Of a stretch of DNA of 42,878 bases, positions 1 through 42,878 are shown in pieces. The DNA is from a virus. The DNA is taken from the IMG/VR virus record IMGVR_UViG_3300025120_011362, positions 1-42,878 of that record; one strand, 5' to 3'. The notes below the pieces were generated by a model. The model saw only the letters and a program-made list of their open reading frames with translations, was not told the DNA's origin and ran no database searches. Positions within the stretch are counted from its first letter, which is position 1, and each line of letters starts with the position of its first letter. A program made the translations under genes and the position numbers.

Positions 1-1
1 A

Positions 2-955
2 AGCATAGCAAAGAACGTGGGTAGAAGCAATGCTACTACTGCTAAAGGTCAAGCTGAGTTCGAAGCACAAGCTGAATGGACTAAAAAAGCTGACAAAGAA
101 TATTTTGCAAACATAGATGATATTGACAGTTACGAACTGTTCAAGCCTATGTTAGCACACGACTTTACAAAAACTCCAGTTGAAGCAGGATACACACAAC
201 CTAAGCTAGATGGTATTCGTTGTGTAGTTGACAAGCATGGTATGCACACACGTGGTGGTAAGCCCATTAATAGTTGTCCGCATATTTGGGAAAGTGTAAA
301 GCATATTATTGAAGCTAACCCAAATGTTGTACTAGATGGTGAACTTTACAATCATGAACTTAAAGCAGACTTCCAAAAGATTGTTTCGCTTGTAAGAAAA
401 GTAAAGTGCAGACCAGAAGAGATTGCAGAAAGTGCAGAGCTAGTTGAATATCATGTGTATGACATGTATGATAAAAATGATCCTGATAAACTGTTTATGG
501 ATCGTTCAGTATGGTTATCTAATAATGTGTCAGGTAATATGATTGTATTAGTTAATACTGACGTTGCAAACAACAGTGCAGACATTGATAGGCTGTATGG
601 CGAGTATACAGAAGCTGGTTACGAAGGACAGATGGTACGACAGGATGCTCCTTACCAGTGTAAACGTAGCAAGAGCCTACTTAAAAGAAAAGAGTTTGTT
701 ACTGAAGAGTACGAAGTAGTTGAAGTACATGAAGGGCAAGGCGCCTGGACAGGATATGCTAAAAGACTTACTCTTAAAATGAAAGATGGTACTACATTTA
801 GTAGTGGATTAAGAGGTTCGCAAGCACAGTTAAAGACACTGCTAGAAAACCCAAATATAGACTGGGCAACTTGCAGATACTTTGAATTGAGCAATGATGG
901 TATTCCTAGATTTCCTGTAACAATAGATTACGGTGTTGGTCAAAGGACAGATTAA
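2..955 (+). CDS. lig: ATP-dependent DNA ligase, 5'-truncated by window edge
   Basis: This ligase seals nicks in duplex DNA during phage replication and repair through a ligase-AMP intermediate. Counting from the GTG at 17, nucleotidyltransferase motif I (KLDGIR) lies at residues 63-68 with Lys63 as predicted AMP acceptor. Motifs III (LDGELY), IV (YEGQMVR) and V (LLKRKEF) follow in order, then an OB-fold-sized C-terminal segment. The frame is open to the left edge, and the residues before the GTG (SIAKN) run into a GRSNATT block that is internal in related T4-like phage ligases. I therefore read it as an incomplete gene lacking its N-terminal part rather than one starting at 17. The family is certain; the true start is outside the window. 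Confidence 0.92.
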   Translation, partial: SIAKNVGRSNATTAKGQAEFEAQAEWTKKADKEYFANIDDIDSYELFKPMLAHDFTKTPVEAGYTQPKLDGIRCVVDKHGMHTRGGKPINSCPHIWESVKHIIEANPNVVLDGELYNHELKADFQKIVSLVRKVKCRPEEIAESAELVEYHVYDMYDKNDPDKLFMDRSVWLSNNVSGNMIVLVNTDVANNSADIDRLYGEYTEAGYEGQMVRQDAPYQCKRSKSLLKRKEFVTEEYEVVEVHEGQGAWTGYAKRLTLKMKDGTTFSSGLRGSQAQLKTLLENPNIDWATCRYFELSNDGIPRFPVTIDYGVGQRTD

Positions 956-957
956 GG

Positions 958-986
958 TTGACATATTATTAAATAGTAGTTATACT
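958..986 (+). promoter_or_regulatory. sigma-70-like promoter
   Basis: TTGACA at 958-963 and TATACT at 981-986 are separated by 17 bp, in the GGTTGACA context seen at the early promoters further right. It lies just after the ligase stop and upstream of the AGGAGG ribosome site at 998-1003, so it probably drives the small gene at 1011 and those behind it. Confidence 0.7.
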
Positions 987-1010
987 AAACAAGTAATAGG
1001 AGGCGAATCT

Positions 1011-1196
1011 ATGTCATTCAAAATAGCACAGAAAAAAATTGAATTTTGGCATGCTTATTGGGAAAACAAAGATGAACGAGTTGCCTACAACGATGAACAA
1101 TTAACACCACAAGAATTTTTTGAAGTATGGATTGATAAAGATAAAGTAGATACATTTACAGATACACCCAGTGTAAATAGACGGAGTAATACATAA
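1011..1196 (+). CDS. small conserved-type phage protein, unknown function
   Basis: A 61-residue soluble protein of unknown function. The ATG at 1011 is preceded by a strong AGGAGG at 998-1003 and sits 25 bp behind a promoter; the frame is open further upstream, but that extension would cross the promoter and lacks a ribosome site. The sequence is rich in aromatic and acidic residues (FWHAYWENKDE, EFFEVWIDKDKVD) with no cysteines or membrane segment. It is followed after one base by the signal-peptide protein at 1198. I recognise no domain. Confidence 0.7.
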   Translation: MSFKIAQKKIEFWHAYWENKDERVAYNDEQLTPQEFFEVWIDKDKVDTFTDTPSVNRRSNT

Positions 1197-1197
1197 T

Positions 1198-1722
1198 ATG
1201 AAAAAAATAATTACAACTTTAGCAATAGTTATAGGACTAGCTAATACTGCTCATGCTGGAAATATTACTACTACAGGTGAAGTTATTAGGATTGAACCTA
1301 TATACACACAAGTGAGTAATAGGCAACCTAAACAAATTTGCGGAAACGTTGATATACCTGTTTATGGATCCGGCGGAAACAATAATGCTGGAGCAAACGC
1401 TCTTGCAGGTATGATAATTGGTGGCATCCTCGGTAAAGGAGTTACTGGTAAAGATAACGGCGCCGCGGCAGGTGCAGTTATAGGAGGCATAATTGGTGCT
1501 GACAAAGGACAAAATAACGGTCGACAAATTATAGGTTATAGGTCAGAATATCGTTGCTCAACTGAATATCAGAGTGTACAATCAAATATAGTAAACGAAT
1601 ATCGTGTAACTTTCAATGTAAATGGTCAACATCTTGTAGTTGTTGTAAACAGTGCAGTTGGTCGAAGAGCATACATTGGTCAAAGAAAACAGTTTAGAAT
1701 TCGTTATCAATTGTTAAACTAA
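1198..1722 (+). CDS. secreted glycine-zipper (17 kDa surface antigen-like) protein
   Basis: A predicted exported envelope protein of 174 residues. Residues 1-20 form a Sec signal peptide ending in AHA. Residues about 60-105 are a glycine-zipper 2TM segment with GxxxG spacing (AGMIIGGILGKG, AGAVIGGIIGADKG), as in the Rickettsia 17 kDa antigen / Gly-zipper family. The C-terminal third is a beta-rich, Arg/Tyr-rich domain. Such domains insert in or associate with membranes. In a phage it could act in the host envelope during infection or lysis, but that role is inference. There is no lipobox cysteine at the cleavage site. It forms an operon with the small gene just upstream. Confidence 0.75.
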   Translation: MKKIITTLAIVIGLANTAHAGNITTTGEVIRIEPIYTQVSNRQPKQICGNVDIPVYGSGGNNNAGANALAGMIIGGILGKGVTGKDNGAAAGAVIGGIIGADKGQNNGRQIIGYRSEYRCSTEYQSVQSNIVNEYRVTFNVNGQHLVVVVNSAVGRRAYIGQRKQFRIRYQLLN

Positions 1723-1737
1723 CACAAAGAGGTCTCA

Positions 1738-1968
1738 ATGAATAATAAAGTCGTTTATGCTAACGAAGCAGTAATCGTCTGCACTAATAATGATAAAGAA
1801 GTTATCGCTGAAATTGATAACTTCAAGTTTGAACAACACTTAGATGCCTACATTGCAACAAACAGAATACCTATGCGTTGGACTGGAAGAGTCTACGTAG
1901 GTAATGCACATGGTATGGAATTTACAACTACAGGCCCTAAAGAGTCTGTAAAGTACTCTGGGAGGTAA
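1738..1968 (+). CDS. hypothetical protein, 76 aa
   Basis: A soluble 76-residue protein with no recognised domain. The ATG at 1738 follows an AGAGG-type ribosome site and the gene lies 15 bp behind the glycine-zipper gene. The sequence starts MNNKVVYANEAVIVCTNNDKE, suggesting a small beta-strand-rich fold, and ends in a polar tail. The next gene follows after 2 bp and its ribosome site overlaps the end of this gene, which suggests co-translation. Confidence 0.7.
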   Translation: MNNKVVYANEAVIVCTNNDKEVIAEIDNFKFEQHLDAYIATNRIPMRWTGRVYVGNAHGMEFTTTGPKESVKYSGR

Positions 1969-1970
1969 GT

Positions 1971-2360
1971 ATGAGTATGCACTTAGTGGGTCCTTATATG
2001 ACCACAACTAGCTATAAGAAACGTAAAGCTAAAAACAAAACTAAGAAGATGTTAGAAGCTGAAGCGAAACACAATAAGTGGTTACGTAAAATGGGTGCCC
2101 ACCCTGAGCAGATAGCTAACAATAAGGAAAAAAATGCTGACGTTTCTATTTTATCTGTCCCTAATTATCGCTCTGATAGGCCAAGTCTGCCTACTAGTGA
2201 TACTATATGTGGAGGAAGCACAGCCCAAAAAGAAAGTCAGACGTACTCGGGCGAGAGACGATTATTGGGAATAGCAACAATGCACAAAAGTAATATGGTG
2301 CCTGTGTTTGCTGATAAAAAACAAGATGCAGTTGATATTGCTAACATGAGGCGTGGGTAA
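1971..2360 (+). CDS. conserved T4-like marine phage protein, unknown function
   Basis: A 129-residue protein with a short hydrophobic N terminus (MHLVGPYMTTT), a very basic segment (KKRKAKNKTKKM, about residues 17-28) and a conserved-looking C terminus ending in GIATMHKSNMVPVF and DIANMRRG. I recall proteins of this pattern as conserved hypotheticals in marine T4-like phages, with no assigned function. The ribosome site GGGAGG at 1960-1965 supports the ATG at 1971. The basic N-terminal half could bind nucleic acid, which is inference only. Confidence 0.75.
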   Translation: MSMHLVGPYMTTTSYKKRKAKNKTKKMLEAEAKHNKWLRKMGAHPEQIANNKEKNADVSILSVPNYRSDRPSLPTSDTICGGSTAQKESQTYSGERRLLGIATMHKSNMVPVFADKKQDAVDIANMRRG

Positions 2361-2485
2361 TGAACGAACAAGATGCAATGTGGGAAACATTTGACACACT
2401 AGTACCTGAGGAAAGTTGGATACCAAGTGCTGAAGAAAAATGGTTAATTGATAAAATAGCAATAATTTTAAAAGAGTTAGTATGA
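2360..2485 (+). CDS. small hypothetical protein, 41 aa
   Basis: A 41-residue acidic, Trp-containing peptide (MNEQDAMWETF...KELV). Its ATG overlaps the last base of the preceding stop codon (TAATG), and its own stop overlaps the ATG of the exonuclease gene (ATGA at 2482-2485). These two couplings support it as a real gene despite its length. No membrane segment or motif is visible. Confidence 0.6.
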   Translation: MNEQDAMWETFDTLVPEESWIPSAEEKWLIDKIAIILKELV

Positions 2486-3045
2486 CAATTCACGCAATGA
2501 TTGATTTGGAAACGTTTGATACGTGTCCGCAAGCAACTGTAACTACCATTGGTGGTGTTAAATTTGATCCCTACAGTAATAAAGAACCTCACAGTGACTT
2601 TTATTTTCGTTTGGATATAGATGAACAAGATCGTCTTGGTAGAACAGTTAACCAAGATACATTGGATTGGTGGGCTAAACAGGACCCAAAAATAAGAGAA
2701 GAAGCCTTTGGAGAAGAAGACAGAGTAGGGCTGAAGCATTTTCTAAACCACTTGACCAAGTGGATGGTTGGTGTTGATGTATTATGGGGTCATGGATATG
2801 GTTTTGATGTTACAATGGTTGAAGACCTGTATCGTCAAATGGCTACACCAATCCCTTGGAACTTTTGGCAAGTACGAGACGGTAGAACTTTAATAAGTAT
2901 ACTACCTAGGGATCCAAGGAAAGATATGCAAACAGACTTGCATAATGCACTTAAAGATAGTTATTATCAAGCTAAAGCAATTCAGGTTGCATATTCTAAA
3001 ATATATGCTAATATGAATACAAACAATAGGAGAATATATGCCTAA
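2482..3045 (+). CDS. DnaQ-like 3'-5' exonuclease (RNase T/DexA-type)
   Basis: A 187-residue DEDD-superfamily 3'-5' exonuclease, expected to need two metal ions. Exo I is MIDLET with Asp8 and Glu10. Exo II is the WGHGYGFDVTMVED block around residues 102-115 with its Asp. Exo III is the C-terminal HNALKDSYYQA block, where the His and Asp five residues later fit the DEDDh type. It has no polymerase or accessory domain, so it probably acts alone, as T4 DexA does, on RNA or single-stranded DNA. Start and stop overlap both neighbours, which indicates translational coupling. DNA versus RNA preference cannot be told from sequence. Confidence 0.82.
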   Translation: MTIHAMIDLETFDTCPQATVTTIGGVKFDPYSNKEPHSDFYFRLDIDEQDRLGRTVNQDTLDWWAKQDPKIREEAFGEEDRVGLKHFLNHLTKWMVGVDVLWGHGYGFDVTMVEDLYRQMATPIPWNFWQVRDGRTLISILPRDPRKDMQTDLHNALKDSYYQAKAIQVAYSKIYANMNTNNRRIYA

Positions 3046-3490
3046 ATATCAAAGCACAAAAACATACGGACACAACATAGGGCTAAGTGCCGTTTTTAGA
3101 CAACCACATGCAGATCATAGTCATTGCAAGTATCTACATGGATATAGTCTAGCATTTAAGTTTACATTTGGTTGTGAAGAATTAGACAACAAAAACTGGG
3201 CAGTAGACTTTGGAGGGCTAAAGCCACTAAAGCAATGGCTGGAAGATACATTTGATCACAAAACAGTAATTGATAGAAATGATGAATTTTTGTATAAATT
3301 TGCAGAACTAGAAAACATGGGACTTGCACAAATTACAGTACTAGATGGTGTTGGTGCAGAGAAGTTTGCAGAACATGCTTGGCGTTTTGCCGACAAACTA
3401 ATCAGAGAAGCGACTGACAATCGTTGTTGGTGTGTAAGTTGTGAGTGTTCAGAGCATGGAGCAAATAGTGCCATCTATTACAACGAATGA
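3038..3490 (+). CDS. queD: 6-pyruvoyltetrahydropterin synthase / QueD-like protein
   Basis: A 150-residue T-fold protein of the PTPS/6-carboxytetrahydropterin synthase family, which acts on dihydroneopterin triphosphate toward queuosine-type deazapurines or pterins. The family-diagnostic block HCKYLHGYS places the catalytic Cys at 30 and the conserved His at 34; WAVDFGGLKPLK, FDHKT and CVSCECSEH follow in order. The usual second zinc His of the HGH motif is Tyr36, and the AAH-type His near the N terminus is Phe20, so zinc binding may be altered or use His24/27/29. No other deazapurine genes are in view. It overlaps the exonuclease by 8 bp. Confidence 0.8.
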   Translation: MPKYQSTKTYGHNIGLSAVFRQPHADHSHCKYLHGYSLAFKFTFGCEELDNKNWAVDFGGLKPLKQWLEDTFDHKTVIDRNDEFLYKFAELENMGLAQITVLDGVGAEKFAEHAWRFADKLIREATDNRCWCVSCECSEHGANSAIYYNE

Positions 3491-3725
3491 TTTAGAATGG
3501 TGTGCTAATTGGACACAAGACAATAGGTTCTATTGTACTGTGTTTGTTAAAGGTTCTAGATATAAAAAGCCTAGTGGTTTTCATGACTTCTTAGAAAGTT
3601 TGCTAGGATCTACATATGGTGGATTTCGTTATGATCAATATAGAAATGGCTATGAATGTTGGTTTAAAAGTCAAGAAGATATGTTAACGTTTAAATTGGT
3701 GGCATGTAATGGAAGTAAAAGATAA
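3456..3725 (+). CDS. hypothetical protein, 89 aa
   Basis: A soluble protein of about 89 residues with several aromatic residues and four cysteines, and no recognised domain. I chose the ATG at 3456; a GTG at 3441 would add five residues. It overlaps the QueD-like gene by 35 bp in another frame and the DUF59 gene at 3709 by 17 bp. The stretch KGSRYKKPSGFHDFLESLLG suggests a small alpha/beta fold. Function unknown. Confidence 0.65.
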   Translation: MEQIVPSITTNDLEWCANWTQDNRFYCTVFVKGSRYKKPSGFHDFLESLLGSTYGGFRYDQYRNGYECWFKSQEDMLTFKLVACNGSKR

Positions 3726-4014
3726 AATTATTGAAAATTTAAAACTTGTTTATGATCCTGAAATAAGTATTAATATATTTGATTTAGGACTTATATATAA
3801 CATTGATCTAGAACATTTACCCAAGGTTACTGTTACTCATACGTTAACAAGTGCATTTTGCCCAGCGGCTGATGAGATCATAAAAGATATACATGACGCT
3901 ACAGTTAATGTAGAAGAAGTAGAATCGTGTGATGTGATAACTACATTTGAACCAGAATTTGGTCCATGGAACATGAGTGAAGATGCTAAATTAATATTAG
4001 GAGTATTTGAATGA
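3709..4014 (+). CDS. MIP18/DUF59 (SufT/PaaD-like) Fe-S assembly protein
   Basis: A 101-residue protein of the MIP18 (DUF59) family, whose members help load Fe-S clusters onto client proteins. The diagnostic YDPEISINIFDLGLIY block is at residues 15-30, followed by VTVTHTLTSAFCP with the conserved Cys51, and a C-terminal PEFGPWNMSEDAK block. It sits two genes before a 7Fe ferredoxin and within 2 kb of an A-type Fe-S carrier, which supports an Fe-S role. Its stop overlaps the next ATG (ATGA). The host likely supplies the scaffold and desulfurase. Confidence 0.82.
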   Translation: MEVKDKIIENLKLVYDPEISINIFDLGLIYNIDLEHLPKVTVTHTLTSAFCPAADEIIKDIHDATVNVEEVESCDVITTFEPEFGPWNMSEDAKLILGVFE

Positions 4015-4220
4015 ACGATATATTTAAAGATGCTACACCTACAAATCCATTGGTGATTAAGCCATCGAGCAATATAGTTGATTTGGAAAAATTAGAAGAA
4101 AAGACTTTAAAAAAATTAACTAAAAATGAACTAGTTGAATTAGCAGAAGAAAAAATTGGAATAGTCTTAGATAGACGTTTTACAAAGACAAAGATGATAG
4201 AAATGATCCTTGTGGAATGA
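4011..4220 (+). CDS. small protein with SAP/Rho-N-like helical domain
   Basis: A 69-residue protein. The N-terminal half is polar and the C-terminal half ([29 protein letters not shown]) resembles a SAP/HeH/Rho-N-type helix-extended-loop-helix, a fold often used for nucleic acid or protein binding. The domain call is by pattern only. It is coupled at both ends through ATGA overlaps to the DUF59 and ferredoxin genes, so it may be made in fixed ratio with them. A link to Fe-S biology is speculative. Confidence 0.65.
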
Positions 4221-4579
4221 CATACATAGTTGGCGATGCTTGCGTTAAATGTAAGTATACTGATTGTGTGAGTGTATGTCCAGTTGACTGCTTTTACGAA
4301 GGATTAAACACACTAGTTATAAACCCAGATGAATGTATTGACTGTGGTGTTTGTGAACCTGAGTGTCCTGCTGGAGCAATATTTCCTGATACTGAAATGA
4401 CACCTTATTTACAACAATGGTTAGATATTAATACAAAGTTTAGTACAGGAGATGAAGCCTGGCCCAATATCTCAGAACAAAAAGATCCTATGCCAGATGC
4501 AGATAGTTTCAATCCTGAGATGGGGTACGAAGGTAAAAAAGGTAAATTTTTAATTGAAGAACCAGGAGAAGGCGATTGA
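4217..4579 (+). CDS. fdxA: 7Fe ferredoxin (FdxA type, [3Fe-4S][4Fe-4S])
   Basis: A 120-residue soluble electron carrier of the seven-iron ferredoxin family. Cysteines 9, 12, 17, 21, 25 and 40, 43, 46, 50 fall in the Azotobacter FdI/FdxA arrangement ([17 protein letters not shown], then [11 protein letters not shown]), and the DCFYEG and PDECIDC segments are nearly canonical. The C-terminal 65 residues are the acidic tail usual for FdxA, including EAWPNIS. It could feed electrons to the radical SAM protein, the DHODH-like enzyme or host enzymes; the partner is not shown by sequence. Confidence 0.92.
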
Positions 4580-5232
4580 AAATTATAGTTGCATTAGACA
4601 ATACAAATGTAGAAGCAAATATCGAAATTGCATCTAAACTTAAAAACAAAGTAGATGGATTCAAAGTAAATCATTTGATGTGGGAACACACCAACACAAT
4701 ACGAGATCTAGCAGATGAACTTTTTATTGATTGCAAATTATGGGACACACCAAATACTGTTAAACAAGTGGTACAACAAATTGTAGACAAAGGTGCTACA
4801 ATGACAACCATATGCACACACAACAACGAAGCAGTATTTGAAGAGCTTAAACAATTCTCAGACAAAATTAAACTACTAGGCGTTACATATCTAACCAGTT
4901 GGAGTGGTAGTGACTTGCTAGACATATTGCACTACTTGCCCAAGGGAGTAGATGTAATGTGGAGAGATAATATAGATAAAATAAGACCATATGGTTTTGC
5001 TGGTATGATATGTAGTCCAAAAGATTTAGAAGTAGTAAAACCTTTAGCACAAGATATGATAACAGTTTGTCCTGGTATTGGTACAAACAAAGGACAAGTT
5101 AGAACAGTATCTGCAAGACAAGCAACAGACATGGGTGCTGACTATTTGGTTATAGGTAGAACGATTACCGAATCACTTGATCCCGTAAAAACAATACAAG
5201 ATATTAGAGAAGAGCTCATAAATACTTCGTAG
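4576..5232 (+). CDS. pyrF: orotidine 5'-phosphate decarboxylase
   Basis: This enzyme decarboxylates OMP to UMP, the last step of de novo pyrimidine synthesis. The 218-residue TIM barrel has Asp8 (VALDNT), Lys30 (GFKVN) and the catalytic array Asp52-x-Lys54-x-x-Asp57 ([10 protein letters not shown]). The phosphate-binding end is present as CPGIG and VIGRTI. The start is TTG at 4576, preceded by AGGAGAAGG and overlapping the ferredoxin stop; no ATG lies near the expected N terminus. PRPP synthetase lies 0.8 kb downstream and a DHODH-like gene at 14.4 kb, suggesting a pyrimidine programme. PyrE is not in the window. Confidence 0.92.
5217..5225 (+). promoter_or_regulatory. T4-late-promoter-like element (CATAAATAC)
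   Basis: CATAAATAC lies 19 bp upstream of the nuclease ATG at 5244, with AGAGGAG between them. It matches the NATAAATA core of T4-type late promoters. It overlaps the end of pyrF, so a chance match in an AT-rich genome is possible. Confidence 0.4.
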
Positions 5233-5243
5233 AGGAGTTGACA

Positions 5244-5687
5244 ATGAGTGAAATTGAACTATATAACTTTAGGGTTAAACAAATAACAAAAGTGGTTGAC
5301 GGAGACACATTTGATTGTATACTAGACTTAGGATTCGACGTATTGCTAGAAGGCAGAGTTAGAATGTTAGGTATTGATACACCAGAGAGTAGAACCAGAG
5401 ACTTAGAAGAAAAAGCATATGGCTTACTTGCAAAAGATTGGTTATATGAACATATCAAAGGCGATGAAATAATTGTGCAAACTGTAGTAGATAATGAAAA
5501 AGGCAAGTTTGGTCGTATACTAGGAACAGTACTAGTAGATGGTGTAGACATTAATGCTCGTATGATTGAAGAAGGACATGCAACAGCATATCACGGACAA
5601 TCAAAAGATGACATTGCACAAGCACACTTAAATAATAGAGCAATGCTAACAGAGCGTGGCATTATACCTGAACCAATAGAAGATTAA
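5244..5687 (+). CDS. staphylococcal-nuclease-like (thermonuclease) protein
   Basis: A 147-residue SNase-fold, Ca-dependent endonuclease for DNA or RNA. Expected catalytic residues are present: Asp21 (VDGDTF), Arg40 and Asp45 (RVRMLGIDTPE), a Glu at 55-56 and Arg91 (KFGRILG). There is no signal peptide, so it acts in the cytoplasm. The ATG at 5244 has AGAGGAG at proper spacing; a TTG at 5238 sits directly against that site and is unlikely. It could serve host DNA breakdown to supply nucleotides, in keeping with the neighbouring nucleotide genes. Confidence 0.88.
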   Translation: MSEIELYNFRVKQITKVVDGDTFDCILDLGFDVLLEGRVRMLGIDTPESRTRDLEEKAYGLLAKDWLYEHIKGDEIIVQTVVDNEKGKFGRILGTVLVDGVDINARMIEEGHATAYHGQSKDDIAQAHLNNRAMLTERGIIPEPIED

Positions 5688-5688
5688 A

Positions 5689-6000
5689 ATGCAGATTCCA
5701 CTAATAGTTACTGACTCAGCAAAAAACTATCTGACAGAAATGATAGAACAACAAGAAAAAAAATATGTAAGGTTGGCTGTTTCTGGTGGCGGGTGTAGTG
5801 GATTCAAGTACGATTGGGATTTTACAGATGAACCAGCGGGAAGAGTAATAGAAGATATTCTTGAACTTGACCCAATGGCAGAAATGTTTGTTCTTGGATG
5901 TACAGTTGATTATATAAGAGAACTTGGCGGCAACTATCTAGTTGTCAAAAATCCAAACGCTACTGCCCAATGTGGCTGTGGTGAAAGTTTTGCTGTTTAA
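5689..6000 (+). CDS. A-type Fe-S cluster carrier (IscA/ErpA/HesB family)
   Basis: A 103-residue A-type carrier that passes Fe-S clusters to apo-proteins. The three ligand cysteines are Cys36 (SGGGCSGFKY) and Cys95/Cys97 (QCGCGESF), and the length is typical. With the DUF59 protein and the ferredoxin this makes a late-acting Fe-S set of three genes within 2.3 kb. It starts one base after the nuclease stop. Whether it is nearer to ErpA, IscA or SufA cannot be decided here. Confidence 0.92.
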   Translation: MQIPLIVTDSAKNYLTEMIEQQEKKYVRLAVSGGGCSGFKYDWDFTDEPAGRVIEDILELDPMAEMFVLGCTVDYIRELGGNYLVVKNPNATAQCGCGESFAV

Positions 6001-6014
6001 AAGAGAGAGGTCTT

Positions 6015-6944
6015 ATGATGAAAATCATTAGTGGCGGTAGCAACCCTGAGTTTGCTCAGAAGGTTGCTGAACACTGCTTTGTAGAATTAGTCCCAACAGA
6101 TATCACACGATTTAGTGATGGTGAAATATTAGTAGAAATAAAAGAGAACATCCGGGGCAAGGATGTTTTTTTAGTGAATAGCACATGCATGCCAGTAAAC
6201 GAAAGTTTAATGGAGTTGCTGGTTATGATAGATACTGCAAAACGTAGCAGTGCTAAACGTATATCAGCTGTAATGCCATATTATGGATATGCAAGACAGG
6301 ATAGAAAAAGTGCAAGTCGTACTCCTATTACTGCAAAGCTAGTTGCAGACTTGCTTACCAAAGCAGGTGCAGACCGTATACTGACAATGGACTTGCATGC
6401 TGGACAGATACAAGGGTTCTTTGATATTCCTGTTGACGATCTAACAAGTAGGGTAGTTTTTGCAAAAGACATAAAGCGAAATGTAAACTGTACAGAAGGC
6501 ACAGTATTTGTTAGTCCGGATGCAGGCGGAGTTGTTCGTGCTAGAAAGTTTGCTGAAATGTTTTATGGCGATGTTGCTATTGTAGATAAACGTAGACCCA
6601 AAGCAGGTGTAGCAGAAGTTATGAATTTAATTGGCGAAGTTAAAGACAAACATGCAATACTGGTAGACGATATTGTAGACAGTGGAGGTACACTGTGCAA
6701 TGCCGCTAAAGCAATTATGGATGCAGGTGCTCTCAGTGTAAGAGCATATATTACACATGGCGTACTCAGCAACGGTGCAACTAAAAAGGTTGACAACAGT
6801 TTGCTAGAGGAATTAGTAATCAGTGATAGTATTCCTATGCAGAATACAAGTAAAAAAATTAGACAAGTAACAGTTGCAGAGCTTTTTGGAGAAGCTATGC
6901 GAAGAATCACAAATGAAGAAAGTGTGAGTAGTTTATTTAAATGA
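6015..6944 (+). CDS. prs: ribose-phosphate pyrophosphokinase (PRPP synthetase)
   Basis: This enzyme makes PRPP from ribose 5-phosphate and ATP for nucleotide and NAD synthesis. The protein is full length (309 residues, or 308 from the second ATG at 6018). Visible blocks are FSDGEILVEI near the N terminus, the catalytic-loop region YYGYARQDRKSASRTPITAK, VSPDAGGVVRARKFA, the KRRPKAG flexible loop, and the PRPP signature ILVDDIVDSGGT. GAGAGG lies before the start. It is coupled by ATGA overlap to the small HAD gene. Phage-encoded Prs is known in some T4-like phages, there often with NAD salvage; here its neighbours are pyrimidine and carbon genes. Confidence 0.95.
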   Translation: MMKIISGGSNPEFAQKVAEHCFVELVPTDITRFSDGEILVEIKENIRGKDVFLVNSTCMPVNESLMELLVMIDTAKRSSAKRISAVMPYYGYARQDRKSASRTPITAKLVADLLTKAGADRILTMDLHAGQIQGFFDIPVDDLTSRVVFAKDIKRNVNCTEGTVFVSPDAGGVVRARKFAEMFYGDVAIVDKRRPKAGVAEVMNLIGEVKDKHAILVDDIVDSGGTLCNAAKAIMDAGALSVRAYITHGVLSNGATKKVDNSLLEELVISDSIPMQNTSKKIRQVTVAELFGEAMRRITNEESVSSLFK

Positions 6945-7273
6945 GATATATTATTGATATTGATGGAACCATTTGTAACGAGGTATTCGAACCAGATGGT
7001 AAGAAAAATTATGCACTGCATGAACCTATGATGGATCGTATTGCAAAAGTAAATGCACTGTATGATGCAGGACACACAATCAAGTATATGACAGCCAGAG
7101 GTGCAGTAAGTATGGTGGACTACTATGACCTTACTAAAAGTCAACTTGACAGTTGGGGTGCAAAGCATCACGAACTTAGTGTTGGTAAAAAAGAACACTA
7201 TGATGTTTGGATTGACGACAAAGCATTTTGGAGTGAAAACTTCTTTCGTAACACAGGAGAAACATATGAGTAA
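6941..7273 (+). CDS. small HAD-superfamily phosphatase-like protein
   Basis: A 110-residue minimal HAD-fold protein. Motif I is IDIDGT with Asp6 and Asp8, motif II is the Thr in YMTARG, and the C-terminal VWIDDKA supplies the acidic motif. It lacks a cap domain, as do small phage and capsule-locus HAD phosphatases. The substrate is unknown; a sugar phosphate or nucleotide end is plausible from its place between prs and the aldolase. It overlaps prs by 4 bp and the aldolase by 8 bp. Confidence 0.8.
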   Translation: MRYIIDIDGTICNEVFEPDGKKNYALHEPMMDRIAKVNALYDAGHTIKYMTARGAVSMVDYYDLTKSQLDSWGAKHHELSVGKKEHYDVWIDDKAFWSENFFRNTGETYE

Positions 7274-8063
7274 ATTTATTGCGGCAATGGATCACAGTGG
7301 TGGGTCAACAGGCGGCGTACTAGAACGTTACGGACAAGAATACACAGAAGAAAATAAGATGGATCTTGTACACGAAATGCGTATGCGTATGGCAAATAGT
7401 CCAGACTTTACAAGCGATAATATTTGGGCCGCAATACTTTATCAGGACACAGTCAAACGAGATATGGTTCCTTTTTTAAAACAAAAACACATCGAAGCAT
7501 TTTTAAAAGTAGACAGTGGGTGCCAAGAAGATGGAACACTAAAACAGTTTCCGCTTGATGAGATGATTGAATTTGCTAGAGAGCGTGGATGCTACGGAAC
7601 AAAGATGCGTAGCATTGTTAAAACTCCAGAAATATTAGATGCAGTGTTAGAGCAACAATTCGACTTAGCTGAAAAAATCTATGCTAGAGATCTTATACCA
7701 ATAGTAGAACCTGAAATTCCAATTGAACACGAACACAAGCAAGGATTAGAAATTGCACTGTTCAGAGGACTTGAAGAACAGTTAGATAAATTTAATGGAA
7801 AATGTATACTCAAACTTACACTTCCTGAACAGTCCAATATGTATATAGAGTTAACAAAACATAAAAATGTAAATAAAGTTGTTGGGCTCAGTGGTGGTTA
7901 CCCAACTATGGAAGCATGTCGCAGGCTTAGTGCTAATACAGATGTTACTGCAAGTTTTAGTAGAGCACTTAGTGAAGGACTGAACATAAGTCAAACAGAT
8001 GCTGAATTTAATGCTAAGATCACACAGAACATCAATATGATTGTGCAAGCTAGCAAGGCTTGA
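7266..8063 (+). CDS. fda: class I fructose-bisphosphate aldolase (S. aureus Fda type)
   Basis: This Schiff-base aldolase interconverts fructose 1,6-bisphosphate with two triose phosphates. The 265-residue barrel matches the short bacterial class I family: AMDHSGGST at residues 7-15, AFLKVDSG, GTKMRS at 111-116, PIVEPE at 145-150, LKLTLPE with the predicted Schiff-base Lys183, VVGLSGGY, and SFSRALSEGL near the end. I start at ATG 7266, inside the HAD stop; the frame is open further upstream, but that would overlap the HAD gene by about 150 bp. Together with GAPDH and PEP carboxykinase in this window it points to gluconeogenic flow. Confidence 0.93.
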   Translation: MSKFIAAMDHSGGSTGGVLERYGQEYTEENKMDLVHEMRMRMANSPDFTSDNIWAAILYQDTVKRDMVPFLKQKHIEAFLKVDSGCQEDGTLKQFPLDEMIEFARERGCYGTKMRSIVKTPEILDAVLEQQFDLAEKIYARDLIPIVEPEIPIEHEHKQGLEIALFRGLEEQLDKFNGKCILKLTLPEQSNMYIELTKHKNVNKVVGLSGGYPTMEACRRLSANTDVTASFSRALSEGLNISQTDAEFNAKITQNINMIVQASKA

Positions 8064-8088
8064 CTTACACTGATAATCAGTGTATTAT
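8060..8088 (+). promoter_or_regulatory. sigma-70-like promoter before mazG
   Basis: TTGACT at 8060-8065 and TATTAT at 8083-8088 have 17 bp spacing. They lie in the only gap between the aldolase and mazG, followed by AGAGGAA before the ATG at 8117. Confidence 0.6.
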
Positions 8089-8116
8089 ATATTATAATAT
8101 ATAAGAGGAATTAAAA

Positions 8117-8524
8117 ATGTCAAAACAAATTGATTTAAAGAAATACGAAGAATTTGTAGATGCAGTAACCAGCGAAGAAAGCAAAAACAATGATGCGTTC
8201 GTTGCTAACTGGTACAACCTAAACCAAGACGTTGATATGCCACGTCTGCTAACCGCAAGTTGTGGACTAGGTGCAGAAGCTGGTGAGTTTACTGAGATAG
8301 TTAAGAAAGCTATGTTTCAAGGTAAGCCAATGTCAGAAGATAACATCTATCATATGCAACGTGAATTGGGAGATGTAATGTGGTATTGGATGCAAGGGTG
8401 CATGGCACTAAAAATTGATCCAAATGAAGTCATTCAAATGAATATTGATAAACTTAAAGCACGTTACCCAGGTGGCGACTTTGACGCTTATTATAGTGAG
8501 AATAGAAAAGAAGGAGATATCTAA
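8117..8524 (+). CDS. mazG: MazG-family nucleotide pyrophosphohydrolase
   Basis: A 135-residue all-alpha NTP-PPase that cleaves nucleoside triphosphates to monophosphate and pyrophosphate; cyanophage MazG has been linked to dNTP control or host stress signalling. The metal-binding helices show Glu54/Glu57 (EAGEFTE) and Glu83/Asp86 (ELGDVMWYW). It is a single-domain MazG, unlike the two-domain E. coli protein. It has its own promoter and its stop overlaps the next ATG. A second MazG-like gene lies at 32.0 kb. Confidence 0.9.
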   Translation: MSKQIDLKKYEEFVDAVTSEESKNNDAFVANWYNLNQDVDMPRLLTASCGLGAEAGEFTEIVKKAMFQGKPMSEDNIYHMQRELGDVMWYWMQGCMALKIDPNEVIQMNIDKLKARYPGGDFDAYYSENRKEGDI

Positions 8525-8634
8525 TGGACTTTCTATTATGGCATGCTATTGCAATGATATCAGTAATAGCAATTAGTTTTGGCGCAGGATATTATACTGC
8601 ATCAGCAAAAAGGAATAAAAATGAATCAACTTGA
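8524..8634 (+). CDS. tiny single-span membrane protein, 36 aa
   Basis: A 36-residue peptide with one hydrophobic helix (about residues 2-25, ending GAGYYTAS) and a basic tail (AKRNKNEST). Its start overlaps the last base of the mazG stop. It is the first of three consecutive tiny membrane proteins. Function unknown; lysis-timing or membrane-modifying peptides look like this. Confidence 0.6.
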   Translation: MDFLLWHAIAMISVIAISFGAGYYTASAKRNKNEST

Positions 8635-8821
8635 AAGAGCTTTCTTTGCTAAAAAAGGAGAACGGAACATGAGCAAATATTTTAGCGTAATTTTTTGGGC
8701 AATGTTAATTGTTGCAGGTATTTTAATGTTTATAGCAACAGACCAAATGGAAAATAGGTTCGAAGAAATAGAAACAAAAGTCGATCAAATGAATATCATG
8801 TTAAAGGAAATGAGTAAATGA
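8621..8821 (+). CDS. small membrane protein with coiled-coil tail, 66 aa
   Basis: A small protein with one membrane helix (FSVIFWAMLIVAGILMFIA) followed by an amphipathic, probably coiled-coil tail (ENRFEEIETKVDQMNIMLKEM). Two starts are possible: ATG 8621 (AAGGA upstream, 66 residues) or ATG 8669 (AGGAG upstream, 50 residues), the latter beginning just before the membrane helix. It overlaps the next tiny gene by ATGA. Function unknown. Confidence 0.65.
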   Translation: MNQLERAFFAKKGERNMSKYFSVIFWAMLIVAGILMFIATDQMENRFEEIETKVDQMNIMLKEMSK

Positions 8822-8889
8822 ATCCAATAGTAGTAACCTTTATTGTAGCGTTATTCGCTACTGTATTAGTATTGGCAGTACAGACGTAA
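8818..8889 (+). CDS. tiny hydrophobic peptide, 23 aa
   Basis: A 23-residue, almost wholly hydrophobic peptide (MNPIVVTFIVALFATVLVLA, then VQT). It starts by ATGA overlap with the preceding gene and ends at TAA 8887-8889. The coupling and the clean membrane-helix composition argue for a real product, but a peptide this short could occur by chance. Confidence 0.45.
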   Translation: MNPIVVTFIVALFATVLVLAVQT

Positions 8890-8896
8890 ATATACA

Positions 8897-8943
8897 TGAG
8901 TCAACAACAACAACTCACATGCGAGCGACGGGGTAAAGCCGTC
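8897..8943 (+). promoter_or_regulatory. two consecutive hairpins in the leader of the PiT-like gene
   Basis: The 74-bp gap before the permease gene holds two possible RNA hairpins. TGAGT (8897-8901) pairs with ACTCA (8913-8917) around a CAA-rich loop, and GACGG (8927-8931) pairs with CCGTC (8939-8943) around a 7-base loop. The ribosome site AGGAG follows at about 8951. A 26-codon frame from ATG 8896 also crosses this region, so the bases could instead encode a leader peptide. Confidence 0.4.
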
Positions 8944-8963
8944 AAGTATAGGAGAAATTATAT

Positions 8964-9923
8964 ATGGACGCATTAACACTGTGGATGTTTGTGGGATTTT
9001 TATTCGCCGGATATTCAGTAATAGCAAACGATAGTGTACAAACGTTGGGTACATGGATCGCATCAAACAACGAAAAATTTAATTGGAAAGTTATGTGGGG
9101 AGCGGCATCAGCAGTTCTCCTTTATACTTTGTGGTATGGTTGGTATATGAACGGAGGTGACATCAGTTACGGTCGTTTGAATAAAATACCATTCCAAGAA
9201 ATACAATGGTATCACGCAATGGCACCTGCACTCTTGTTAGCATTAACAAGAATAGGTGTACCAGTTAGTACTAGTTTCCTAGTGCTGAGTGCATTTGCCA
9301 GTACATTTGTATTAGAGAAGATGCTTGTAAAAAGCATGATGGGATATGCAGTAGCGGCAGTTGCGGCATATGTTATTTGGTTAGTAGTCAGCAAATTGCT
9401 AGACGAAGCAAAGCCGGTAAAAGAACAACACAAAAACTATTGGCGTATTGCACAATGGTTTACAACAGGCTTCTTATGGTTCACTTGGTTATCACATGAC
9501 ATGGCAAACATTGCTGTGTTCTTGCCAAGAGAAATACCATGGGACCTAATGGTTCTAATCAGTGCAATGTTTGTATTTGGATTAGGATACATGTTCCGTG
9601 AAGGTGGAGGTAAGATACAAAAGATTGTGTTAGAAAAACACAACACAAGATATGTGCGTAGTGCTACAATCATTGACTGTGTTTATTTTGTAATCTTGTT
9701 CTTCTTTAAAGAACTAAATGATATACCAATGTCAACAACCTGGGTATTCGTAGGACTACTATGTGGACGAGAACTTGCTATGGCAACTGTCACTGGCAAG
9801 GAAAAGTTTAAAACAGTATTTCCTTTGATTACCAAAGACTTTATTAAGATGATGATAGGATTGGGTGCGTCAGTAGGCGTTGTACTTGCTATCCATTATA
9901 TTATAGTCCCTAACGGATTATAA
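8964..9923 (+). CDS. multi-span membrane protein, PiT/PHO4 phosphate-transporter-like
   Basis: A 319-residue inner-membrane protein with about eight hydrophobic spans. Two sites, ANDSVQTLGTWIASN (residues about 21-35) and SHDMANIAVFLPR (about 178-190), resemble the duplicated GANDVANAVGT-type signatures of PiT (PHO4) sodium or proton/phosphate transporters. They are separated by an Arg/Lys-rich cytoplasmic loop, as in PiT duplications. Family assignment is by motif resemblance only. A PsiE-like protein and PhoH elsewhere in the window fit a phosphate theme. Confidence 0.5.
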   Translation: MDALTLWMFVGFLFAGYSVIANDSVQTLGTWIASNNEKFNWKVMWGAASAVLLYTLWYGWYMNGGDISYGRLNKIPFQEIQWYHAMAPALLLALTRIGVPVSTSFLVLSAFASTFVLEKMLVKSMMGYAVAAVAAYVIWLVVSKLLDEAKPVKEQHKNYWRIAQWFTTGFLWFTWLSHDMANIAVFLPREIPWDLMVLISAMFVFGLGYMFREGGGKIQKIVLEKHNTRYVRSATIIDCVYFVILFFFKELNDIPMSTTWVFVGLLCGRELAMATVTGKEKFKTVFPLITKDFIKMMIGLGASVGVVLAIHYIIVPNGL

Positions 9924-9956
9924 TATGAGTTTGCTGTTGACTCACTAAGTAATAAT

Positions 9957-11060
9957 ATGGGCAAGTATGATTGTATCCTACCTTGGAATCATGTCAGAGT
10001 ATGGCAAACAGGCAAAGCATGGCCCTGTTGTCAATGGGTAGGCGAAGCACCAAACGACATGGATGTAAACAATGGTGATGTAATGAATCATCCATTGATG
10101 GTTGATATCCGAAATCGAATGTTAGAAGATAAACCTGTAAAAGGTTGTAGTCGTTGTTATAGACTAGAACGTGAAACAGGAACCAGTATGAGATTAGATG
10201 TCAACACTGGTATATTTGGAGGTATAGGACAAGATGTAGATAGAATGGTTCCTGTACACAAAGACAGTGAACCTAAACTGCGTTATTTAGAATTAAGTTT
10301 AAGCAATGCATGTAATAACAGTTGTAGAATGTGTGGACCAGCACTAAGCACACATTGGTATAAAGATGCAAAAGCATTAGGAATGGCAATACCCAAAGGT
10401 ATACAATACAATCCATTAAACAAAACTGATCTAAGCAACTTACGTTTTTTAAAATTACTAGGTGGTGAACCTCTACTACATCCAAAAGAAATTATAGATA
10501 TTTTAGATCGTTGTGATTTACCTAAACTCAATCTTATGTTAATCACAAATACTACAATGAGACCAACTGAAGAAATCATTGAAAGGTTTAAGAAACTTAA
10601 CAAACTTACTGTAACATTGAGCATCGATGCATATGGACCATTGAATGAGTTTTTAAGAACTGGTAGTCATTGGGAAGAAGTTAAAGAAAACTTGCATTGG
10701 TTTAGCGAACAAGATTGGTGTAAACTTACAGTGCATGGTGTAATTACTTTATACAATGTAAACTGTTTTATGAAGTTGCATAACTACTGTAGAGAACTAG
10801 GTGTATTTGCAAACTTTATGGTAGTAGAAGGTCCTGAATATATGCGTCCAAGACATTTACCAAAACAAGTTAAACAATGTTTACTTGAACAGTATGAACA
10901 CGAAGAGAAACTTTCGTTTGTTAAAGATACAATATACGAACTAAATCAACCAGGGCAATGGAAAACTTTCAGAACAGAAGATAGTAGAATGAATAAAGTT
11001 AGAAAAGAACGTTTTGAAGATTATAATTTAGAGCTAGCTGAAATGATTAGCTTGACATAG
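9957..11060 (+). CDS. twitch-type radical SAM protein
   Basis: A 367-residue radical SAM enzyme. The [4Fe-4S] site is CNNSCRMC with Cys119, Cys123 and Cys126, followed by the SAM-site KLLGGEPLLHP. An N-terminal cysteine-rich part (Cys6, Cys24, Cys25, Cys64, Cys67; WPCCQW, GCSRCYRLE) may hold an auxiliary cluster, in line with SPASM/twitch-type proteins common in marine T4-like phages. The substrate is unknown. The ATG at 9957 has no clear ribosome site. The phage ferredoxin and Fe-S carriers are possible support proteins. Confidence 0.88.
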   Translation: MGKYDCILPWNHVRVWQTGKAWPCCQWVGEAPNDMDVNNGDVMNHPLMVDIRNRMLEDKPVKGCSRCYRLERETGTSMRLDVNTGIFGGIGQDVDRMVPVHKDSEPKLRYLELSLSNACNNSCRMCGPALSTHWYKDAKALGMAIPKGIQYNPLNKTDLSNLRFLKLLGGEPLLHPKEIIDILDRCDLPKLNLMLITNTTMRPTEEIIERFKKLNKLTVTLSIDAYGPLNEFLRTGSHWEEVKENLHWFSEQDWCKLTVHGVITLYNVNCFMKLHNYCRELGVFANFMVVEGPEYMRPRHLPKQVKQCLLEQYEHEEKLSFVKDTIYELNQPGQWKTFRTEDSRMNKVRKERFEDYNLELAEMISLT

Positions 11061-11080
11061 CAATTTTATTATGTTAATAT
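11052..11080 (+). promoter_or_regulatory. sigma-70-like promoter
   Basis: TTGACA at 11052-11057 and TAATAT at 11075-11080 are spaced by 17 bp, overlapping the end of the radical SAM gene. AGGAG follows, then the ATG at 11090, giving a very short leader. Confidence 0.65.
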
Positions 11081-11089
11081 AGGAGTATT

Positions 11090-11344
11090 ATGTTTTTAAA
11101 TGTAGAAAATTTATCAGTTGATCAGTTACTTGAGAAACAAATAGAAATCCGTAAAAAAATAAGCCAAGCACAAAGCATGGGTATGATGGGTCCAGTGGGC
11201 CAATTACAAAATATGTTGGAACAACTAAGCATTGAAATTAGTAGAAAAAGTCAAATGCAAGTTGTAGAACGTGACAGAGAACGCAGAATAGAAGAAGGCA
11301 AAGATCCTGAAGATGACATTCTAAATATCGGAGAGATAGAATAG
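11090..11344 (+). CDS. small coiled-coil protein, 84 aa
   Basis: An 84-residue, largely helical and charged protein (DQLLEKQIEIRKKISQAQ; QLQNMLEQLSIEISRKSQ) with a Met/Gly-rich break (SMGMMGPVG) between the two predicted helices. Its own promoter and AGGAG site precede the ATG at 11090. It ends in an acidic tail. The CHCC zinc-finger frame starts at its stop codon. No function recognised. Confidence 0.7.
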   Translation: MFLNVENLSVDQLLEKQIEIRKKISQAQSMGMMGPVGQLQNMLEQLSIEISRKSQMQVVERDRERRIEEGKDPEDDILNIGEIE

Positions 11345-11538
11345 AAGAGCATAGTCAAAGGGTTGACGGATTCAATGAAGTTGTTGTATACTGTGATAGC
11401 AATAGAACTTGGTGTATGGGCGAACAAATGGATCATCCTAAAGTGTACTACACAATACCAGATGGCGGAGAAGCTATATGTGGTTACTGTGATATAAAGT
11501 TTAGATTAAAAAAAGATGAAGATAAATTCAATGAATGA
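11341..11538 (+). CDS. CHCC zinc-finger protein without a standard start codon
   Basis: A 65-codon open frame encodes a clear CHCC zinc-finger pattern: VVVYCDSNRTWCMG, DHPKVYYTI, then AICGYCDIKFR, as in NDUFS6-like zinc-finger proteins. No ATG, GTG or TTG lies upstream of the first cysteine in this frame; the first in-frame ATG falls after Cys codons. An ATA at 11341 overlaps the preceding TAG stop (ATAG) and has GGAGAG at 11330-11335, so an ATA start, a -1 frameshift from the previous gene, or a sequence error are the options. The protein pattern is convincing; its start is unresolved. Confidence 0.6.
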   Translation: MEEHSQRVDGFNEVVVYCDSNRTWCMGEQMDHPKVYYTIPDGGEAICGYCDIKFRLKKDEDKFNE

Positions 11539-12022
11539 AATAGTAGTAAACGAAGATGATCTTGTTGAAGGATTGTTACGAAGTAAGCAAGCAAAATACA
11601 TTGTAACAAAAGAAACAGATAAGATTGATACATACAATCATTTCTGTAGCTTGTTTAAATTTAACGACCATATAGATTACGAAACACCTGCTGATAGTAG
11701 TGATAAGTACACATACAGTGATGTAAATAATTGGCATATGCCAGAAGAATACAAACAATTAAATATTACGGATTATATTTTGAACCTATGTCCAAAACAA
11801 AACACTGATAGGTGTATAGCTGAACTTGAGGAATTTAAACAACGTGGAATGTTACCTATGTTAAAATTTTTAGTATATATGGTCACTACACTGAAAGACA
11901 ACAATATCATGTGGGGTGTTGGAAGAGGGTCAAGTGTTTCAAGTTACATACTATATCTAATTGGAGTACATAAAATTGACAGTATTAAATATAATTTGGA
12001 CTATAAGGAATTTTTAAGATGA
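11516..12022 (+). CDS. DnaE (Pol III alpha)-like fragment
   Basis: A 168-residue protein whose C-terminal part, IMWGVGRGSSVSSYILYLIG then IDSIKYNLDYKEFLR (about residues 131-168), matches the nucleotide-binding GRGS block of bacterial DNA polymerase III alpha (GRGSxAGSLVAYxLGI...DPLKYxLLFERF). The rest of DnaE (PHP, catalytic aspartates, fingers) is absent, so it cannot be a polymerase by itself. It may be a repurposed domain, a decoy for the host replisome, or a remnant; the intact frame and coupling (ATGA) favour function. A start at 11531 is an alternative. Confidence 0.65.
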   Translation: MKINSMNEIVVNEDDLVEGLLRSKQAKYIVTKETDKIDTYNHFCSLFKFNDHIDYETPADSSDKYTYSDVNNWHMPEEYKQLNITDYILNLCPKQNTDRCIAELEEFKQRGMLPMLKFLVYMVTTLKDNNIMWGVGRGSSVSSYILYLIGVHKIDSIKYNLDYKEFLR

Positions 12023-12456
12023 GAAATACCAAGACAGCAAGAGGTTCAGTTATTGATATGTCGGCACTAGCGGCTCAACATGAAACTACTAGAGCAGTAA
12101 GTAATGTATCAATGAACGGACGTGGTGATAGATTAAACCAAGATGGAAGCATAAAAGTAAGTGCAGAAGATATTGCAGTTGCACATCAAAATATGCAAGT
12201 GCCACCTGAACAACAGCCTATTAGTAATCCTAAACCCATCCAAGCAAAAGCAAAATCACCTGAACCAAAACAAAAAGAGAAAAAGAAAACAGCAACAGTT
12301 CAAGATGTAGAAGTACCTAATCTTGAAGAGCAGTTCAGCCAAGAACCTGAAGCAATAAGTAAGATTACCAGAACCAGAGACGATGGTACTAAATTCGTAG
12401 AAATCGAATATGACGATGGTAGCATCGAGACTGTAGAAATCGCAGGGGAAGAATGA
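12019..12456 (+). CDS. disordered conserved phage protein, 145 aa
   Basis: A 145-residue protein with a conserved-looking N terminus (RNTKTARGSVIDMSALAAQH, then AVSNVSMNGRGD), a Pro/Gln/Lys-rich, probably disordered middle (residues about 70-95) and an acidic beta-hairpin-like C terminus (DDGTKFVEIEYDDGSIETVEI). I recall proteins with a similar N terminus as conserved hypotheticals in T4-like cyanophages. Both ends overlap neighbours by ATGA. Function unknown. Confidence 0.7.
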   Translation: MRNTKTARGSVIDMSALAAQHETTRAVSNVSMNGRGDRLNQDGSIKVSAEDIAVAHQNMQVPPEQQPISNPKPIQAKAKSPEPKQKEKKKTATVQDVEVPNLEEQFSQEPEAISKITRTRDDGTKFVEIEYDDGSIETVEIAGEE

Positions 12457-13652
12457 CTAACATAAGCATTACTACACATCCTACAGGCAGGTCACCTGAA
12501 AACAAATACTTTTTTGGCAAACAAGCTGAACAATTAGATTTAACCAGACCCAAGTTTAATAAAATAGGTAAAGAAGAAGACTTCAACGATTTCTTAACTT
12601 TACTAACACAGCAACAAAATTATTTAGAACCTATGAACTTTGAAACAGTAGGCACTAACTTTACACTGCATACAAATGATGAACGACACAAACAGTTTGT
12701 TTGGAATATGTTTAAGGTTACTGCTGAAGATCAAGAAGGTGATTGGACAATATATCACAACACCAGCATCAAAATGGAACCCAAAATATATGTACACCTT
12801 GATAGGAAACTACTATTAATTGGAGGTACAACATTTTTAGGCGAGATCAAAAAGGGTGTATTTGGTATAGTTAGTTTTGAGTTACCCAAGTTTGATAGAC
12901 TACCTATGCATTGTGGAGCATTTACATATCGTAAAACAACTAACCTAATGTTTGGATTAAGTGGTACAGGCAAGACTACATTGTCAAGTGATCCTGAATA
13001 CAAACTTATTAGTGATGATGAAGTTGTTTGGAGCAACATGGGTATTAGAATGATTGAAACAGGTTGTTATGCAAAAAGCGAAGGCTTGACACCTGAGACA
13101 CATCCTACTATTTTTAGTGCAGTAGAAGAAGCAAGACGCAGAGACACACTAGTAGAAGAAAATCCTGAAGCGGCAAATGCAAGATTAAGTTATCCTATTA
13201 GTTGTGTAGAAAATGCTTATCACAAACGCAGTAATTTTGACCACGCAAATAATATATTCTTTTTAACAATGGATGCAGAAGGTGTATTTCCTGCTATCAG
13301 TAGAATAAGTGGTAAGGCAGTTAGACGCTTTTTTGAAACAGGATATACCAGTGTAATGCCAGGTACAGAGTCAGGCGTAACAGAAATACAACGCACATTT
13401 AGTCCTTGTTACGGATCACCTTTTATGCCTAGAGCAGTTAGCACATACAGTGACATGCTGATGGACAAAGTTGAACAACATGGCAGTAACGTATTTTTAG
13501 TAAACACAGGAATGAATCCAGAATCCGGAGAACGTTTCGCATTAGACTTTACTAGGAACACAATTAAGCAAGCAATACTAACAGAGTATCCAATGAGAGA
13601 TACAAGCGAACAAGTTTTACAAACACTCGAACAAATCATAGAAGGAGTATAG
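12453..13652 (+). CDS. pckA: compact ATP-type phosphoenolpyruvate carboxykinase
   Basis: PEPCK converts oxaloacetate and ATP to PEP, ADP and CO2, the entry step of gluconeogenesis. The active-site series is complete: Arg13 (TGRSPENK), Lys133/134 (GEIKKGVF), His153 (LPMHCGAF), P-loop GLSGTGKTTLS at 168-178, Asp188/Asp189 (LISDDEVVW), CYAK, Arg244 (ARLSYPI), DAEGVFPAISR and the FLVNTGM adenine side. At 399 residues it is far shorter than the usual 520-540: both the N-terminal segment before the Arg13 region and roughly the last 80 residues are missing. It is coupled by ATGA and followed after one base by the GroES-like gene. Confidence 0.9.
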   Translation: MTNISITTHPTGRSPENKYFFGKQAEQLDLTRPKFNKIGKEEDFNDFLTLLTQQQNYLEPMNFETVGTNFTLHTNDERHKQFVWNMFKVTAEDQEGDWTIYHNTSIKMEPKIYVHLDRKLLLIGGTTFLGEIKKGVFGIVSFELPKFDRLPMHCGAFTYRKTTNLMFGLSGTGKTTLSSDPEYKLISDDEVVWSNMGIRMIETGCYAKSEGLTPETHPTIFSAVEEARRRDTLVEENPEAANARLSYPISCVENAYHKRSNFDHANNIFFLTMDAEGVFPAISRISGKAVRRFFETGYTSVMPGTESGVTEIQRTFSPCYGSPFMPRAVSTYSDMLMDKVEQHGSNVFLVNTGMNPESGERFALDFTRNTIKQAILTEYPMRDTSEQVLQTLEQIIEGV

Positions 13653-13653
13653 T

Positions 13654-14010
13654 ATGAAAAACATTAGAGCAGTTAAACACAGTGTATTAGCATTTTTTAT
13701 AAATCCGCCAGGCGAAGGCAAAACCAAAGGTGGTATCATTACACTAGACGATGATGGCACCCAAGGCGGAATCAAAACAAGATTCTTCGAAGTACATGAT
13801 GTTGGTAGCGATAACGAAGTAACCAACGATGTTAAAGCAGGTGACTTTATTGCAGTTCCACACGGACGGTGGAGTAGAGGATTTGATGTAGATCATCCTG
13901 AGAAGAAAAAACTGTATGCAATAGACCCAAAAGATATTATGGGTATATGGGACGGACCAAGAGAAGTACTAGAAATGAGTACAACAGTTGCTACAGCGAA
14001 ATATGAATAA
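13654..14010 (+). CDS. GroES/gp31-like co-chaperonin
   Basis: A 118-residue protein with a GroES-like layout: a beta strand IRAVKHSVLAFFI, a mobile-loop-like segment (GEGKTKGGIITLDDDGTQGG, residues about 21-40), then VHDVGSDNEVTNDVKAGDFI, matching the conserved VVxVG...VKxGD core, and a C-terminal strand DPKDIMGIWD. T4-like phages replace host GroES with gp31 for capsid folding, and this is its likely counterpart. Similarity is by pattern, so the call is moderately firm. A DnaJ and a ClpA-type gene occur at 36.8 and 37.6 kb. Confidence 0.7.
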   Translation: MKNIRAVKHSVLAFFINPPGEGKTKGGIITLDDDGTQGGIKTRFFEVHDVGSDNEVTNDVKAGDFIAVPHGRWSRGFDVDHPEKKKLYAIDPKDIMGIWDGPREVLEMSTTVATAKYE

Positions 14011-14013
14011 GCC

Positions 14014-14241
14014 ATGGGCATTGTAATAGATTTTCACAGTGACGTCGAGTACAAGGTATTATTCAGTTTACCTCAAGACAAAGTTTTACCTATTAGGAAA
14101 ACATGTAACGACGACTTTGAAATCTTAATAACAGGATCTCACGGATCAGCAGTTATACAAGGCTTGGGAAGAACTGGAGCATCTGGCAGGATAAAAAAGA
14201 TTTTCCCAACATGCGAAATCGTAGAAGTACAAAGATTGTAG
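14014..14241 (+). CDS. hypothetical protein, 75 aa
   Basis: A 75-residue, mixed-charge soluble protein with no recognised domain. It contains a Gly-rich segment (TGSHGSAVIQGLGRTGASGR) flanked by predicted strands. The ATG at 14014 has no clear ribosome site; it is placed 3 bp after the GroES-like stop, so re-initiation is plausible. A short zinc-ribbon gene follows directly. Confidence 0.6.
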   Translation: MGIVIDFHSDVEYKVLFSLPQDKVLPIRKTCNDDFEILITGSHGSAVIQGLGRTGASGRIKKIFPTCEIVEVQRL

Positions 14242-14243
14242 AA

Positions 14244-14411
14244 ATGTTTACCGCACACTTAGAATATATCTATCATATAACATGTTCTAAGTGCAAAGCC
14301 TACTTTACCTATGCAACAATGAATAGCAAAGAGTGCATAGATAGAGGTCCTTGGTTTTGTCCTCGATGTGGTGCAAAAGGTTCAATTAAAATCGAAAAAG
14401 AAGAGATCTAA
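14244..14411 (+). CDS. small zinc-ribbon protein
   Basis: A 55-residue protein with two CxxC knuckles, CSKC and CPRC, about 30 residues apart, which together form a probable structural zinc ribbon. I start at ATG 14244, two bases after the preceding stop; ATG 14211 in the same frame would add 11 residues and overlap the upstream gene by 31 bp. Zinc ribbons of this size often bind nucleic acid or transcription factors, but no family is recognised. Confidence 0.65.
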   Translation: MFTAHLEYIYHITCSKCKAYFTYATMNSKECIDRGPWFCPRCGAKGSIKIEKEEI

Positions 14412-15104
14412 ATGTATTTTATCAGTGCTCCATTTGGAAACTACTTACAATACACTAACTTTTTAAGTGGTAAGCCAGTAATTAGTGTTACAGGAACATT
14501 CACAGTAAAGCCACGTCCTGGGCTAGTGAAACAGATTATTAAAACACTTAGATACACTAAGACAGGCTGGCGTAATAAATTAGGATTACGTAACCCAGGA
14601 ATACTCAAAGGAATAGAAGCAACCTCACCATACAGTGTTATGAGTATTAGTAGTTTGGAACCAAATGACTGGCGTATACTTTACGAAATAGTACCCAAGA
14701 ATATGAGCGTTGAACTTAATATAAGTTGTCCTAATGTAGACGCACACCCAGACTTAACAAAAAGTTTTGCAAAAGATGAACGCAAATGGTGCATTGTAAA
14801 AGTACCGCCAACTATAACAAACAAACAGATTGACAAAATAGTCAAACTAGGCTATACTCAAATACACGCAAGCAATACAGTACCGACTAAAAAAGGTGGA
14901 CTTAGTGGTGATGTAATTGTACCACATACTTTAAGAATACTGGAGTATATAAAAAGTACACACTCTCATGTTGAAGTTATTGCAGGCGGCGGAGTTAAAG
15001 ATAAGGTCAGTGTTGACAGATATGTTAATGCCGGAGCAGATCATATTAGCCTAGGCAGTGTTTGTTTTACACCATGGCGAATACGGAGCATTGTAAATGA
15101 GTAA
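14412..15104 (+). CDS. dihydroorotate dehydrogenase-like FMN enzyme
   Basis: A 230-residue TIM-barrel protein resembling dihydroorotate dehydrogenase (PyrD), the FMN enzyme that oxidises dihydroorotate to orotate. Family blocks in order: ELNISCPN at 101-108, CIVKVPPT with Lys130, ASNTVPT, KGGLSGDVI at 161-169, EVIAGGGVKDK around 191, and HISLGSVCF near the end, the phosphate-binding region. It is shorter than usual (about 300), lacking part of the N-terminal region. With pyrF and prs it would give three enzymes around UMP synthesis. Another FMN-dependent oxidoreductase role cannot be excluded. Confidence 0.72.
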   Translation: MYFISAPFGNYLQYTNFLSGKPVISVTGTFTVKPRPGLVKQIIKTLRYTKTGWRNKLGLRNPGILKGIEATSPYSVMSISSLEPNDWRILYEIVPKNMSVELNISCPNVDAHPDLTKSFAKDERKWCIVKVPPTITNKQIDKIVKLGYTQIHASNTVPTKKGGLSGDVIVPHTLRILEYIKSTHSHVEVIAGGGVKDKVSVDRYVNAGADHISLGSVCFTPWRIRSIVNE

Positions 15105-15513
15105 ATTAAACGAAAAACTACATTGGACTACAACAGTAACTGAAAAACTAATGCTTGGCGGCATTGGTGCTTTAACTGTAGTAGCCGCACTACTAGAAGT
15201 TTGGGGTATGTGGGAGGCACGTAGCATAGCACTTGCTGACTTATTTTTGTTATTCATATACACAGAGATTGTAGGTATGGTTGGTGCTTACTATATCAGT
15301 AATAGAATACCAGTTACACTACCAATTATTATTGCGATGACTGCATTGTGTAGACTGATTATACTACACTCAAAAGATGGAGAACCACTAACACTTGTAG
15401 CAGAAGCAGGTGCTATTGTTCTTTTAGCAGGCGCCGCATATGCAATGAGTGCCAAAGAAAAATTAAGTTTAGAAAAGAAAGCAATAAAGGAGAAAGATGA
15501 GCAACTCAATTAA
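15097..15513 (+). CDS. psiE: PsiE-family membrane protein
   Basis: A 138-residue inner-membrane protein with about four hydrophobic spans and a charged C-terminal tail. The segment LFLLFIYTEIVGMVGAYY, then RIPVTLPIIIAMTALCRLII, matches the core of PsiE (phosphate-starvation-inducible protein E), whose length is about 136 residues. The biochemical role of PsiE is unknown; in E. coli its gene is induced by phosphate starvation. It overlaps the DHODH-like gene by 8 bp. Confidence 0.75.
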   Translation: MSKLNEKLHWTTTVTEKLMLGGIGALTVVAALLEVWGMWEARSIALADLFLLFIYTEIVGMVGAYYISNRIPVTLPIIIAMTALCRLIILHSKDGEPLTLVAEAGAIVLLAGAAYAMSAKEKLSLEKKAIKEKDEQLN

Positions 15514-15706
15514 AGAAGAAGCACAAGAACAAGCTGAACAGGCATATAAAATATTTTTAAAATTTATGAAGTGGCTTTCATATGGTACTGTTGCAATAAT
15601 GCTTGTAGTTGCTAGTTGTAACTTTGGAGTAGATGGAACTGGAGGAAAGTACGACCCAGATCCAGCATTACAAGATGAATATAGAAGTAGGATGGGTATT
15701 ACTTGA
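15497..15706 (+). CDS. small membrane protein, 69 aa
   Basis: A 69-residue protein with an acidic, helical N terminus (KEEAQEQAEQAYKIFLKFMK), one membrane helix (LSYGTVAIMLVVASCNFG) and a polar C-terminal tail. The VASC sequence resembles a lipobox, but it lies about 40 residues in, so a simple single-span topology is likelier. It overlaps the PsiE-like gene by 17 bp and the GAPDH gene by 4 bp. Function unknown. Confidence 0.65.
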   Translation: MSNSIKEEAQEQAEQAYKIFLKFMKWLSYGTVAIMLVVASCNFGVDGTGGKYDPDPALQDEYRSRMGIT

Positions 15707-16665
15707 TTAAAGTAGGCATAAACGGTTTCGGAAGAATAGGCAGATGCCTTGCAAGACATATCATGAGCGAACGCAATGATATGGAACTTGTACAAGTCAA
15801 TGCTAGTGGAGTACGTGATACAAATATACATCTGTTAAAATATGATAGTGTACATGGACGATACACAGGGCCAATACAAGATCCTATACTGTGGACACAA
15901 GAACGTGATATAAGCAAAATAAAATGGTATAATGTTGATATAGTATTTGAATGTACTGGTGCGTTCAGAGATGGTGATATTTGCATGCATCATATATCAG
16001 GGGGTGCAAATAAAGTTGTTATTAGTAGCCCAGCAAAGAATGTAGACAAGACAGTTGTATTCGGTGTTAATCATTTAGAAATTAGTACAGATGATTATAT
16101 AATAAGCAATGCTAGTTGCACAACAAATTGTTTAGCACCACTAGTTAAAGTATTAGACGAAAACTTTTTTATACTAAATGGACAAATGACAACCATTCAT
16201 AGTTACACAGGTGATCAAAGTACAATAGATAAAAAACATAAAGATCCATATCGTGCTAGAGCCGCAGGTACAAATATGATACCAACTAGTACAGGAGCCG
16301 CCAAAGCAATCGGTATAGTATATCCAAAGCTAACAAATAAAATATTAGGCAGTTCAATAAGAGTCCCAACTCCAAATGTAAGTTGTATTGACCTAACTGT
16401 AAATGTACAACAAAAAACTACAGTTGAAGAAATAAACGCCAAAGTAAAAGAAAGCACACTTAATGGAATGAAAAATATCATTGGATATAATGATGAACCA
16501 TTGGTAAGCAGTGACTTTAATACAACAAAAGAAAGTTGTATATTTGCTCCACAACAAACAAGAGTGGTTGACAAGACTATGATTCGTGTGCTATCATGGT
16601 ATGATAATGAATGGGCATTTAGTTGTAGAATGGCTGATGTAGCAAAGCATATGAGTGAACAATGA
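15703..16665 (+). CDS. gap: glyceraldehyde-3-phosphate dehydrogenase
   Basis: This glycolytic/gluconeogenic enzyme interconverts glyceraldehyde 3-phosphate and 1,3-bisphosphoglycerate. The 320-residue protein has the Rossmann motif INGFGRIGR at 6-14, LLKYDSVHGRY, the active site SNASCTTNCLAP with Cys139, His166 (TTIHSYTGDQ), RARAAGTNMIPTSTGAA, and the terminal SWYDNEWAFS. The start is TTG at 15703, overlapping the previous stop. Residues after the second strand read VNASGVRD instead of the Asp-containing VxIND of NAD-specific enzymes, so NADP use is possible. Its stop overlaps the cupin ATG. Confidence 0.94.
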   Translation: MIKVGINGFGRIGRCLARHIMSERNDMELVQVNASGVRDTNIHLLKYDSVHGRYTGPIQDPILWTQERDISKIKWYNVDIVFECTGAFRDGDICMHHISGGANKVVISSPAKNVDKTVVFGVNHLEISTDDYIISNASCTTNCLAPLVKVLDENFFILNGQMTTIHSYTGDQSTIDKKHKDPYRARAAGTNMIPTSTGAAKAIGIVYPKLTNKILGSSIRVPTPNVSCIDLTVNVQQKTTVEEINAKVKESTLNGMKNIIGYNDEPLVSSDFNTTKESCIFAPQQTRVVDKTMIRVLSWYDNEWAFSCRMADVAKHMSEQ

Positions 16666-16988
16666 TAGTAACTATTAATGATATTGGCGGAGCAGTTGCT
16701 AAACAAGACGAACGATATGTTGTAAAAGATAATATAACATTGAAGAACCTTGTAGTTAGTAGTACACGTATGCAACCAAACAAATCTACATCAGGACATA
16801 AACACCAAGGACAAGAAGAAGTATATTATTTTATTGAAGGTACAGGCAAAATAGAAATAGACGACAATTGGTTTCCGGTTGAGCCCGGAGATGTTGTTCT
16901 AATTCAAGATGGTGTATTCCATCGTGTACATAGTGCAAGTGAAGAACTTTATTTTGTTTGTGTATTTGATGGGAGAAGAAATCATTAA
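16662..16988 (+). CDS. single-domain cupin protein
   Basis: A 108-residue cupin. Motif 1, GHKHQGQEEVYYFIEGTGKI, carries two His and a Glu; motif 2, PGDVVLIQDGVFHRVH, carries the third His, so a metal site is complete. Such small cupins include sugar-nucleotide isomerases and binding proteins, and the substrate here is unknown. It is coupled to gap through an ATGA overlap and lies in the GAPDH - cupin - thioesterase - clamp loader string. Confidence 0.85.
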   Translation: MIVTINDIGGAVAKQDERYVVKDNITLKNLVVSSTRMQPNKSTSGHKHQGQEEVYYFIEGTGKIEIDDNWFPVEPGDVVLIQDGVFHRVHSASEELYFVCVFDGRRNH

Positions 16989-16992
16989 CGAA

Positions 16993-17352
16993 ATGAAGTA
17001 CTTTACTAGAAAGATGATCGCCCATAAAGACTTAAACAGCAATGGGACTCTTTTTGGCGGAAGAGTACTTGACTGGATTGACGAAGAAGCGTATATTTAC
17101 TGTAGCTGTCAGTTAGATAACGACAGAGTAGTAACAAGAAGTATGAGTAATATTGACTTTTTGCATAGTGCAATAAGAGGAGATATTATTGAAATAGGAA
17201 TGGAAACAGTAAACATAGGAACCACAAGTATTACTATCAGATGTGATGTGCGAAACAAACGCACTGAACAAGTAATAACCAGTGTTGAACAAATAGTGTT
17301 TGTTAACTTGGGACCTGACGGCAAACCTGCACCTCATGGAGTAAAAGAATGA
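16993..17352 (+). CDS. hotdog-fold acyl-CoA thioesterase (YciA-like)
   Basis: A 119-residue hotdog-fold enzyme expected to hydrolyse acyl-CoA thioesters. It carries DLNSNGTLFGGRVLDWIDEE with the active-site Asp, VVTRSMSNIDFLHS, and GDIIEIGMETVNIGTTSITI, matching the YciA/BACH-type family. I chose ATG 16993, which begins MKYFTRK just before the domain; ATG 16969 would add eight residues and overlap the cupin gene. It ends with ATGA into the clamp loader. In infection it could release acyl groups or free CoA; the substrate is unknown. Confidence 0.82.
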   Translation: MKYFTRKMIAHKDLNSNGTLFGGRVLDWIDEEAYIYCSCQLDNDRVVTRSMSNIDFLHSAIRGDIIEIGMETVNIGTTSITIRCDVRNKRTEQVITSVEQIVFVNLGPDGKPAPHGVKE

Positions 17353-18263
17353 AAGATATTTGGGTAGAAAAATACAGACCTAAGACAGTTGAAGAATATG
17401 TATTCAAAGATGAAGCACAAAAAAATCAAGTAAAGAGTTGGATAACAGATGGTGGTATTCCGCATCTGTTGTTTAGCGGCTCACCAGGTACAGGTAAAAC
17501 AACACTAGCAAAAGTTTTGATAAATGACTTGGGTGTACAAGATGCAGATGTACTGTTAATCAATGCTAGTAGAGATAATGGCGTAGATCTTATTAGACGC
17601 AAGATTACAAACTTTAGTGAAACTATGCCTTGGGGTGATTACAAAGTAATACTACTTGATGAGGCTGACTATATAAGTGCAGAAGGTCAAGCGGCTCTGC
17701 GTGGTGTTATGGAACAGTATCATATGAGTGTGCGTTTTATTCTTACTTGTAACTATCCCAACAAAATTATTCCAGCATTACAAAGTAGATGTCAAGGCTT
17801 TCATATTACTAGTTTAGATACTAATGAATTTACTGCACGTATAGCAGAGATATTGATTGAAAATAATACAAAGTTTGAATTAGAAACATTGGACAGTTTT
17901 GTTCGAGCAACATACCCAGACTTGCGTAAAACTATTAACAGTGTACAAATGGCAGTTGTTGATGGTGTACTAGCACAACCAGAAACTAGTGACCAAGATA
18001 CTGGCTGGCGTGTAAAAATGGTTGAGCTATTCAAAGCAAAACAAGTGCGTGAAGCACGTAAACTGATTATTGCCAACTGTAGAACTGACGAATATGAAGA
18101 AATGTTTCGTTGGTTATATCGCAATGTAGAGTTTTTTGGTGATACAGAAGACAAACAAGACGAAGCAGTTATTGTAATACGTAACGGTATGGTAAAGCAT
18201 ACACAGGTAGCAGATCCTGAAATTAATCTATCAGCAACACTTATTGAGTTAAACAACCTATAA
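17349..18263 (+). CDS. sliding-clamp loader large subunit (T4 gp44-like)
   Basis: A 304-residue AAA+ ATPase that opens and loads the phage sliding clamp for DNA replication. It begins with IWVEKYRPKTVEEYV, as RFC small subunits do, followed by Walker A SGSPGTGKTT at 43-52, Walker B VILLDEADYI, the SRC arginine finger in ALQSRCQGF, and a C-terminal collar domain. In T4 it assembles as four gp44 with one gp62; no gp62-like gene is recognised in this window. It is the core replication gene in an otherwise metabolic string. Confidence 0.93.
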   Translation: MKDIWVEKYRPKTVEEYVFKDEAQKNQVKSWITDGGIPHLLFSGSPGTGKTTLAKVLINDLGVQDADVLLINASRDNGVDLIRRKITNFSETMPWGDYKVILLDEADYISAEGQAALRGVMEQYHMSVRFILTCNYPNKIIPALQSRCQGFHITSLDTNEFTARIAEILIENNTKFELETLDSFVRATYPDLRKTINSVQMAVVDGVLAQPETSDQDTGWRVKMVELFKAKQVREARKLIIANCRTDEYEEMFRWLYRNVEFFGDTEDKQDEAVIVIRNGMVKHTQVADPEINLSATLIELNNL

Positions 18264-18277
18264 TATACCCTGTTTAC

Positions 18278-18286
18278 AATAAATAC
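18278..18286 (+). promoter_or_regulatory. T4-late-promoter-like element (AATAAATAC)
   Basis: AATAAATAC lies in the gap after the clamp loader, 24 bp upstream of the ATG at 18310, with GAGGAG between them. It matches the NATAAATA late-promoter core and precedes a string of small membrane proteins, which suits late expression. Confidence 0.5.
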
Positions 18287-18309
18287 TATTGCAGACAGAG
18301 GAGTACTAT

Positions 18310-18591
18310 ATGGGAGACGCACTCAAACTCATCTCAGATGTTGGGTTTCCTATAGCCGCGGCAGCCGCTAGCGGTTATCTTGTTTTTTTAACCATAAAAT
18401 TTATCCTCGACGGAGTAACTGCAAGTGTCAACGGACTAGCTGGCATTATAAAAGGTTTGGACAATCGTGTTCAAACAATGAATAATGACCTAGTGAAGAT
18501 TGATGCTTTAATGAGCTATGCATTAGGCGTTAGACCTAATATTGATCGCATTGCCGCCAACGAAGGTAAGGATGATGCGAGAAAAGATTGA
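18310..18591 (+). CDS. small membrane protein with GFPIAA motif and helical tail
   Basis: A 93-residue protein: one hydrophobic segment (VGFPIAAAAASGYLVFLTIK) near the N terminus, then a long amphipathic helix (GLDNRVQTMNNDLVKIDALM). The ATG at 18310 has GAGGAG before it. The protein at 19046 has the same plan and a matching QYGFPIIAAVGLGYF start, so the two are probably paralogues. Holins and virion-associated proteins can look like this; no family is recognised. Confidence 0.7.
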   Translation: MGDALKLISDVGFPIAAAAASGYLVFLTIKFILDGVTASVNGLAGIIKGLDNRVQTMNNDLVKIDALMSYALGVRPNIDRIAANEGKDDARKD

Positions 18592-18603
18592 GGAGAGAAA
18601 ACC

Positions 18604-18852
18604 ATGATGTGGGTAGACTATACAATTGACAGCTTGCCAGGTGGCAAGGGATTTTCAGTTAAAGGCGATTGGCCCGGTGAGGTAATGGGTTGGTCCGCAG
18701 ACGGCAACCCTGAGAAGAAAAAAGACAATTTTTTATATAAGCCAGGAGATCGTTTTATAGTAAGTGATTCTGGCTGGCTAATAAGATGTAATCCAGAGGA
18801 TGAAAAAGAAAGAGCAGAAGCTAGAGCTAAAGAAGCAGAGGCTGGAGAATGA
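18604..18852 (+). CDS. hypothetical protein, 82 aa
   Basis: An 82-residue protein, Trp- and Gly-rich in its first two thirds (GDWPGEVMGWSADGNP; YKPGDRFIVSDSGWLIRC), probably a small beta domain, with a Lys/Glu/Ala-rich helical tail. GAGGAG stands before the ATG pair at 18604/18607. It lies between two small membrane proteins and overlaps the next gene by ATGA. Function unknown. Confidence 0.65.
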   Translation: MMWVDYTIDSLPGGKGFSVKGDWPGEVMGWSADGNPEKKKDNFLYKPGDRFIVSDSGWLIRCNPEDEKERAEARAKEAEAGE

Positions 18853-19046
18853 TTAAAAACTTAAAAGACTTAATAATTGTTGCACTCGTTATAGGAGTGT
18901 TATCATTACTAGGTTTAATAATTGTAGGCGATTACTATGTTGCACTACAAGAAAACAGACCAGTAGATGAAAGTGTTATTACATTAATGAAAATGGCACT
19001 AACTGGATTAATAGGCATTATTGCAGGATACGTAGGAAGTAAGTAA
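18849..19046 (+). CDS. small two-span membrane protein, 65 aa
   Basis: A 65-residue protein with two hydrophobic helices (LIIVALVIGVLSLLGLIIVG and ALTGLIGIIAGYVGS) joined by a polar loop of about 18 residues. The size and two-helix topology fit a holin, which forms lesions in the inner membrane at lysis, but membrane proteins of other roles look the same. Its stop shares one base with the ATG at 19046. Confidence 0.6.
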   Translation: MIKNLKDLIIVALVIGVLSLLGLIIVGDYYVALQENRPVDESVITLMKMALTGLIGIIAGYVGSK

Positions 19047-19375
19047 TGAACCAATTTGCAGATTGGGTTAATCAATACGGATTTCCGATTATAGCCGCAG
19101 TTGGCTTAGGATATTTTATCTATTATATATGGGTATGGGCAACAACGAAAGTTAAGCCAGTTATCTCTAGGGCAATGAAAGATTTAATAGAACTTGTTGA
19201 TAGAGTTCGTATGCTAGACAACGACATGATAAGATTACAACAAAAACTAATGATGGTTTTGGAGTATAAAGAAGAATACGAAAAGATGACAGGTAAAAAA
19301 TTGGATATAGATATCGAAGATATCGAAAAGATAAAAAAAGAATTAAATGAGAAAGATAAAACTATATCCAATTAA
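19046..19375 (+). CDS. membrane-anchored coiled-coil protein, paralogue of 18310 product
   Basis: A 109-residue protein with an N-terminal membrane helix (YGFPIIAAVGLGYFIYYIW) and a long charged helical region (VRMLDNDMIRLQQKLMMVLEY...IEKIKKELNEKDK), probably coiled coil. It shares the GFPI-AA start and an L-D-N-x/D-M-type tail with the protein at 18310. It is the last plus-strand gene before the convergent minus-strand cyclase, separated by only 2 bp, so the two transcripts must end inside each other. Confidence 0.7.
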   Translation: MNQFADWVNQYGFPIIAAVGLGYFIYYIWVWATTKVKPVISRAMKDLIELVDRVRMLDNDMIRLQQKLMMVLEYKEEYEKMTGKKLDIDIEDIEKIKKELNEKDKTISN

Positions 19376-19377
19376 AA

Positions 19378-21426
19378 CTACTTTGTAGTTGCGATAAACA
19401 CACCATTCCAATCAGCAGGTAAAGGTTGAGTTTTCATAAACTCACAACGTTCTTTCCACATATTATAGTAACCTTCCATCTTTCCATCAAAGTTACTATA
19501 CAGTTGGTCACATAATTTAATTGCTTCATCAAACTTTTGTTGTTTATAATACTCGTACATTTGTACATGATATTTTTGACTGGTTCTGTATGCAGGCTTT
19601 ACATCATCTAATACAGTCCATATACCAATACCAATTGTTTTACCTTTAACTGCTAGATCATCTACTTTTAAATAAAAGAAATCATCTTTGGTACGTTCGT
19701 ATGTGTTTTCACCTACCAATAGTACACACCCATATTCTTTACACTTGCTTTCTATTCTAGCGGCTGTGCTGACTGAGTCTCCGAGGACGTCATAGCTGTG
19801 TCGTTGGGTTGATCCCATTTCTCCCAAATAGCCAAGCCCAGTATTGATACCAGCCCCCATGCCAACAGGAGGTCTGCCATCAGCCGTAATTTTCTCATTG
19901 AATTTCTCCACTGCTTTCAGCATATCCAATCCACATTGAATTGCTGTCTTAGGATGCTCTGGATCGTCAATTGGAGCATTGTGTACATGCATACTTGCAT
20001 CACCTATATATTTTATAATCATTCCATCCATGTCTAATACTGGTTGTGTAATGGCATCCATATAACCATTCATAATTTTCGTAAGACCCTTAACATCATC
20101 ACCAAATGATTCTCCCAACGGCGTAAAGCCACGTAAGTCACTAAAGCATATGCTAACTTCTTTTTTCATACCGTCTTTAATAAGTGCAGGGTTCTCTTGT
20201 AGTAAACGCACAACTGTAGGACTTGCGTATCCTGCAAACTGTTTCTTTATCTTTTGTTTCTCAAAAAACTCTAGCACAAATCTTAAAAATATAGCATGCA
20301 AACCTACAAGCACTATTGCAAGCATAGGCATTGTTGCATCTAGCAAGTACAAATAATTTGTCCAAGCATACCAAGTTGCGTATACAACACCAACTCCAAA
20401 TGTAATAATACTTAAACCTGCCAGCCAATAGGGAGCAAAGCGACCAAGTATAACGATCAAAAATCCGACACTAAATGTAGTAGCTATCTCTAATAAAAAG
20501 GCCCAATACGGACGAGATATTGTGTCTCCATCTAGTATATTTTGTAATGATACGGCACTAGGCATATAGTTATATTGCCCGCCTTTGGGACTTGCAATGA
20601 TATTTGTTAATCCGTCTGCTGTTACACCAACTATTACAGTTTTACCTAGTAGTTCTGGAAACCTAGTTATTTCACTTGCACTTATTGTATCAAATGTTTT
20701 ATTCCAACGTAGCCAAACTCTAGCATTGCTATCTGTTTGTATTACTGCATAACCAGGTACACGCATTTTGTCTATGCCGCCTTCGTTACTCTTAACTTGA
20801 TAGCTAGGTTCACCAACAGCAACACGTATTGTTTCAATTGCAATACTAGGATAAATGTCTTCACCTATACGCATCAACAACGGCAAGCGTCTGACTACAC
20901 CATCGATCTCGGGTACAGTGTTTAATACTCCAACACCGTCTGCATTTTCCCCAAATTCTGGTATTGGTCCTATCATACCGTCCCATTCAAATAAGAAAGG
21001 TAATGGATCATTAATTTTTGCTACGCCACGTGGCACACCATTTTTGTTTGCTGTAAAACTTCCGTTTTGACCTATTACTACACCGTTACCATTAATAGCA
21101 TTAAGCAATTCTTGGTCACCATCTAGTCTATCATATTCACTAAACAGTATAGGAAGCACAATAATACCAGCACCTGCTTCTCTTAGTTCCCATATTATAC
21201 CCGCTAGTACACTACGCTTCCAAGGCCATTGTCCGTATTTTTCTAATGACGCTTCGTCAATCGTTACAATACCTATATCGTTACTGTGTACTATCTCATC
21301 TTGTTGTTGTAATAAATCAAAGCTCTTGAGCCTTGCAGTTTCAACAACATAGTTGTCGTTGTAGTGAAACAATGTAATTAGTATAGCAGTTACAAATGCT
21401 AATGTCCAGTGTGTTAGTATTTTCAT
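19378..21426 (-). CDS. CHASE2-domain class III adenylate cyclase
   Basis: A 682-residue membrane receptor-cyclase predicted to make cAMP. After an N-terminal anchor helix (about 5-20), residues 45-300 are an extracytoplasmic CHASE2 sensor (IGIVTIDEASLEKYGQWPW, AGIIVLPILFSEYDR). Three membrane helices follow (about 308-385), then a cytoplasmic cyclase domain (about 422-606). Metal ligands Asp430 (CFSDLRGFT) and Asp476 (YIGDASM) are present, and Lys472 with Asp546 fit adenine specificity. The usual catalytic Asn of the VNxAAR motif is Ser553 (VSTAARIE), Arg557 is kept. I start at MKILTHW, coupled by ATGA to the preceding gene; it is the last gene of the curli block. Confidence 0.92.
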   Translation of the reverse strand: MKILTHWTLAFVTAILITLFHYNDNYVVETARLKSFDLLQQQDEIVHSNDIGIVTIDEASLEKYGQWPWKRSVLAGIIWELREAGAGIIVLPILFSEYDRLDGDQELLNAINGNGVVIGQNGSFTANKNGVPRGVAKINDPLPFLFEWDGMIGPIPEFGENADGVGVLNTVPEIDGVVRRLPLLMRIGEDIYPSIAIETIRVAVGEPSYQVKSNEGGIDKMRVPGYAVIQTDSNARVWLRWNKTFDTISASEITRFPELLGKTVIVGVTADGLTNIIASPKGGQYNYMPSAVSLQNILDGDTISRPYWAFLLEIATTFSVGFLIVILGRFAPYWLAGLSIITFGVGVVYATWYAWTNYLYLLDATMPMLAIVLVGLHAIFLRFVLEFFEKQKIKKQFAGYASPTVVRLLQENPALIKDGMKKEVSICFSDLRGFTPLGESFGDDVKGLTKIMNGYMDAITQPVLDMDGMIIKYIGDASMHVHNAPIDDPEHPKTAIQCGLDMLKAVEKFNEKITADGRPPVGMGAGINTGLGYLGEMGSTQRHSYDVLGDSVSTAARIESKCKEYGCVLLVGENTYERTKDDFFYLKVDDLAVKGKTIGIGIWTVLDDVKPAYRTSQKYHVQMYEYYKQQKFDEAIKLCDQLYSNFDGKMEGYYNMWKERCEFMKTQPLPADWNGVFIATTK

Positions 21427-21542
21427 AATCCTAAACTCCACATCCAAATCGGAATAATAATAAAATGTAATATTACACACAATGCAATCATTAGTACTAC
21501 TGTTCTTTTACCCTGGGGGTGATTGTTTCCGTGCATACTCAT
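21423..21542 (-). CDS. small single-span membrane protein, 39 aa
   Basis: A 39-residue protein: a short basic N terminus (MSMHGNNHPQGKRT) and one membrane helix (VVLMIALCVILHFIIIPIWM). Its stop overlaps the cyclase start (ATGA), so it is probably co-translated with the cyclase and could be its small partner. The frame is open upstream into the previous gene, but the Met at 21542 begins after that gene ends. Function unknown. Confidence 0.6.
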   Translation of the reverse strand: MSMHGNNHPQGKRTVVLMIALCVILHFIIIPIWMWSLGL

Positions 21543-21546
21543 GTAA

Positions 21547-21789
21547 TTACTTATTAGTAATTTTACCAATGGCTTCTTTGGTCCATTTGTTTTTCTTAAA
21601 GTCACGTTCTTTGAAAGGTAGTACTGGTCTATCTACATAAAGAATTTTAGGACATTGAAATTGTTTTAGCGTACTAGCAAATTCTCTAGTACTATCTTTG
21701 CATGTGTAGAAGCACATGAGATCTTCTTTAACTATTTCTTTATATACTATTTGGCAAGACATCATGCCTGCCATCACTAATTCTATCAT
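21547..21789 (-). CDS. hypothetical protein of the curli block, 80 aa
   Basis: An 80-residue protein starting MIELVMAGMMSCQIVYKEIV, with four cysteines and a basic C terminus (ERDFKKNKWTKEAIGK). AAGGAGG before the ATG at 21789 supports this start over longer versions. The N terminus is mildly hydrophobic but does not form a clear signal peptide. It lies 11 bp after the second curlin-like gene. No domain recognised. Confidence 0.65.
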   Translation of the reverse strand: MIELVMAGMMSCQIVYKEIVKEDLMCFYTCKDSTREFASTLKQFQCPKILYVDRPVLPFKERDFKKNKWTKEAIGKITNK

Positions 21790-21800
21790 CACGTCCTCCT

Positions 21801-22841
21801 TTAGTTTTGGGTAACTGTTATTGCACACCCAATAGCATTTGTACACGTACCTGTCATGTTGTACGTTTGATTAGTAGTTGCATGTTGTGTTAGATCTAAA
21901 TTATATGCGCCGCCTGCATTTGTAAGATCTATATTTGTAGTATGACTTCCGTATCTCTGATTTACATCTACTGTGTGTCCATCATCTAGTACAATATCAG
22001 CAAACTGTACATTACTGTTTCCTCGCTGTAAAAGTTCTACAGTATTACCATCACCGTTTATTTCTACAAAGCCTTCGTGGTCACTTGCACCACGCTGTGT
22101 ATGTTTTACATCATTGTTATCACCTGTAACATAATTTGCAATGTGTTGTCCGCCGTTGCCATTGTCGTCTGTTTGATAACTTTCTAGGTTATTACTGTTG
22201 CCTGACACAATCCAATACAAATCATTGCTTCCAGTTTCGTCTGGATCTACACTACCATCTTCGTGCTTGCCTTGCCATGCTTTGATATCATTGCTATTAC
22301 CATTTACAGTTATACGCAGTGTATTACTGTCTTGACTTTGTATTTGTGCATCGATATCATTACTATCACCATTTAGGACTTCTACATATGCATTGTTGCT
22401 GTCGCCTTTTATAATAACACTCATGTCATTGAATTCATCGCCGCCATTACCTATTTCAGTATGTGTAACATTGCTGTCACCTTCGATGTCCACACTCATA
22501 TCATTGTTGTTGCCGTGATTGTCCATAGCACTAACGTTACTATCTCCGTCCTGTGTGAGGCTCATAACTTGATTACCACCGTGTGTCCAAAAACCTGCAC
22601 GGTTGTTGTCACCTTGTTGAGTAACAGCAAATGTTTTATTATTTCCGCCTATACTAGCATAACCTGAAGTAGTATTCAAACTGCGGATTGAATTATCATT
22701 GCCGTCTTGAGTAATATCCATATCAATGATATTACCTACCTGATTTATGTAAATGTCGTTGGCGTTACCAGTTTGATTGCTTAACAACAATATTATTGTT
22801 GCCGCTAGGGCCAACTTCATATTCAAATATTTCCCAGTCAT
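21801..22841 (-). CDS. curlin-like secreted repeat protein (second)
   Basis: A 346-residue predicted secreted amyloid-type protein. After a signal peptide ending about GNA, the mature part is almost wholly Asn/Gln/Gly/Asp/Ser-rich repeats of the curlin kind, such as FAVTQQGDNN, MSLTQDGDSN, VIIKGDSNNAYVEV and VELLQRGNSNVQF. The mature N terminus (NDIYINQVGN, then DMDITQDGNDN) closely matches that of the other curlin-like protein at 23903. It is longer than E. coli CsgA (about 150 residues). AGGA lies before ATG 22841, which is 77 bp inside the FecR gene. Probably exported through the adjacent CsgG pore. Confidence 0.85.
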   Translation of the reverse strand: MTGKYLNMKLALAATIILLLSNQTGNANDIYINQVGNIIDMDITQDGNDNSIRSLNTTSGYASIGGNNKTFAVTQQGDNNRAGFWTHGGNQVMSLTQDGDSNVSAMDNHGNNNDMSVDIEGDSNVTHTEIGNGGDEFNDMSVIIKGDSNNAYVEVLNGDSNDIDAQIQSQDSNTLRITVNGNSNDIKAWQGKHEDGSVDPDETGSNDLYWIVSGNSNNLESYQTDDNGNGGQHIANYVTGDNNDVKHTQRGASDHEGFVEINGDGNTVELLQRGNSNVQFADIVLDDGHTVDVNQRYGSHTTNIDLTNAGGAYNLDLTQHATTNQTYNMTGTCTNAIGCAITVTQN

Positions 22842-23931
22842 TTTGTCCTAAGTCCAAGTTGTATCCGTGTTGATTGTGTAATCTCAATCTAAAGTAATTG
22901 TCTCCACTGTTGTCTTGTCTTTCGACAACATAATAGTCTCCGTCTTTTTCAAAACGTATTCCTGTTTCAGGATCAAATCCATACTGTGATGCTTCTTCTT
23001 TAAAAAATTTCTCATTTTGTAATTGTAAATGATCTTTGAATAATGCATACAACAGTTGATTTAGTTTATCTAACATGTCGTATAGCACATCTGCAAGCAT
23101 ATAATCTGTTTCGTCTAGTTGTGTTACCCAAATACTTTCAATACTATTACCGAGAGCATCAGTATCTAAGTCTGTAAAGTCTAAAAAGTCAATACCCAAA
23201 AAGTCAAACATACGCCTTGCTTGGCGTTGTATAATAGCTTCTTCGTCTTCATAGGGCATGCGTTTACGAAGGATCAACAGTTGGTTAATCATCTTCTCAT
23301 CTAAGTCAAGTGTTAAAGGTTTTGTAGGTGGCTGACTGCCAATACTAGTCATTGTTGTTTGAAATGCTTGATTCATTATCACAAACCCAACATCTGTTTC
23401 TACTTTAATTTCGCCAGTAAAGCAGTAACCATCTTCGTCGCAACTAGGTAAAAGTGTTACCATTGTTGCTCCTACTTCATCGACTACTAAAATAAAGTCT
23501 GTACCTCTTACTCCAATTGTAGCACTAGGTGTTCTTATTCTTACATTTTGTTTATATCTTTTTGCAATTTGACCACTAGCATATCGCATGGTACCCAGAC
23601 TAGCTTTTAATCCTAGCTTACCCACACCGTTGGCTGGGTCATAAACAAACTCGTCTATAAGCAATCTACTGTGTTCAGTTATGTCAACTCTTGTCTCATC
23701 AACAAAATCAATCTGCATAGTGCCTCTGGCAGTAACGGCTGTGTCCATACTTTTGACTCCGATCCCATTACCGCCAGTTATAACAGCACCATTTCTTTCT
23801 AGAACTCCACTGCCTTTAATTTTACCAATCGCTCCAGCATCAGGAGCAAGTGCATGTACAGGTGTACATATTGCTAAAAGAAAAAGTAGTAGTAAACTTA
23901 TGCTAGTCAGTTTGGCTAATGTTGACGTCAC
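22765..23931 (-). CDS. FecR-domain periplasmic protein with curlin-like C-terminal end
   Basis: A protein of about 388 residues with a signal peptide (LTSISLLLLFLLAICTPVHA) and a FecR domain over roughly residues 40-190; the FecR hallmark TPSATIGVRGTDFILVV is clear. The middle is helical and acidic. The last residues (VGPSGNNNIVVKQSNW) resemble a curlin strand. GTG at 23931 has AAGGAG at proper distance; an ATG at 23935-23937 abuts that site. The gene overlaps both neighbouring curlin-like genes (29 and 77 bp). FecR-type domains act as periplasmic sensors or scaffolds; here it may serve curlin export or the CHASE2 cyclase. Confidence 0.85.
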   Translation of the reverse strand: MTSTLAKLTSISLLLLFLLAICTPVHALAPDAGAIGKIKGSGVLERNGAVITGGNGIGVKSMDTAVTARGTMQIDFVDETRVDITEHSRLLIDEFVYDPANGVGKLGLKASLGTMRYASGQIAKRYKQNVRIRTPSATIGVRGTDFILVVDEVGATMVTLLPSCDEDGYCFTGEIKVETDVGFVIMNQAFQTTMTSIGSQPPTKPLTLDLDEKMINQLLILRKRMPYEDEEAIIQRQARRMFDFLGIDFLDFTDLDTDALGNSIESIWVTQLDETDYMLADVLYDMLDKLNQLLYALFKDHLQLQNEKFFKEEASQYGFDPETGIRFEKDGDYYVVERQDNSGDNYFRLRLHNQHGYNLDLGQNDWEIFEYEVGPSGNNNIVVKQSNW

Positions 23932-24637
23932 CGCCATCTCCTTGCATTGTCATATCCACTTTGTTATCTTTAACACCGGACTGAAGTATTTTGACATTGT
24001 TTCCGCCACCAACTACTCCAAGTGTAATGCTGTGCCCTGCACTATCGCCTGCACCAGATTGATCTATGTCTACATAGTTTCCGCCTGATCCAGTTGTAAG
24101 TCCACTACCCACATTATTGATTGTACCACTTGCTGTTGAACTAGCATTGTTTAGTGTAACTGTTACATCACTTGCAGTTGCATCATTGATCACGTCAATT
24201 ACGTTACCGTCACCTGTTACTGTAAAGTTAGCGGCTAGGTTGTCTGCATCACTGTTTTCTCCGATGAATACTTTAAATTTGTTGTCGTCTCCAGTTGTTG
24301 TAATATTTACAGTTACAGTTTCACAATCTACTGCACTAGTGCTAGCACACTTCATGTTTACTTCGTTTGAATCGCCTGTAAATGTCCAAGTACCTGTATA
24401 GTCGTTGCCTTTAATTATTGCATCTATTTTGTTAGTACTACCCGTTTGAGTAATACTAAAAGTCATATCATCGCCTCTTAGTGTGGCATCTGTGGTGCTA
24501 TCACCAAATTCGTTGTCAGTTCCGTCTTGAACTATGTCCAGATCTAAAGTGTCACCTACTTGTTCTATATAAATGTCGTTGGCGAACGCAGTGCTGGATA
24601 CTGCCAGGACAGCTAATATCATTAATATACTACGCAT
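23903..24637 (-). CDS. curlin-like secreted repeat protein (first)
   Basis: A 244-residue predicted secreted protein with signal peptide MRSILMILAVLAVSSTAFA and a Thr/Asn/Gly/Asp-rich mature part with curlin-type strands, for example MTFSITQTGSTNKIDAII, YVDIDQSGAG, NVKILQSGVKDNKV and the terminal DVNISQTD. The mature start NDIYIEQVGD, then DLDIVQDGTDN, matches the other curlin-like protein, suggesting a shared export or nucleation signal. Two Cys in the middle (KCASTSAVDC) could form a disulphide. Its ATG shares one base with the csgG stop. Which of the two is major subunit or nucleator is unknown. Confidence 0.85.
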   Translation of the reverse strand: MRSILMILAVLAVSSTAFANDIYIEQVGDTLDLDIVQDGTDNEFGDSTTDATLRGDDMTFSITQTGSTNKIDAIIKGNDYTGTWTFTGDSNEVNMKCASTSAVDCETVTVNITTTGDDNKFKVFIGENSDADNLAANFTVTGDGNVIDVINDATASDVTVTLNNASSTASGTINNVGSGLTTGSGGNYVDIDQSGAGDSAGHSITLGVVGGGNNVKILQSGVKDNKVDMTMQGDGGDVNISQTD

Positions 24638-25473
24638 TATTCTTCCTTTATTTGTCTAAAAGGTTTTTTAAATTTCCAAAACTCTTTTCTCTCGCCTTCA
24701 TATATTAATTCAATTATGCCTGCTTCGATCGCCGCCCTTACTGCATAATTAACGGGCTCATTTACAGACCAACCAATTTCGCTTTCAACTAATTTGGTAC
24801 CTAGGTCTAAAAATTTAAAAATGTCCGCGCCTGTTCTATAACTTGCTATAGTTTTTTCTGTAGCTACACTCATCATCACTTTTCCTGTGCTGACACTAAC
24901 TACACGCATTACTACAGTGACCGTATCTATTCTGTATTCATCTTGCATTCCAACGCCGAGCCATCTTGCTCCTGCGCCTCCAACTGCAATGTTACTATCA
25001 TAGCCTACTATGCCACCCTCAAGTAATAGTCCGGCAAAAACCATGGGTTTGAGAGGAGTGGGCCCGTTAGGTAGATCTTTCTCATACACATCTCTGGTGT
25101 TTCGAATTAGCTGACGCTCTTTAATTAGATTGTCCAATCCAACCCTCTCAACAACTGTGAACCACGTGCCGCCTCCTACTTCTTCTAGTGCGTTTATAAC
25201 CCATACTTCTGAGCCTTGTGTAACTGCACTACTTAAATTTGCTATTTTATCTGCTGGTTTTCTTTGTCCAGTCTTGTCCATAAAATTGTAAACTGCAATG
25301 GTTATCCTATTACCATCCAATTCCGGAACACTATTCATACGTTCCTGATTAGGAGATCCTTGTAGTCTAGCTGGACCATCCACGTTATTTCGTGCCATGT
25401 CCAAAGACCTCACCATAGCTGTACAACCCGATAACAGTAAACCGAGTATCAATATTAATAAACTATGCTTCAA
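24637..25473 (-). CDS. csgG: CsgG curli secretion pore lipoprotein
   Basis: CsgG forms the nonameric outer-membrane pore of type VIII secretion. The 278-residue protein has a lipoprotein signal (LLLSGC, Cys17) and the CsgG core in order: ITIAVYNFMDKTGQRKP, the constriction region of the pore; WFTVVERVGLDNLIKERQLI; LLLEGGIVGYDSN; GGAGARWLGVG; VVMRVVSVSTGKVMMSV; EIGWSVNEPVNYAVRAAIE. The Tyr-Asn constriction residues are kept and the Phe position is occupied. Length matches E. coli CsgG (277). It overlaps csgF by ATGA. No csgE gene is visible. Confidence 0.95.
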   Translation of the reverse strand: MKHSLLILILGLLLSGCTAMVRSLDMARNNVDGPARLQGSPNQERMNSVPELDGNRITIAVYNFMDKTGQRKPADKIANLSSAVTQGSEVWVINALEEVGGGTWFTVVERVGLDNLIKERQLIRNTRDVYEKDLPNGPTPLKPMVFAGLLLEGGIVGYDSNIAVGGAGARWLGVGMQDEYRIDTVTVVMRVVSVSTGKVMMSVATEKTIASYRTGADIFKFLDLGTKLVESEIGWSVNEPVNYAVRAAIEAGIIELIYEGERKEFWKFKKPFRQIKEE

Positions 25474-25958
25474 AAAAAGAACTCCCCTTCGCCAGGAATT
25501 GTAATCTCAGTGGTTCCGTCCTCACTAACAACTACTAAAGTTATACTACCGGTTGTCGCATCTTTGCTCCACGTAATAGTTGCACCTTCAATTTCAGCAG
25601 ACCCGCCTGATGGTGTTGTACATGTTGCACCTTCTGCGGCTTCATCGCAAACCCTAAACATATTGTCTACCATTTGCTTGCTTAACTGTGCATATATTCT
25701 ACTTTCTACGTTACGCATAAATTTGTTCAATATAGTATTTTCTAGTTCTCGTTCTATTCGACGTGCTTCAGCCTCAGCATCCTTACGTTGGTCTTCTCTT
25801 CTATTGTGTTGTAGCTGTTCTACACTCAACACATGCGTAGAGTAACCGTTACCATAATGGAAGGCTGGCGACTTGAAACTCCATCCGAGTTCCGAGGCGT
25901 TAGATTGTATTGAAGATATAAGAATCAGTGCTATTACACTGGTTGTTAAGTTTTTCAT
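25470..25958 (-). CDS. csgF: CsgF-like curli assembly factor
   Basis: CsgF caps the CsgG pore outside the cell and anchors the curli nucleator. This 162-residue protein has a signal peptide ending about SNA, then SELGWSFKSPAFHYGNGY with THVLSVEQLQ, matching the CsgF mature N terminus (FRNPNFGGNP...LLNSAQAQN) that inserts in the pore. The centre is a charged helix and the C terminus a beta-rich ITLVVVSEDGTTEITIPG segment like that of CsgF. I start at ATG 25958 with GGAG eight bases upstream; a GTG at 25967 sits against that site. First gene of the block. Confidence 0.85.
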   Translation of the reverse strand: MKNLTTSVIALILISSIQSNASELGWSFKSPAFHYGNGYSTHVLSVEQLQHNRREDQRKDAEAEARRIERELENTILNKFMRNVESRIYAQLSKQMVDNMFRVCDEAAEGATCTTPSGGSAEIEGATITWSKDATTGSITLVVVSEDGTTEITIPGEGEFFF

Positions 25959-25974
25959 CGTTCTCACTCCTATG

Positions 25975-25982
25975 TATTTATA
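25975..25982 (-). promoter_or_regulatory. T4-late-promoter match (TATAAATA) for the curli block
   Basis: Read on the minus strand, an exact TATAAATA sits 17 bases upstream of the csgF ATG, which places a transcription start just before the ribosome site. This is the full T4 late-promoter core and the best match in the window. It suggests that the curli/cyclase operon is expressed late, with virion genes, though the leader would be very short. Confidence 0.65.
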
Positions 25983-25984
25983 GA

Positions 25985-26008
25985 AAGGTGTAAAAATATT
26001 TACACCTT
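25985..26008. promoter_or_regulatory. 24-bp inverted repeat between csgF and the HTH gene
   Basis: A perfect 10-bp inverted repeat, AAGGTGTAAA / TTTACACCTT, around the 4-base spacer AATA. It lies directly upstream of the curli late promoter and in the divergent gap before the Fis-type HTH gene. A dyad of this size suits a dimeric DNA-binding protein; as RNA it would be a hairpin but has no T-run beyond it, so an operator is likelier than a terminator. Confidence 0.55.
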
Positions 26009-26042
26009 CCCAATAAAAACACTATATTCTCGTCTGCTCACT

Positions 26043-26057
26043 TACATAAGTACTTAT
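26043..26057. repeat. TACATAAGTACTTAT element, copy 1
   Basis: This 15-bp element contains the 12-bp palindrome ATAAGTACTTAT. An identical 15-bp copy lies at 34970-34984. Both copies stand between divergent genes (csgF/HTH here, phoH/35006 there). ATAAGTAC also resembles the late-promoter core ATAAATAC in both directions, so it may be a two-way promoter or operator. Confidence 0.55.
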
Positions 26058-26093
26058 CTAGATAATAGTTATTATTAACTATATGAGGTACAC

Positions 26094-26324
26094 ATGCAAG
26101 AAGAAACTGAACAAGACGCCCTATGGCGAGTGTCTGGCGAACTACAGTATAACACATCTATAGACAACTTACCAGAAGCTATAAGCACACTCGAACAAAG
26201 CAACATAGTAATCGCACTAGAAAAGTATAAAGGCAATAGAACCAAAGCCGCTGATGAATTAGGTATTGGCAGAACAAATCTTATAGCAAAAATACGCAAG
26301 TATGACATAAAAACTAGCGTTTGA
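26094..26324 (+). CDS. Fis-type (HTH_8) DNA-binding protein
   Basis: A 76-residue protein whose C-terminal half (ALEKYKGNRTKAADELGIGR, then TNLIAKIRKYDI) is a Fis/NtrC-type helix-turn-helix with the conserved GNRTKAADELGI...L..KI..Y pattern. The N-terminal 40 residues are acidic and may dimerise. TGAGG precedes ATG 26094. It is divergent from the curli block, across a gap with two palindromes, and so is a good candidate for local control of that block; a broader role in phage transcription is equally possible. Confidence 0.85.
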   Translation: MQEETEQDALWRVSGELQYNTSIDNLPEAISTLEQSNIVIALEKYKGNRTKAADELGIGRTNLIAKIRKYDIKTSV

Positions 26325-26460
26325 AAATCTTTTTATTTCCGTATCTTTTTTTGGGGTTCCAAGTTGGGTGTGACCATTTAACTATCATAATCTGAGGTTT
26401 TTTTATTTCCCTTTCGATAGGTCCGTTTGGAATAATTCTAATTTCTTTATTAGTGATCAT
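26314..26460 (-). CDS. small basic protein, 48 aa
   Basis: A 48-codon frame giving a basic protein (MITNKEIRIIPNGPIEREIK, then VKWSHPTWNPKKRYGNKK). Its start overlaps the end of the 26450 gene by 11 bp and its end overlaps the Fis-type gene by 11 bp. Without it the minus strand would have an unexplained 125-bp gap. The regular composition supports coding, but no ribosome site is clear. Confidence 0.5.
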   Translation of the reverse strand: MITNKEIRIIPNGPIEREIKKPQIMIVKWSHPTWNPKKRYGNKKIFKR

Positions 26461-26683
26461 ATACTAGTGTAGTCTCCGGGTTAACCTTTACTGGTTTACA
26501 ATATGCAGTAATTCTATGTTCTGGAGGGACCATCCATTTGCTTCCGTAATTACCATACTGCCTAGGTATACGTCTTGCATAGTATTGACAAACATCAATA
26601 CTTCTGAAGTACATAGGGCCGGGTTGTTGTTTTGCATCTTCACCTGATCCGATGAGTACAACTAAGATAAAAGCATGTATCAA
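26450..26683 (-). CDS. small exported or membrane-anchored protein, 77 aa
   Basis: A 77-residue protein with a short hydrophobic N terminus (MIHAFILVVLIGSG), which may be a signal peptide or anchor. It is followed by a polar domain with two cysteines (DVCQYYARRIPRQYGNYGSK, ITAYCKPVKV) that could form a disulphide outside the cytoplasm. It follows the 26687 gene by 3 bp on the same strand. Conserved role unknown. Confidence 0.65.
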   Translation of the reverse strand: MIHAFILVVLIGSGEDAKQQPGPMYFRSIDVCQYYARRIPRQYGNYGSKWMVPPEHRITAYCKPVKVNPETTLVYDH

Positions 26684-26686
26684 TGG

Positions 26687-27169
26687 TCACCAATCTCCCC
26701 TTGCCTTTCCAACAAAGTAAATAAGTCCACCTAGCACACCTAATACTGCAATTGCGGCGAAACAGACTCCTACTATTTCTAATACTTGTCTGCGTCTTTC
26801 TTCTTGGTCATAAATTGCCTGTTGACGTCTTTTTCTTATATCAGCTTCAGTTTTTAGTAGCTCAGTCCATGCACTTGGACCTCGAGTAAAACTGATTATA
26901 TTTCTTAATTCTTCTCTCATATCTTCAGCTTTTTTCTTAGCCATAAAAATTTGCATAGCTTCTTCTTCAACTGAGCCTGCGTTGAATAATTTCTTAAACA
27001 GAGGAGGTTTTTTATTATACTCTTCTGCTTTTTTAATATCACTAACGGCTCCCATCCATCGACCTAAGTCTCCTGCCATGCCTTCGATATCACGTCCTGC
27101 CGCAAAAGCAGACTTAATTGTGTTGAAAGCCGCGGTGGCGGTTGCTACTGCTGTAATTGGATCTATCAT
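26687..27169 (-). CDS. conserved phage membrane protein with helical domain
   Basis: A 160-residue protein: an Ala-rich N-terminal helix (MIDPITAVATATAAFNTIKS), a charged helical middle with coiled-coil character (EEEAMQIFMAKKKAEDMREE; RKRRQQAIYDQEERRRQ), and one C-terminal membrane helix (VGVCFAAIAVLGVLGGLIYF). I recall proteins of this plan (MIDPVTA... start) in T4-like cyanophages, without known function. It heads the three-gene minus-strand group running to 26314. Confidence 0.75.
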   Translation of the reverse strand: MIDPITAVATATAAFNTIKSAFAAGRDIEGMAGDLGRWMGAVSDIKKAEEYNKKPPLFKKLFNAGSVEEEAMQIFMAKKKAEDMREELRNIISFTRGPSAWTELLKTEADIRKRRQQAIYDQEERRRQVLEIVGVCFAAIAVLGVLGGLIYFVGKARGDW

Positions 27170-27277
27170 GTATTGTCACTCTCACTCTGTACTTGGTTAG
27201 GTACTATACGTATTTAATATACCTCAACCAGAATATTAAGTGTGTGTTTAATGTAACACCAAAAATGACGAAAAAGG

Positions 27278-27305
27278 TTGACAAGTGTTTAATAGGCTGT
27301 ATACT
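27278..27305 (+). promoter_or_regulatory. early-type promoter, divergent member
   Basis: TTGACA at 27278-27283 and TATACT at 27300-27305, spaced by 16 bp, in the AAAAAGGTTGACA context of the repeated early promoters. It lacks the GACATCTTGGTG spacer block. It lies about 50 bp before the gene at 27356, in the 186-bp gap that also separates the divergent 27169 gene. Confidence 0.7.
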
Positions 27306-27355
27306 GTGTTTATTGTTTAGGGAAAACCCTAAGCTAAACTTTAATGGAGGCACAT

Positions 27356-27601
27356 ATGGCTTTTACAACAATTAAAACTAACCAAAAAACTTTCTTAGAA
27401 ACTTATCTAAGAGGTACCGGAAAAACTTTGACTGCGAAAGACGCAAAAGCAAGGTTTGGCATTCAGCAACTTCCTGCTAGAATGAGCGAAATGAAATCAG
27501 CTGGACTTAATGTCAAGACTGATGTAGCTACTACTGGAGCAACACGATACAGTGTAACTGCACGTGATGTTACTGGTTCAAGAGCAAAAATGTTTGCATA
27601 A
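27356..27601 (+). CDS. winged-helix-like small protein
   Basis: An 81-residue basic protein resembling a small winged helix-turn-helix: helix 1 KTFLETYLRG, helices 2-3 TAKDAKARFGIQQLPARMSE, and a wing (VKTDVATTGATRYSVTA), ending DVTGSRAKMFA. GGAGG at 27346-27350 fixes the ATG at 27356; longer versions would include the ribosome site. It has its own promoter before and terminator after, so it is a stand-alone, probably highly expressed unit, perhaps a DNA-binding or transcription-modifying early protein. Confidence 0.75.
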   Translation: MAFTTIKTNQKTFLETYLRGTGKTLTAKDAKARFGIQQLPARMSEMKSAGLNVKTDVATTGATRYSVTARDVTGSRAKMFA

Positions 27602-27623
27602 TAGCAGATATTTTAAATTAAAG

Positions 27624-27649
27624 ATAGGTCCTTCGGGGCCTATTTTTTT
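27624..27649 (+). terminator. rho-independent terminator with UUCG loop
   Basis: ATAGGTCC (27624-27631) pairs with GGGCCTAT (27636-27643), one G-T wobble, around a TTCG tetraloop, followed by six Ts. It lies 22 bp after the winged-helix-like gene and before the next early promoter, so it separates two transcription units. Confidence 0.9.
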
Positions 27650-27670
27650 GAATAAAACAAAAGAAAAAGG

Positions 27671-27699
27671 TTGACAGTATGACGTCTTGGTGTTAATAT
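27671..27699 (+). promoter_or_regulatory. repeated early promoter, copy A
   Basis: TTGACA (27671-27676), 17-bp spacer containing GACGTCTTGGTG, and TAATAT (27694-27699), preceded by AAAAAGG. The spacer block differs in one base from GACATCTTGGTG at the later copies. It drives the gene at 27733, which has GGAG before its ATG. Confidence 0.85.
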
Positions 27700-27732
27700 G
27701 TAAGTATAAAGTGAGAAACAAAGGAGTATTTT

Positions 27733-27990
27733 ATGCGAATCAAAGGTGCAATGACTATTTTAAATAAGCGTTGTGAGTTTTATGGTAAAACTCTTGCATG
27801 GTTAATTGATGCTATTGACAATGGTATGGATGAAAACATGACCGTTACACAAGCATATGAAGTTTACAAAATGGATCAAGGTCTAGTTTGGTGCGGTGTA
27901 AACGGAGTTGGGTTTACTACACCTGAGAATTCCTCCAACGAATGGAAAATATTCCGAGGTGAAGGTGTGCAGTTGGAGATGGCAATATAA
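27733..27990 (+). CDS. hypothetical early protein, 85 aa
   Basis: An 85-residue soluble protein with helical N-terminal half (AMTILNKRCEFYGKTLAWLI) and a polar C-terminal half. It begins 33 bp after an early promoter with GGAG at good spacing. Its stop overlaps the start of the SWIM-type protein by one base. No domain recognised; position suggests early expression. Confidence 0.7.
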   Translation: MRIKGAMTILNKRCEFYGKTLAWLIDAIDNGMDENMTVTQAYEVYKMDQGLVWCGVNGVGFTTPENSSNEWKIFRGEGVQLEMAI

Positions 27991-28193
27991 TGGCTTTCCC
28001 AAGCGAAGTAATTAATACTAAAAATCATCCATTTGTTGGAATAGTATGGCCCGTTGTAGGCAGTAAAGGTGATGAATATAGTGTTGAAATGTTGGATCGC
28101 GGATTTGACTGCGACTGTCCTGCTTATCGTAAATGTAAGCATATCAAACTTGTTGAAGATAAAATTTGTGGAGTAGATAATGTTAGCAATTGA
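27990..28193 (+). CDS. SWIM-type zinc-finger protein
   Basis: A 67-residue protein with the SWIM zinc motif CxCx(n)CxH: CDCPAYRKCKHI around residues 41-52, preceded by strands SVEMLDRGF. SWIM domains bind DNA or proteins. The N-terminal part (NHPFVGIVWPVVGSKGDEYS) is unassigned and there is no other domain. It is co-transcribed behind the early promoter at 27671 and is directly followed by an overlapping small gene. Confidence 0.75.
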   Translation: MAFPSEVINTKNHPFVGIVWPVVGSKGDEYSVEMLDRGFDCDCPAYRKCKHIKLVEDKICGVDNVSN

Positions 28194-28320
28194 TCATAAA
28201 ACATATGCAGATTATGTAGAATATAATCATGCTAGAGGGTATGGCGCATTTCCTGAAGATCTTTGGAATGCATTAAAAGAACAAGACGCAAACACAGTTT
28301 ATAGAAAGACAACTCAATGA
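28180..28320 (+). CDS. small hypothetical protein, 46 aa
   Basis: A 46-residue protein rich in Tyr and charged residues (YADYVEYNHARGYGAFPEDL). Its ATG lies in the end of the SWIM gene (14-bp overlap) and its TGA overlaps the PTH2 ATG. It fills what would be a 120-bp gap, and couplings at both ends support it. No function recognised. Confidence 0.6.
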   Translation: MLAIDHKTYADYVEYNHARGYGAFPEDLWNALKEQDANTVYRKTTQ

Positions 28321-28724
28321 CACCTGTATTATATATTTTAATGAGAACTGATTTGGATTCAATGAATCCTGGTAAAGCTATGGCACAAGCTAGTCATGCC
28401 GGCAGTGCATTTGTACATTCAATAGAGGGTGGATACAATGTAGATGAAGATCTGTTTGAAGAATGGCAAGAGTCAACGACACAAGGTTTTGGTACTGTGT
28501 TGGTACTTGGTGTTAATGAAGATCAAATGAGAACCGCAGTTGAAGTTGCTGAAAGTTGTGGCGTAGATAAGTTTCCATGTGACATTATACATGATCCAAC
28601 TTACCCACTACAAGATGGTGACACCACACACTTTATTCCTTTGGATACTTGTGGTTATATATTTGGTGATAAAGATGATGAGATTCTGCAATCAATATTA
28701 GGTAATTTTGAATTGCATTATTAG
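28317..28724 (+). CDS. peptidyl-tRNA hydrolase 2 family protein
   Basis: A 135-residue protein of the PTH2 family, which releases tRNA from stalled peptidyl-tRNA. The N-terminal signature LYILMRTDLDSMNPGKAMAQ with SHAGSAFVHS matches the RxDLxMxxGKxAAQxxHA block that builds the active site; later segments (FGTVLVLGVNED, IIHDPTYPL) fit the fold with an insertion. PTH2 is archaeal/eukaryotic-type, unlike the bacterial Pth, so it would add a second activity to the host. It ends just before an early-type promoter. Confidence 0.8.
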   Translation: MTPVLYILMRTDLDSMNPGKAMAQASHAGSAFVHSIEGGYNVDEDLFEEWQESTTQGFGTVLVLGVNEDQMRTAVEVAESCGVDKFPCDIIHDPTYPLQDGDTTHFIPLDTCGYIFGDKDDEILQSILGNFELHY

Positions 28725-28725
28725 G

Positions 28726-28753
28726 TTGACATATCCTACAAATATGTTATAAA
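28726..28753 (+). promoter_or_regulatory. early-type promoter before the ParB-like gene
   Basis: TTGACA (28726-28731) within GGTTGACA and TATAAA (28748-28753), spaced by 16 bp. It lacks the GACATCTTGGTG block. A start about 7 bp downstream would put the tandem hairpins at 28762 at the very 5' end of the mRNA. Confidence 0.7.
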
Positions 28754-28761
28754 TGTATACA

Positions 28762-28800
28762 GGGCCAGAAGTGCCCGCTAACCAAGGACCATAAGTGTCC
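28762..28800 (+). promoter_or_regulatory. tandem covarying hairpins in the 5' leader
   Basis: Two small hairpins follow one another: GGGC-CAGAAGT-GCCC (28762-28776) and GGAC-CATAAGT-GTCC (28786-28800). The loops differ by one base, and the one stem difference is compensated (G-C becomes A-T), so pairing is kept. The ribosome site ACGGAG follows at about 28807 and the ATG at 28820. This looks like a functional RNA element, perhaps a protein-binding site or mRNA 5'-end stabiliser. Confidence 0.7.
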
Positions 28801-28819
28801 GATATAACGGAGAATACAA

Positions 28820-29959
28820 ATGACAGAACTATCATACGCCACTCGTGCGAACAAAGAATACGATTCATGCGAATCAAATTTTATTTCCCTACAACAAAGA
28901 CTCAATGAAGCACTAGATAGAGCACCACACTTTCGTACTCAACTTGCTCAAGTGATAGAAGAGTTTAAAGATAGAAATCCTCAGTGGGATAGCTTTGAGA
29001 ATATCAATCTATGCGAATCATTGGAAACTGCACTGGATAAAATCCTTATAGATACAACCATGCAAAGACAGCCAAACATTAGGCATATTTTGTATATTTT
29101 AAATGAATTCAAAGAAACTATGGTAATGAGTTTGCAGGTTTACAAAAACGAAGATGGAGACTATGTTGCCTGGGACGGACAACATACTGCAATAGCTTTA
29201 TATATTATTGCATGCCTCATATATGGTAAACTTCCAAGTCAAGTTAAAATACCTATTGTTGTTTATTCAATAACACAAAAGAAAGAAATCCGTAATAATT
29301 TTATTAAACTAAATGGTGAATCTAAATTAAATTTAGACTTTATCGACACTTACAAGCAAATGGTTTATGGAGTTAAAGTGGATGGTGCAACAGATCCAGA
29401 ATGGGTAGATGTTTCTGAAAAGAATGATATTCTAGCAGAAGCAGATTTATTTGCAACCAATAAAAAGTTTGGCGACGAAGACGAGTCGGGTGCGTTTACA
29501 TTAATTGCAGATACTGTTATGAGTAGCAAAGGTATAGACAAAAGAAAATCCAAATCAGTTACAAGTATGTTCGCTGAATACTGGAAAAGACTTGGGGTAG
29601 AACGTCCTGTAGAAGCTAAAGAAGCTAGGCAGTTGTTTGAATACTTTAACTTGTGTGATTTGCAAAATATCGATATGCAAAAGCATATGGGCGAGTTTGT
29701 TAAATTTGTAAAACAATTTGAAGCAGACTTTAGTCCCAATGGAATGTTTTGGTCAAAAGTTAGACATGCATATGTAAGTTGGTATGCAGAGAAAAATCCA
29801 GACTTGTATGAAGAACAGGATGGTAAAGTTAGATTTAGCAGTGAGATGCCAACAGGTGTTCCGTTTCTAATAGAGCAACTCAAAAAAAGCACAAATATAC
29901 CTACACCAAAGTATGTTGCTAATAATGGCTTTAAGCCAGCTCAAAAAGATCTGTGGTAA
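28820..29959 (+). CDS. ParB/DGQHR-like domain protein
   Basis: A 379-residue protein. Around residues 110-125 it has YVAWDGQHTAIAL, the DGQHR-type motif of ParB/Srx-fold and DndB-like proteins, in which this motif binds nucleotide or catalyses phosphoryl transfer. Residues 85-175 fit that fold, with VKIPIVVYSI and RNNFIKLNGESK following. The rest is helical and unassigned. It sits behind its own promoter and the tandem-hairpin leader, unlike most genes here. It may act on DNA or on host regulators; the activity is not shown. Confidence 0.7.
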   Translation: MTELSYATRANKEYDSCESNFISLQQRLNEALDRAPHFRTQLAQVIEEFKDRNPQWDSFENINLCESLETALDKILIDTTMQRQPNIRHILYILNEFKETMVMSLQVYKNEDGDYVAWDGQHTAIALYIIACLIYGKLPSQVKIPIVVYSITQKKEIRNNFIKLNGESKLNLDFIDTYKQMVYGVKVDGATDPEWVDVSEKNDILAEADLFATNKKFGDEDESGAFTLIADTVMSSKGIDKRKSKSVTSMFAEYWKRLGVERPVEAKEARQLFEYFNLCDLQNIDMQKHMGEFVKFVKQFEADFSPNGMFWSKVRHAYVSWYAEKNPDLYEEQDGKVRFSSEMPTGVPFLIEQLKKSTNIPTPKYVANNGFKPAQKDLW

Positions 29960-30435
29960 TGCTTAGAGATTGGAGAAATGACGCTAGCAAAGCTGATCAT
30001 ATTGTTAAAGCTCAAGTGGCCCGGGGGGCCACTTGTATGCTAGAAGATTGTAATGAAGCACTCAGTGTATATGTAGGTCCTGGCAGTAATGTGTTGTGTA
30101 GAAAACATCAAAAACAGTGTACTCAGTATGGAGGTATGGGCAAGCCCGAACGTCCACATACATTCTATCGTAACTGGATATGTGAAGATTGTGGATATGA
30201 TCCACGTGAAGATCCAGACTTTGCTGATATAGAAGAATTTGATAACGAGTTTCACAGGCTAGGATGTATGAGAGGTATGATGGAAGGCGACCATGGCATT
30301 ACACAATCAGAAAGTCGCATGGATGAAACACTAGTTGTAGATATAGAAGAAAATATTACGACAAGGTGTTGTATGTGTCATAGAAAGAAAACACTAAAGA
30401 ATAAAGAAAATTTGGGTAAAAAGAAGGGAGACTAG
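29959..30435 (+). CDS. zinc-binding protein, possibly HNH-like
   Basis: A 158-residue protein with several cysteine/histidine clusters: CMLEDC and CRKHQKQC in the N-terminal half, CEDCGYD in the centre, GCMRGMMEGDHG, and CCMCHRKK near the basic C terminus. The multiple CxxC knuckles and the MEGDHG segment resemble a zinc-bound HNH/treble-clef nuclease, but the full catalytic pattern is not certain. The ATG shares one base with the ParB-like stop, so the two are probably made together. Confidence 0.65.
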   Translation: MLRDWRNDASKADHIVKAQVARGATCMLEDCNEALSVYVGPGSNVLCRKHQKQCTQYGGMGKPERPHTFYRNWICEDCGYDPREDPDFADIEEFDNEFHRLGCMRGMMEGDHGITQSESRMDETLVVDIEENITTRCCMCHRKKTLKNKENLGKKKGD

Positions 30436-30438
30436 CCC

Positions 30439-30537
30439 TAACTCATACTATAATATTACATAACTTGCGTGAGTGTACTTAACTCATACTATAGTAGTAA
30501 TAGTCAGATGTTGGTTAGAGTCCCAGTCAAATGTTGG
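30439..30537. repeat. short direct repeats in a 152-bp convergent gap
   Basis: TAACTCATACTATA occurs at 30439-30452 and again at 30480-30493. AGTCAGATGTTGG (30502-30514) recurs with one mismatch as AGTCAAATGTTGG (30525-30537). No convincing frame covers this gap between convergent genes. No tRNA fold was found. It could be a small RNA, a 3' regulatory region or protein sites. Confidence 0.5.
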
Positions 30538-30547
30538 ATAAAAAGGG

Positions 30548-30575
30548 AGGCTGATTTCCTTTAGGTTTTCAGCCT
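30548..30575. terminator. possible terminator-like hairpin between convergent genes
   Basis: AGGCTGA (30548-30554) pairs with TCAGCCT (30569-30575) around a 14-base T-rich loop. It lies between the zinc-protein stop and the minus-strand gene end, where both transcripts should stop. No long T-run follows on either strand, so this is tentative. Confidence 0.35.
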
Positions 30576-30587
30576 ATTGGTATTAGA

Positions 30588-30818
30588 TTACTTTCTGTTC
30601 CATATTGCATATAGAACCCAGATAGCAATCAAGCCCATTAGGCCTTCAGCGCCAAGTGTTGAGAGCATAGCACTCACGTTACTTACGACACTTACTTCTG
30701 GAAAGAATGGTATTGCACCTAGTCCTAGTACTTCTACTACGATCATAAGAGCCGCGATACTTACGCCTACTTCAGCTAAAGCACCAGCCCATCCTTTTAC
30801 TTTGTTGATAATATCCAT
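30588..30818 (-). CDS. small two-span membrane protein, holin-like
   Basis: A 76-residue protein with two hydrophobic helices (VGVSIAALMIVVEVLGLGAI and GLMGLIAIWVLYAIW) and a charged end (NRK). I recall similar small proteins starting MDI(I/L)NKVKGW in T4-like cyanophages, without assigned function. Two-span topology and size would allow a holin. It is a single minus-strand gene amid plus-strand early genes, with AGGAG before its ATG at 30818, so it is probably under its own control. Confidence 0.7.
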   Translation of the reverse strand: MDIINKVKGWAGALAEVGVSIAALMIVVEVLGLGAIPFFPEVSVVSNVSAMLSTLGAEGLMGLIAIWVLYAIWNRK

Positions 30819-30888
30819 GTATTATCTCCTTTTATATACGGATGTAGTACACCCGTATTATTATTTACAAAAAAGATGCAGAAAAAGG

Positions 30889-30917
30889 TTGACAATAAGA
30901 CATCTTGGTGCTATATT
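30889..30917 (+). promoter_or_regulatory. repeated early promoter, copy B
   Basis: TTGACA (30889-30894), 17-bp spacer ending GACATCTTGGTGC (the first G belongs to AAGA-C context), and TATATT (30912-30917), preceded by AAAAAGG. It drives the gene at 30951, which has AGGAG before its ATG. Confidence 0.85.
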
Positions 30918-30950
30918 ATAAGAGTAAGTTAAGCAAAACAGGAGTTAACT

Positions 30951-31292
30951 ATGCAGACACAGATTCAAAATTTACTCGCAGACATCAAAACAGACTATAT
31001 CAATTGGTCTACTAGCAATGGAACTAAAGAAATTAGTTCATATGCACAAGATGTGCTTAATGCTTTTGATGACAATGTTGAAGTAAAACATGGTAAGAAA
31101 TACATCAAAATACTTGGTGGTATTTCTAGTGGTGTTTGGGGTTTTATTGTTGCTACTGATGACCACCCTAAGTTTAAAAAAGGTGACATACTAAAAGCGG
31201 CAAGTTACAATGCTCCTACAACAAATAAAGCTAGAGGTAACGTTTTTGACGGTTACAAAATTCAATGGACTGGACCTAATTACTTAAACTAA
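30951..31292 (+). CDS. conserved-type early phage protein, 113 aa
   Basis: A 113-residue soluble protein with a helical N-terminal half (QIQNLLADIKTDYINWSTSN) and a beta-rich, Gly/Lys-rich C-terminal half (KYIKILGGISSGVWGFIVAT; FKKGDILKAASYNAPT). It is alone between two copies of the repeated early promoter, so it is a single-gene transcription unit. I recall related sequences in marine T4-like phages but no function. Candidate host-takeover protein by position only. Confidence 0.75.
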   Translation: MQTQIQNLLADIKTDYINWSTSNGTKEISSYAQDVLNAFDDNVEVKHGKKYIKILGGISSGVWGFIVATDDHPKFKKGDILKAASYNAPTTNKARGNVFDGYKIQWTGPNYLN

Positions 31293-31303
31293 AAACAAAA
31301 AGG

Positions 31304-31332
31304 TTGACAGTATGACATCTTGGTGCTATACT
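31304..31332 (+). promoter_or_regulatory. repeated early promoter, copy C
   Basis: TTGACA (31304-31309), 17-bp spacer with GACATCTTGGTGC, and TATACT (31327-31332), preceded by AAAAAGG-like sequence (CAAAAAGG). AGGAG and the ATG at 31362 follow. Confidence 0.88.
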
Positions 31333-31361
31333 GTTAACATAATAAGAAAAAGGAGTAACAC

Positions 31362-31577
31362 ATGGGTGCAGTAAAATCAATGGTAATGGATTTAGAAGAG
31401 AAATGTTTCGATCAGTTGACTGATGAAATTGGCGAATGTGAAGATATTTCCGACGCACAATTTAAAGCAATGAAGATTTTCAAAGAAAATAATTTATTGG
31501 ATTATATAGGTGCTGATTATTTGGAAGAAAGTGTTAGTGAAATATGGGCAGAAAAATGGAGCAAATATAATGTTTAG
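31362..31577 (+). CDS. hypothetical early protein, 71 aa
   Basis: A 71-residue acidic, helical protein (MVMDLEEKCFDQLTDEIGEC, then AQFKAMKIFKENNLL). AGGAG stands before ATG 31362 and an early promoter 30 bp upstream. Its end overlaps the next small membrane-protein gene by 8 bp. No domain recognised. Confidence 0.7.
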   Translation: MGAVKSMVMDLEEKCFDQLTDEIGECEDISDAQFKAMKIFKENNLLDYIGADYLEESVSEIWAEKWSKYNV

Positions 31578-31734
31578 ATTTTGTTTAGGACTTGGTTGTT
31601 TAATTCTTGCAGTAGGAGCAATTGATGGTCCTACAGGACACGAAGGAGATGCTTGGCATCTTGCATTTATGTTTGGAGCATTAGGCGTAGGCTTTATGCT
31701 TTGGGCTTTACCAGCAATAATAGATAGGAGCTAA
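31570..31734 (+). CDS. small membrane protein, 54 aa
   Basis: A 54-residue protein with two hydrophobic stretches (MFRFCLGLGCLILAVGAI and HLAFMFGALGVGFMLWALPA) split by a polar turn (DGPTGHEGDAW). ATG 31570 lies in the end of the previous gene; a longer start in the same frame would be buried in that gene. Probably an early-expressed inner-membrane protein. Function unknown. Confidence 0.65.
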   Translation: MFRFCLGLGCLILAVGAIDGPTGHEGDAWHLAFMFGALGVGFMLWALPAIIDRS

Positions 31735-31736
31735 AC

Positions 31737-32030
31737 ATGTCTACACTACAAAATGCAATAGACGCAATGCGTTTAATCAATAACCAATCAGACCTCAATG
31801 AGCTTGCTAAAGTTTGGAAATTGCAAATGAGCTATATTGGTAGCAAAGCCAAACGTGGTCTTAAAAAAGGTGACACTGTTGAATGGGAATCACGTGGCAT
31901 TGTAAGAACTGGTAAAATTGTAAAAATGAATCCAAAGACTGTAGAAGTTGCTGACATGGGCAATACTCCGTTTGGCAGAACAGTTACTAGGGTACCGGCT
32001 AGTATGATAATTGGTAAGGTTGCGGCTTGA
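31737..32030 (+). CDS. conserved-type phage protein with SH3/KOW-like strands, 97 aa
   Basis: A 97-residue basic protein. The N-terminal third is helical (LQNAIDAMRLINNQSDLNEL). The rest (GLKKGDTVEWESRGIVRTGK, IVKMNPKTVEV) resembles a small SH3/KOW-like barrel, a fold often used with nucleic acid or ribosomes. The fold call is by pattern only. AGGAG is placed before ATG 31737. It overlaps the MazG-like gene by 4 bp. Confidence 0.7.
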   Translation: MSTLQNAIDAMRLINNQSDLNELAKVWKLQMSYIGSKAKRGLKKGDTVEWESRGIVRTGKIVKMNPKTVEVADMGNTPFGRTVTRVPASMIIGKVAA

Positions 32031-32293
32031 AAAAACTAGACAAACATCAACAGTTGTTCGCCATCTCTGCTGAAGAGTGTGGCGAACTTGTGCAAGTATG
32101 TATGAAAATACTCCGCAAAGCCAAAGTCAATGATGAATGGAATGCTAAACTGCTGGAAGAAGCAGGTGATGTTTTTTGTATGTTGGATCTAATGGTAATA
32201 CATGGTTACCTTACTTGGGACGATATTCAAAAAAGATCCAATGTTAAAAAAGAAAAATTAATTAAATGGAGTAATTTAATTCCTAAAAAATAG
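32027..32293 (+). CDS. second MazG-like NTP-pyrophosphatase
   Basis: An 88-residue all-alpha protein of MazG/dUTPase-like type. Metal motifs are AEECGELVQVCMKIL (ExxE) and LLEEAGDVFCMLDLM (ExxD). It is smaller than the protein at 8117 and not obviously its close copy. The start is TTG at 32027, overlapping the preceding TGA; no ATG lies near. Two pyrophosphatases in one window suggest control of more than one nucleotide, for example dUTP and a modified or stress nucleotide, which is inference. Confidence 0.75.
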   Translation: MKKLDKHQQLFAISAEECGELVQVCMKILRKAKVNDEWNAKLLEEAGDVFCMLDLMVIHGYLTWDDIQKRSNVKKEKLIKWSNLIPKK

Positions 32294-32303
32294 TACATTG
32301 TTT

Positions 32304-32311
32304 CATAAATA
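32304..32311 (+). promoter_or_regulatory. T4-late-promoter-like element (CATAAATA)
   Basis: CATAAATA lies in the 26-bp gap between the MazG-like gene and the gene at 32320. It matches the NATAAATA late core, but the distance to the start codon leaves almost no leader, so it may be chance. Confidence 0.3.
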
Positions 32312-32319
32312 TCAATGAG

Positions 32320-32757
32320 ATGATGTACATTAAAAACGATCCAATTGTTTTTACATGGAAAGATATAGACAGATACCTAGACGAAAATACCAGATGTAAT
32401 TATATATTGGAGACAGAATACCAAGGCGTTCAATATGCAATTTTTTATCATGGATTTCCTTTCAAGAAATACATGGCGGCACATTGGACAGAAGATCAAT
32501 ATAAATGGGCAGATGTACCCGCAATTGCCGAAGCAGATTGGATAGAGGATTTAGAAATTGACGGTATCATTGCAGACAATGGAGATGTTATCTACAGTAG
32601 GTACCCAACTGAACGCAGGAGTAGCGATGATGGTAGTGTTTGGATTCGCGGCAGTGATACAAGCAGTACAGATCCTCAAAGACGGTGCACATTGACCATA
32701 TTCAAAGGAAGACTGGAGTATTGGGAAAATGACAAATACAAAAAGAATTGCATTTGA
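32320..32757 (+). CDS. hypothetical protein, 145 aa
   Basis: A 145-residue acidic, aromatic-rich protein (TWKDIDRYLDENTRCNYILE, YQGVQYAIFYHGFPFKKYMA) ending in a basic tail. ATGs at 32320 and 32323 are both possible. The strand-rich pattern suggests a small globular domain, but no family is recognised. It overlaps the next gene by 29 bp in another frame. Confidence 0.65.
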   Translation: MMYIKNDPIVFTWKDIDRYLDENTRCNYILETEYQGVQYAIFYHGFPFKKYMAAHWTEDQYKWADVPAIAEADWIEDLEIDGIIADNGDVIYSRYPTERRSSDDGSVWIRGSDTSSTDPQRRCTLTIFKGRLEYWENDKYKKNCI

Positions 32758-32932
32758 AGACGCATTAGAAGAAGATGATTTTGGACTTATAATTGGTAAA
32801 GATGGTAGCCTTAAAGGTATGTTTGTACCAACTGAATATGAAGATGAAGATTATATCCCTGAAGAAATTGTACAAATACTAAACAAAGTTTATGGTGTTG
32901 ATATTGCTACCGACTCCGCTACTATTCATTAA
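32729..32932 (+). CDS. hypothetical acidic protein, 67 aa
   Basis: A 67-residue strongly acidic protein (EDALEEDDFGLIIGKDGSLK, TEYEDEDYIPEEIVQIL). Small acidic early proteins can mimic DNA or bind host polymerases, but nothing here shows that. It starts inside the previous gene and its stop directly touches the next ATG. Confidence 0.65.
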   Translation: MTNTKRIAFEDALEEDDFGLIIGKDGSLKGMFVPTEYEDEDYIPEEIVQILNKVYGVDIATDSATIH

Positions 32933-33103
32933 ATGAGACGAAATCGTAAACCAGACCCTAGAGAATACATTGAAGTTAGAATTAAACAACTAATTGACGA
33001 TAGACGCAAGGCACATGAACCTATGGATAAAGAATGGTACTTGCGGATAATCAGTGAGCTAAGATATGTGTTAACTATTATGAATAAAAAGGTTGACAAG
33101 TAA
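32933..33103 (+). CDS. small basic protein, 56 aa
   Basis: A 56-residue basic, helical protein (MRRNRKPDPREYIEVRIKQL, KEWYLRIISELRYVLTIM). It starts directly after the preceding stop and its last codons (KKVDK) are read through the -35 region of the next early promoter. The end of the gene and the promoter thus share the same bases. Function unknown. Confidence 0.6.
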   Translation: MRRNRKPDPREYIEVRIKQLIDDRRKAHEPMDKEWYLRIISELRYVLTIMNKKVDK

Positions 33104-33121
33104 GACATCTTATGTTACTAT
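33093..33121 (+). promoter_or_regulatory. repeated early promoter, copy D
   Basis: TTGACA (33093-33098), 17-bp spacer starting AGTAAGACATCTTATG, and TACTAT (33116-33121), preceded by AAAAAGG. The GACATCTT part of the spacer block is kept but GGTG is not. It overlaps the end of the 56-residue gene and drives the gene at 33153 (CAGGAG before its ATG). Confidence 0.8.
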
Positions 33122-33152
33122 AAGACTTAACATTAAACAACAGGAGTTGCCA

Positions 33153-33404
33153 ATGGCTATGAACTTTTTTGAAATTACCCCTCAGCAACAAAAAGCTACC
33201 GGTCTTGCTGAATTTATGACAGACCTGACTTATAAAATTAAAGATGACCATGACATGGCTGTACGCCTAATGCGTCTAGCTGAAAAGCTCAGTGATTTGG
33301 ATGCACTGTTTGGTACTCGTTGGGAACGAGATTTTGATGCTGATGAGAAAAAGTTGGCAGTACAATGTGTAAAACTTATGGAGAAACAGAATGCATCAAC
33401 TTGA
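33153..33404 (+). CDS. hypothetical early protein, 83 aa
   Basis: An 83-residue helical protein (MAMNFFEITPQQQKATGLAE, MAVRLMRLAEKLSDLDALFG). AGGAG before ATG 33153 and the early promoter 32 bp upstream fix this start; the longer frame would run through the promoter. It overlaps the next gene by 14 bp. No domain recognised. Confidence 0.7.
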   Translation: MAMNFFEITPQQQKATGLAEFMTDLTYKIKDDHDMAVRLMRLAEKLSDLDALFGTRWERDFDADEKKLAVQCVKLMEKQNAST

Positions 33405-33579
33405 ACTATTGGAAAAACGCATTGACAATGTCATGACTGCTAGAGACTTTTGTGGTCCTAATAGTTGGGGTGAAAATTATTGGAGCGGAGTATTAGCTTG
33501 TTTAATGAGGCAACTCAATGAATATACCAATCAACCTGGTGTAAAAACTTCAAAAGAAACTATTAATAATTTGCATTAA
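33391..33579 (+). CDS. hypothetical early protein, 62 aa
   Basis: A 62-residue protein with helical ends and a Trp/Gly-rich centre (CGPNSWGENYWSGVLACLMR). GGAG lies at workable distance before ATG 33391, inside the previous gene. It ends four bases before the next early promoter. Function unknown. Confidence 0.65.
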   Translation: MHQLELLEKRIDNVMTARDFCGPNSWGENYWSGVLACLMRQLNEYTNQPGVKTSKETINNLH

Positions 33580-33583
33580 AAGG

Positions 33584-33612
33584 TTGACATCGTGACATCT
33601 TGGTGCTATATT
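33584..33612 (+). promoter_or_regulatory. repeated early promoter, copy E
   Basis: TTGACA (33584-33589), 17-bp spacer with GACATCTTGGTGC, and TATATT (33607-33612), preceded by TAAAAGG. It is identical to copies B and C through the GACATCTTGGTGCTATA block. It drives the HAD gene at 33643. Confidence 0.88.
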
Positions 33613-33642
33613 ATTAGTATAAGTTAAAAAAGAAAGCAGACT

Positions 33643-34215
33643 ATGAAAAAGAATTTAATACTGACCGATTGTGATGGAGTGCTAGTTAATTGGGAAAACA
33701 GTTTCATTGATTGGATGACAGCACAAGGCTTTACACCTGACCCTAATCAATATGGTTATGATATGCACAAAAGGTTTGGTGAGAGAAAAGCAAAGATCAA
33801 AGCATTAGTAAGAGAGTTTAATAACAGTGCTTGGATTGGTTGGTTGAAGCCACACAAAGATGCAGTTGACGGAGTTGCAAAGCTAGCTGAAAAAGGCTGG
33901 AGGTTTGGAGCAATTACTAGTTTAAGCGAAGATGAATATGCACAAAAATTAAGAGCTTACAATATGAAAGATCTTTTTGGAGATGTATTTGATTTTGTAA
34001 CCTGCATTGATACAGGAGCAGACAAAGACGAAGCTCTACTCCCTTATAAAGATAGTGGCTTGTACTGGATAGAAGACAAGCCGGAAAATGCAAAACTTGG
34101 TGCCGATTTTGGTCTTAACACAATAATGTTAAGGCATCAACATAATGCTAACTTTAGTTACGACGGTGTTCATACTGTAGACAACTGGGCTCAAATCGTT
34201 AATTATATTAACTAG
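33643..34215 (+). CDS. HAD-superfamily nucleotidase-like protein
   Basis: A 190-residue HAD hydrolase. Motif I is TDCDGVLVNW with the two catalytic Asp, motif II is the Thr/Ser in GAITSLSED, and the acidic motif IV is YWIEDKPENA. The length and an alpha-helical insert after motif I (residues about 20-60) fit 5'-nucleotidase / deoxyribonucleotidase-like members. It would release nucleosides or act on a sugar phosphate; the substrate is not shown. It has its own early promoter and converges on phoH with an 8-bp overlap. Confidence 0.82.
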   Translation: MKKNLILTDCDGVLVNWENSFIDWMTAQGFTPDPNQYGYDMHKRFGERKAKIKALVREFNNSAWIGWLKPHKDAVDGVAKLAEKGWRFGAITSLSEDEYAQKLRAYNMKDLFGDVFDFVTCIDTGADKDEALLPYKDSGLYWIEDKPENAKLGADFGLNTIMLRHQHNANFSYDGVHTVDNWAQIVNYIN

Positions 34216-34930
34216 TTTCGTCGTAAATCTGTAAAACGTCAGCAACTACAGGATGTCTTTCGACATCCTTTTTTGTAAACTGCACATGTGATATTGTATT
34301 GTATGCTTTTGCATTTAATTTATGTAAAAAGTCTTTCAAACCATTATTTGAATATCCTCTATCGTGTTGAGCAAGGTCACCTGTCACTACTATTTTACTT
34401 CCCTCACCAATACGGGTCAATAACATTTTAGTTTGCTCTTGTGTTGCGTTCTGCATTTCGTCTGCAATAATCCAAGAATTTTTAAATGTTCGTCCACGCA
34501 TGAATGCTAAAGGTGATATTTCAATTGTTTTATTTTCTAACATTTGTGCCACCTGTTTGGGTTTGTAGTATTCTTCTAGAAAATCAAAGATTGGTCTAGT
34601 CCAGGGTTCCATTTTTTGTTTTAAGTCGCCGGGCAAAAAGCCGTGTTGTTCGTCAACACTAACGGCGGGCCGAGTAACCACTATGCGATTAACCTCTCCA
34701 TCTTCTAACTTGCGTACTCCCATCTGCACAGCCATCATAGTTTTGCCCGTACCAGCTGGTCCAGTTGCAAAAACAATATGTTTGGAAGTGTCATTTAAGT
34801 ATTCAAGAAGATCTTCTTGATGCAAGTTGCGAGGTAGGATTTGTAGTTTCTTTCTGCGATAATCTTGCAGTTCAATAACCATATCGTTAAACGATCCTCT
34901 CGGGTTTTGTTTTTTTGCTCTTTTAGCCAT
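34208..34930 (-). CDS. phoH: PhoH-like ATPase
   Basis: A 240-residue P-loop ATPase of the PhoH family, widespread in marine phages. Walker A is GPAGTGKT at 57-64. RIVVTRPAVSVDEQHGFLPG, the Walker B region WIIADEMQNAT and KIVVTGDLAQHD follow as in PhoH/PhoL. The family is tied to phosphate starvation in E. coli and to RNA metabolism by domain fusions; its phage role is not settled. It is a lone minus-strand gene, divergent from the gene at 35006 across the second TACATAAGTACTTAT element. Confidence 0.95.
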   Translation of the reverse strand: MAKRAKKQNPRGSFNDMVIELQDYRRKKLQILPRNLHQEDLLEYLNDTSKHIVFATGPAGTGKTMMAVQMGVRKLEDGEVNRIVVTRPAVSVDEQHGFLPGDLKQKMEPWTRPIFDFLEEYYKPKQVAQMLENKTIEISPLAFMRGRTFKNSWIIADEMQNATQEQTKMLLTRIGEGSKIVVTGDLAQHDRGYSNNGLKDFLHKLNAKAYNTISHVQFTKKDVERHPVVADVLQIYDETS

Positions 34931-34969
34931 TTATGTAAACTCCATGTTTGTCTGCGAGCCCATGTTGTC

Positions 34970-34984
34970 TACATAAGTACTTAT
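34970..34984. repeat. TACATAAGTACTTAT element, copy 2
   Basis: Identical over 15 bp to 26043-26057 and again placed between divergent genes (phoH on the minus strand, 35006 on the plus strand). On the minus strand it reads TATAAGTACTTATGTA, and TATAAT overlaps its plus-strand end at 34982-34987, so it could carry promoters both ways. Confidence 0.55.
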
Positions 34985-35005
34985 AATAAAGGACTAAATA
35001 CTACT

Positions 35006-35542
35006 ATGAAAGAGATAGAAGAATTAAAAAATACATTAGACAACCTTGTAGACTCAAGTTCAGACCTTAATATTCTTATTGAGTTTGAGGAAGTCTTGGA
35101 TAATCTTAACATATATGCTTTTAAAAATTGGGAATACGGCGAAGTAATTGCTGGACCAGAAGTCACAAAATATTGGATCAATGTAACACTGATGTATCCA
35201 TATAAATTAATGCCAGACCCAGACGCTTCAATGCGTTTGATAAAGCATGGGTGTAGAGTGTTTATGGGTAAAGATACATTTATGGAACCTAAGAAAATAG
35301 TAACTCCAGATGATTTAGGAGAAATAGATCCTAAATCAGGTAAACGTAAACCAATACGTCTTAAAAAACCTGTTTGGTTAGTAAACATTGAAATGCCAAG
35401 ACAGTTCGTAGACGACTTTGAATCAAGTAAAGTTACTATTAATGGTATTGATATTGACCTGACAGAAGTCGAAGGCGCATATGATACAGATTATGATAAT
35501 GAAATGAATCCAGAAAAAACAGATTTAGGAGTTGAACAATGA
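35006..35542 (+). CDS. conserved-type phage protein, 178 aa
   Basis: A 178-residue acidic protein with a helical start (KEIEELKNTLDNLVDSSSDL) and a beta-rich centre (YWINVTLMYPYKLMPDPDAS; LKKPVWLVNIEMPRQFVDDF). ATG 35006 is used; the frame is open into phoH but that part is antisense shadow. A CTAAATAC sequence at 34994-35001 weakly resembles a late promoter. It is coupled by ATGA to the next gene. I recall this pair in marine T4-like phages, but no function. Confidence 0.75.
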   Translation: MKEIEELKNTLDNLVDSSSDLNILIEFEEVLDNLNIYAFKNWEYGEVIAGPEVTKYWINVTLMYPYKLMPDPDASMRLIKHGCRVFMGKDTFMEPKKIVTPDDLGEIDPKSGKRKPIRLKKPVWLVNIEMPRQFVDDFESSKVTINGIDIDLTEVEGAYDTDYDNEMNPEKTDLGVEQ

Positions 35543-36012
35543 CAGTAAAATATGGTGAAATGATAAATCTAGTAAATCCAAAAATTAGTATAGATCAATA
35601 CAAACCAAAAATTGGCGAAGCTAATGAAACAGTTGTAGTGGCATTTGAAGTAATGCAAGAAGGAGCGGCAAGTGATCTAAGCAATCTAATTGAAACTGAT
35701 GTAGTAAAACATTTAGATGTAGACGTAAGTCAAGGCCCAAACGGCGATGGCAACTATCTTGTGTTTCTTGAATTTGAACGTAATAAAAATCTACATAAAA
35801 ATATCTTGGAAATTATGAAAGCAGTTTCTAATGCTACGCAAATTAATGAATGGTCATTTGACTATTACAAGGGCGACAGCTCAAAAGAACTTAATGAAAG
35901 CAATTTAAGTGATTCTGTTCTTGACAATCCAGAGCAGTATGTGTTAAAGTATTCACAAGCTAACGAAACAAACGAAGACATTGATAGAGTTAGACACTTA
36001 GCTGGTTTATAA
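35539..36012 (+). CDS. conserved-type phage protein, 157 aa
   Basis: A 157-residue acidic protein with alternating strands and helices (ETVVVAFEVMQEGAASDLSN; NYLVFLEFERNKNLHKNILE), a ferredoxin-like alpha/beta pattern, and a flexible C terminus. It is translationally coupled to the 35006 gene, so the two may form a complex. No cysteines, membrane parts or catalytic motif are visible. Function unknown. Confidence 0.75.
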   Translation: MTVKYGEMINLVNPKISIDQYKPKIGEANETVVVAFEVMQEGAASDLSNLIETDVVKHLDVDVSQGPNGDGNYLVFLEFERNKNLHKNILEIMKAVSNATQINEWSFDYYKGDSSKELNESNLSDSVLDNPEQYVLKYSQANETNEDIDRVRHLAGL

Positions 36013-36051
36013 GCAAAAGTGAAATCCCAAAAGTAGACTATAGGACAGATA

Positions 36052-36537
36052 ATGGCGGCTAGGATTTATTTGGTAATAATTGTACTAGGAGTACTAGGCG
36101 GTGTAGGTTGGTTTGGATATCAATACTACGTTAGTACTCAGAATGCAATTAGAACACTTACAGCAAACAATGCAAAATTAGAAACTGCACAACAAACTAC
36201 ATTGGCTGAGTTTGAGCAGTATAGAAACAAAGTAACTAAAGAAATAGAAGAATTTAAAAAAGAATTGGTTAGACAACAAGCATTAAATGACCAACTTGGT
36301 TCTAACCTAAAAGCAGTACAAGAAGCAAATAAAAAAATTGCTGGACTATTAGCAAATACAGATATAATTAAAAACAGTTTAGCTGATCCTAAACTTAGTG
36401 AGGAAGCAATAAATGAACAAGTTGACCTTTTCTTTGGCGCTATTGGTTGTGTTAGTGGGGGCAAGTGCTTGCTCCCGCCTATCACCCGTGAAGGAAATAG
36501 TGACAGTGCCGACAGTGGTGGAAACACCGGAGATTGA
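36052..36537 (+). CDS. membrane-anchored coiled-coil protein, probable inner-membrane spanin
   Basis: A 161-residue protein with an N-terminal membrane helix (IYLVIIVLGVLGGVGWFGYQ) and a long periplasmic coiled coil (ANNAKLETAQQTTLAEFEQY; TKEIEEFKKELVRQQALNDQ), the layout of an i-spanin (Rz). Its last 125 bp overlap, in another frame, a gene for a lipoprotein, just as Rz1 overlaps Rz. The terminal 35 residues (Cys/Gly/Ser/Asp-rich) are imposed by the overlap. AGGACAG precedes ATG 36052. Spanins fuse inner and outer membranes at lysis of Gram-negative hosts. Confidence 0.75.
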   Translation: MAARIYLVIIVLGVLGGVGWFGYQYYVSTQNAIRTLTANNAKLETAQQTTLAEFEQYRNKVTKEIEEFKKELVRQQALNDQLGSNLKAVQEANKKIAGLLANTDIIKNSLADPKLSEEAINEQVDLFFGAIGCVSGGKCLLPPITREGNSDSADSGGNTGD

Positions 36538-36799
36538 TGCACCCACTATTCGTATAGTGTCAAGACCCGATCCAATCGAAATGCGTAATGCAGATATCGT
36601 TGTTGTGACTGAAGCAAACCTACAAGAAGTTATTAAACGTGTAAAAACTGAACAGGGCGATTTTGTATTGTATGCAATGACTGCACAAAGTTTTGAACAC
36701 CTAGCATTGAGTTTTGAACAAATTAAAAAGTTTATAGAAGAACAAAATGCTATAATTCTGTATTACGAAGAAGCAGTAAAACCTAAAGAAAATGATTGA
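36413..36799 (+). CDS. lipoprotein, probable outer-membrane spanin
   Basis: A 128-residue protein with a lipoprotein signal peptide (LTFSLALLVVLVGASAC, lipid Cys20) and a Pro/Val-rich mature start (SPVKEIVTVPTVVETPEIDA), as in o-spanins (Rz1). It starts inside the preceding i-spanin-like gene. At 128 residues it is longer than classic Rz1 and has a helical C-terminal half (SFEHLALSFEQIKKFIEEQN), so it may have an added periplasmic part. It overlaps the dnaJ gene by 8 bp. Confidence 0.7.
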   Translation: MNKLTFSLALLVVLVGASACSRLSPVKEIVTVPTVVETPEIDAPTIRIVSRPDPIEMRNADIVVVTEANLQEVIKRVKTEQGDFVLYAMTAQSFEHLALSFEQIKKFIEEQNAIILYYEEAVKPKEND

Positions 36800-37580
36800 C
36801 CCATACAGTACCTTAGGAGTTAGTAAAACATCAACTGATTCTGAGATAAAATCTGCATATAGACGTTTGGCTAAACAGTGGCACCCAGATGCTGGTGGCG
36901 ATGAAAGCAAGTTCTCTAATGTAAACAATGCATACAACATGATTAAAGACGCTGAGCACCGTCAAAATTTTGAAAACGAAAAACTTGGCCCGTCAAATTT
37001 CCAACAGTCGCAAAATCCTTTTAGACAAAACTTTGGAGACTTCAATAATATATTCAATCAAATGTTTACGCAAAACACACAGAGACCGCAACCAAAACCA
37101 CAAACACATCTAGTATTCAATATTGATGTGCAAGATGTTTTTGATGGAGCAACAAAGAATATAAATGTAAGTATAGGCAATCAAAACAAGCCACTAAGTA
37201 TAACAATACCAAAAGGAATAAAGAGTGGTGATGAAGTAATATATCAAAATATGGCTCCTACTGGCGGAGATCTAGTAATTAAGTTTGTTATCAACGAAGA
37301 ACCAAACTGTTATACACAAGGTCATAATCTAATACGTACACTTCCGATTGGAGTCGCAGAAGCAATGATAGGTACAGAAAAAATTATAACAACTCTTGAC
37401 AAGAAACAATTTAAACTACATATTAAAAGTGGAACACAACATGGAACAAAATTAAGAATACCAGAAGGTGGATTACCACGCAAAAATAAACCCAACGGCG
37501 ATTTAATTGTGGAAATAAAAGTAAAAATACCAAAATTAAATAATAATGACCTAGACAAAAAACTAAGAGATATGTTATAA
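36792..37580 (+). CDS. dnaJ: DnaJ/CbpA-like J-domain co-chaperone
   Basis: A 262-residue Hsp40. The J domain (residues 1-65) has the DnaK-activating HPD at 31-33 (KQWHPDAGGDE). A Gln/Asn/Phe-rich linker (about 70-100) follows, then two beta substrate-binding domains (HLVFNIDVQDVFDGATKNIN; GGLPRKNKPNGDLIVEIKVK). It lacks the cysteine zinc finger, so it is CbpA-like (class B). It would work with host DnaK. It lies directly before the ClpA-type gene, so unfolding and folding functions are paired. Confidence 0.92.
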   Translation: MIDPYSTLGVSKTSTDSEIKSAYRRLAKQWHPDAGGDESKFSNVNNAYNMIKDAEHRQNFENEKLGPSNFQQSQNPFRQNFGDFNNIFNQMFTQNTQRPQPKPQTHLVFNIDVQDVFDGATKNINVSIGNQNKPLSITIPKGIKSGDEVIYQNMAPTGGDLVIKFVINEEPNCYTQGHNLIRTLPIGVAEAMIGTEKIITTLDKKQFKLHIKSGTQHGTKLRIPEGGLPRKNKPNGDLIVEIKVKIPKLNNNDLDKKLRDML

Positions 37581-37586
37581 TAAGTA
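37579..37586 (+). promoter_or_regulatory. late-promoter-like variant (AATAAGTA)
   Basis: AATAAGTA lies between dnaJ and clpA, 17 bp before the ATG at 37603. It matches NATAAATA with one change (A to G), the same change as in the TACATAAGTACTTAT elements. Weak support alone. Confidence 0.3.
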
Positions 37587-37602
37587 TTAATGGAAGTAGA
37601 AA

Positions 37603-39840
37603 ATGTCACAAGATAAAATACAAGATATAGTTGATAAAACTTATACACTCAGCAAAGATTATAGGCACCATTATGTGACTATAGAACATCTACTGGCAAT
37701 TATTTTAGATGCTAATGAGATACAAGATATTTTTGTTGAACTAGGTGTTGATGCTAAAGAAGTAAGCAGAGATATCTATGAGCATTTAGAAAAAGAAGTA
37801 GAACAGTATAACGAACAAGATACTAAGCAACCCAAAAAGACAGTGATGCTTGAACGTGTGTTTCATAGAGCTTTTACACAAGCATTGTTTAATGGTAGAA
37901 ATACATTGGATACCAGAGACTTGTTGATTAGTATTCTTAGCGAGACAAGTACTCCTGCAACTTTCTTTTTGAATGCAAAAGGAATAAACAGAGATAATGT
38001 GGCAATGTATCTGACAGATACAGACAATCCAAATACTGATAACACTGCAACAAAAGTAAGCAGACAAGAACGCACACTGAGAAAGTTCTGTGATAACTTA
38101 AATGAACAAGCGGCTAACGGAGAGATCGATCCAGTTATAGGTAGAGAAGAACAACTAGAAGTATTGGTTCAAACTATTGCAAGGCGTAAAAAGAACAATG
38201 TTGTGTTAGTAGGTGAAAGTGGAGTTGGTAAAACAGCTATTGCAGAAGGTCTGGCAGACCTTATTAATGAAGACCGTGTACCTGACATCATAAAAGAACA
38301 TACTGTATACAGTTTGGATATTGGTTCCTTACTAGCAGGCACAAAGTTCAGAGGAGATTTCGAAGAAAGGCTCAAAGAAGTTCTTGAAATATTAGAAAAT
38401 AAAGAAAAGACCATCCTCTTTATTGATGAAATACATATGATAATGGGTGCAGGAAATGCTGGACAAGGTGCAATGGATGTAGCAAACTTGCTTAAACCTG
38501 CATTACAAAAAGGTAAACTGCATTGTATCGGCAGTACTACATATGATGAATACAGAGAACATTTTGAAAAAGACAAGGCACTTAATAGAAGATTTTACAA
38601 AGTAGATGTGCCTGAACCTTCTCCGGAAGATGCAAAACGTATTATTGTACAAAGTATTCCTGCTTATGAGATATACCATGAGATTGCGTTTAATCAAGAT
38701 GCACTACATGGTGCAGTTGACCTAACACATCAATACTGGCACAATAAGTTTTTACCAGACAAAGCATTTGATGTACTAGATGCCGCGGCGGCTAGACAAA
38801 AACTATTGCCTGTTGATGCTAGAAAGCCTGTGCTAGAACTAGATGATATTAGATACGAAGTAGCAAAAATGACACGCATACCTGTTGACCAACTAGTGCT
38901 TACCAAAGACAGCGAGTATAAAAAAGAACGTCAAATTGACATCGAACGTATATTGCGTACCAAAGTATTTGGACAAGACGAAGCATTAGAAAGACTAGCA
39001 GACAGCATTTATATTAGCAAAGCAGGATTAAAAGAACCTAACAAACCAATTGGAAATTACTTGTTTACAGGTCCAACAGGTGTAGGTAAAACAGAAACAG
39101 CAAAACAGCTTAGTGAAATAATGCACATGGAACTTGTGCGTTTTGATATGAGTGAATATCAAGAGCGTCATACTGTAGCAAAACTAATTGGTGCACCTCC
39201 AGGTTATGTTGGGTACGGCGAAGGTGGACAAGGTAGTGGACTACTAATTAACAAGCTAGAAGAACATCCTAACTGTATATTACTACTAGACGAAATTGAA
39301 AAAGCACACCCAGATGTAAGCAATGTATTATTGCAAATTATGGACAATGGTATGCTTACATCAAGCGATGGCAAAAGTGTTAGTGCAAGAAATGCTATTG
39401 TTATCTTAACTTCAAACTTGGGTGCAAGAGACGCTGAAAAGCATGGCATTGGGTTTGGTAATATAGATGCAAACAGTGATGCACAGGATCAAGCAGTAAA
39501 AAGTTTCTTTGCTCCAGAGTTTAGAAACAGATTAGATGCTGTAGTACAGTTTAAGAAATTAGACAGTAAACTAATGAAGAAAGTTACTGTAAAGTTTTTA
39601 AAAGAACTAGATACTATGCTAGCACCGCGTAACATAGTTATGGAATATGATGATGAAACTGTTGATTGGTTGACATCAAAAGGATTTACCGAAACTATGG
39701 GAGCAAGACCTATGGCAAGATTAATAAACGAAAAAATTAAAAAACCATTAGCTAAACAAATACTGTTTGGTAAAGATGTACATTTAGTTAAATTGGCTAT
39801 TATAGATGACAAAATCAATATCAGAACAGATAAGGTCTAG
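37603..39840 (+). CDS. clpA: ClpA-type AAA+ unfoldase with ClpP-binding loop
   Basis: A 745-residue Hsp100 ATPase. Residues 1-140 are a Clp N-domain with two repeats (HHYVTIEHLLAIIL; NTLDTRDLLISIL). D1 has Walker A GESGVGKT at 204-211 and IGSTTYDEYREHFEKD; D2 has Walker A GPTGVGKT at 490-497, APPGYVGYGEGGQ and the LLLDEIEKAHPDV Walker B. There is no ClpB middle coiled coil, and an IGF tripeptide at 616-618 stands where ClpA has its IGL ClpP-docking loop. It could therefore direct host ClpP to chosen substrates. Length fits ClpA (about 758). Confidence 0.93.
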   Translation: MSQDKIQDIVDKTYTLSKDYRHHYVTIEHLLAIILDANEIQDIFVELGVDAKEVSRDIYEHLEKEVEQYNEQDTKQPKKTVMLERVFHRAFTQALFNGRNTLDTRDLLISILSETSTPATFFLNAKGINRDNVAMYLTDTDNPNTDNTATKVSRQERTLRKFCDNLNEQAANGEIDPVIGREEQLEVLVQTIARRKKNNVVLVGESGVGKTAIAEGLADLINEDRVPDIIKEHTVYSLDIGSLLAGTKFRGDFEERLKEVLEILENKEKTILFIDEIHMIMGAGNAGQGAMDVANLLKPALQKGKLHCIGSTTYDEYREHFEKDKALNRRFYKVDVPEPSPEDAKRIIVQSIPAYEIYHEIAFNQDALHGAVDLTHQYWHNKFLPDKAFDVLDAAAARQKLLPVDARKPVLELDDIRYEVAKMTRIPVDQLVLTKDSEYKKERQIDIERILRTKVFGQDEALERLADSIYISKAGLKEPNKPIGNYLFTGPTGVGKTETAKQLSEIMHMELVRFDMSEYQERHTVAKLIGAPPGYVGYGEGGQGSGLLINKLEEHPNCILLLDEIEKAHPDVSNVLLQIMDNGMLTSSDGKSVSARNAIVILTSNLGARDAEKHGIGFGNIDANSDAQDQAVKSFFAPEFRNRLDAVVQFKKLDSKLMKKVTVKFLKELDTMLAPRNIVMEYDDETVDWLTSKGFTETMGARPMARLINEKIKKPLAKQILFGKDVHLVKLAIIDDKINIRTDKV

Positions 39841-40543
39841 AACAGACTTTAAACTAAACACAAGAGTTTACTATCGACTACACACCTGGCGAGTAAGTCT
39901 GTATCAGCCTAGCTGGAGGTCAGAAGGTGACTTGCTTAAAGAAGCATGGTATAGAAATAGAAGTATAGAAACACATCTAAAAAATAACGAACCTTGTAGT
40001 TGGAAAACTAGAGCAGATAGAAGTTTTTTTATATATCTTTCCAAGCCTGATATTATACCAGAGCTAATAGAACATTGGGGTGATTCAATTACAGAGATAA
40101 ATGGTCCCTTGAATGATAAACACCAAGATATCATGCTTGAAGATTTGCAGATAGTAACTCGACGAACACTTTGGTACAACAAATTTCGTTATAAGATAAT
40201 GAGTACACGCTACGGCAACAGTGAACATGAAATATTTGAGGATATGCAAAACTTGTGTGTTGATAGTTTTGAATATGGAACATATAAACTAAACGATACA
40301 TTTAGAAAAACATCAAAAACAAATCAAAAAAAGATACAACTACAACGTAGTAAAATGCGTAATCCTGGCGGAGTTGGACCAATGTCAAACTGGCAAAGAA
40401 CATTATTCAGAAATCCTATGCCTTTTACTGCAACAGGTAGTATATACCTAATCAATCACGATGATGTTGTTACACTACATTTAATGTACAAAAAATATAT
40501 AACCAAATCACAGAAAGTAATCACCTTCGACGAACTTGAATAA
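39806..40543 (+). CDS. hypothetical phage protein, 245 aa
   Basis: A 245-residue protein, basic and aromatic-rich (LNTRVYYRLHTWRVSLYQPS; SFFIYLSKPDIIPELIEHWG), ending in IYLINHDDVVTLHLMYKKYI. The first half shows strands and helices typical of a globular enzyme or structural protein. The 35-bp overlap with clpA and the ATG at 39806 are clear. I recognise no motif. Position between clpA and tail genes does not fix a role. Confidence 0.7.
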   Translation: MTKSISEQIRSRTDFKLNTRVYYRLHTWRVSLYQPSWRSEGDLLKEAWYRNRSIETHLKNNEPCSWKTRADRSFFIYLSKPDIIPELIEHWGDSITEINGPLNDKHQDIMLEDLQIVTRRTLWYNKFRYKIMSTRYGNSEHEIFEDMQNLCVDSFEYGTYKLNDTFRKTSKTNQKKIQLQRSKMRNPGGVGPMSNWQRTLFRNPMPFTATGSIYLINHDDVVTLHLMYKKYITKSQKVITFDELE

Positions 40544-40547
40544 ATAC
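40539..40547 (+). promoter_or_regulatory. T4-late-promoter-like element (AATAAATAC)
   Basis: AATAAATAC overlaps the end of the 39806 gene and lies 17 bp upstream of the ATG at 40565, with AAGGAG between. It precedes the tail-fibre region, where late expression is expected, which makes it one of the more credible late-promoter matches. Confidence 0.55.
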
Positions 40548-40564
40548 ACTATAAGGAGTTTACT

Positions 40565-40741
40565 ATGGCAAAATTAAACGAAGATATGGTTGTTATCAAA
40601 GTTAGCGAACTGCTGAAAGATAGTGACGAACAACGAAAAATTATGAACCCAGAAATAGTAAATACTATAGAAGCCGCGGTACAAGAACTAGTTGGGCCAG
40701 GCAAACTAGTAGAAATTATTCAAGAAGCAAATCATGAGTGA
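40565..40741 (+). CDS. small helical protein before tail genes, 58 aa
   Basis: A 58-residue acidic, helical protein (KLNEDMVVIKVSELLKDSDE, NTIEAAVQELVGPGKLVEII). AAGGAG at about 40553 supports ATG 40565, and its end overlaps the next gene by 8 bp. It lies behind a late-promoter-like element at the head of the tail-fibre genes, so a minor virion or assembly role is possible. No family recognised. Confidence 0.7.
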   Translation: MAKLNEDMVVIKVSELLKDSDEQRKIMNPEIVNTIEAAVQELVGPGKLVEIIQEANHE

Positions 40742-41132
40742 CACAGTAGCATTATTAACAACAAGTGTACATACAGCAGGTACACAAACCTTACAAGGTG
40801 AAAAAGTCAAAGGTGATGCATACGTTGGACAAACCGACGGACTGCACACTATAGCAGTTCACCTTAATGACTTTATAGGAAAGATAGTTATTCAAGGTAG
40901 TTTAGAAACTACTCCAGGAGATAATGATTGGTTTGATATTCAACTGTCCGACGGCGAATTTGCTGTTGATGTCTCAGGTAAAATTACAAGTATTTCTGTA
41001 GAGAGTTTACTTTACAGTACAGCGGAAACAAGTAGAAAAGCATACAATGCAATTGGAAACTTTGTTTGGCTTAGAGCTAATATTACAGACTGGACCGCAG
41101 GAATAATAACAAGCATAGAAATGAATCATTAG
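40734..41132 (+). CDS. probable virion structural protein, 132 aa
   Basis: A 132-residue beta-rich protein (DGLHTIAVHLNDFIGKIVIQ, GSLETTPGDNDWFDIQLSDG) with an N-terminal Thr/Ser/Gly-rich stretch. The pattern resembles small beta-sandwich proteins found next to tail-fibre genes in T4-like marine phages. It is in line with the tail-fibre gene that follows after 9 bp. The assignment rests on position and composition, not on a specific motif. Confidence 0.65.
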   Translation: MSDTVALLTTSVHTAGTQTLQGEKVKGDAYVGQTDGLHTIAVHLNDFIGKIVIQGSLETTPGDNDWFDIQLSDGEFAVDVSGKITSISVESLLYSTAETSRKAYNAIGNFVWLRANITDWTAGIITSIEMNH

Positions 41133-41141
41133 GGAATAGAG

Positions 41142-42596
41142 ATGGCAAAGCAAGTAATTAATGTAGGTACAGCAGATTTAGCAGGTGACGGAGATGCACT
41201 TAGGCAAGCATTTATTAAAGTTAATAGTAACTTTACTGAACTGTATGTTGACGATGCACAAGACATTACACTTGCAAGTTTTAGTGTAGGTGCTGAAGGC
41301 ACAGCTAGTGGCGATGGCGCTATTGCTTATAATAATGCAACAGGTGTATTTACGTATACGCCAGCAGTTATTCCTGCAACACTTTTAAACTTAGGAATTT
41401 CAGATGGTACTAGTGGACAAATACTAAGCACAGACGGTAGTGGCAATTTTTCATTTATTGCAGAAGGCACAGGATCAGGTTTTAGTGAAATAGTACAAGA
41501 CACTACACCACAACTAGGTGGAAACTTAGACGGAAACAGTAAAAATATTACAAATTTAGGAACAATTAATACACACACTATTCCTGCAGGTACAGGAACA
41601 CTAGCACTCACAAGTGACATTACAACACAAGTAAACAGTGTAATAGACAGTGCACCAGGTGCAATGGACACACTCAATGAACTGGCGGCGGCAATGGGAG
41701 ATGACGCAAATTTCTCAACTACCGTAACAAATTCAATTGCAACAAAGTTTCCACTAGCTGGTGGTACAATGACCGGTGCTCTAAACATGGGCAGTAATAA
41801 TATTACTACTACTGGTAAAATACTATTTTCTAATGTGTATTCCACAGAAGGCGACTTACCAAGTGCGGCAACATACCACGGTATGTTTGCTCATGTACAT
41901 GCAACAGGTGCTGGTTACTTTGCTCATGCAGGCAACTGGATAAAACTATCAAATGCTTCAGACGGAATAGTGGCAGACACAACTCCACAACTAGGCGGTG
42001 ATTTGGATTGCCAAGGTTTCAACATTACAATGAACAACGGTATCATTTCCACAACTGCTGGAAACCTACAACTATCAAGTTTTAACTATGTTACAATAGA
42101 CAGTGCCAATAACGGGCAAATTGAAATTGGTAGATCCAGTGGCACAGGTGATGTTATTATAGGTAAGGAAAGTAATGGCACCAGTGTTAGTTTTGAAGGT
42201 GTAGCTAGTTTTGATGAACGAGTATTGTTGTACAAAGGTGCAGAAGAAAAGTACAGTGTACTTACAGGTGCAACAGGTACAGTTGTACATGATTGTGCCA
42301 ACGGAAAAATGTTCCATCATACAACACCTGCGGCAAACTGGACTGCTAACTTTACAAATCTAAATCTAAATCAATACAAGTTTTCAACAAGTGTAGGTAT
42401 GGTAATCACGCAAGGCGGTACAGCATATATTCCAAATGTAGTACAAATTGGCGGAGCCGCAAAAACAATCATATGGCAAGGAAACAGTGCGCCAACAGGA
42501 ACAGCAAATGGAACAGATGCAGTCTCTTTTACAATTATGAGAGACGGCAGTACGTATATTGTGCTAGGACAGTTAACGTCATTCGGAGGAGTTTAG
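41142..42596 (+). CDS. tail fibre protein with repeated collagen-like/adhesin segments
   Basis: A 484-residue phage tail fibre or short-fibre protein for host recognition. The N terminus (INVGTADLAGDGDALRQAFI, KVNSNFTELY) is the baseplate-attachment type common in marine T4-like phages. The shaft carries repeated phrases: DTTPQLGGNLDGNSKNITNL, FPLAGGTMTGALNMGSNNIT, and DTTPQLGGDLDCQGFNITMN. The last 130 residues (about 355-484), with VGMVITQGGTAYIPNVVQIG, form a beta-rich tip that is the likely receptor-binding or trimerising head. It is complete, ending at TAG 42594-42596. Confidence 0.9.
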   Translation: MAKQVINVGTADLAGDGDALRQAFIKVNSNFTELYVDDAQDITLASFSVGAEGTASGDGAIAYNNATGVFTYTPAVIPATLLNLGISDGTSGQILSTDGSGNFSFIAEGTGSGFSEIVQDTTPQLGGNLDGNSKNITNLGTINTHTIPAGTGTLALTSDITTQVNSVIDSAPGAMDTLNELAAAMGDDANFSTTVTNSIATKFPLAGGTMTGALNMGSNNITTTGKILFSNVYSTEGDLPSAATYHGMFAHVHATGAGYFAHAGNWIKLSNASDGIVADTTPQLGGDLDCQGFNITMNNGIISTTAGNLQLSSFNYVTIDSANNGQIEIGRSSGTGDVIIGKESNGTSVSFEGVASFDERVLLYKGAEEKYSVLTGATGTVVHDCANGKMFHHTTPAANWTANFTNLNLNQYKFSTSVGMVITQGGTAYIPNVVQIGGAAKTIIWQGNSAPTGTANGTDAVSFTIMRDGSTYIVLGQLTSFGGV

Positions 42597-42600
42597 TAAA

Positions 42601-42878
42601 TGCCTATGTTTAGTCTTCCAAGTCAGACGATAGGTCCCTTCGGCATGCCTATAATACCAGGCAATGGATCTGGCGGAGGCGGCGGAGGCGGCGGAGGCGC
42701 AAGTGCTGACGGATGGTTTACAAGAACTGATATTACAAATTTAGCCGGCGGTGACTATCCTTTTGTGAGAGGTATTACTGCTGATAACAGTGGAAACATT
42801 TATGTTGTTGGTGAAGATGCAGGAACTAATAGGAAAGGCTTGATTGTAAAATACGACACTACCGGCACTACAGAATGG
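42601..42878 (+). CDS. adhesin-like protein with Gly linker and beta-propeller repeat, cut by window edge
   Basis: The first 92 residues of a larger protein, open to the right edge. A short start (MPMFSLPSQTIGPFGMPIIP) leads to a run of nine glycines, then DGWFTRTDITNLAGGDYPFV and GITADNSGNIYVVGEDAG, a repeat of the SBBP/NHL beta-propeller type. GGAG lies before ATG 42601, 4 bp after the tail-fibre stop. Likely a tail-associated adhesin made with the fibre; the full length is unknown. Confidence 0.8.

Follow-up and report, generated by a model that had tools for sequence, protein, structure and literature searches.

Curli genes carried by phages are widespread in the sea, and their role there is unexplained. 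In a 42,878-nucleotide viral stretch (IMGVR_UViG_3300025120_011362:1-42878, analyzed whole and called the window below), such genes share a block with a FecR-domain protein and a nucleotide cyclase. What might a phage gain from joining a secretion system to a cyclase, and what switches the block on? The data yield a candidate regulator-operator pair ahead of the block, together with a FecR-CHASE2 pairing from which contact of a ligand with its receptor is predicted.

Gene content of the block

The minus strand between 19378 and 25967 encodes CsgF, CsgG, a curlin-like protein, a FecR-domain protein, a second curlin, one or two small open reading frames (ORFs), and a CHASE2 class III cyclase. 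A preliminary description had reported this string behind an exact TATAAATA. Indeed, all the genes it named are present and most have Pfam support; CsgF, CsgG, the CUR2 curlin repeat, FecR, CHASE2, and Guanylate_cyc each exceed the gathering score. The features, with those on either side of the block, are as follows.

25470-25967, minus: csgF, type VIII secretion pore cap (PF10614, 37.6 bits, cut-off 25.8; F-x-[NS]-P-x-F plug motif)
24637-25473, minus: csgG, outer-membrane secretion pore lipoprotein (PF03783, 156 bits; lipobox)
23903-24637, minus: CUR1, curlin-like secreted protein (PF07012, 17.8 bits, cut-off 20.7; place between csgG and the FecR gene conserved)
22765-23937, minus: secreted FecR-domain protein (PF04773, 35.9 bits; AF2 pLDDT 83; PupR, Z 15.4)
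21801-22841, minus: CUR2, curlin, predicted beta-solenoid (PF07012, 26.5 bits; AF2 pTM 0.82; CsgA 8c50, Z 31.1)
21547-21846, minus: small ORF, 99 aa from the mechanical start, no known family (homologs in several loci)
21423-21605, minus: small hydrophobic ORF, 60 aa (no homolog found)
19378-21480, minus: CHASE2 class III nucleotide cyclase (PF05226, 141.8 bits; PF00211, 62.2 bits; catalytic residues)
25975-25982, minus: TATAAATA, T4-late-type -10 box (exact octamer)
25987-26006, no strand: palindrome GGTGTAAAAATATTTACACC, putative operator (24 bp with flanks, 25985-26008)
26094-26324, plus: divergent 76-aa Fis/TyrR-type helix-turn-helix (HTH) protein, putative regulator (PF02954, 44.9 bits; PF18024, 29.0 bits)
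19046-19375, plus: small single-TM protein of the phrog_18771 family, module companion
18289-18591, plus: paralogous small single-TM protein of the phrog_18771 family

The gene overlaps of 1 to 77 bp in the preliminary description exist as listed mechanically, but they rest on mechanically listed start codons, which exaggerate some of them. Judged by homologs, the cyclase probably starts at an ATG near 21426 (MKILTHW...), and the true starts of CUR2 and the 99-aa ORF probably also lie later than listed, so several overlaps shrink. Homologs of the 99-aa ORF adjoin the cyclase in several loci. No homolog of the 60-aa ORF was found, and this ORF is possibly not a true gene. PHROGs includes families for the cyclase, FecR, CsgG, and CsgF, without a stated function.

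An assembly chimera or a bacterial insert had been named as what would undo the phage assignment. Contig L004 carries the same module with the same flanking genes for GAPDH and PEPCK, so the block is no assembly chimera, and module neighbors are common to many contigs.

Distribution and phage lineage

A tblastn search of phage records recovered the block, in the same order, from pelagiphage HTVC008M (NC_020484) and four Melnitz isolates. Furthermore, a single-protein scan of IMG/VR gave 386 cyclase relatives, and among the best 80 of these 386 loci the order csgF-csgG-curlin-FecR-curlin-cyclase was found nearly wherever the contig was long enough. The exceptions are L062, L077, and L081, which have no recognized second curlin, and L030 and L036, where the csg genes are read in the opposite direction to the cyclase; the latter therefore probably has its own promoter in those two. 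CHASE2 cyclase and FecR genes beside csgG, which the preliminary description had proposed to search for, are thus present in several phages, and the gene order is not peculiar to the window.

The gene set is not new either. The FecR and cyclase parts had been thought undescribed, but a cluster of curli genes, FecR, and adenylate cyclase was reported from podo- and myo-pelagiphages in 2022, with an argument for its alphaproteobacterial origin and with no CsgE gate reported for phage modules (PMC9599517). Phage csgF and csgG had been described as well (PMC7029224, PMC9004378). With the composition already published, it is the lineage, the regulation, and the companion genes that appear new against the literature examined.

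Comparison with known systems sets the window apart in a few respects. HTVC008M has csgF, csgG, curlin, FecR, curlin, and cyclase as in the window, but its catalytic domain has diverged (36%), and it is the window, unlike the HTVC008M-type cluster, that has a divergent HTH gene and a palindrome ahead of the block. The histidine kinase of the podophage clusters (PMC9599517) was not seen in the window. The curli operon of Methylophilales phage Melnitz (PMC9004378) has the same order and a cyclase 65% identical to that of the window; its small membrane pair precedes csgF, whereas in the window the pair follows the cyclase. The Melnitz record annotates both FecR and the cyclase, which that paper does not discuss. 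Alphaproteobacterial csgF-csgG-curlin operons share csgG and curlins with the window, and csgF where it was found. Within flanks of about 10 kb in both directions (in L219, a few kb in one of them), neither FecR nor a CHASE2 cyclase lay near alphaproteobacterial csgG among the matches listed.

A pelagimyophage origin of the window is not supported: its clamp loader is only 38% identical to that of HTVC008M and 36% to that of Melnitz, compared with 56% for PA5oct-type 286-kb phages. Its ClpA is 46% identical to that of Phosso and 44% to that of Atu_ph07 (469- to 490-kb phages). Among module-bearing records, ten contigs have clamp loaders 59 to 92% identical to that of the window, contigs of 203 and 307 kb included. 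Judging from these proteins, the window is probably a fragment of a marine jumbo-phage lineage; the genome size is one we infer. In clamp loader and ClpA the window is closest to the PA5oct, Phosso, and Atu_ph07 jumbo phages, but in their phage-collection records nothing matched its cyclase, CsgG, or FecR. A literature search for curli in jumbo phages found none, and the presence of the module in such a lineage appears to be new. Curli genes have been reported from one T4-like marine Bacteroidetes viral genome (PMC7198788).

The pore and its curlin substrates

Three elements of a curli-type, or type VIII, system are found in the block: a CsgG lipoprotein, a CsgF with its plug segment, and a substrate with curlin repeats. 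The plug motif is kept in all 60 viral CsgF proteins, and the lipobox in 60 of 61 CsgG relatives. CUR2 lies above the PF07012 cut-off and CUR1 below it. The AF2 model of CUR2 is a beta-solenoid. Among aligned solved structures, the curli subunit CsgA matches it best (Z 31.1 over 292 residues, rmsd 8.8); the next row falls to Z 19.6. Plain Foldseek with this model gave no match below E 0.6, and it was a second look that led to CsgA. The plug motif, the lipobox, and the CsgA-like model of CUR2 favor curlin secretion over a repurposed pore, in keeping with the earlier proposal of a phage-borne secretion unit with true curlins.

A FecR-domain protein paired with a CHASE2 cyclase

In its AF2 model, the FecR protein consists of a signal peptide and the FecR domain, followed by a helical hairpin and, at the C-terminus, a beta domain. 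The FecR domain has the fold of the PupR cell-surface signaling domain. Pfam found no anti-sigma domain ahead of it, where there is only a signal-peptide-like segment. The protein thus has the FecR domain and signaling fold of FecIRA-type anti-sigma regulators but not their cytoplasmic N-terminal anti-sigma domain. A sequence search against solved structures gave only marginal matches, to another domain (E 0.04). A Pfam search for a curlin repeat in the C-terminus had no match in 11 members; there are only a short G..N..I.I.Q motif, in 58/62, and a predicted beta domain. As a separate observation, residues 7 to 101 of the FecR model (22765-23865) resemble the cell surface anchoring domain 5ix9 (Z 7.2, 73 residues, 26% identity), and by this likeness the protein could anchor fibers instead of signaling.

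The cyclase has the CHASE2 sensor and the class III catalytic domain, both above their Pfam cut-offs. The metal-binding D448 and D494, the substrate-binding K490, and the transition-state R575 are invariant in 59 viral cyclases. The transition-state Asn is replaced: residue 571 is Ser in the window and in 57/59 viral cyclases and Asn in 79/80 bacterial relatives, a change that may have lowered or altered the activity. No other part of the module is as well conserved as the catalytic domain. Its protein sequence is 83 to 94% identical while its four-fold sites are only 34 to 66% identical, indicating strong purifying selection, and the preliminary call of a CHASE2 cyclase is upheld.

The two halves of the cyclase have not always evolved together. 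In L068 and L083, the catalytic domain is 88 to 93% identical to that of the window and CHASE2 only 33 to 37%; the reverse pattern, with a diverged catalytic domain and CHASE2 kept, occurs in L070, L082, and HTVC008M. Given CsgG and CsgF, CHASE2 identity tracks FecR-domain identity (partial r 0.69, 0/1000 permutations, in tests that ignore shared ancestry), whereas catalytic-domain identity does not (r -0.06). This pairing argument is weakened by the class B CHASE2 loci, which carry no distinct matching FecR class.

Bacteria also place the two genes side by side. Of 80 bacterial loci with the nearest CHASE2 cyclases, at about 30% identity, 30 have an ORF with a FecR domain within 3 kb of the cyclase and 1 has such an ORF at a greater distance; no CsgG was found in any of the 80. 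Such pairs without curli genes appear to be new, as does the covariation of CHASE2 with FecR. In the Burkholderia BiofilmReg operon (PMC5192318) and a Campylobacterota cluster (PMC9239204), an extracytoplasmic FecR-domain protein is encoded beside a CHASE2 receptor, as in the window; no curli genes were reported in either, and the Burkholderia receptor is a histidine kinase, unlike the cyclase here. A search for cNMP-binding proteins (PF00027) found none in 10 phage records, which were mostly fragments; an effector of cAMP, if there is one, would thus probably come from the host.

A candidate regulatory cassette ahead of csgF

What could time the expression of this operon? Directly ahead of csgF, at 25982-25975 on the minus strand, is the sole copy of TATAAATA in the window. 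One copy is no enrichment, with 5.5 expected in shuffled sequence, and frequency was rejected as evidence by itself. It is the position that is meaningful, because NATAAATA recurs upstream of csgF in 27/61 loci, against 0.03 expected per locus. Read from sequence alone, the operon thus starts with a TATAAATA-like -10 box, as T4-type late promoters do, and the earlier suggestion of a late-type promoter gains support. TATAAATA is also found ahead of the cyclase in 7/76 loci.

Between csgF and the divergent HTH gene lies a 20-bp palindrome, GGTGTAAA-N4-TTTACACC. The HTH is of the Fis/TyrR type, with PF02954 and PF18024, the latter being TyrR's own HTH, both over cut-off. Palindrome and HTH gene go together: across the 60 loci of the cyclase scan, window included, 16 have both, 3 the HTH gene alone, 41 neither, and none a palindrome without the HTH gene (P 6e-12). 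When the loci were clustered at 95% CsgG identity and an HTH gene at any place in the locus was counted, these figures became 12, 4, 32, and 0 (P 3e-8). Of 29 distinct elements, nearly all have a gap of 4 to 6 bp from palindrome to -10 box. From their co-occurrence, the HTH protein most likely binds the palindrome. In L055, L173, and L186, the HTH gene adjoins csgF and the palindrome is about 1.2 kb off, ahead of CUR1, a layout which suggests that the protein acts in trans.

The palindrome arms are the same as those of the TyrR box (TGTAAA-N6-TTTACA, G-N14-C), but the spacing departs from it, with N4 and G-N12-C. We discarded three other assignments. The spacing does not fit the Fis consensus. 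A CRP or NtcA-type site for cAMP feedback was dropped once the link between palindrome and HTH gene had emerged. A sigma-70 promoter that would drive the HTH gene, with a palindrome arm as its -35, occurs in 7/29 elements, versus 3.0 in shuffles (maximum 10).

The cassette is not confined to curli genes. An exact scan of all IMG/VR for the palindrome found it in 45 stretches, in 21 of them ahead of csgF or CUR1; in 7 further stretches, palindrome and HTH gene precede other secreted proteins, some with a phrog_20531 domain. Taken together, HTH protein, 20-bp palindrome, and T4-type late -10 box at 4- to 6-bp spacing may form a transferable switch of marine jumbo-type phages. It would stand ahead of operons for secreted surface proteins (curli with FecR and the CHASE2 cyclase, and separately phrog_20531) and give remodeling of the host surface its own regulator, a reading toward which we lean slightly. 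As a dedicated regulatory cassette, the combination appears to be new.

In L165, L175, L184, L185, L194, L196, and L199, HTH gene, palindrome, and late box lie ahead of secreted Thr/Asn-rich proteins and not of curli genes.

Small membrane proteins accompanying the module

Single-TM proteins of the phrog_18771 type were found within 2.6 kb of the module in 58/60 loci, on the csgF side in 22 and on the cyclase side in 36. In the other two, L055 and L069, the locus stops within or just past the cyclase gene. The simplest reading is that these proteins are part of the module, and as constant membrane partners they appear to be new. Their match to a holin PHROG is marginal and not significant (E 0.04 to 0.05), hinting at a holin role. 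Along with the independent phage lineage that bears the module, these traveling companions are further leads.

The preliminary interpretation had thus recognized the curlin secretion unit, the late promoter, and the CHASE2 cyclase; the novelty of the FecR and cyclase parts is not supported, nor is a pelagimyophage origin, and it missed the HTH regulator, the palindrome, and the small membrane pair.

Possible function of the operon

The best explanation of the whole, which in our estimate has an even chance of being right, is a late surface-fiber operon with a FecR-CHASE2-cAMP sensor of the envelope. The operon, probably transcribed late, would supply the infected cell with the type VIII pore CsgG/CsgF. 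The two curlins would leave through it and form beta-solenoid fibers on the cell surface. CHASE2, the sensor, most likely has its periplasmic partner in the secreted FecR-domain protein, and through the two of them the state of the secretion line or envelope would set cAMP production by the cyclase. The divergent HTH protein, most likely binding the palindrome beside the late-type -10 box, would set when the operon comes on. The phage may benefit through adhesion to surfaces, through aggregation, or by excluding other phages. With an active cyclase, phages would deliver an envelope-sensing cAMP circuit and a fiber system lacking in known SAR11 and OM43 hosts. Against this explanation counts the report that no clumping was seen in Melnitz-infected cells (PMC9004378).

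The same report speaks against an alternative in which selection acts mainly through superinfection exclusion or cell capture, while the cyclase has an accessory role and remodels the host's carbon or envelope regulation via a host CRP-type protein. The curlins are predicted to be secreted, a sibling-capture hypothesis has been put forward (PMC7029224), and the same HTH cassette precedes other secreted phage proteins. These points speak for it, but no phage cAMP receptor turned up in the 10 phage records, and we consider this alternative unlikely.

For Melnitz, it was proposed that the CsgG/CsgF pore times lysis as a gated secretin or pinholin, depolarizing the envelope (PMC9004378). The single-TM proteins near nearly every module and their holin match would suit this, although that match is not significant and the CsgF plug motif is kept throughout. 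Moreover, a lysis pore has no need of two curlins, FecR, and a cyclase, all of which are kept, which makes lysis timing quite unlikely.

The Asn-to-Ser change at 571 would fit a receptor with little or no catalytic activity that is retained for a structural role as a partner, but the invariant metal Asp pair, Lys, and Arg, and the strong conservation of the catalytic domain, make this very improbable. That FecR is an iron-responsive regulator of the curli genes, a reading of PMC9599517, draws on the PupR-like fold; the signal peptide leading directly into the FecR domain, and the bacteria that pair FecR with CHASE2 cyclases and have no curli genes, make it extremely improbable. An open CsgG pore for the uptake of larger molecules (PMC7029224) accords with the lack of a reported CsgE gate but leaves CsgF, two curlins, FecR, and the cyclase unexplained, and deserves hardly any weight.

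Other genes of the window

Elsewhere in the window there is a set of central-carbon genes that is unusual for a phage contig and partly common to contig L004: an ATP-type PEP carboxykinase (12453-13652), GAPDH (15703-16665), and a class-I-aldolase-like ORF (7125-8063), with a PRPP synthetase at 6015-6944. The window also encodes homologs of PhoH (34208-34930), DnaJ (36792-37580), ClpA (37603-39840), peptidyl-tRNA hydrolase 2 (28317-28724), and MazG (8117-8524).

Follow-up and report, generated by a model that had tools for sequence, protein, structure and literature searches.

Analysis of a 42,878-nucleotide stretch of viral DNA (IMG/VR record IMGVR_UViG_3300025120_011362; the window) and of other marine phage contigs revealed a class of repeated σ70-like promoters whose 17-bp spacer carries a conserved word, which the wider phage group holds as a dyad in several positions between the −35 and −10 hexamers. 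Seen in the sequence are the repeated promoters, a dyad core confined between the hexamers, its retention at orthologous genes and its absence in sister contigs. We consider it fairly probable that the word is a core-promoter operator bound by a dimeric protein, most likely repressing presumably early genes, and we infer from sequence patterns that the dyad promoters may be protein-bound, repressed and early in timing. In the proposed mechanism, strong σ70-type phage promoters, presumably early, would hold in the 17-bp spacer an operator consisting of the dyad, intact or decayed. The operator would be bound by a dimeric protein, probably encoded by the phage, that most likely blocks host RNA polymerase, and many small scattered transcription units would thereby be switched off together.

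Promoter copies in the window

Five plus-strand copies share the form TTGACA-N17-TAnnnT, with an ORF starting about 58-62 bp past the start of the −35 element. Register is defined here as the number of bp between TTGACA and the start of the dyad. Copy 1 (27671-27699, −10 TAATAT, ATGACGTCTT at 27679-27688) is predicted to drive the ORF at 27733-27990, and copy 2 (30889-30917, TATATT, dyad AAGACATCTT at 30897-30906 in register 2) the plus-strand ORF at 30951-31292, whose 113-aa product weakly matches phrog_5014 (function unknown). Copy 3 (31304-31332, TATACT, ATGACATCTT at 31312-31321) is predicted for the ORF at 31362-31577, copy 4 (33093-33121, TACTAT, dyad AAGACATCTT at 33102-33111 in register 3) for the ORF at 33153-33404, and copy 5 (33584-33612, TATATT, GTGACATCTT at 33592-33601) for a plus-strand ORF at 33643-34215 encoding a 190-aa HAD-like protein (phrog_420; Pfam HAD_2 below cut-off).

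The recurrence at these five positions, claimed in a preliminary description, is real and far beyond chance. AAAAGGTTGACA-N4-GACATCTTGGTGCTATA is exact at 30883, 31298 and 33578 (none expected; 0/100 shuffles), and GGTTGACA occurs 11 times, always on the plus strand (1.44 expected; 11 reached by 0/100 shuffles). The sequence likewise bears out a putative σ70-like promoter, with TTGACA, a 17-bp spacer, TAnnnT and an ORF about 60 bp downstream. The four variable bases described after TTGACA hold for the three exact matches and fail at 33093, where GACATCTT begins after five bases without any change in the 17-bp distance between the hexamers. This is the copy said to keep only GACATCTT; the one said to carry GACGTC is that at 27671, which also has GTTAAT in place of GCTATA. 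Only two of the five copies keep the full AAGA-nn-TCTT and dyad symmetry is weak within the window, copy 4 having the register common in the wider phage group; the GACRTCTTGGTG form of the window would be a derived, partly decayed local version of the dyad.

Three further sites had been described as relaxed members. Those at 958-986 (TTGACA-N17-TATACT) and 27278-27305 (TTGACA-N16-TATACT, with a 16-bp spacer, upstream of an HTH_39 gene) are plus-strand promoters without the block, and the site at 28726 lacks a good −10 element. GGTTGACA also lies inside ORFs at 6788, 16566 and 39668. Frequent occurrence of the spacer block away from −35/−10 elements, which by the preliminary description would count against its reading, was looked for. 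The extended form GAC(A/G)TCTTG(A/G)TG was always promoter-linked, with TTGACA (at most one mismatch) 3-5 bases upstream in 53/53 occurrences in 34 records (725,379 bases), most of them fetched using a stricter form of the motif, whereas bare GACATCTT was found 49 times on promoters and 18 times off them.

Conservation of the spacer beyond what σ70 needs was confirmed in 79 TTGACA-N17 promoters chosen blind to the spacer. The block was present in 37 (33 of them matching at 8/8 positions; shuffled-spacer expectation 0.009), whereas the spacers of the other 42 were nearly uninformative (mostly 0.04-0.27 bit per position); among 23 N16 promoters there was one weak 6/8 match. Because equally good promoters with unconserved spacers occur in the same phages, the conserved block is dispensable for a σ70-like promoter.

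A register-shifting dyad in the spacer

In scans of viral sequence, many contigs of marine phages were found to carry the dyad AGYAAGA-nn-TCTTRCT; at least 120 stretches were retrieved. Near-identical sites were dropped before counting (48 in the dyad set; similar filters were used for the other promoter counts). Across 110 distinct sites, the outer positions, on which no selection was made, were A in 94, G in 68 and Y in 106 on the left and R in 107, C in 81 and T in 65 on the right; left A, G and Y mirror right R, C and T, so the outer positions are reverse complements. Perfect 7-bp arms were present in 22/110 sites. Covariation between the arms was weak, the outer pairs ranging from clear (36/5000 shuffles) through borderline (153/5000) to absent (1277/5000). 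A scan for register 5 gave 76 stretches, of which 35 distinct ones were analysed; the consensus was AGCAAGA-nn-TCTTGCT with free centre bases, GG preceded the −35 element in 27, and one of three arm pairs departed from shuffles (144/5000). A scrambled-dyad control gave background only (21 stretches, 16 distinct analysed, GG before the −35 element in 0). A whole-record scan found 50 dyad sites in 12 records and 0 of the reversed pattern, and dyad cores lay 160 times on promoters vs 36 times off them, some of the latter inside terminator-like stems.

The dyad occupies several registers (2, 3, 5 or 8) between the −35 and −10 elements while the spacer remains constant at 17 bp. Among 403 distinct N17 promoters, it was in register 0 once, register 2 in 28, register 3 in 75, register 5 in six and register 8 in five, registers 2 and 3 having been partly pattern-fetched for this count and 0, 5 and 8 then not; the shuffled-spacer expectation for registers 0-7 was 0.12, and the dyad occurred elsewhere from −60 to +54 seven times. 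Orthologous genes retain the dyad in differing registers: of 35 gene families represented at least twice, 18 have more than one register. Promoters in the family of the 113-aa ORF hold the dyad in register 2, 3, 4 or 5, depending on the contig, and those in the family of the HAD-like ORF hold it in register 2, 3 or 8. By a loose count, dyad promoters are spread across 93 gene families. Two-fold symmetry and a position that varies within the polymerase footprint (registers 0, 2, 3, 5 and 8) are features of an operator for a dimeric regulator, giving indirect support to the second bound factor proposed in the preliminary description; family searches did not find the binding protein.

We regard as unlikely the alternative that the block is a strength element intrinsic to RNA polymerase, acting through spacer shape or core contacts with no second protein. 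T4 early promoters, according to passages of PMC2988021, have the structure UP/−35/TGn/−10, use host σ70 and show conservation beyond the core elements. Near-consensus A-tract, GG, TTGACA, TG and TATA elements give the promoters studied here, which precede small phage genes, a resemblance to that class, with its upstream A-tract and frequent TGn, and the initially transcribed leader is also conserved in block-class promoters, as would suit such an element. Against it stand the shifts of the dyad among registers 2, 3, 5 and 8 while the −35 and −10 elements stay in place, also at orthologous genes, the lack of the dyad at many promoters of the same records, and the 61 comparable promoters of sister contigs, none of which has it. 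The passages on T4 early promoters in PMC2988021 also describe no register-shifting spacer dyad.

Recent copying of a promoter cassette, also suggested in the preliminary description, was not borne out as the main cause. Promoters within a contig were more alike than promoters between contigs in the spacer (6.85/17 vs 5.57/17 matches), were not in the upstream flank (10.30/35 vs 10.34/35) and hardly differed downstream (5.66/17 vs 5.37/17). PeSL promoter-terminator cassettes of T4-type phages have reportedly been described (Arbiol 2010; Comeau 2014). They are mentioned in passages of PMC4503421. Like such cassettes, the promoters here are conserved and repeated between small genes, some with an upstream terminator hairpin, and are exchanged among genes. 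A terminator-like hairpin with a T run lies on the plus strand just upstream of copy 1 (27620-27647, −15.1 kcal/mol, z −3.93, 0/200 shuffles as good), similar stems precede other dyad promoters, the leader is shared, and some promoter exchange has occurred at orthologous genes, a 231-aa family having both block/N17 and no-block/N16 forms. These observations would fit recently duplicated mobile cassettes of the PeSL type, conserved by common descent through recombination and holding no operator. However, PeSL would pair a stem-loop terminator with each promoter, whereas upstream of the other four copies in the window there is no hairpin of similar quality (z −1.51 to +1.66); the conserved unit here is the promoter core plus dyad, its flanks are unshared within contigs, and the dyad changes register. 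We judge this explanation distinctly improbable.

Phage distribution and candidate regulators

In twelve dyad-bearing records, selected for holding the motif, 67/117 GGTTGACW-N17 promoters had the dyad and 50 lacked a perfect one. In contrast, it was present in 0/61 comparable promoters of five sister records. A motif-blind sample drawn by clamp loader, to be set against this selection of dyad-bearing records, gave 7/11. The block was found at only 2/80 loci of HAD relatives, showing that the motif is far narrower than the HAD gene family. Three motif stretches, with further ones on scanning, came from the MAG Gammaproteobacteria MED685, which are most simply phage contigs binned with the MAG, and we claim no host; a fourth match, from Poritiphilus, resembles a chance match. 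Two motif queries of cultured phages gave no convincing match, no shared spacer appeared among the matches listed for cultured relatives (covering three of five relatives, the third in part), and a literature search yielded no description of the promoter-spacer motif among the matches listed.

The HTH_39 (winged helix-turn-helix) gene at 27356-27601 on the plus strand adjoins copy 1 and was considered as the regulator. Sixteen other motif records encode a protein with 94-96% identity to its product, which had no match in a cultured-phage collection. Block promoters were nearby at only 17/63 motif-blind HTH_39 loci, none below 94% identity; seven further HTH_39-bearing records had 0 dyad sites; and the protein is only 29-43% identical in four other dyad-bearing records. 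HTH_39 does not track the dyad and is not favoured as the binder. A single HTH_8 (Fis-type) gene (26094-26324) is found, among motif records, in the window only. Family searches of phage records gave no match for RHH_1 or HTH_3, and none in 12 records each for MerR_1 and AsiA; these absences, and that of MetJ, are weak negatives because the records are fragments. Genes present in dyad-bearing and missing from dyad-lacking records included none that was evidently DNA-binding, as judged by eye.

A host regulator exploited by the phages, such as a MetJ-like sensor, is very unlikely to own the dyad as its operator. The family searches, which gave no phage regulator, would agree with this possibility, as would the form AAGACGTCTT, found in part of the dyad sites, which contains the core octamer AGACGTCT; according to passages of PMC4239095, this is the consensus MET box to which MetJ binds. 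MetJ operators are described there as tandem MET boxes, whereas each site here has a single box with a degenerate centre (in register 5 neither centre base is conserved), and MetJ was found in 0/13 records (12 phage records and the co-binned MAG).

Least probable of all, and barely credible, is a phage activator, MerR-like or MotA-like, that turns promoters on from the spacer. MerR promoters hold a dyad within a 19-20 bp spacer. The placement of our dyad resembles that arrangement, but the spacer is 17 bp, and registers half a turn apart are ill-suited to an activator that depends on contact. The −35 element is intact, TTGACA being present at all five copies, unlike in MotA-dependent middle promoters of T4, which passages of PMC2988021 describe as lacking it, and the MerR_1 and AsiA searches were negative as given above.

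Implications for phage gene regulation

The operator reading has precedent in lambda OR/OL and the tet operators, where repressor operators are placed in core promoters. As there, a dyad overlaps the −35/−10 interval and is repeated at several promoters; the differences are that the phages here are T4-related, have no known repressor and usually carry one site per promoter, across the 93 families. A broader version, which we offer tentatively as possible, is that large, apparently lytic marine phages related to T4 repress their early genes globally. A single dimeric protein of the phage would recognize the same dyad and silence about ninety small gene families in concert, possibly in superinfecting relatives too, and in sister groups different operator words (the G024 and G025 spacer types) would take that position.

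The dyad provides a promoter signature for an uncultured marine phage group and reveals turnover of the regulon at orthologous genes. As a defined, repeated, register-shifting DNA word inside promoters, it is also a concrete target. The cause of the shut-off of T4 early transcription is described as unknown in passages of PMC2988021. If the global-repressor version is true, virulent phages would possess an immunity-like operator system, and early shut-off would have a mechanism.

Window promoters and the spacer element

The five repeated promoters of the preliminary description, at 27671, 30889, 31304, 33093 and 33584 (copies 1 to 5), proved to be real, all lying on the + strand and each ending upstream of an ORF. 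The spacer is 17 bp in all five, and the proposed pattern was exact in copies 2, 3 and 5 but not in copy 1, which has GACGTC in the block (the conserved word within the spacer) and TAATAT as its −10, or in copy 4, which has five bases ahead of GACATCTT and lacks GGTG. An extended −10 (TG at −15/−14) accounts for part of the conservation beside the −10, leaving GACATCTT at −25 to −18 unaccounted for.

The suggestion that spacer conservation exceeds what σ70 needs was borne out by promoters from motif-bearing records chosen without regard to the spacer (TTGACA, N16 or N17, TAnnnT and an ORF with a Shine-Dalgarno sequence). Among 79 such N17 promoters, the block matched at 8/8 positions in 33 (0.009 expected from shuffled N17 spacers) and at ≥6/8 in 37, whereas the other 42 spacers were nearly uninformative, mostly carrying 0.04-0.27 bit per position; 1 of 23 N16 promoters reached 6/8. 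This two-peaked split, 37 with and 42 without, indicates that the block is a separate element, present on about half of the promoters, a share that is no population estimate because the records were fetched for the motif, so that it is the two-peaked distribution that matters. The region from −6 to about +12, which is initially transcribed (about GTATGTATAAGTTAA), was also conserved in the block class, a loose pattern occurring in 23/37 block and 4/42 non-block N17 promoters.

Scanning viral contigs with GGTTGACANNNNGACATCTTGGTG yielded 34 stretches. In motif-blind samples, block promoters were present at 7/11 loci of clamp-loader relatives (down to 69% identity), at 17/63 loci reached through the HTH_39 protein, a winged helix-turn-helix protein (27356-27601), and at 2/80 reached through the HAD protein (33643-34215). 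The form TTCAAGACATCTTACAC of more distant members reveals AAGACATCTT as the conserved core, with the GGTG part limited to the window's subgroup. Cultured relatives, among the matches listed, had σ70-like promoters with no shared spacer, and the motif was not found described in the literature searched.

A dyad in variable register

A scan with TTGACANNNAAGANNTCTTNNNNTANNNT returned at least 120 stretches and 110 distinct sites, the consensus of which, AGYAAGA-nn-TCTTRCT, is a dyad from which the window's block is probably derived. Its outer positions, absent from the search pattern and thus unselected, were A in 94, G in 68 and Y in 106 sites on the left, and R in 107, C in 81 and T in 65 on the right. 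Perfect 7-bp arms were found at 22/110 sites and perfect 16-bp palindromes at 7/110. Set against 5000 shuffles, arm pairing was in excess at one of the outer pairs (36), borderline at another (153) and absent at the remaining one (1277). The left arm is partly lost in 3/5 copies of the window's subgroup, so the putative site may in that subgroup be of lower strength or be read asymmetrically. Five stretches (L352, L373, L420, L428 and L439) contain palindromes or terminator-like stems whose cores resemble AAAGACGTCTTT, several of them near dyad promoters.

Across 403 distinct N17 promoters, AAGANNTCTT began 0, 2, 3, 5 and 8 bases after TTGACA (its register) in 1, 28, 75, 6 and 5 cases, with registers 2 and 3 enriched by the scan patterns and 0, 5 and 8 free of such enrichment at that count; shuffled spacers predicted 0.12 for registers 0-7, and 7 cases lay elsewhere from −60 to +54. 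A scan for register 5 gave 76 stretches, and the 35 distinct sites analysed (consensus AGCAAGA-nn-TCTTGCT, centre free) had GG ahead of the −35 in 27 and a start signal in 32, compared with 0 and 9 of the 16 distinct sites (21 stretches) for AGAANNTTCT, a control of the same composition. Registers were mixed within single records: 3 (eight times), 5 (three) and 8 (one) in G016; 8 (three) and 3 (one) in G019.

Orthologous genes and candidate binding proteins

With one mismatch tolerated, 280 dyad promoters head 93 gene families, and more than one register was used in 18 of the 35 families having at least two members, including 2, 3 and 8 in the HAD family and 2, 3, 4 and 5 in that of the 113-aa gene (30951-31292). 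Changes between orthologues were mostly 2 versus 3, and two families include members whose promoters have the block alongside members whose promoters lack it. A perfect dyad was present in 67/117 GGTTGACW-N17-TANNNT promoters of twelve dyad-bearing records and 0/61 of five sister records (G020 counted without its last 35 bases, G025 without its last 1,244). The dyad pattern occurred at 50 sites in 12 records and its reversed control at 0; seven HTH_39-bearing records scanned had 0 dyad promoters. Recent copying of a promoter cassette, also raised in the preliminary description, is unlikely as the main cause of block conservation because likeness within a contig is confined to the spacer. The dyad-free sister contigs G024 (L596-L601) and G025 (L602-L606) carry 21 and 23 GGTTGACW-N17 promoters, with spacer types (TAGCA..GGTGC; ..AGATCA) that are possibly other operators.

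AGACGTCT matches in sequence the MET box, as given in PMC4239095, whereas the dyad sites here are single with a free centre. Searches of 12 or 13 fragment records for MetJ, RHH_1, MerR_1, HTH_3 and AsiA were negative. HTH_39, present in 6/12 records, is not favoured as the dyad binder, its distribution failing to track the dyad. The HTH_39 gene (27278-27601 with its promoter) recurs at 94-96% identity in a further 16 motif-bearing records, its protein had no match in the cultured-phage collection, and its leader, between promoter and start, contains a stable hairpin (−14 kcal/mol, z −2.58). In four stretches (L110, L116, L122 and L130), a promoter just 3′ of this gene has CTCCTGC or CCCTGC in its spacer, matched by GCAGGAG/GCAGGG near the ribosome-binding site to form an inverted repeat spanning the start.

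The window phage and a putative operator

In the window record (42,878 bases, listed as linear), the clamp loader shares 56% identity with those of Pseudomonas phage PA5oct and relatives, and the ClpA-like protein 46% with that of Sinorhizobium phage Phosso. A T4 gp9/10-like protein is also encoded (match below the Pfam cut-off), and the record falls close to the large T4-related phages. Positions 27000-34000 had no near DNA match among 50,697 cultured-phage records. A Fis-type HTH_8 protein (26094-26324) was not found in other motif records. The window has a single radical SAM match (9957-11060); very many radical-SAM-like genes per contig, judged by eye from cysteine motifs in ORF listings, occur in G001, G015, G016, G021 and others. 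An ORF near 18377 of G001 (piece L038) resembles, by eye, an N-terminal fragment of IF-3, the translation initiation factor, and several block promoters lie on contigs, probably phage, of the bacterial MAG MED685 (G014).

Judged from sequence, the dyad is best read as the putative operator of a dimeric protein, being a symmetric word fixed between −35 and −10, variable in register, dispensable to promoter recognition and kept at orthologous genes. Activation by a dyad-bound protein is less likely because registers lie half a helical turn apart and the −35 is intact. From promoter strength and the small genes served, we infer an early function for block promoters. As an operator, the dyad would dock a dimeric protein between −35 and −10 and thereby occlude polymerase.

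Follow-up and report, generated by a model that had tools for sequence, protein, structure and literature searches.

Short hairpins in phage leaders adjoin early promoters in lambda boxB and HK022 put. To our knowledge, only a small number of phage leader RNAs that bind proteins have been described beyond those of T4, lambda and the RNA phages. In phages T4 and RB69, a hairpin operator of 16–18 nt is bound by the DNA polymerase gp43, resulting in autogenous repression (PMC3014915). A different plan, two similar GC-rich hairpins in tandem before the regulated gene, characterizes the guanidine-II (mini-ykkC) riboswitches (PMC5486947).

The window studied here, a 42,878-base fragment of an uncultured virus, carries two small tandem hairpins in the leader of an operon encoding a ParB-fold protein (F0) and an HNH nuclease (F1), which belongs to large and for the most part uncultured phages. 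Like the gp43 operator, whose loop is partly conserved among relatives (PMC3014915), this is a short leader structure upstream of a ribosome-binding site, and it is conserved in relatives at a fixed place near that site. Unlike the gp43 operator, it usually consists of two hairpins, with different loops and putative protein binding; its second hairpin lies 15–20 nt before the ATG rather than approximately 40 nt, and the genes controlled would be those of a ParB-fold protein and a nuclease instead of a DNA polymerase. Our best reading is that the hairpins represent a new family of phage cis-regulatory RNAs and form a translational operator recognized by an RNA-binding protein, which may itself be a product of the operon.

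Leader of the F0–F1 operon

Among the proteins of the window, the clamp loader has its nearest relatives in the jumbo phages PA5oct and Paride (56%), and the Clp ATPase in large phages of Sinorhizobium and Agrobacterium. A gene for a PTH2-type peptidyl-tRNA hydrolase (28317–28721) lies upstream of the leader; its relatives are genes of Caulobacter, Brevundimonas, Sinorhizobium and Ruegeria phages.

The leader begins with a sigma-70-type promoter on the plus strand, comprising a −35 box TTGACA (28726–28731), a 16-nt spacer and a −10 box TATAAA (28748–28753), with a predicted transcription start at about 28760. Homologous leaders possess a near-consensus TTGACA/T-17-TATAAT promoter at the matching place. 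Hairpin 1, GGGC-CAGAAGT-GCCC (28762–28776), is followed by an unpaired linker GCTAACCAA (28777–28785) and hairpin 2, GGAC-CATAAGT-GTCC (28786–28800), all read directly on the plus strand. The linker measures 9 nt, correcting the 10 bp given in the preliminary description, which rightly assigned the hairpins to the start of the ParB-like mRNA; they lie between promoter and start codon. From the end of hairpin 2 there are 19 nt to the ATG of F0 (28820–29959, plus strand, 379 aa), and the Shine-Dalgarno sequence CGGAG (28809–28813) can pair with the TCCG that ends this hairpin. The F1 frame (29953–30435, plus strand) has an in-frame ATG at 29959 overlapping the stop codon of F0 (TAATG). The exact pattern GGNCCANAAGTGNCC occurs once in the window, the remaining matches carrying 2–3 mismatches.

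The structure appears to be a new RNA family, even though the kind of mechanism proposed for it is already known. No Rfam 15 model matched the window at the gathering score, and E-value scans of the window locus and 16 homologous loci returned nothing over the hairpins. We also found no published description of the element in the literature.

Conservation and covariation in relatives

Homologous stretches of F0 were collected from a viral contig collection (23, later 180). Of the 67 distinct homologous leaders, 46 contain one or more hairpins fitting GGNC-N5-7-GNCC in which all four pairs can form, usually two; single-hairpin versions also exist. The leader of L072 includes one G-U pair, and L086–L099 carry a three-pair version. 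Linkers in relatives span 7–11 nt and frequently begin with GCTAA or GCAA. The preliminary description proposed that leaders lacking pairing or loop conservation would speak against a selected motif: most leaders keep both, while about a dozen of the 67 have no hairpin or an unrelated one. As about a dozen F0–F1 lineages do without the hairpin, the operon does not strictly require the element.

Covariation was assessed with a loop-anchored test, in which the recurrent loops and the closing C-G pair served as anchors and the third stem pair was not assumed. This pair is Watson-Crick in 81 of 83 leader hairpins, against a mean of 25.4 and a maximum of 42 in 10,000 shuffles, and it takes all four combinations (GC 35, TA 24, AT 11, CG 11). 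Of 271 occurrences of the same loop strings in antisense and downstream DNA, only 6 are flanked by three pairs. The earlier proposal that the difference between the two stems of the window preserves pairing is supported by this comparison. An alignment of mixed loop lengths made with MAFFT misaligned hairpin 1; sequences of equal loop length and a covariance model were used instead. In the covariance-model alignment, which is fitted to the model and thus favourable and which includes a few weak matches, 99.7% of pair cells are paired, four of eight pairs show two-sided changes, and 28 two-sided cells stand against 6.3 after shuffling. On the F0 protein tree, with lone hairpins scored as hairpin 2, at least 6 pair changes are needed for hairpin 1 and at least 11 for hairpin 2, alongside 14 and 26 loop changes, respectively.

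The GG-CC and C-G pairs are nearly fixed, and the loops, 5–7 nt long, are asymmetric and always lie on the mRNA strand. AAGUGAA, AAGAGAA, GAGUAU and AAGAU recur; the loop of the window is a rare variant within the family. Most leaders draw on a restricted purine-rich set of loops, in keeping with the loop conservation suggested from the window alone; loops change often between lineages. That the hairpins are a selected, conserved RNA element, as first supposed, appears nearly certain from comparison of the homologous leaders.

Single-sequence folding of the window alone is unremarkable (z −0.82), so the case for the element rests on comparison. Hairpin 2 of the window is only marginally stable (P ~0.37) and competes with a UCCG/CGGA pairing over the Shine-Dalgarno sequence. 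We considered masking of the ribosome-binding site by this pairing and rejected it, as it is present in the window and not general among relatives. In predicted folds of the relatives, the hairpins are formed with a mean probability of 0.84 (hairpin 1) and 0.86 (hairpin 2), and the Shine-Dalgarno sequence is mostly unpaired (mean 0.67), which fits an operator and not a Shine-Dalgarno-masking switch. A separate observation concerns the leaders of L084, L089 and L102, where another hairpin, GACC-GAGGAG-GGTC (GACC-CGGA-GGGTC in the L102 version), precedes the ParB-like gene and holds the Shine-Dalgarno sequence in or beside its loop.

Position, exclusivity and apparent exchange of the element

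In most leaders hairpin 2 ends 15–20 nt before the start codon and 4–8 nt before the Shine-Dalgarno sequence. Between the −10 box and hairpin 1 lie 6–42 nt, depending on the leader (sd 10.5). In L025 and L070 the hairpins are found approximately 300 nt further upstream; there, an extra ORF of about 90 codons precedes F0, and hairpin 2 lies 19 nt from the ATG of that ORF. The near-fixed distance to the ATG, the variable distance to the promoter and the arrangement in these two loci together tie the element to the ribosome-binding site that comes first in the operon.

Longer leaders contain an additional 5′-terminal hairpin of 6–11 pairs between the −10 box and hairpin 1. It was seen in L041, L054, L056, L079, L160 and L163 and is absent from the window; an example reads TGTACAGC-AGTTCC-GCTGTGCA. 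In many leaders it begins at about the predicted transcription start. This hairpin displays a compensatory change of its own between L160 and L163. In two loci, tmRNA-like genes detected with the Rfam beta_tmRNA and permuted tmRNA models are located directly upstream of the operon (L054:454-950 and L071:1-241).

In phage contigs of 94–365 kb, GG-CC hairpins with family loops occur at the operon leader, one site per contig, with a single exception, an extra solitary GG-CC match in a 365-kb contig (G010 position 362100). Secondary covariance-model matches in the same genomes were discarded, those inspected lying in apparent coding DNA and being unlike the element. Two tandem patterns were searched against 2.9 million viral contigs and returned 24 stretches, 22 of them with the F0 gene directly downstream. 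Of the other two, L223 is a truncated part of a contig in which the F0 gene is known to occur, and L222 is a chance match inside a GC-rich gene. Single-hairpin matches in unrelated viral contigs were also dismissed as chance-like, since they fall within long open frames or GC-rich stretches.

Comparison of the window with L065 points to one exchange event. The end of the PTH2 gene and the −35 region are near-identical in the two, the sequences diverge from within the promoter onwards, and the protein tree places the two F0 proteins in separate supported clades; the leader thus appears to have moved with the operon. The exchanged cassette would comprise the leader hairpins, the F0 gene and, by adjacency, the HNH gene. 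Such cassette exchange is expected of a cognate regulatory RNA, but simple linkage across a few dozen bases would give the same picture, making the event only compatible with autogenous control.

Putative function and the operon proteins

We hypothesize, with moderate confidence, that the tandem hairpins are a protein-bound translational operator of the F0–F1 mRNA that limits ribosome access, for which T4 gp43 and its operator offer the closest precedent. A protein would bind both similar loops on their GG-CC stems and, since hairpin 2 ends only 4–8 nt before the Shine-Dalgarno sequence, the bound protein would block the 30S subunit and reduce synthesis of the ParB-fold protein; the overlapping stop and start codons would then carry this down-control through to the HNH nuclease. 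We suggest more tentatively that the binder may be a product of the operon. A specific version of this idea, in which F0, having an NTP-binding fold, or F1 binds the hairpins of its own mRNA and an NTP-gated, RNA-binding ParB-like protein thereby keeps the nuclease in check, is in our opinion rather unlikely. A point against an operator is that the loops vary between lineages more than one strictly read sequence would.

The most serious competitor, still unlikely in our view, is a generic leader structure with no specific partner, which would shield the 5′ terminus of the mRNA against decay and maintain an accessible ribosome-binding site as a standby site or insulator. Many leaders do start with a longer 5′-terminal hairpin followed by the two small ones, hairpin 1 itself forms the 5′ end in short leaders such as that of the window, and the Shine-Dalgarno sequence is mostly unpaired; however, generic structure alone leaves the recurrent loops and the near-fixed GG-CC and C-G pairs unexplained, and the element serves no other gene in these phages. 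At the head of an operon, tandem hairpins near a strong promoter also resemble RNA-based transcription control, that is, antitermination or attenuation on the plan of HK022 put or lambda boxB. We regard this as improbable, because the position of the hairpins is fixed to the start codon and not to the promoter, unlike in those systems, and no terminator-like site occurs in 26500–30500; the loops are presumably unrelated to boxB and put. An RNase processing site, phage or host, maturing or destroying the mRNA might likewise present itself as defined short leader hairpins with recurrent loops, yet nothing in the data points to cleavage and the phages carry no such sites in the rest of their genomes, which leaves it the least credible of the explanations considered here.

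The resemblance to guanidine-II, where the leader of the regulated gene likewise holds a tandem pair of small, similar GC-rich hairpins (PMC5486947), raises the idea of a very small riboswitch for a metabolite. The loops found here argue against it, as they are variable sequences of 5–7 nt (AAGTGAA, AAGAGAA, GAGTAT, AAGAT, CAGAAGT and others) and not ACGR tetraloops, and the usual loops of hairpins 1 and 2 lack the complementarity for kissing. In addition, the linker of 7–11 nt is shorter than in guanidine-II, where it is mostly at least 13 nt (PMC5486947), single-hairpin versions exist and Rfam gave no match; we consider a riboswitch highly improbable. Inverted repeats beside a promoter could also be DNA operators for a dimeric transcription repressor, perhaps the ParB-fold protein itself: DNA binding is known from ParB and DndB relatives, and DndB, a ParB-fold protein, is described as an ATP-dependent transcriptional repressor of its own operon (PMC12704722). 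Nevertheless, the variable loop length, which would space the half-sites by 5, 6 or 7 nt, the asymmetry of the loops and their constant location on the mRNA strand argue against a palindromic DNA operator. The stem position that tolerates all four bases remains complementary, a G-U pair occurs in L072 and the spacing from the promoter spans a range of 36 nt, so that we give this explanation very little credence.

Returning to the translational operator, its candidate binders include the two operon proteins. F0 is followed by the HNH endonuclease F1 (146–168 aa, zinc-binding-like N-terminus) with an overlap of a few bases in 15 of 15 loci. The Pfam HNH domain is recognized in F1 with E-values of 5e-7 to 3e-9 in homologues and 0.007 in the window; in PADLOC, the F1 HNH yields only weak mREase_IV matches (E 0.002–0.004). 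At usual thresholds, the 379-aa protein of the window itself matches nothing in Pfam, PHROG or the PDB sequences, and the F0 profile likewise found no PDB sequence, but a homologue matches the ParB-like PHROG 1033 (E 5e-5). The AlphaFold model of F0 has weak PDB matches to ParB and sulfiredoxin folds and better ones among viral ParB/Srx models. With the WDGQHT motif in an alignment of 15 sequences, fold and DGQ(H/Q) box suggest membership in the ParB/sulfiredoxin superfamily, at weak but consistent scores. Only sub-threshold matches link the F0 family to DUF6551 and DndB; phage ParB-fold fusions to DUF6551 bind ATP, according to a survey of the fold (PMC12704722). No RNA-binding domain was recognized in F0 or F1.

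Adjacent genes for a ParB/Srx-fold protein with a DGQ(Q/H) box and an HNH-type nuclease are also found in GmrSD type IV restriction (PMC4619093). F0 differs in having DGQHT where GmrSD has DGQQR, and the F0–F1 pair is phage-encoded. Pfam scans of F0 and F1 matched neither DUF262 nor DUF1524, and the operon was thus not assigned to GmrSD. We found no published description of the F0–F1 nuclease module, and homologues of F0 were found neither in isolated phages (50,697 isolate records, searched for the module) nor in bacterial genome contigs.

The module (28820–30435 in the window; loci L002–L104) is a conserved two-gene unit of large uncultured aquatic phages, and the element, with strong covariation support and one copy per genome, marks it. 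As a small, synthesizable RNA, the element could serve as bait for its binding protein and help to study how nucleases are kept in check by the phages that encode them. Should the binder turn out to be the ParB-like protein, RNA recognition would be added to the ParB/sulfiredoxin fold.

Elsewhere in the window, a 60-bp promoter-containing repeat reading AAAAAGGTTGACA..CTTGGTGNTA is present in three copies, 72–78% alike (27659–27718, 30877–30936 and 31292–31351), which stand before small genes. On the minus strand, the phage contig also encodes a protein with CHASE2 and adenylate/guanylate cyclase domains (19378–21480), matching PHROG 35576 over nearly its full length (E 7e-198).
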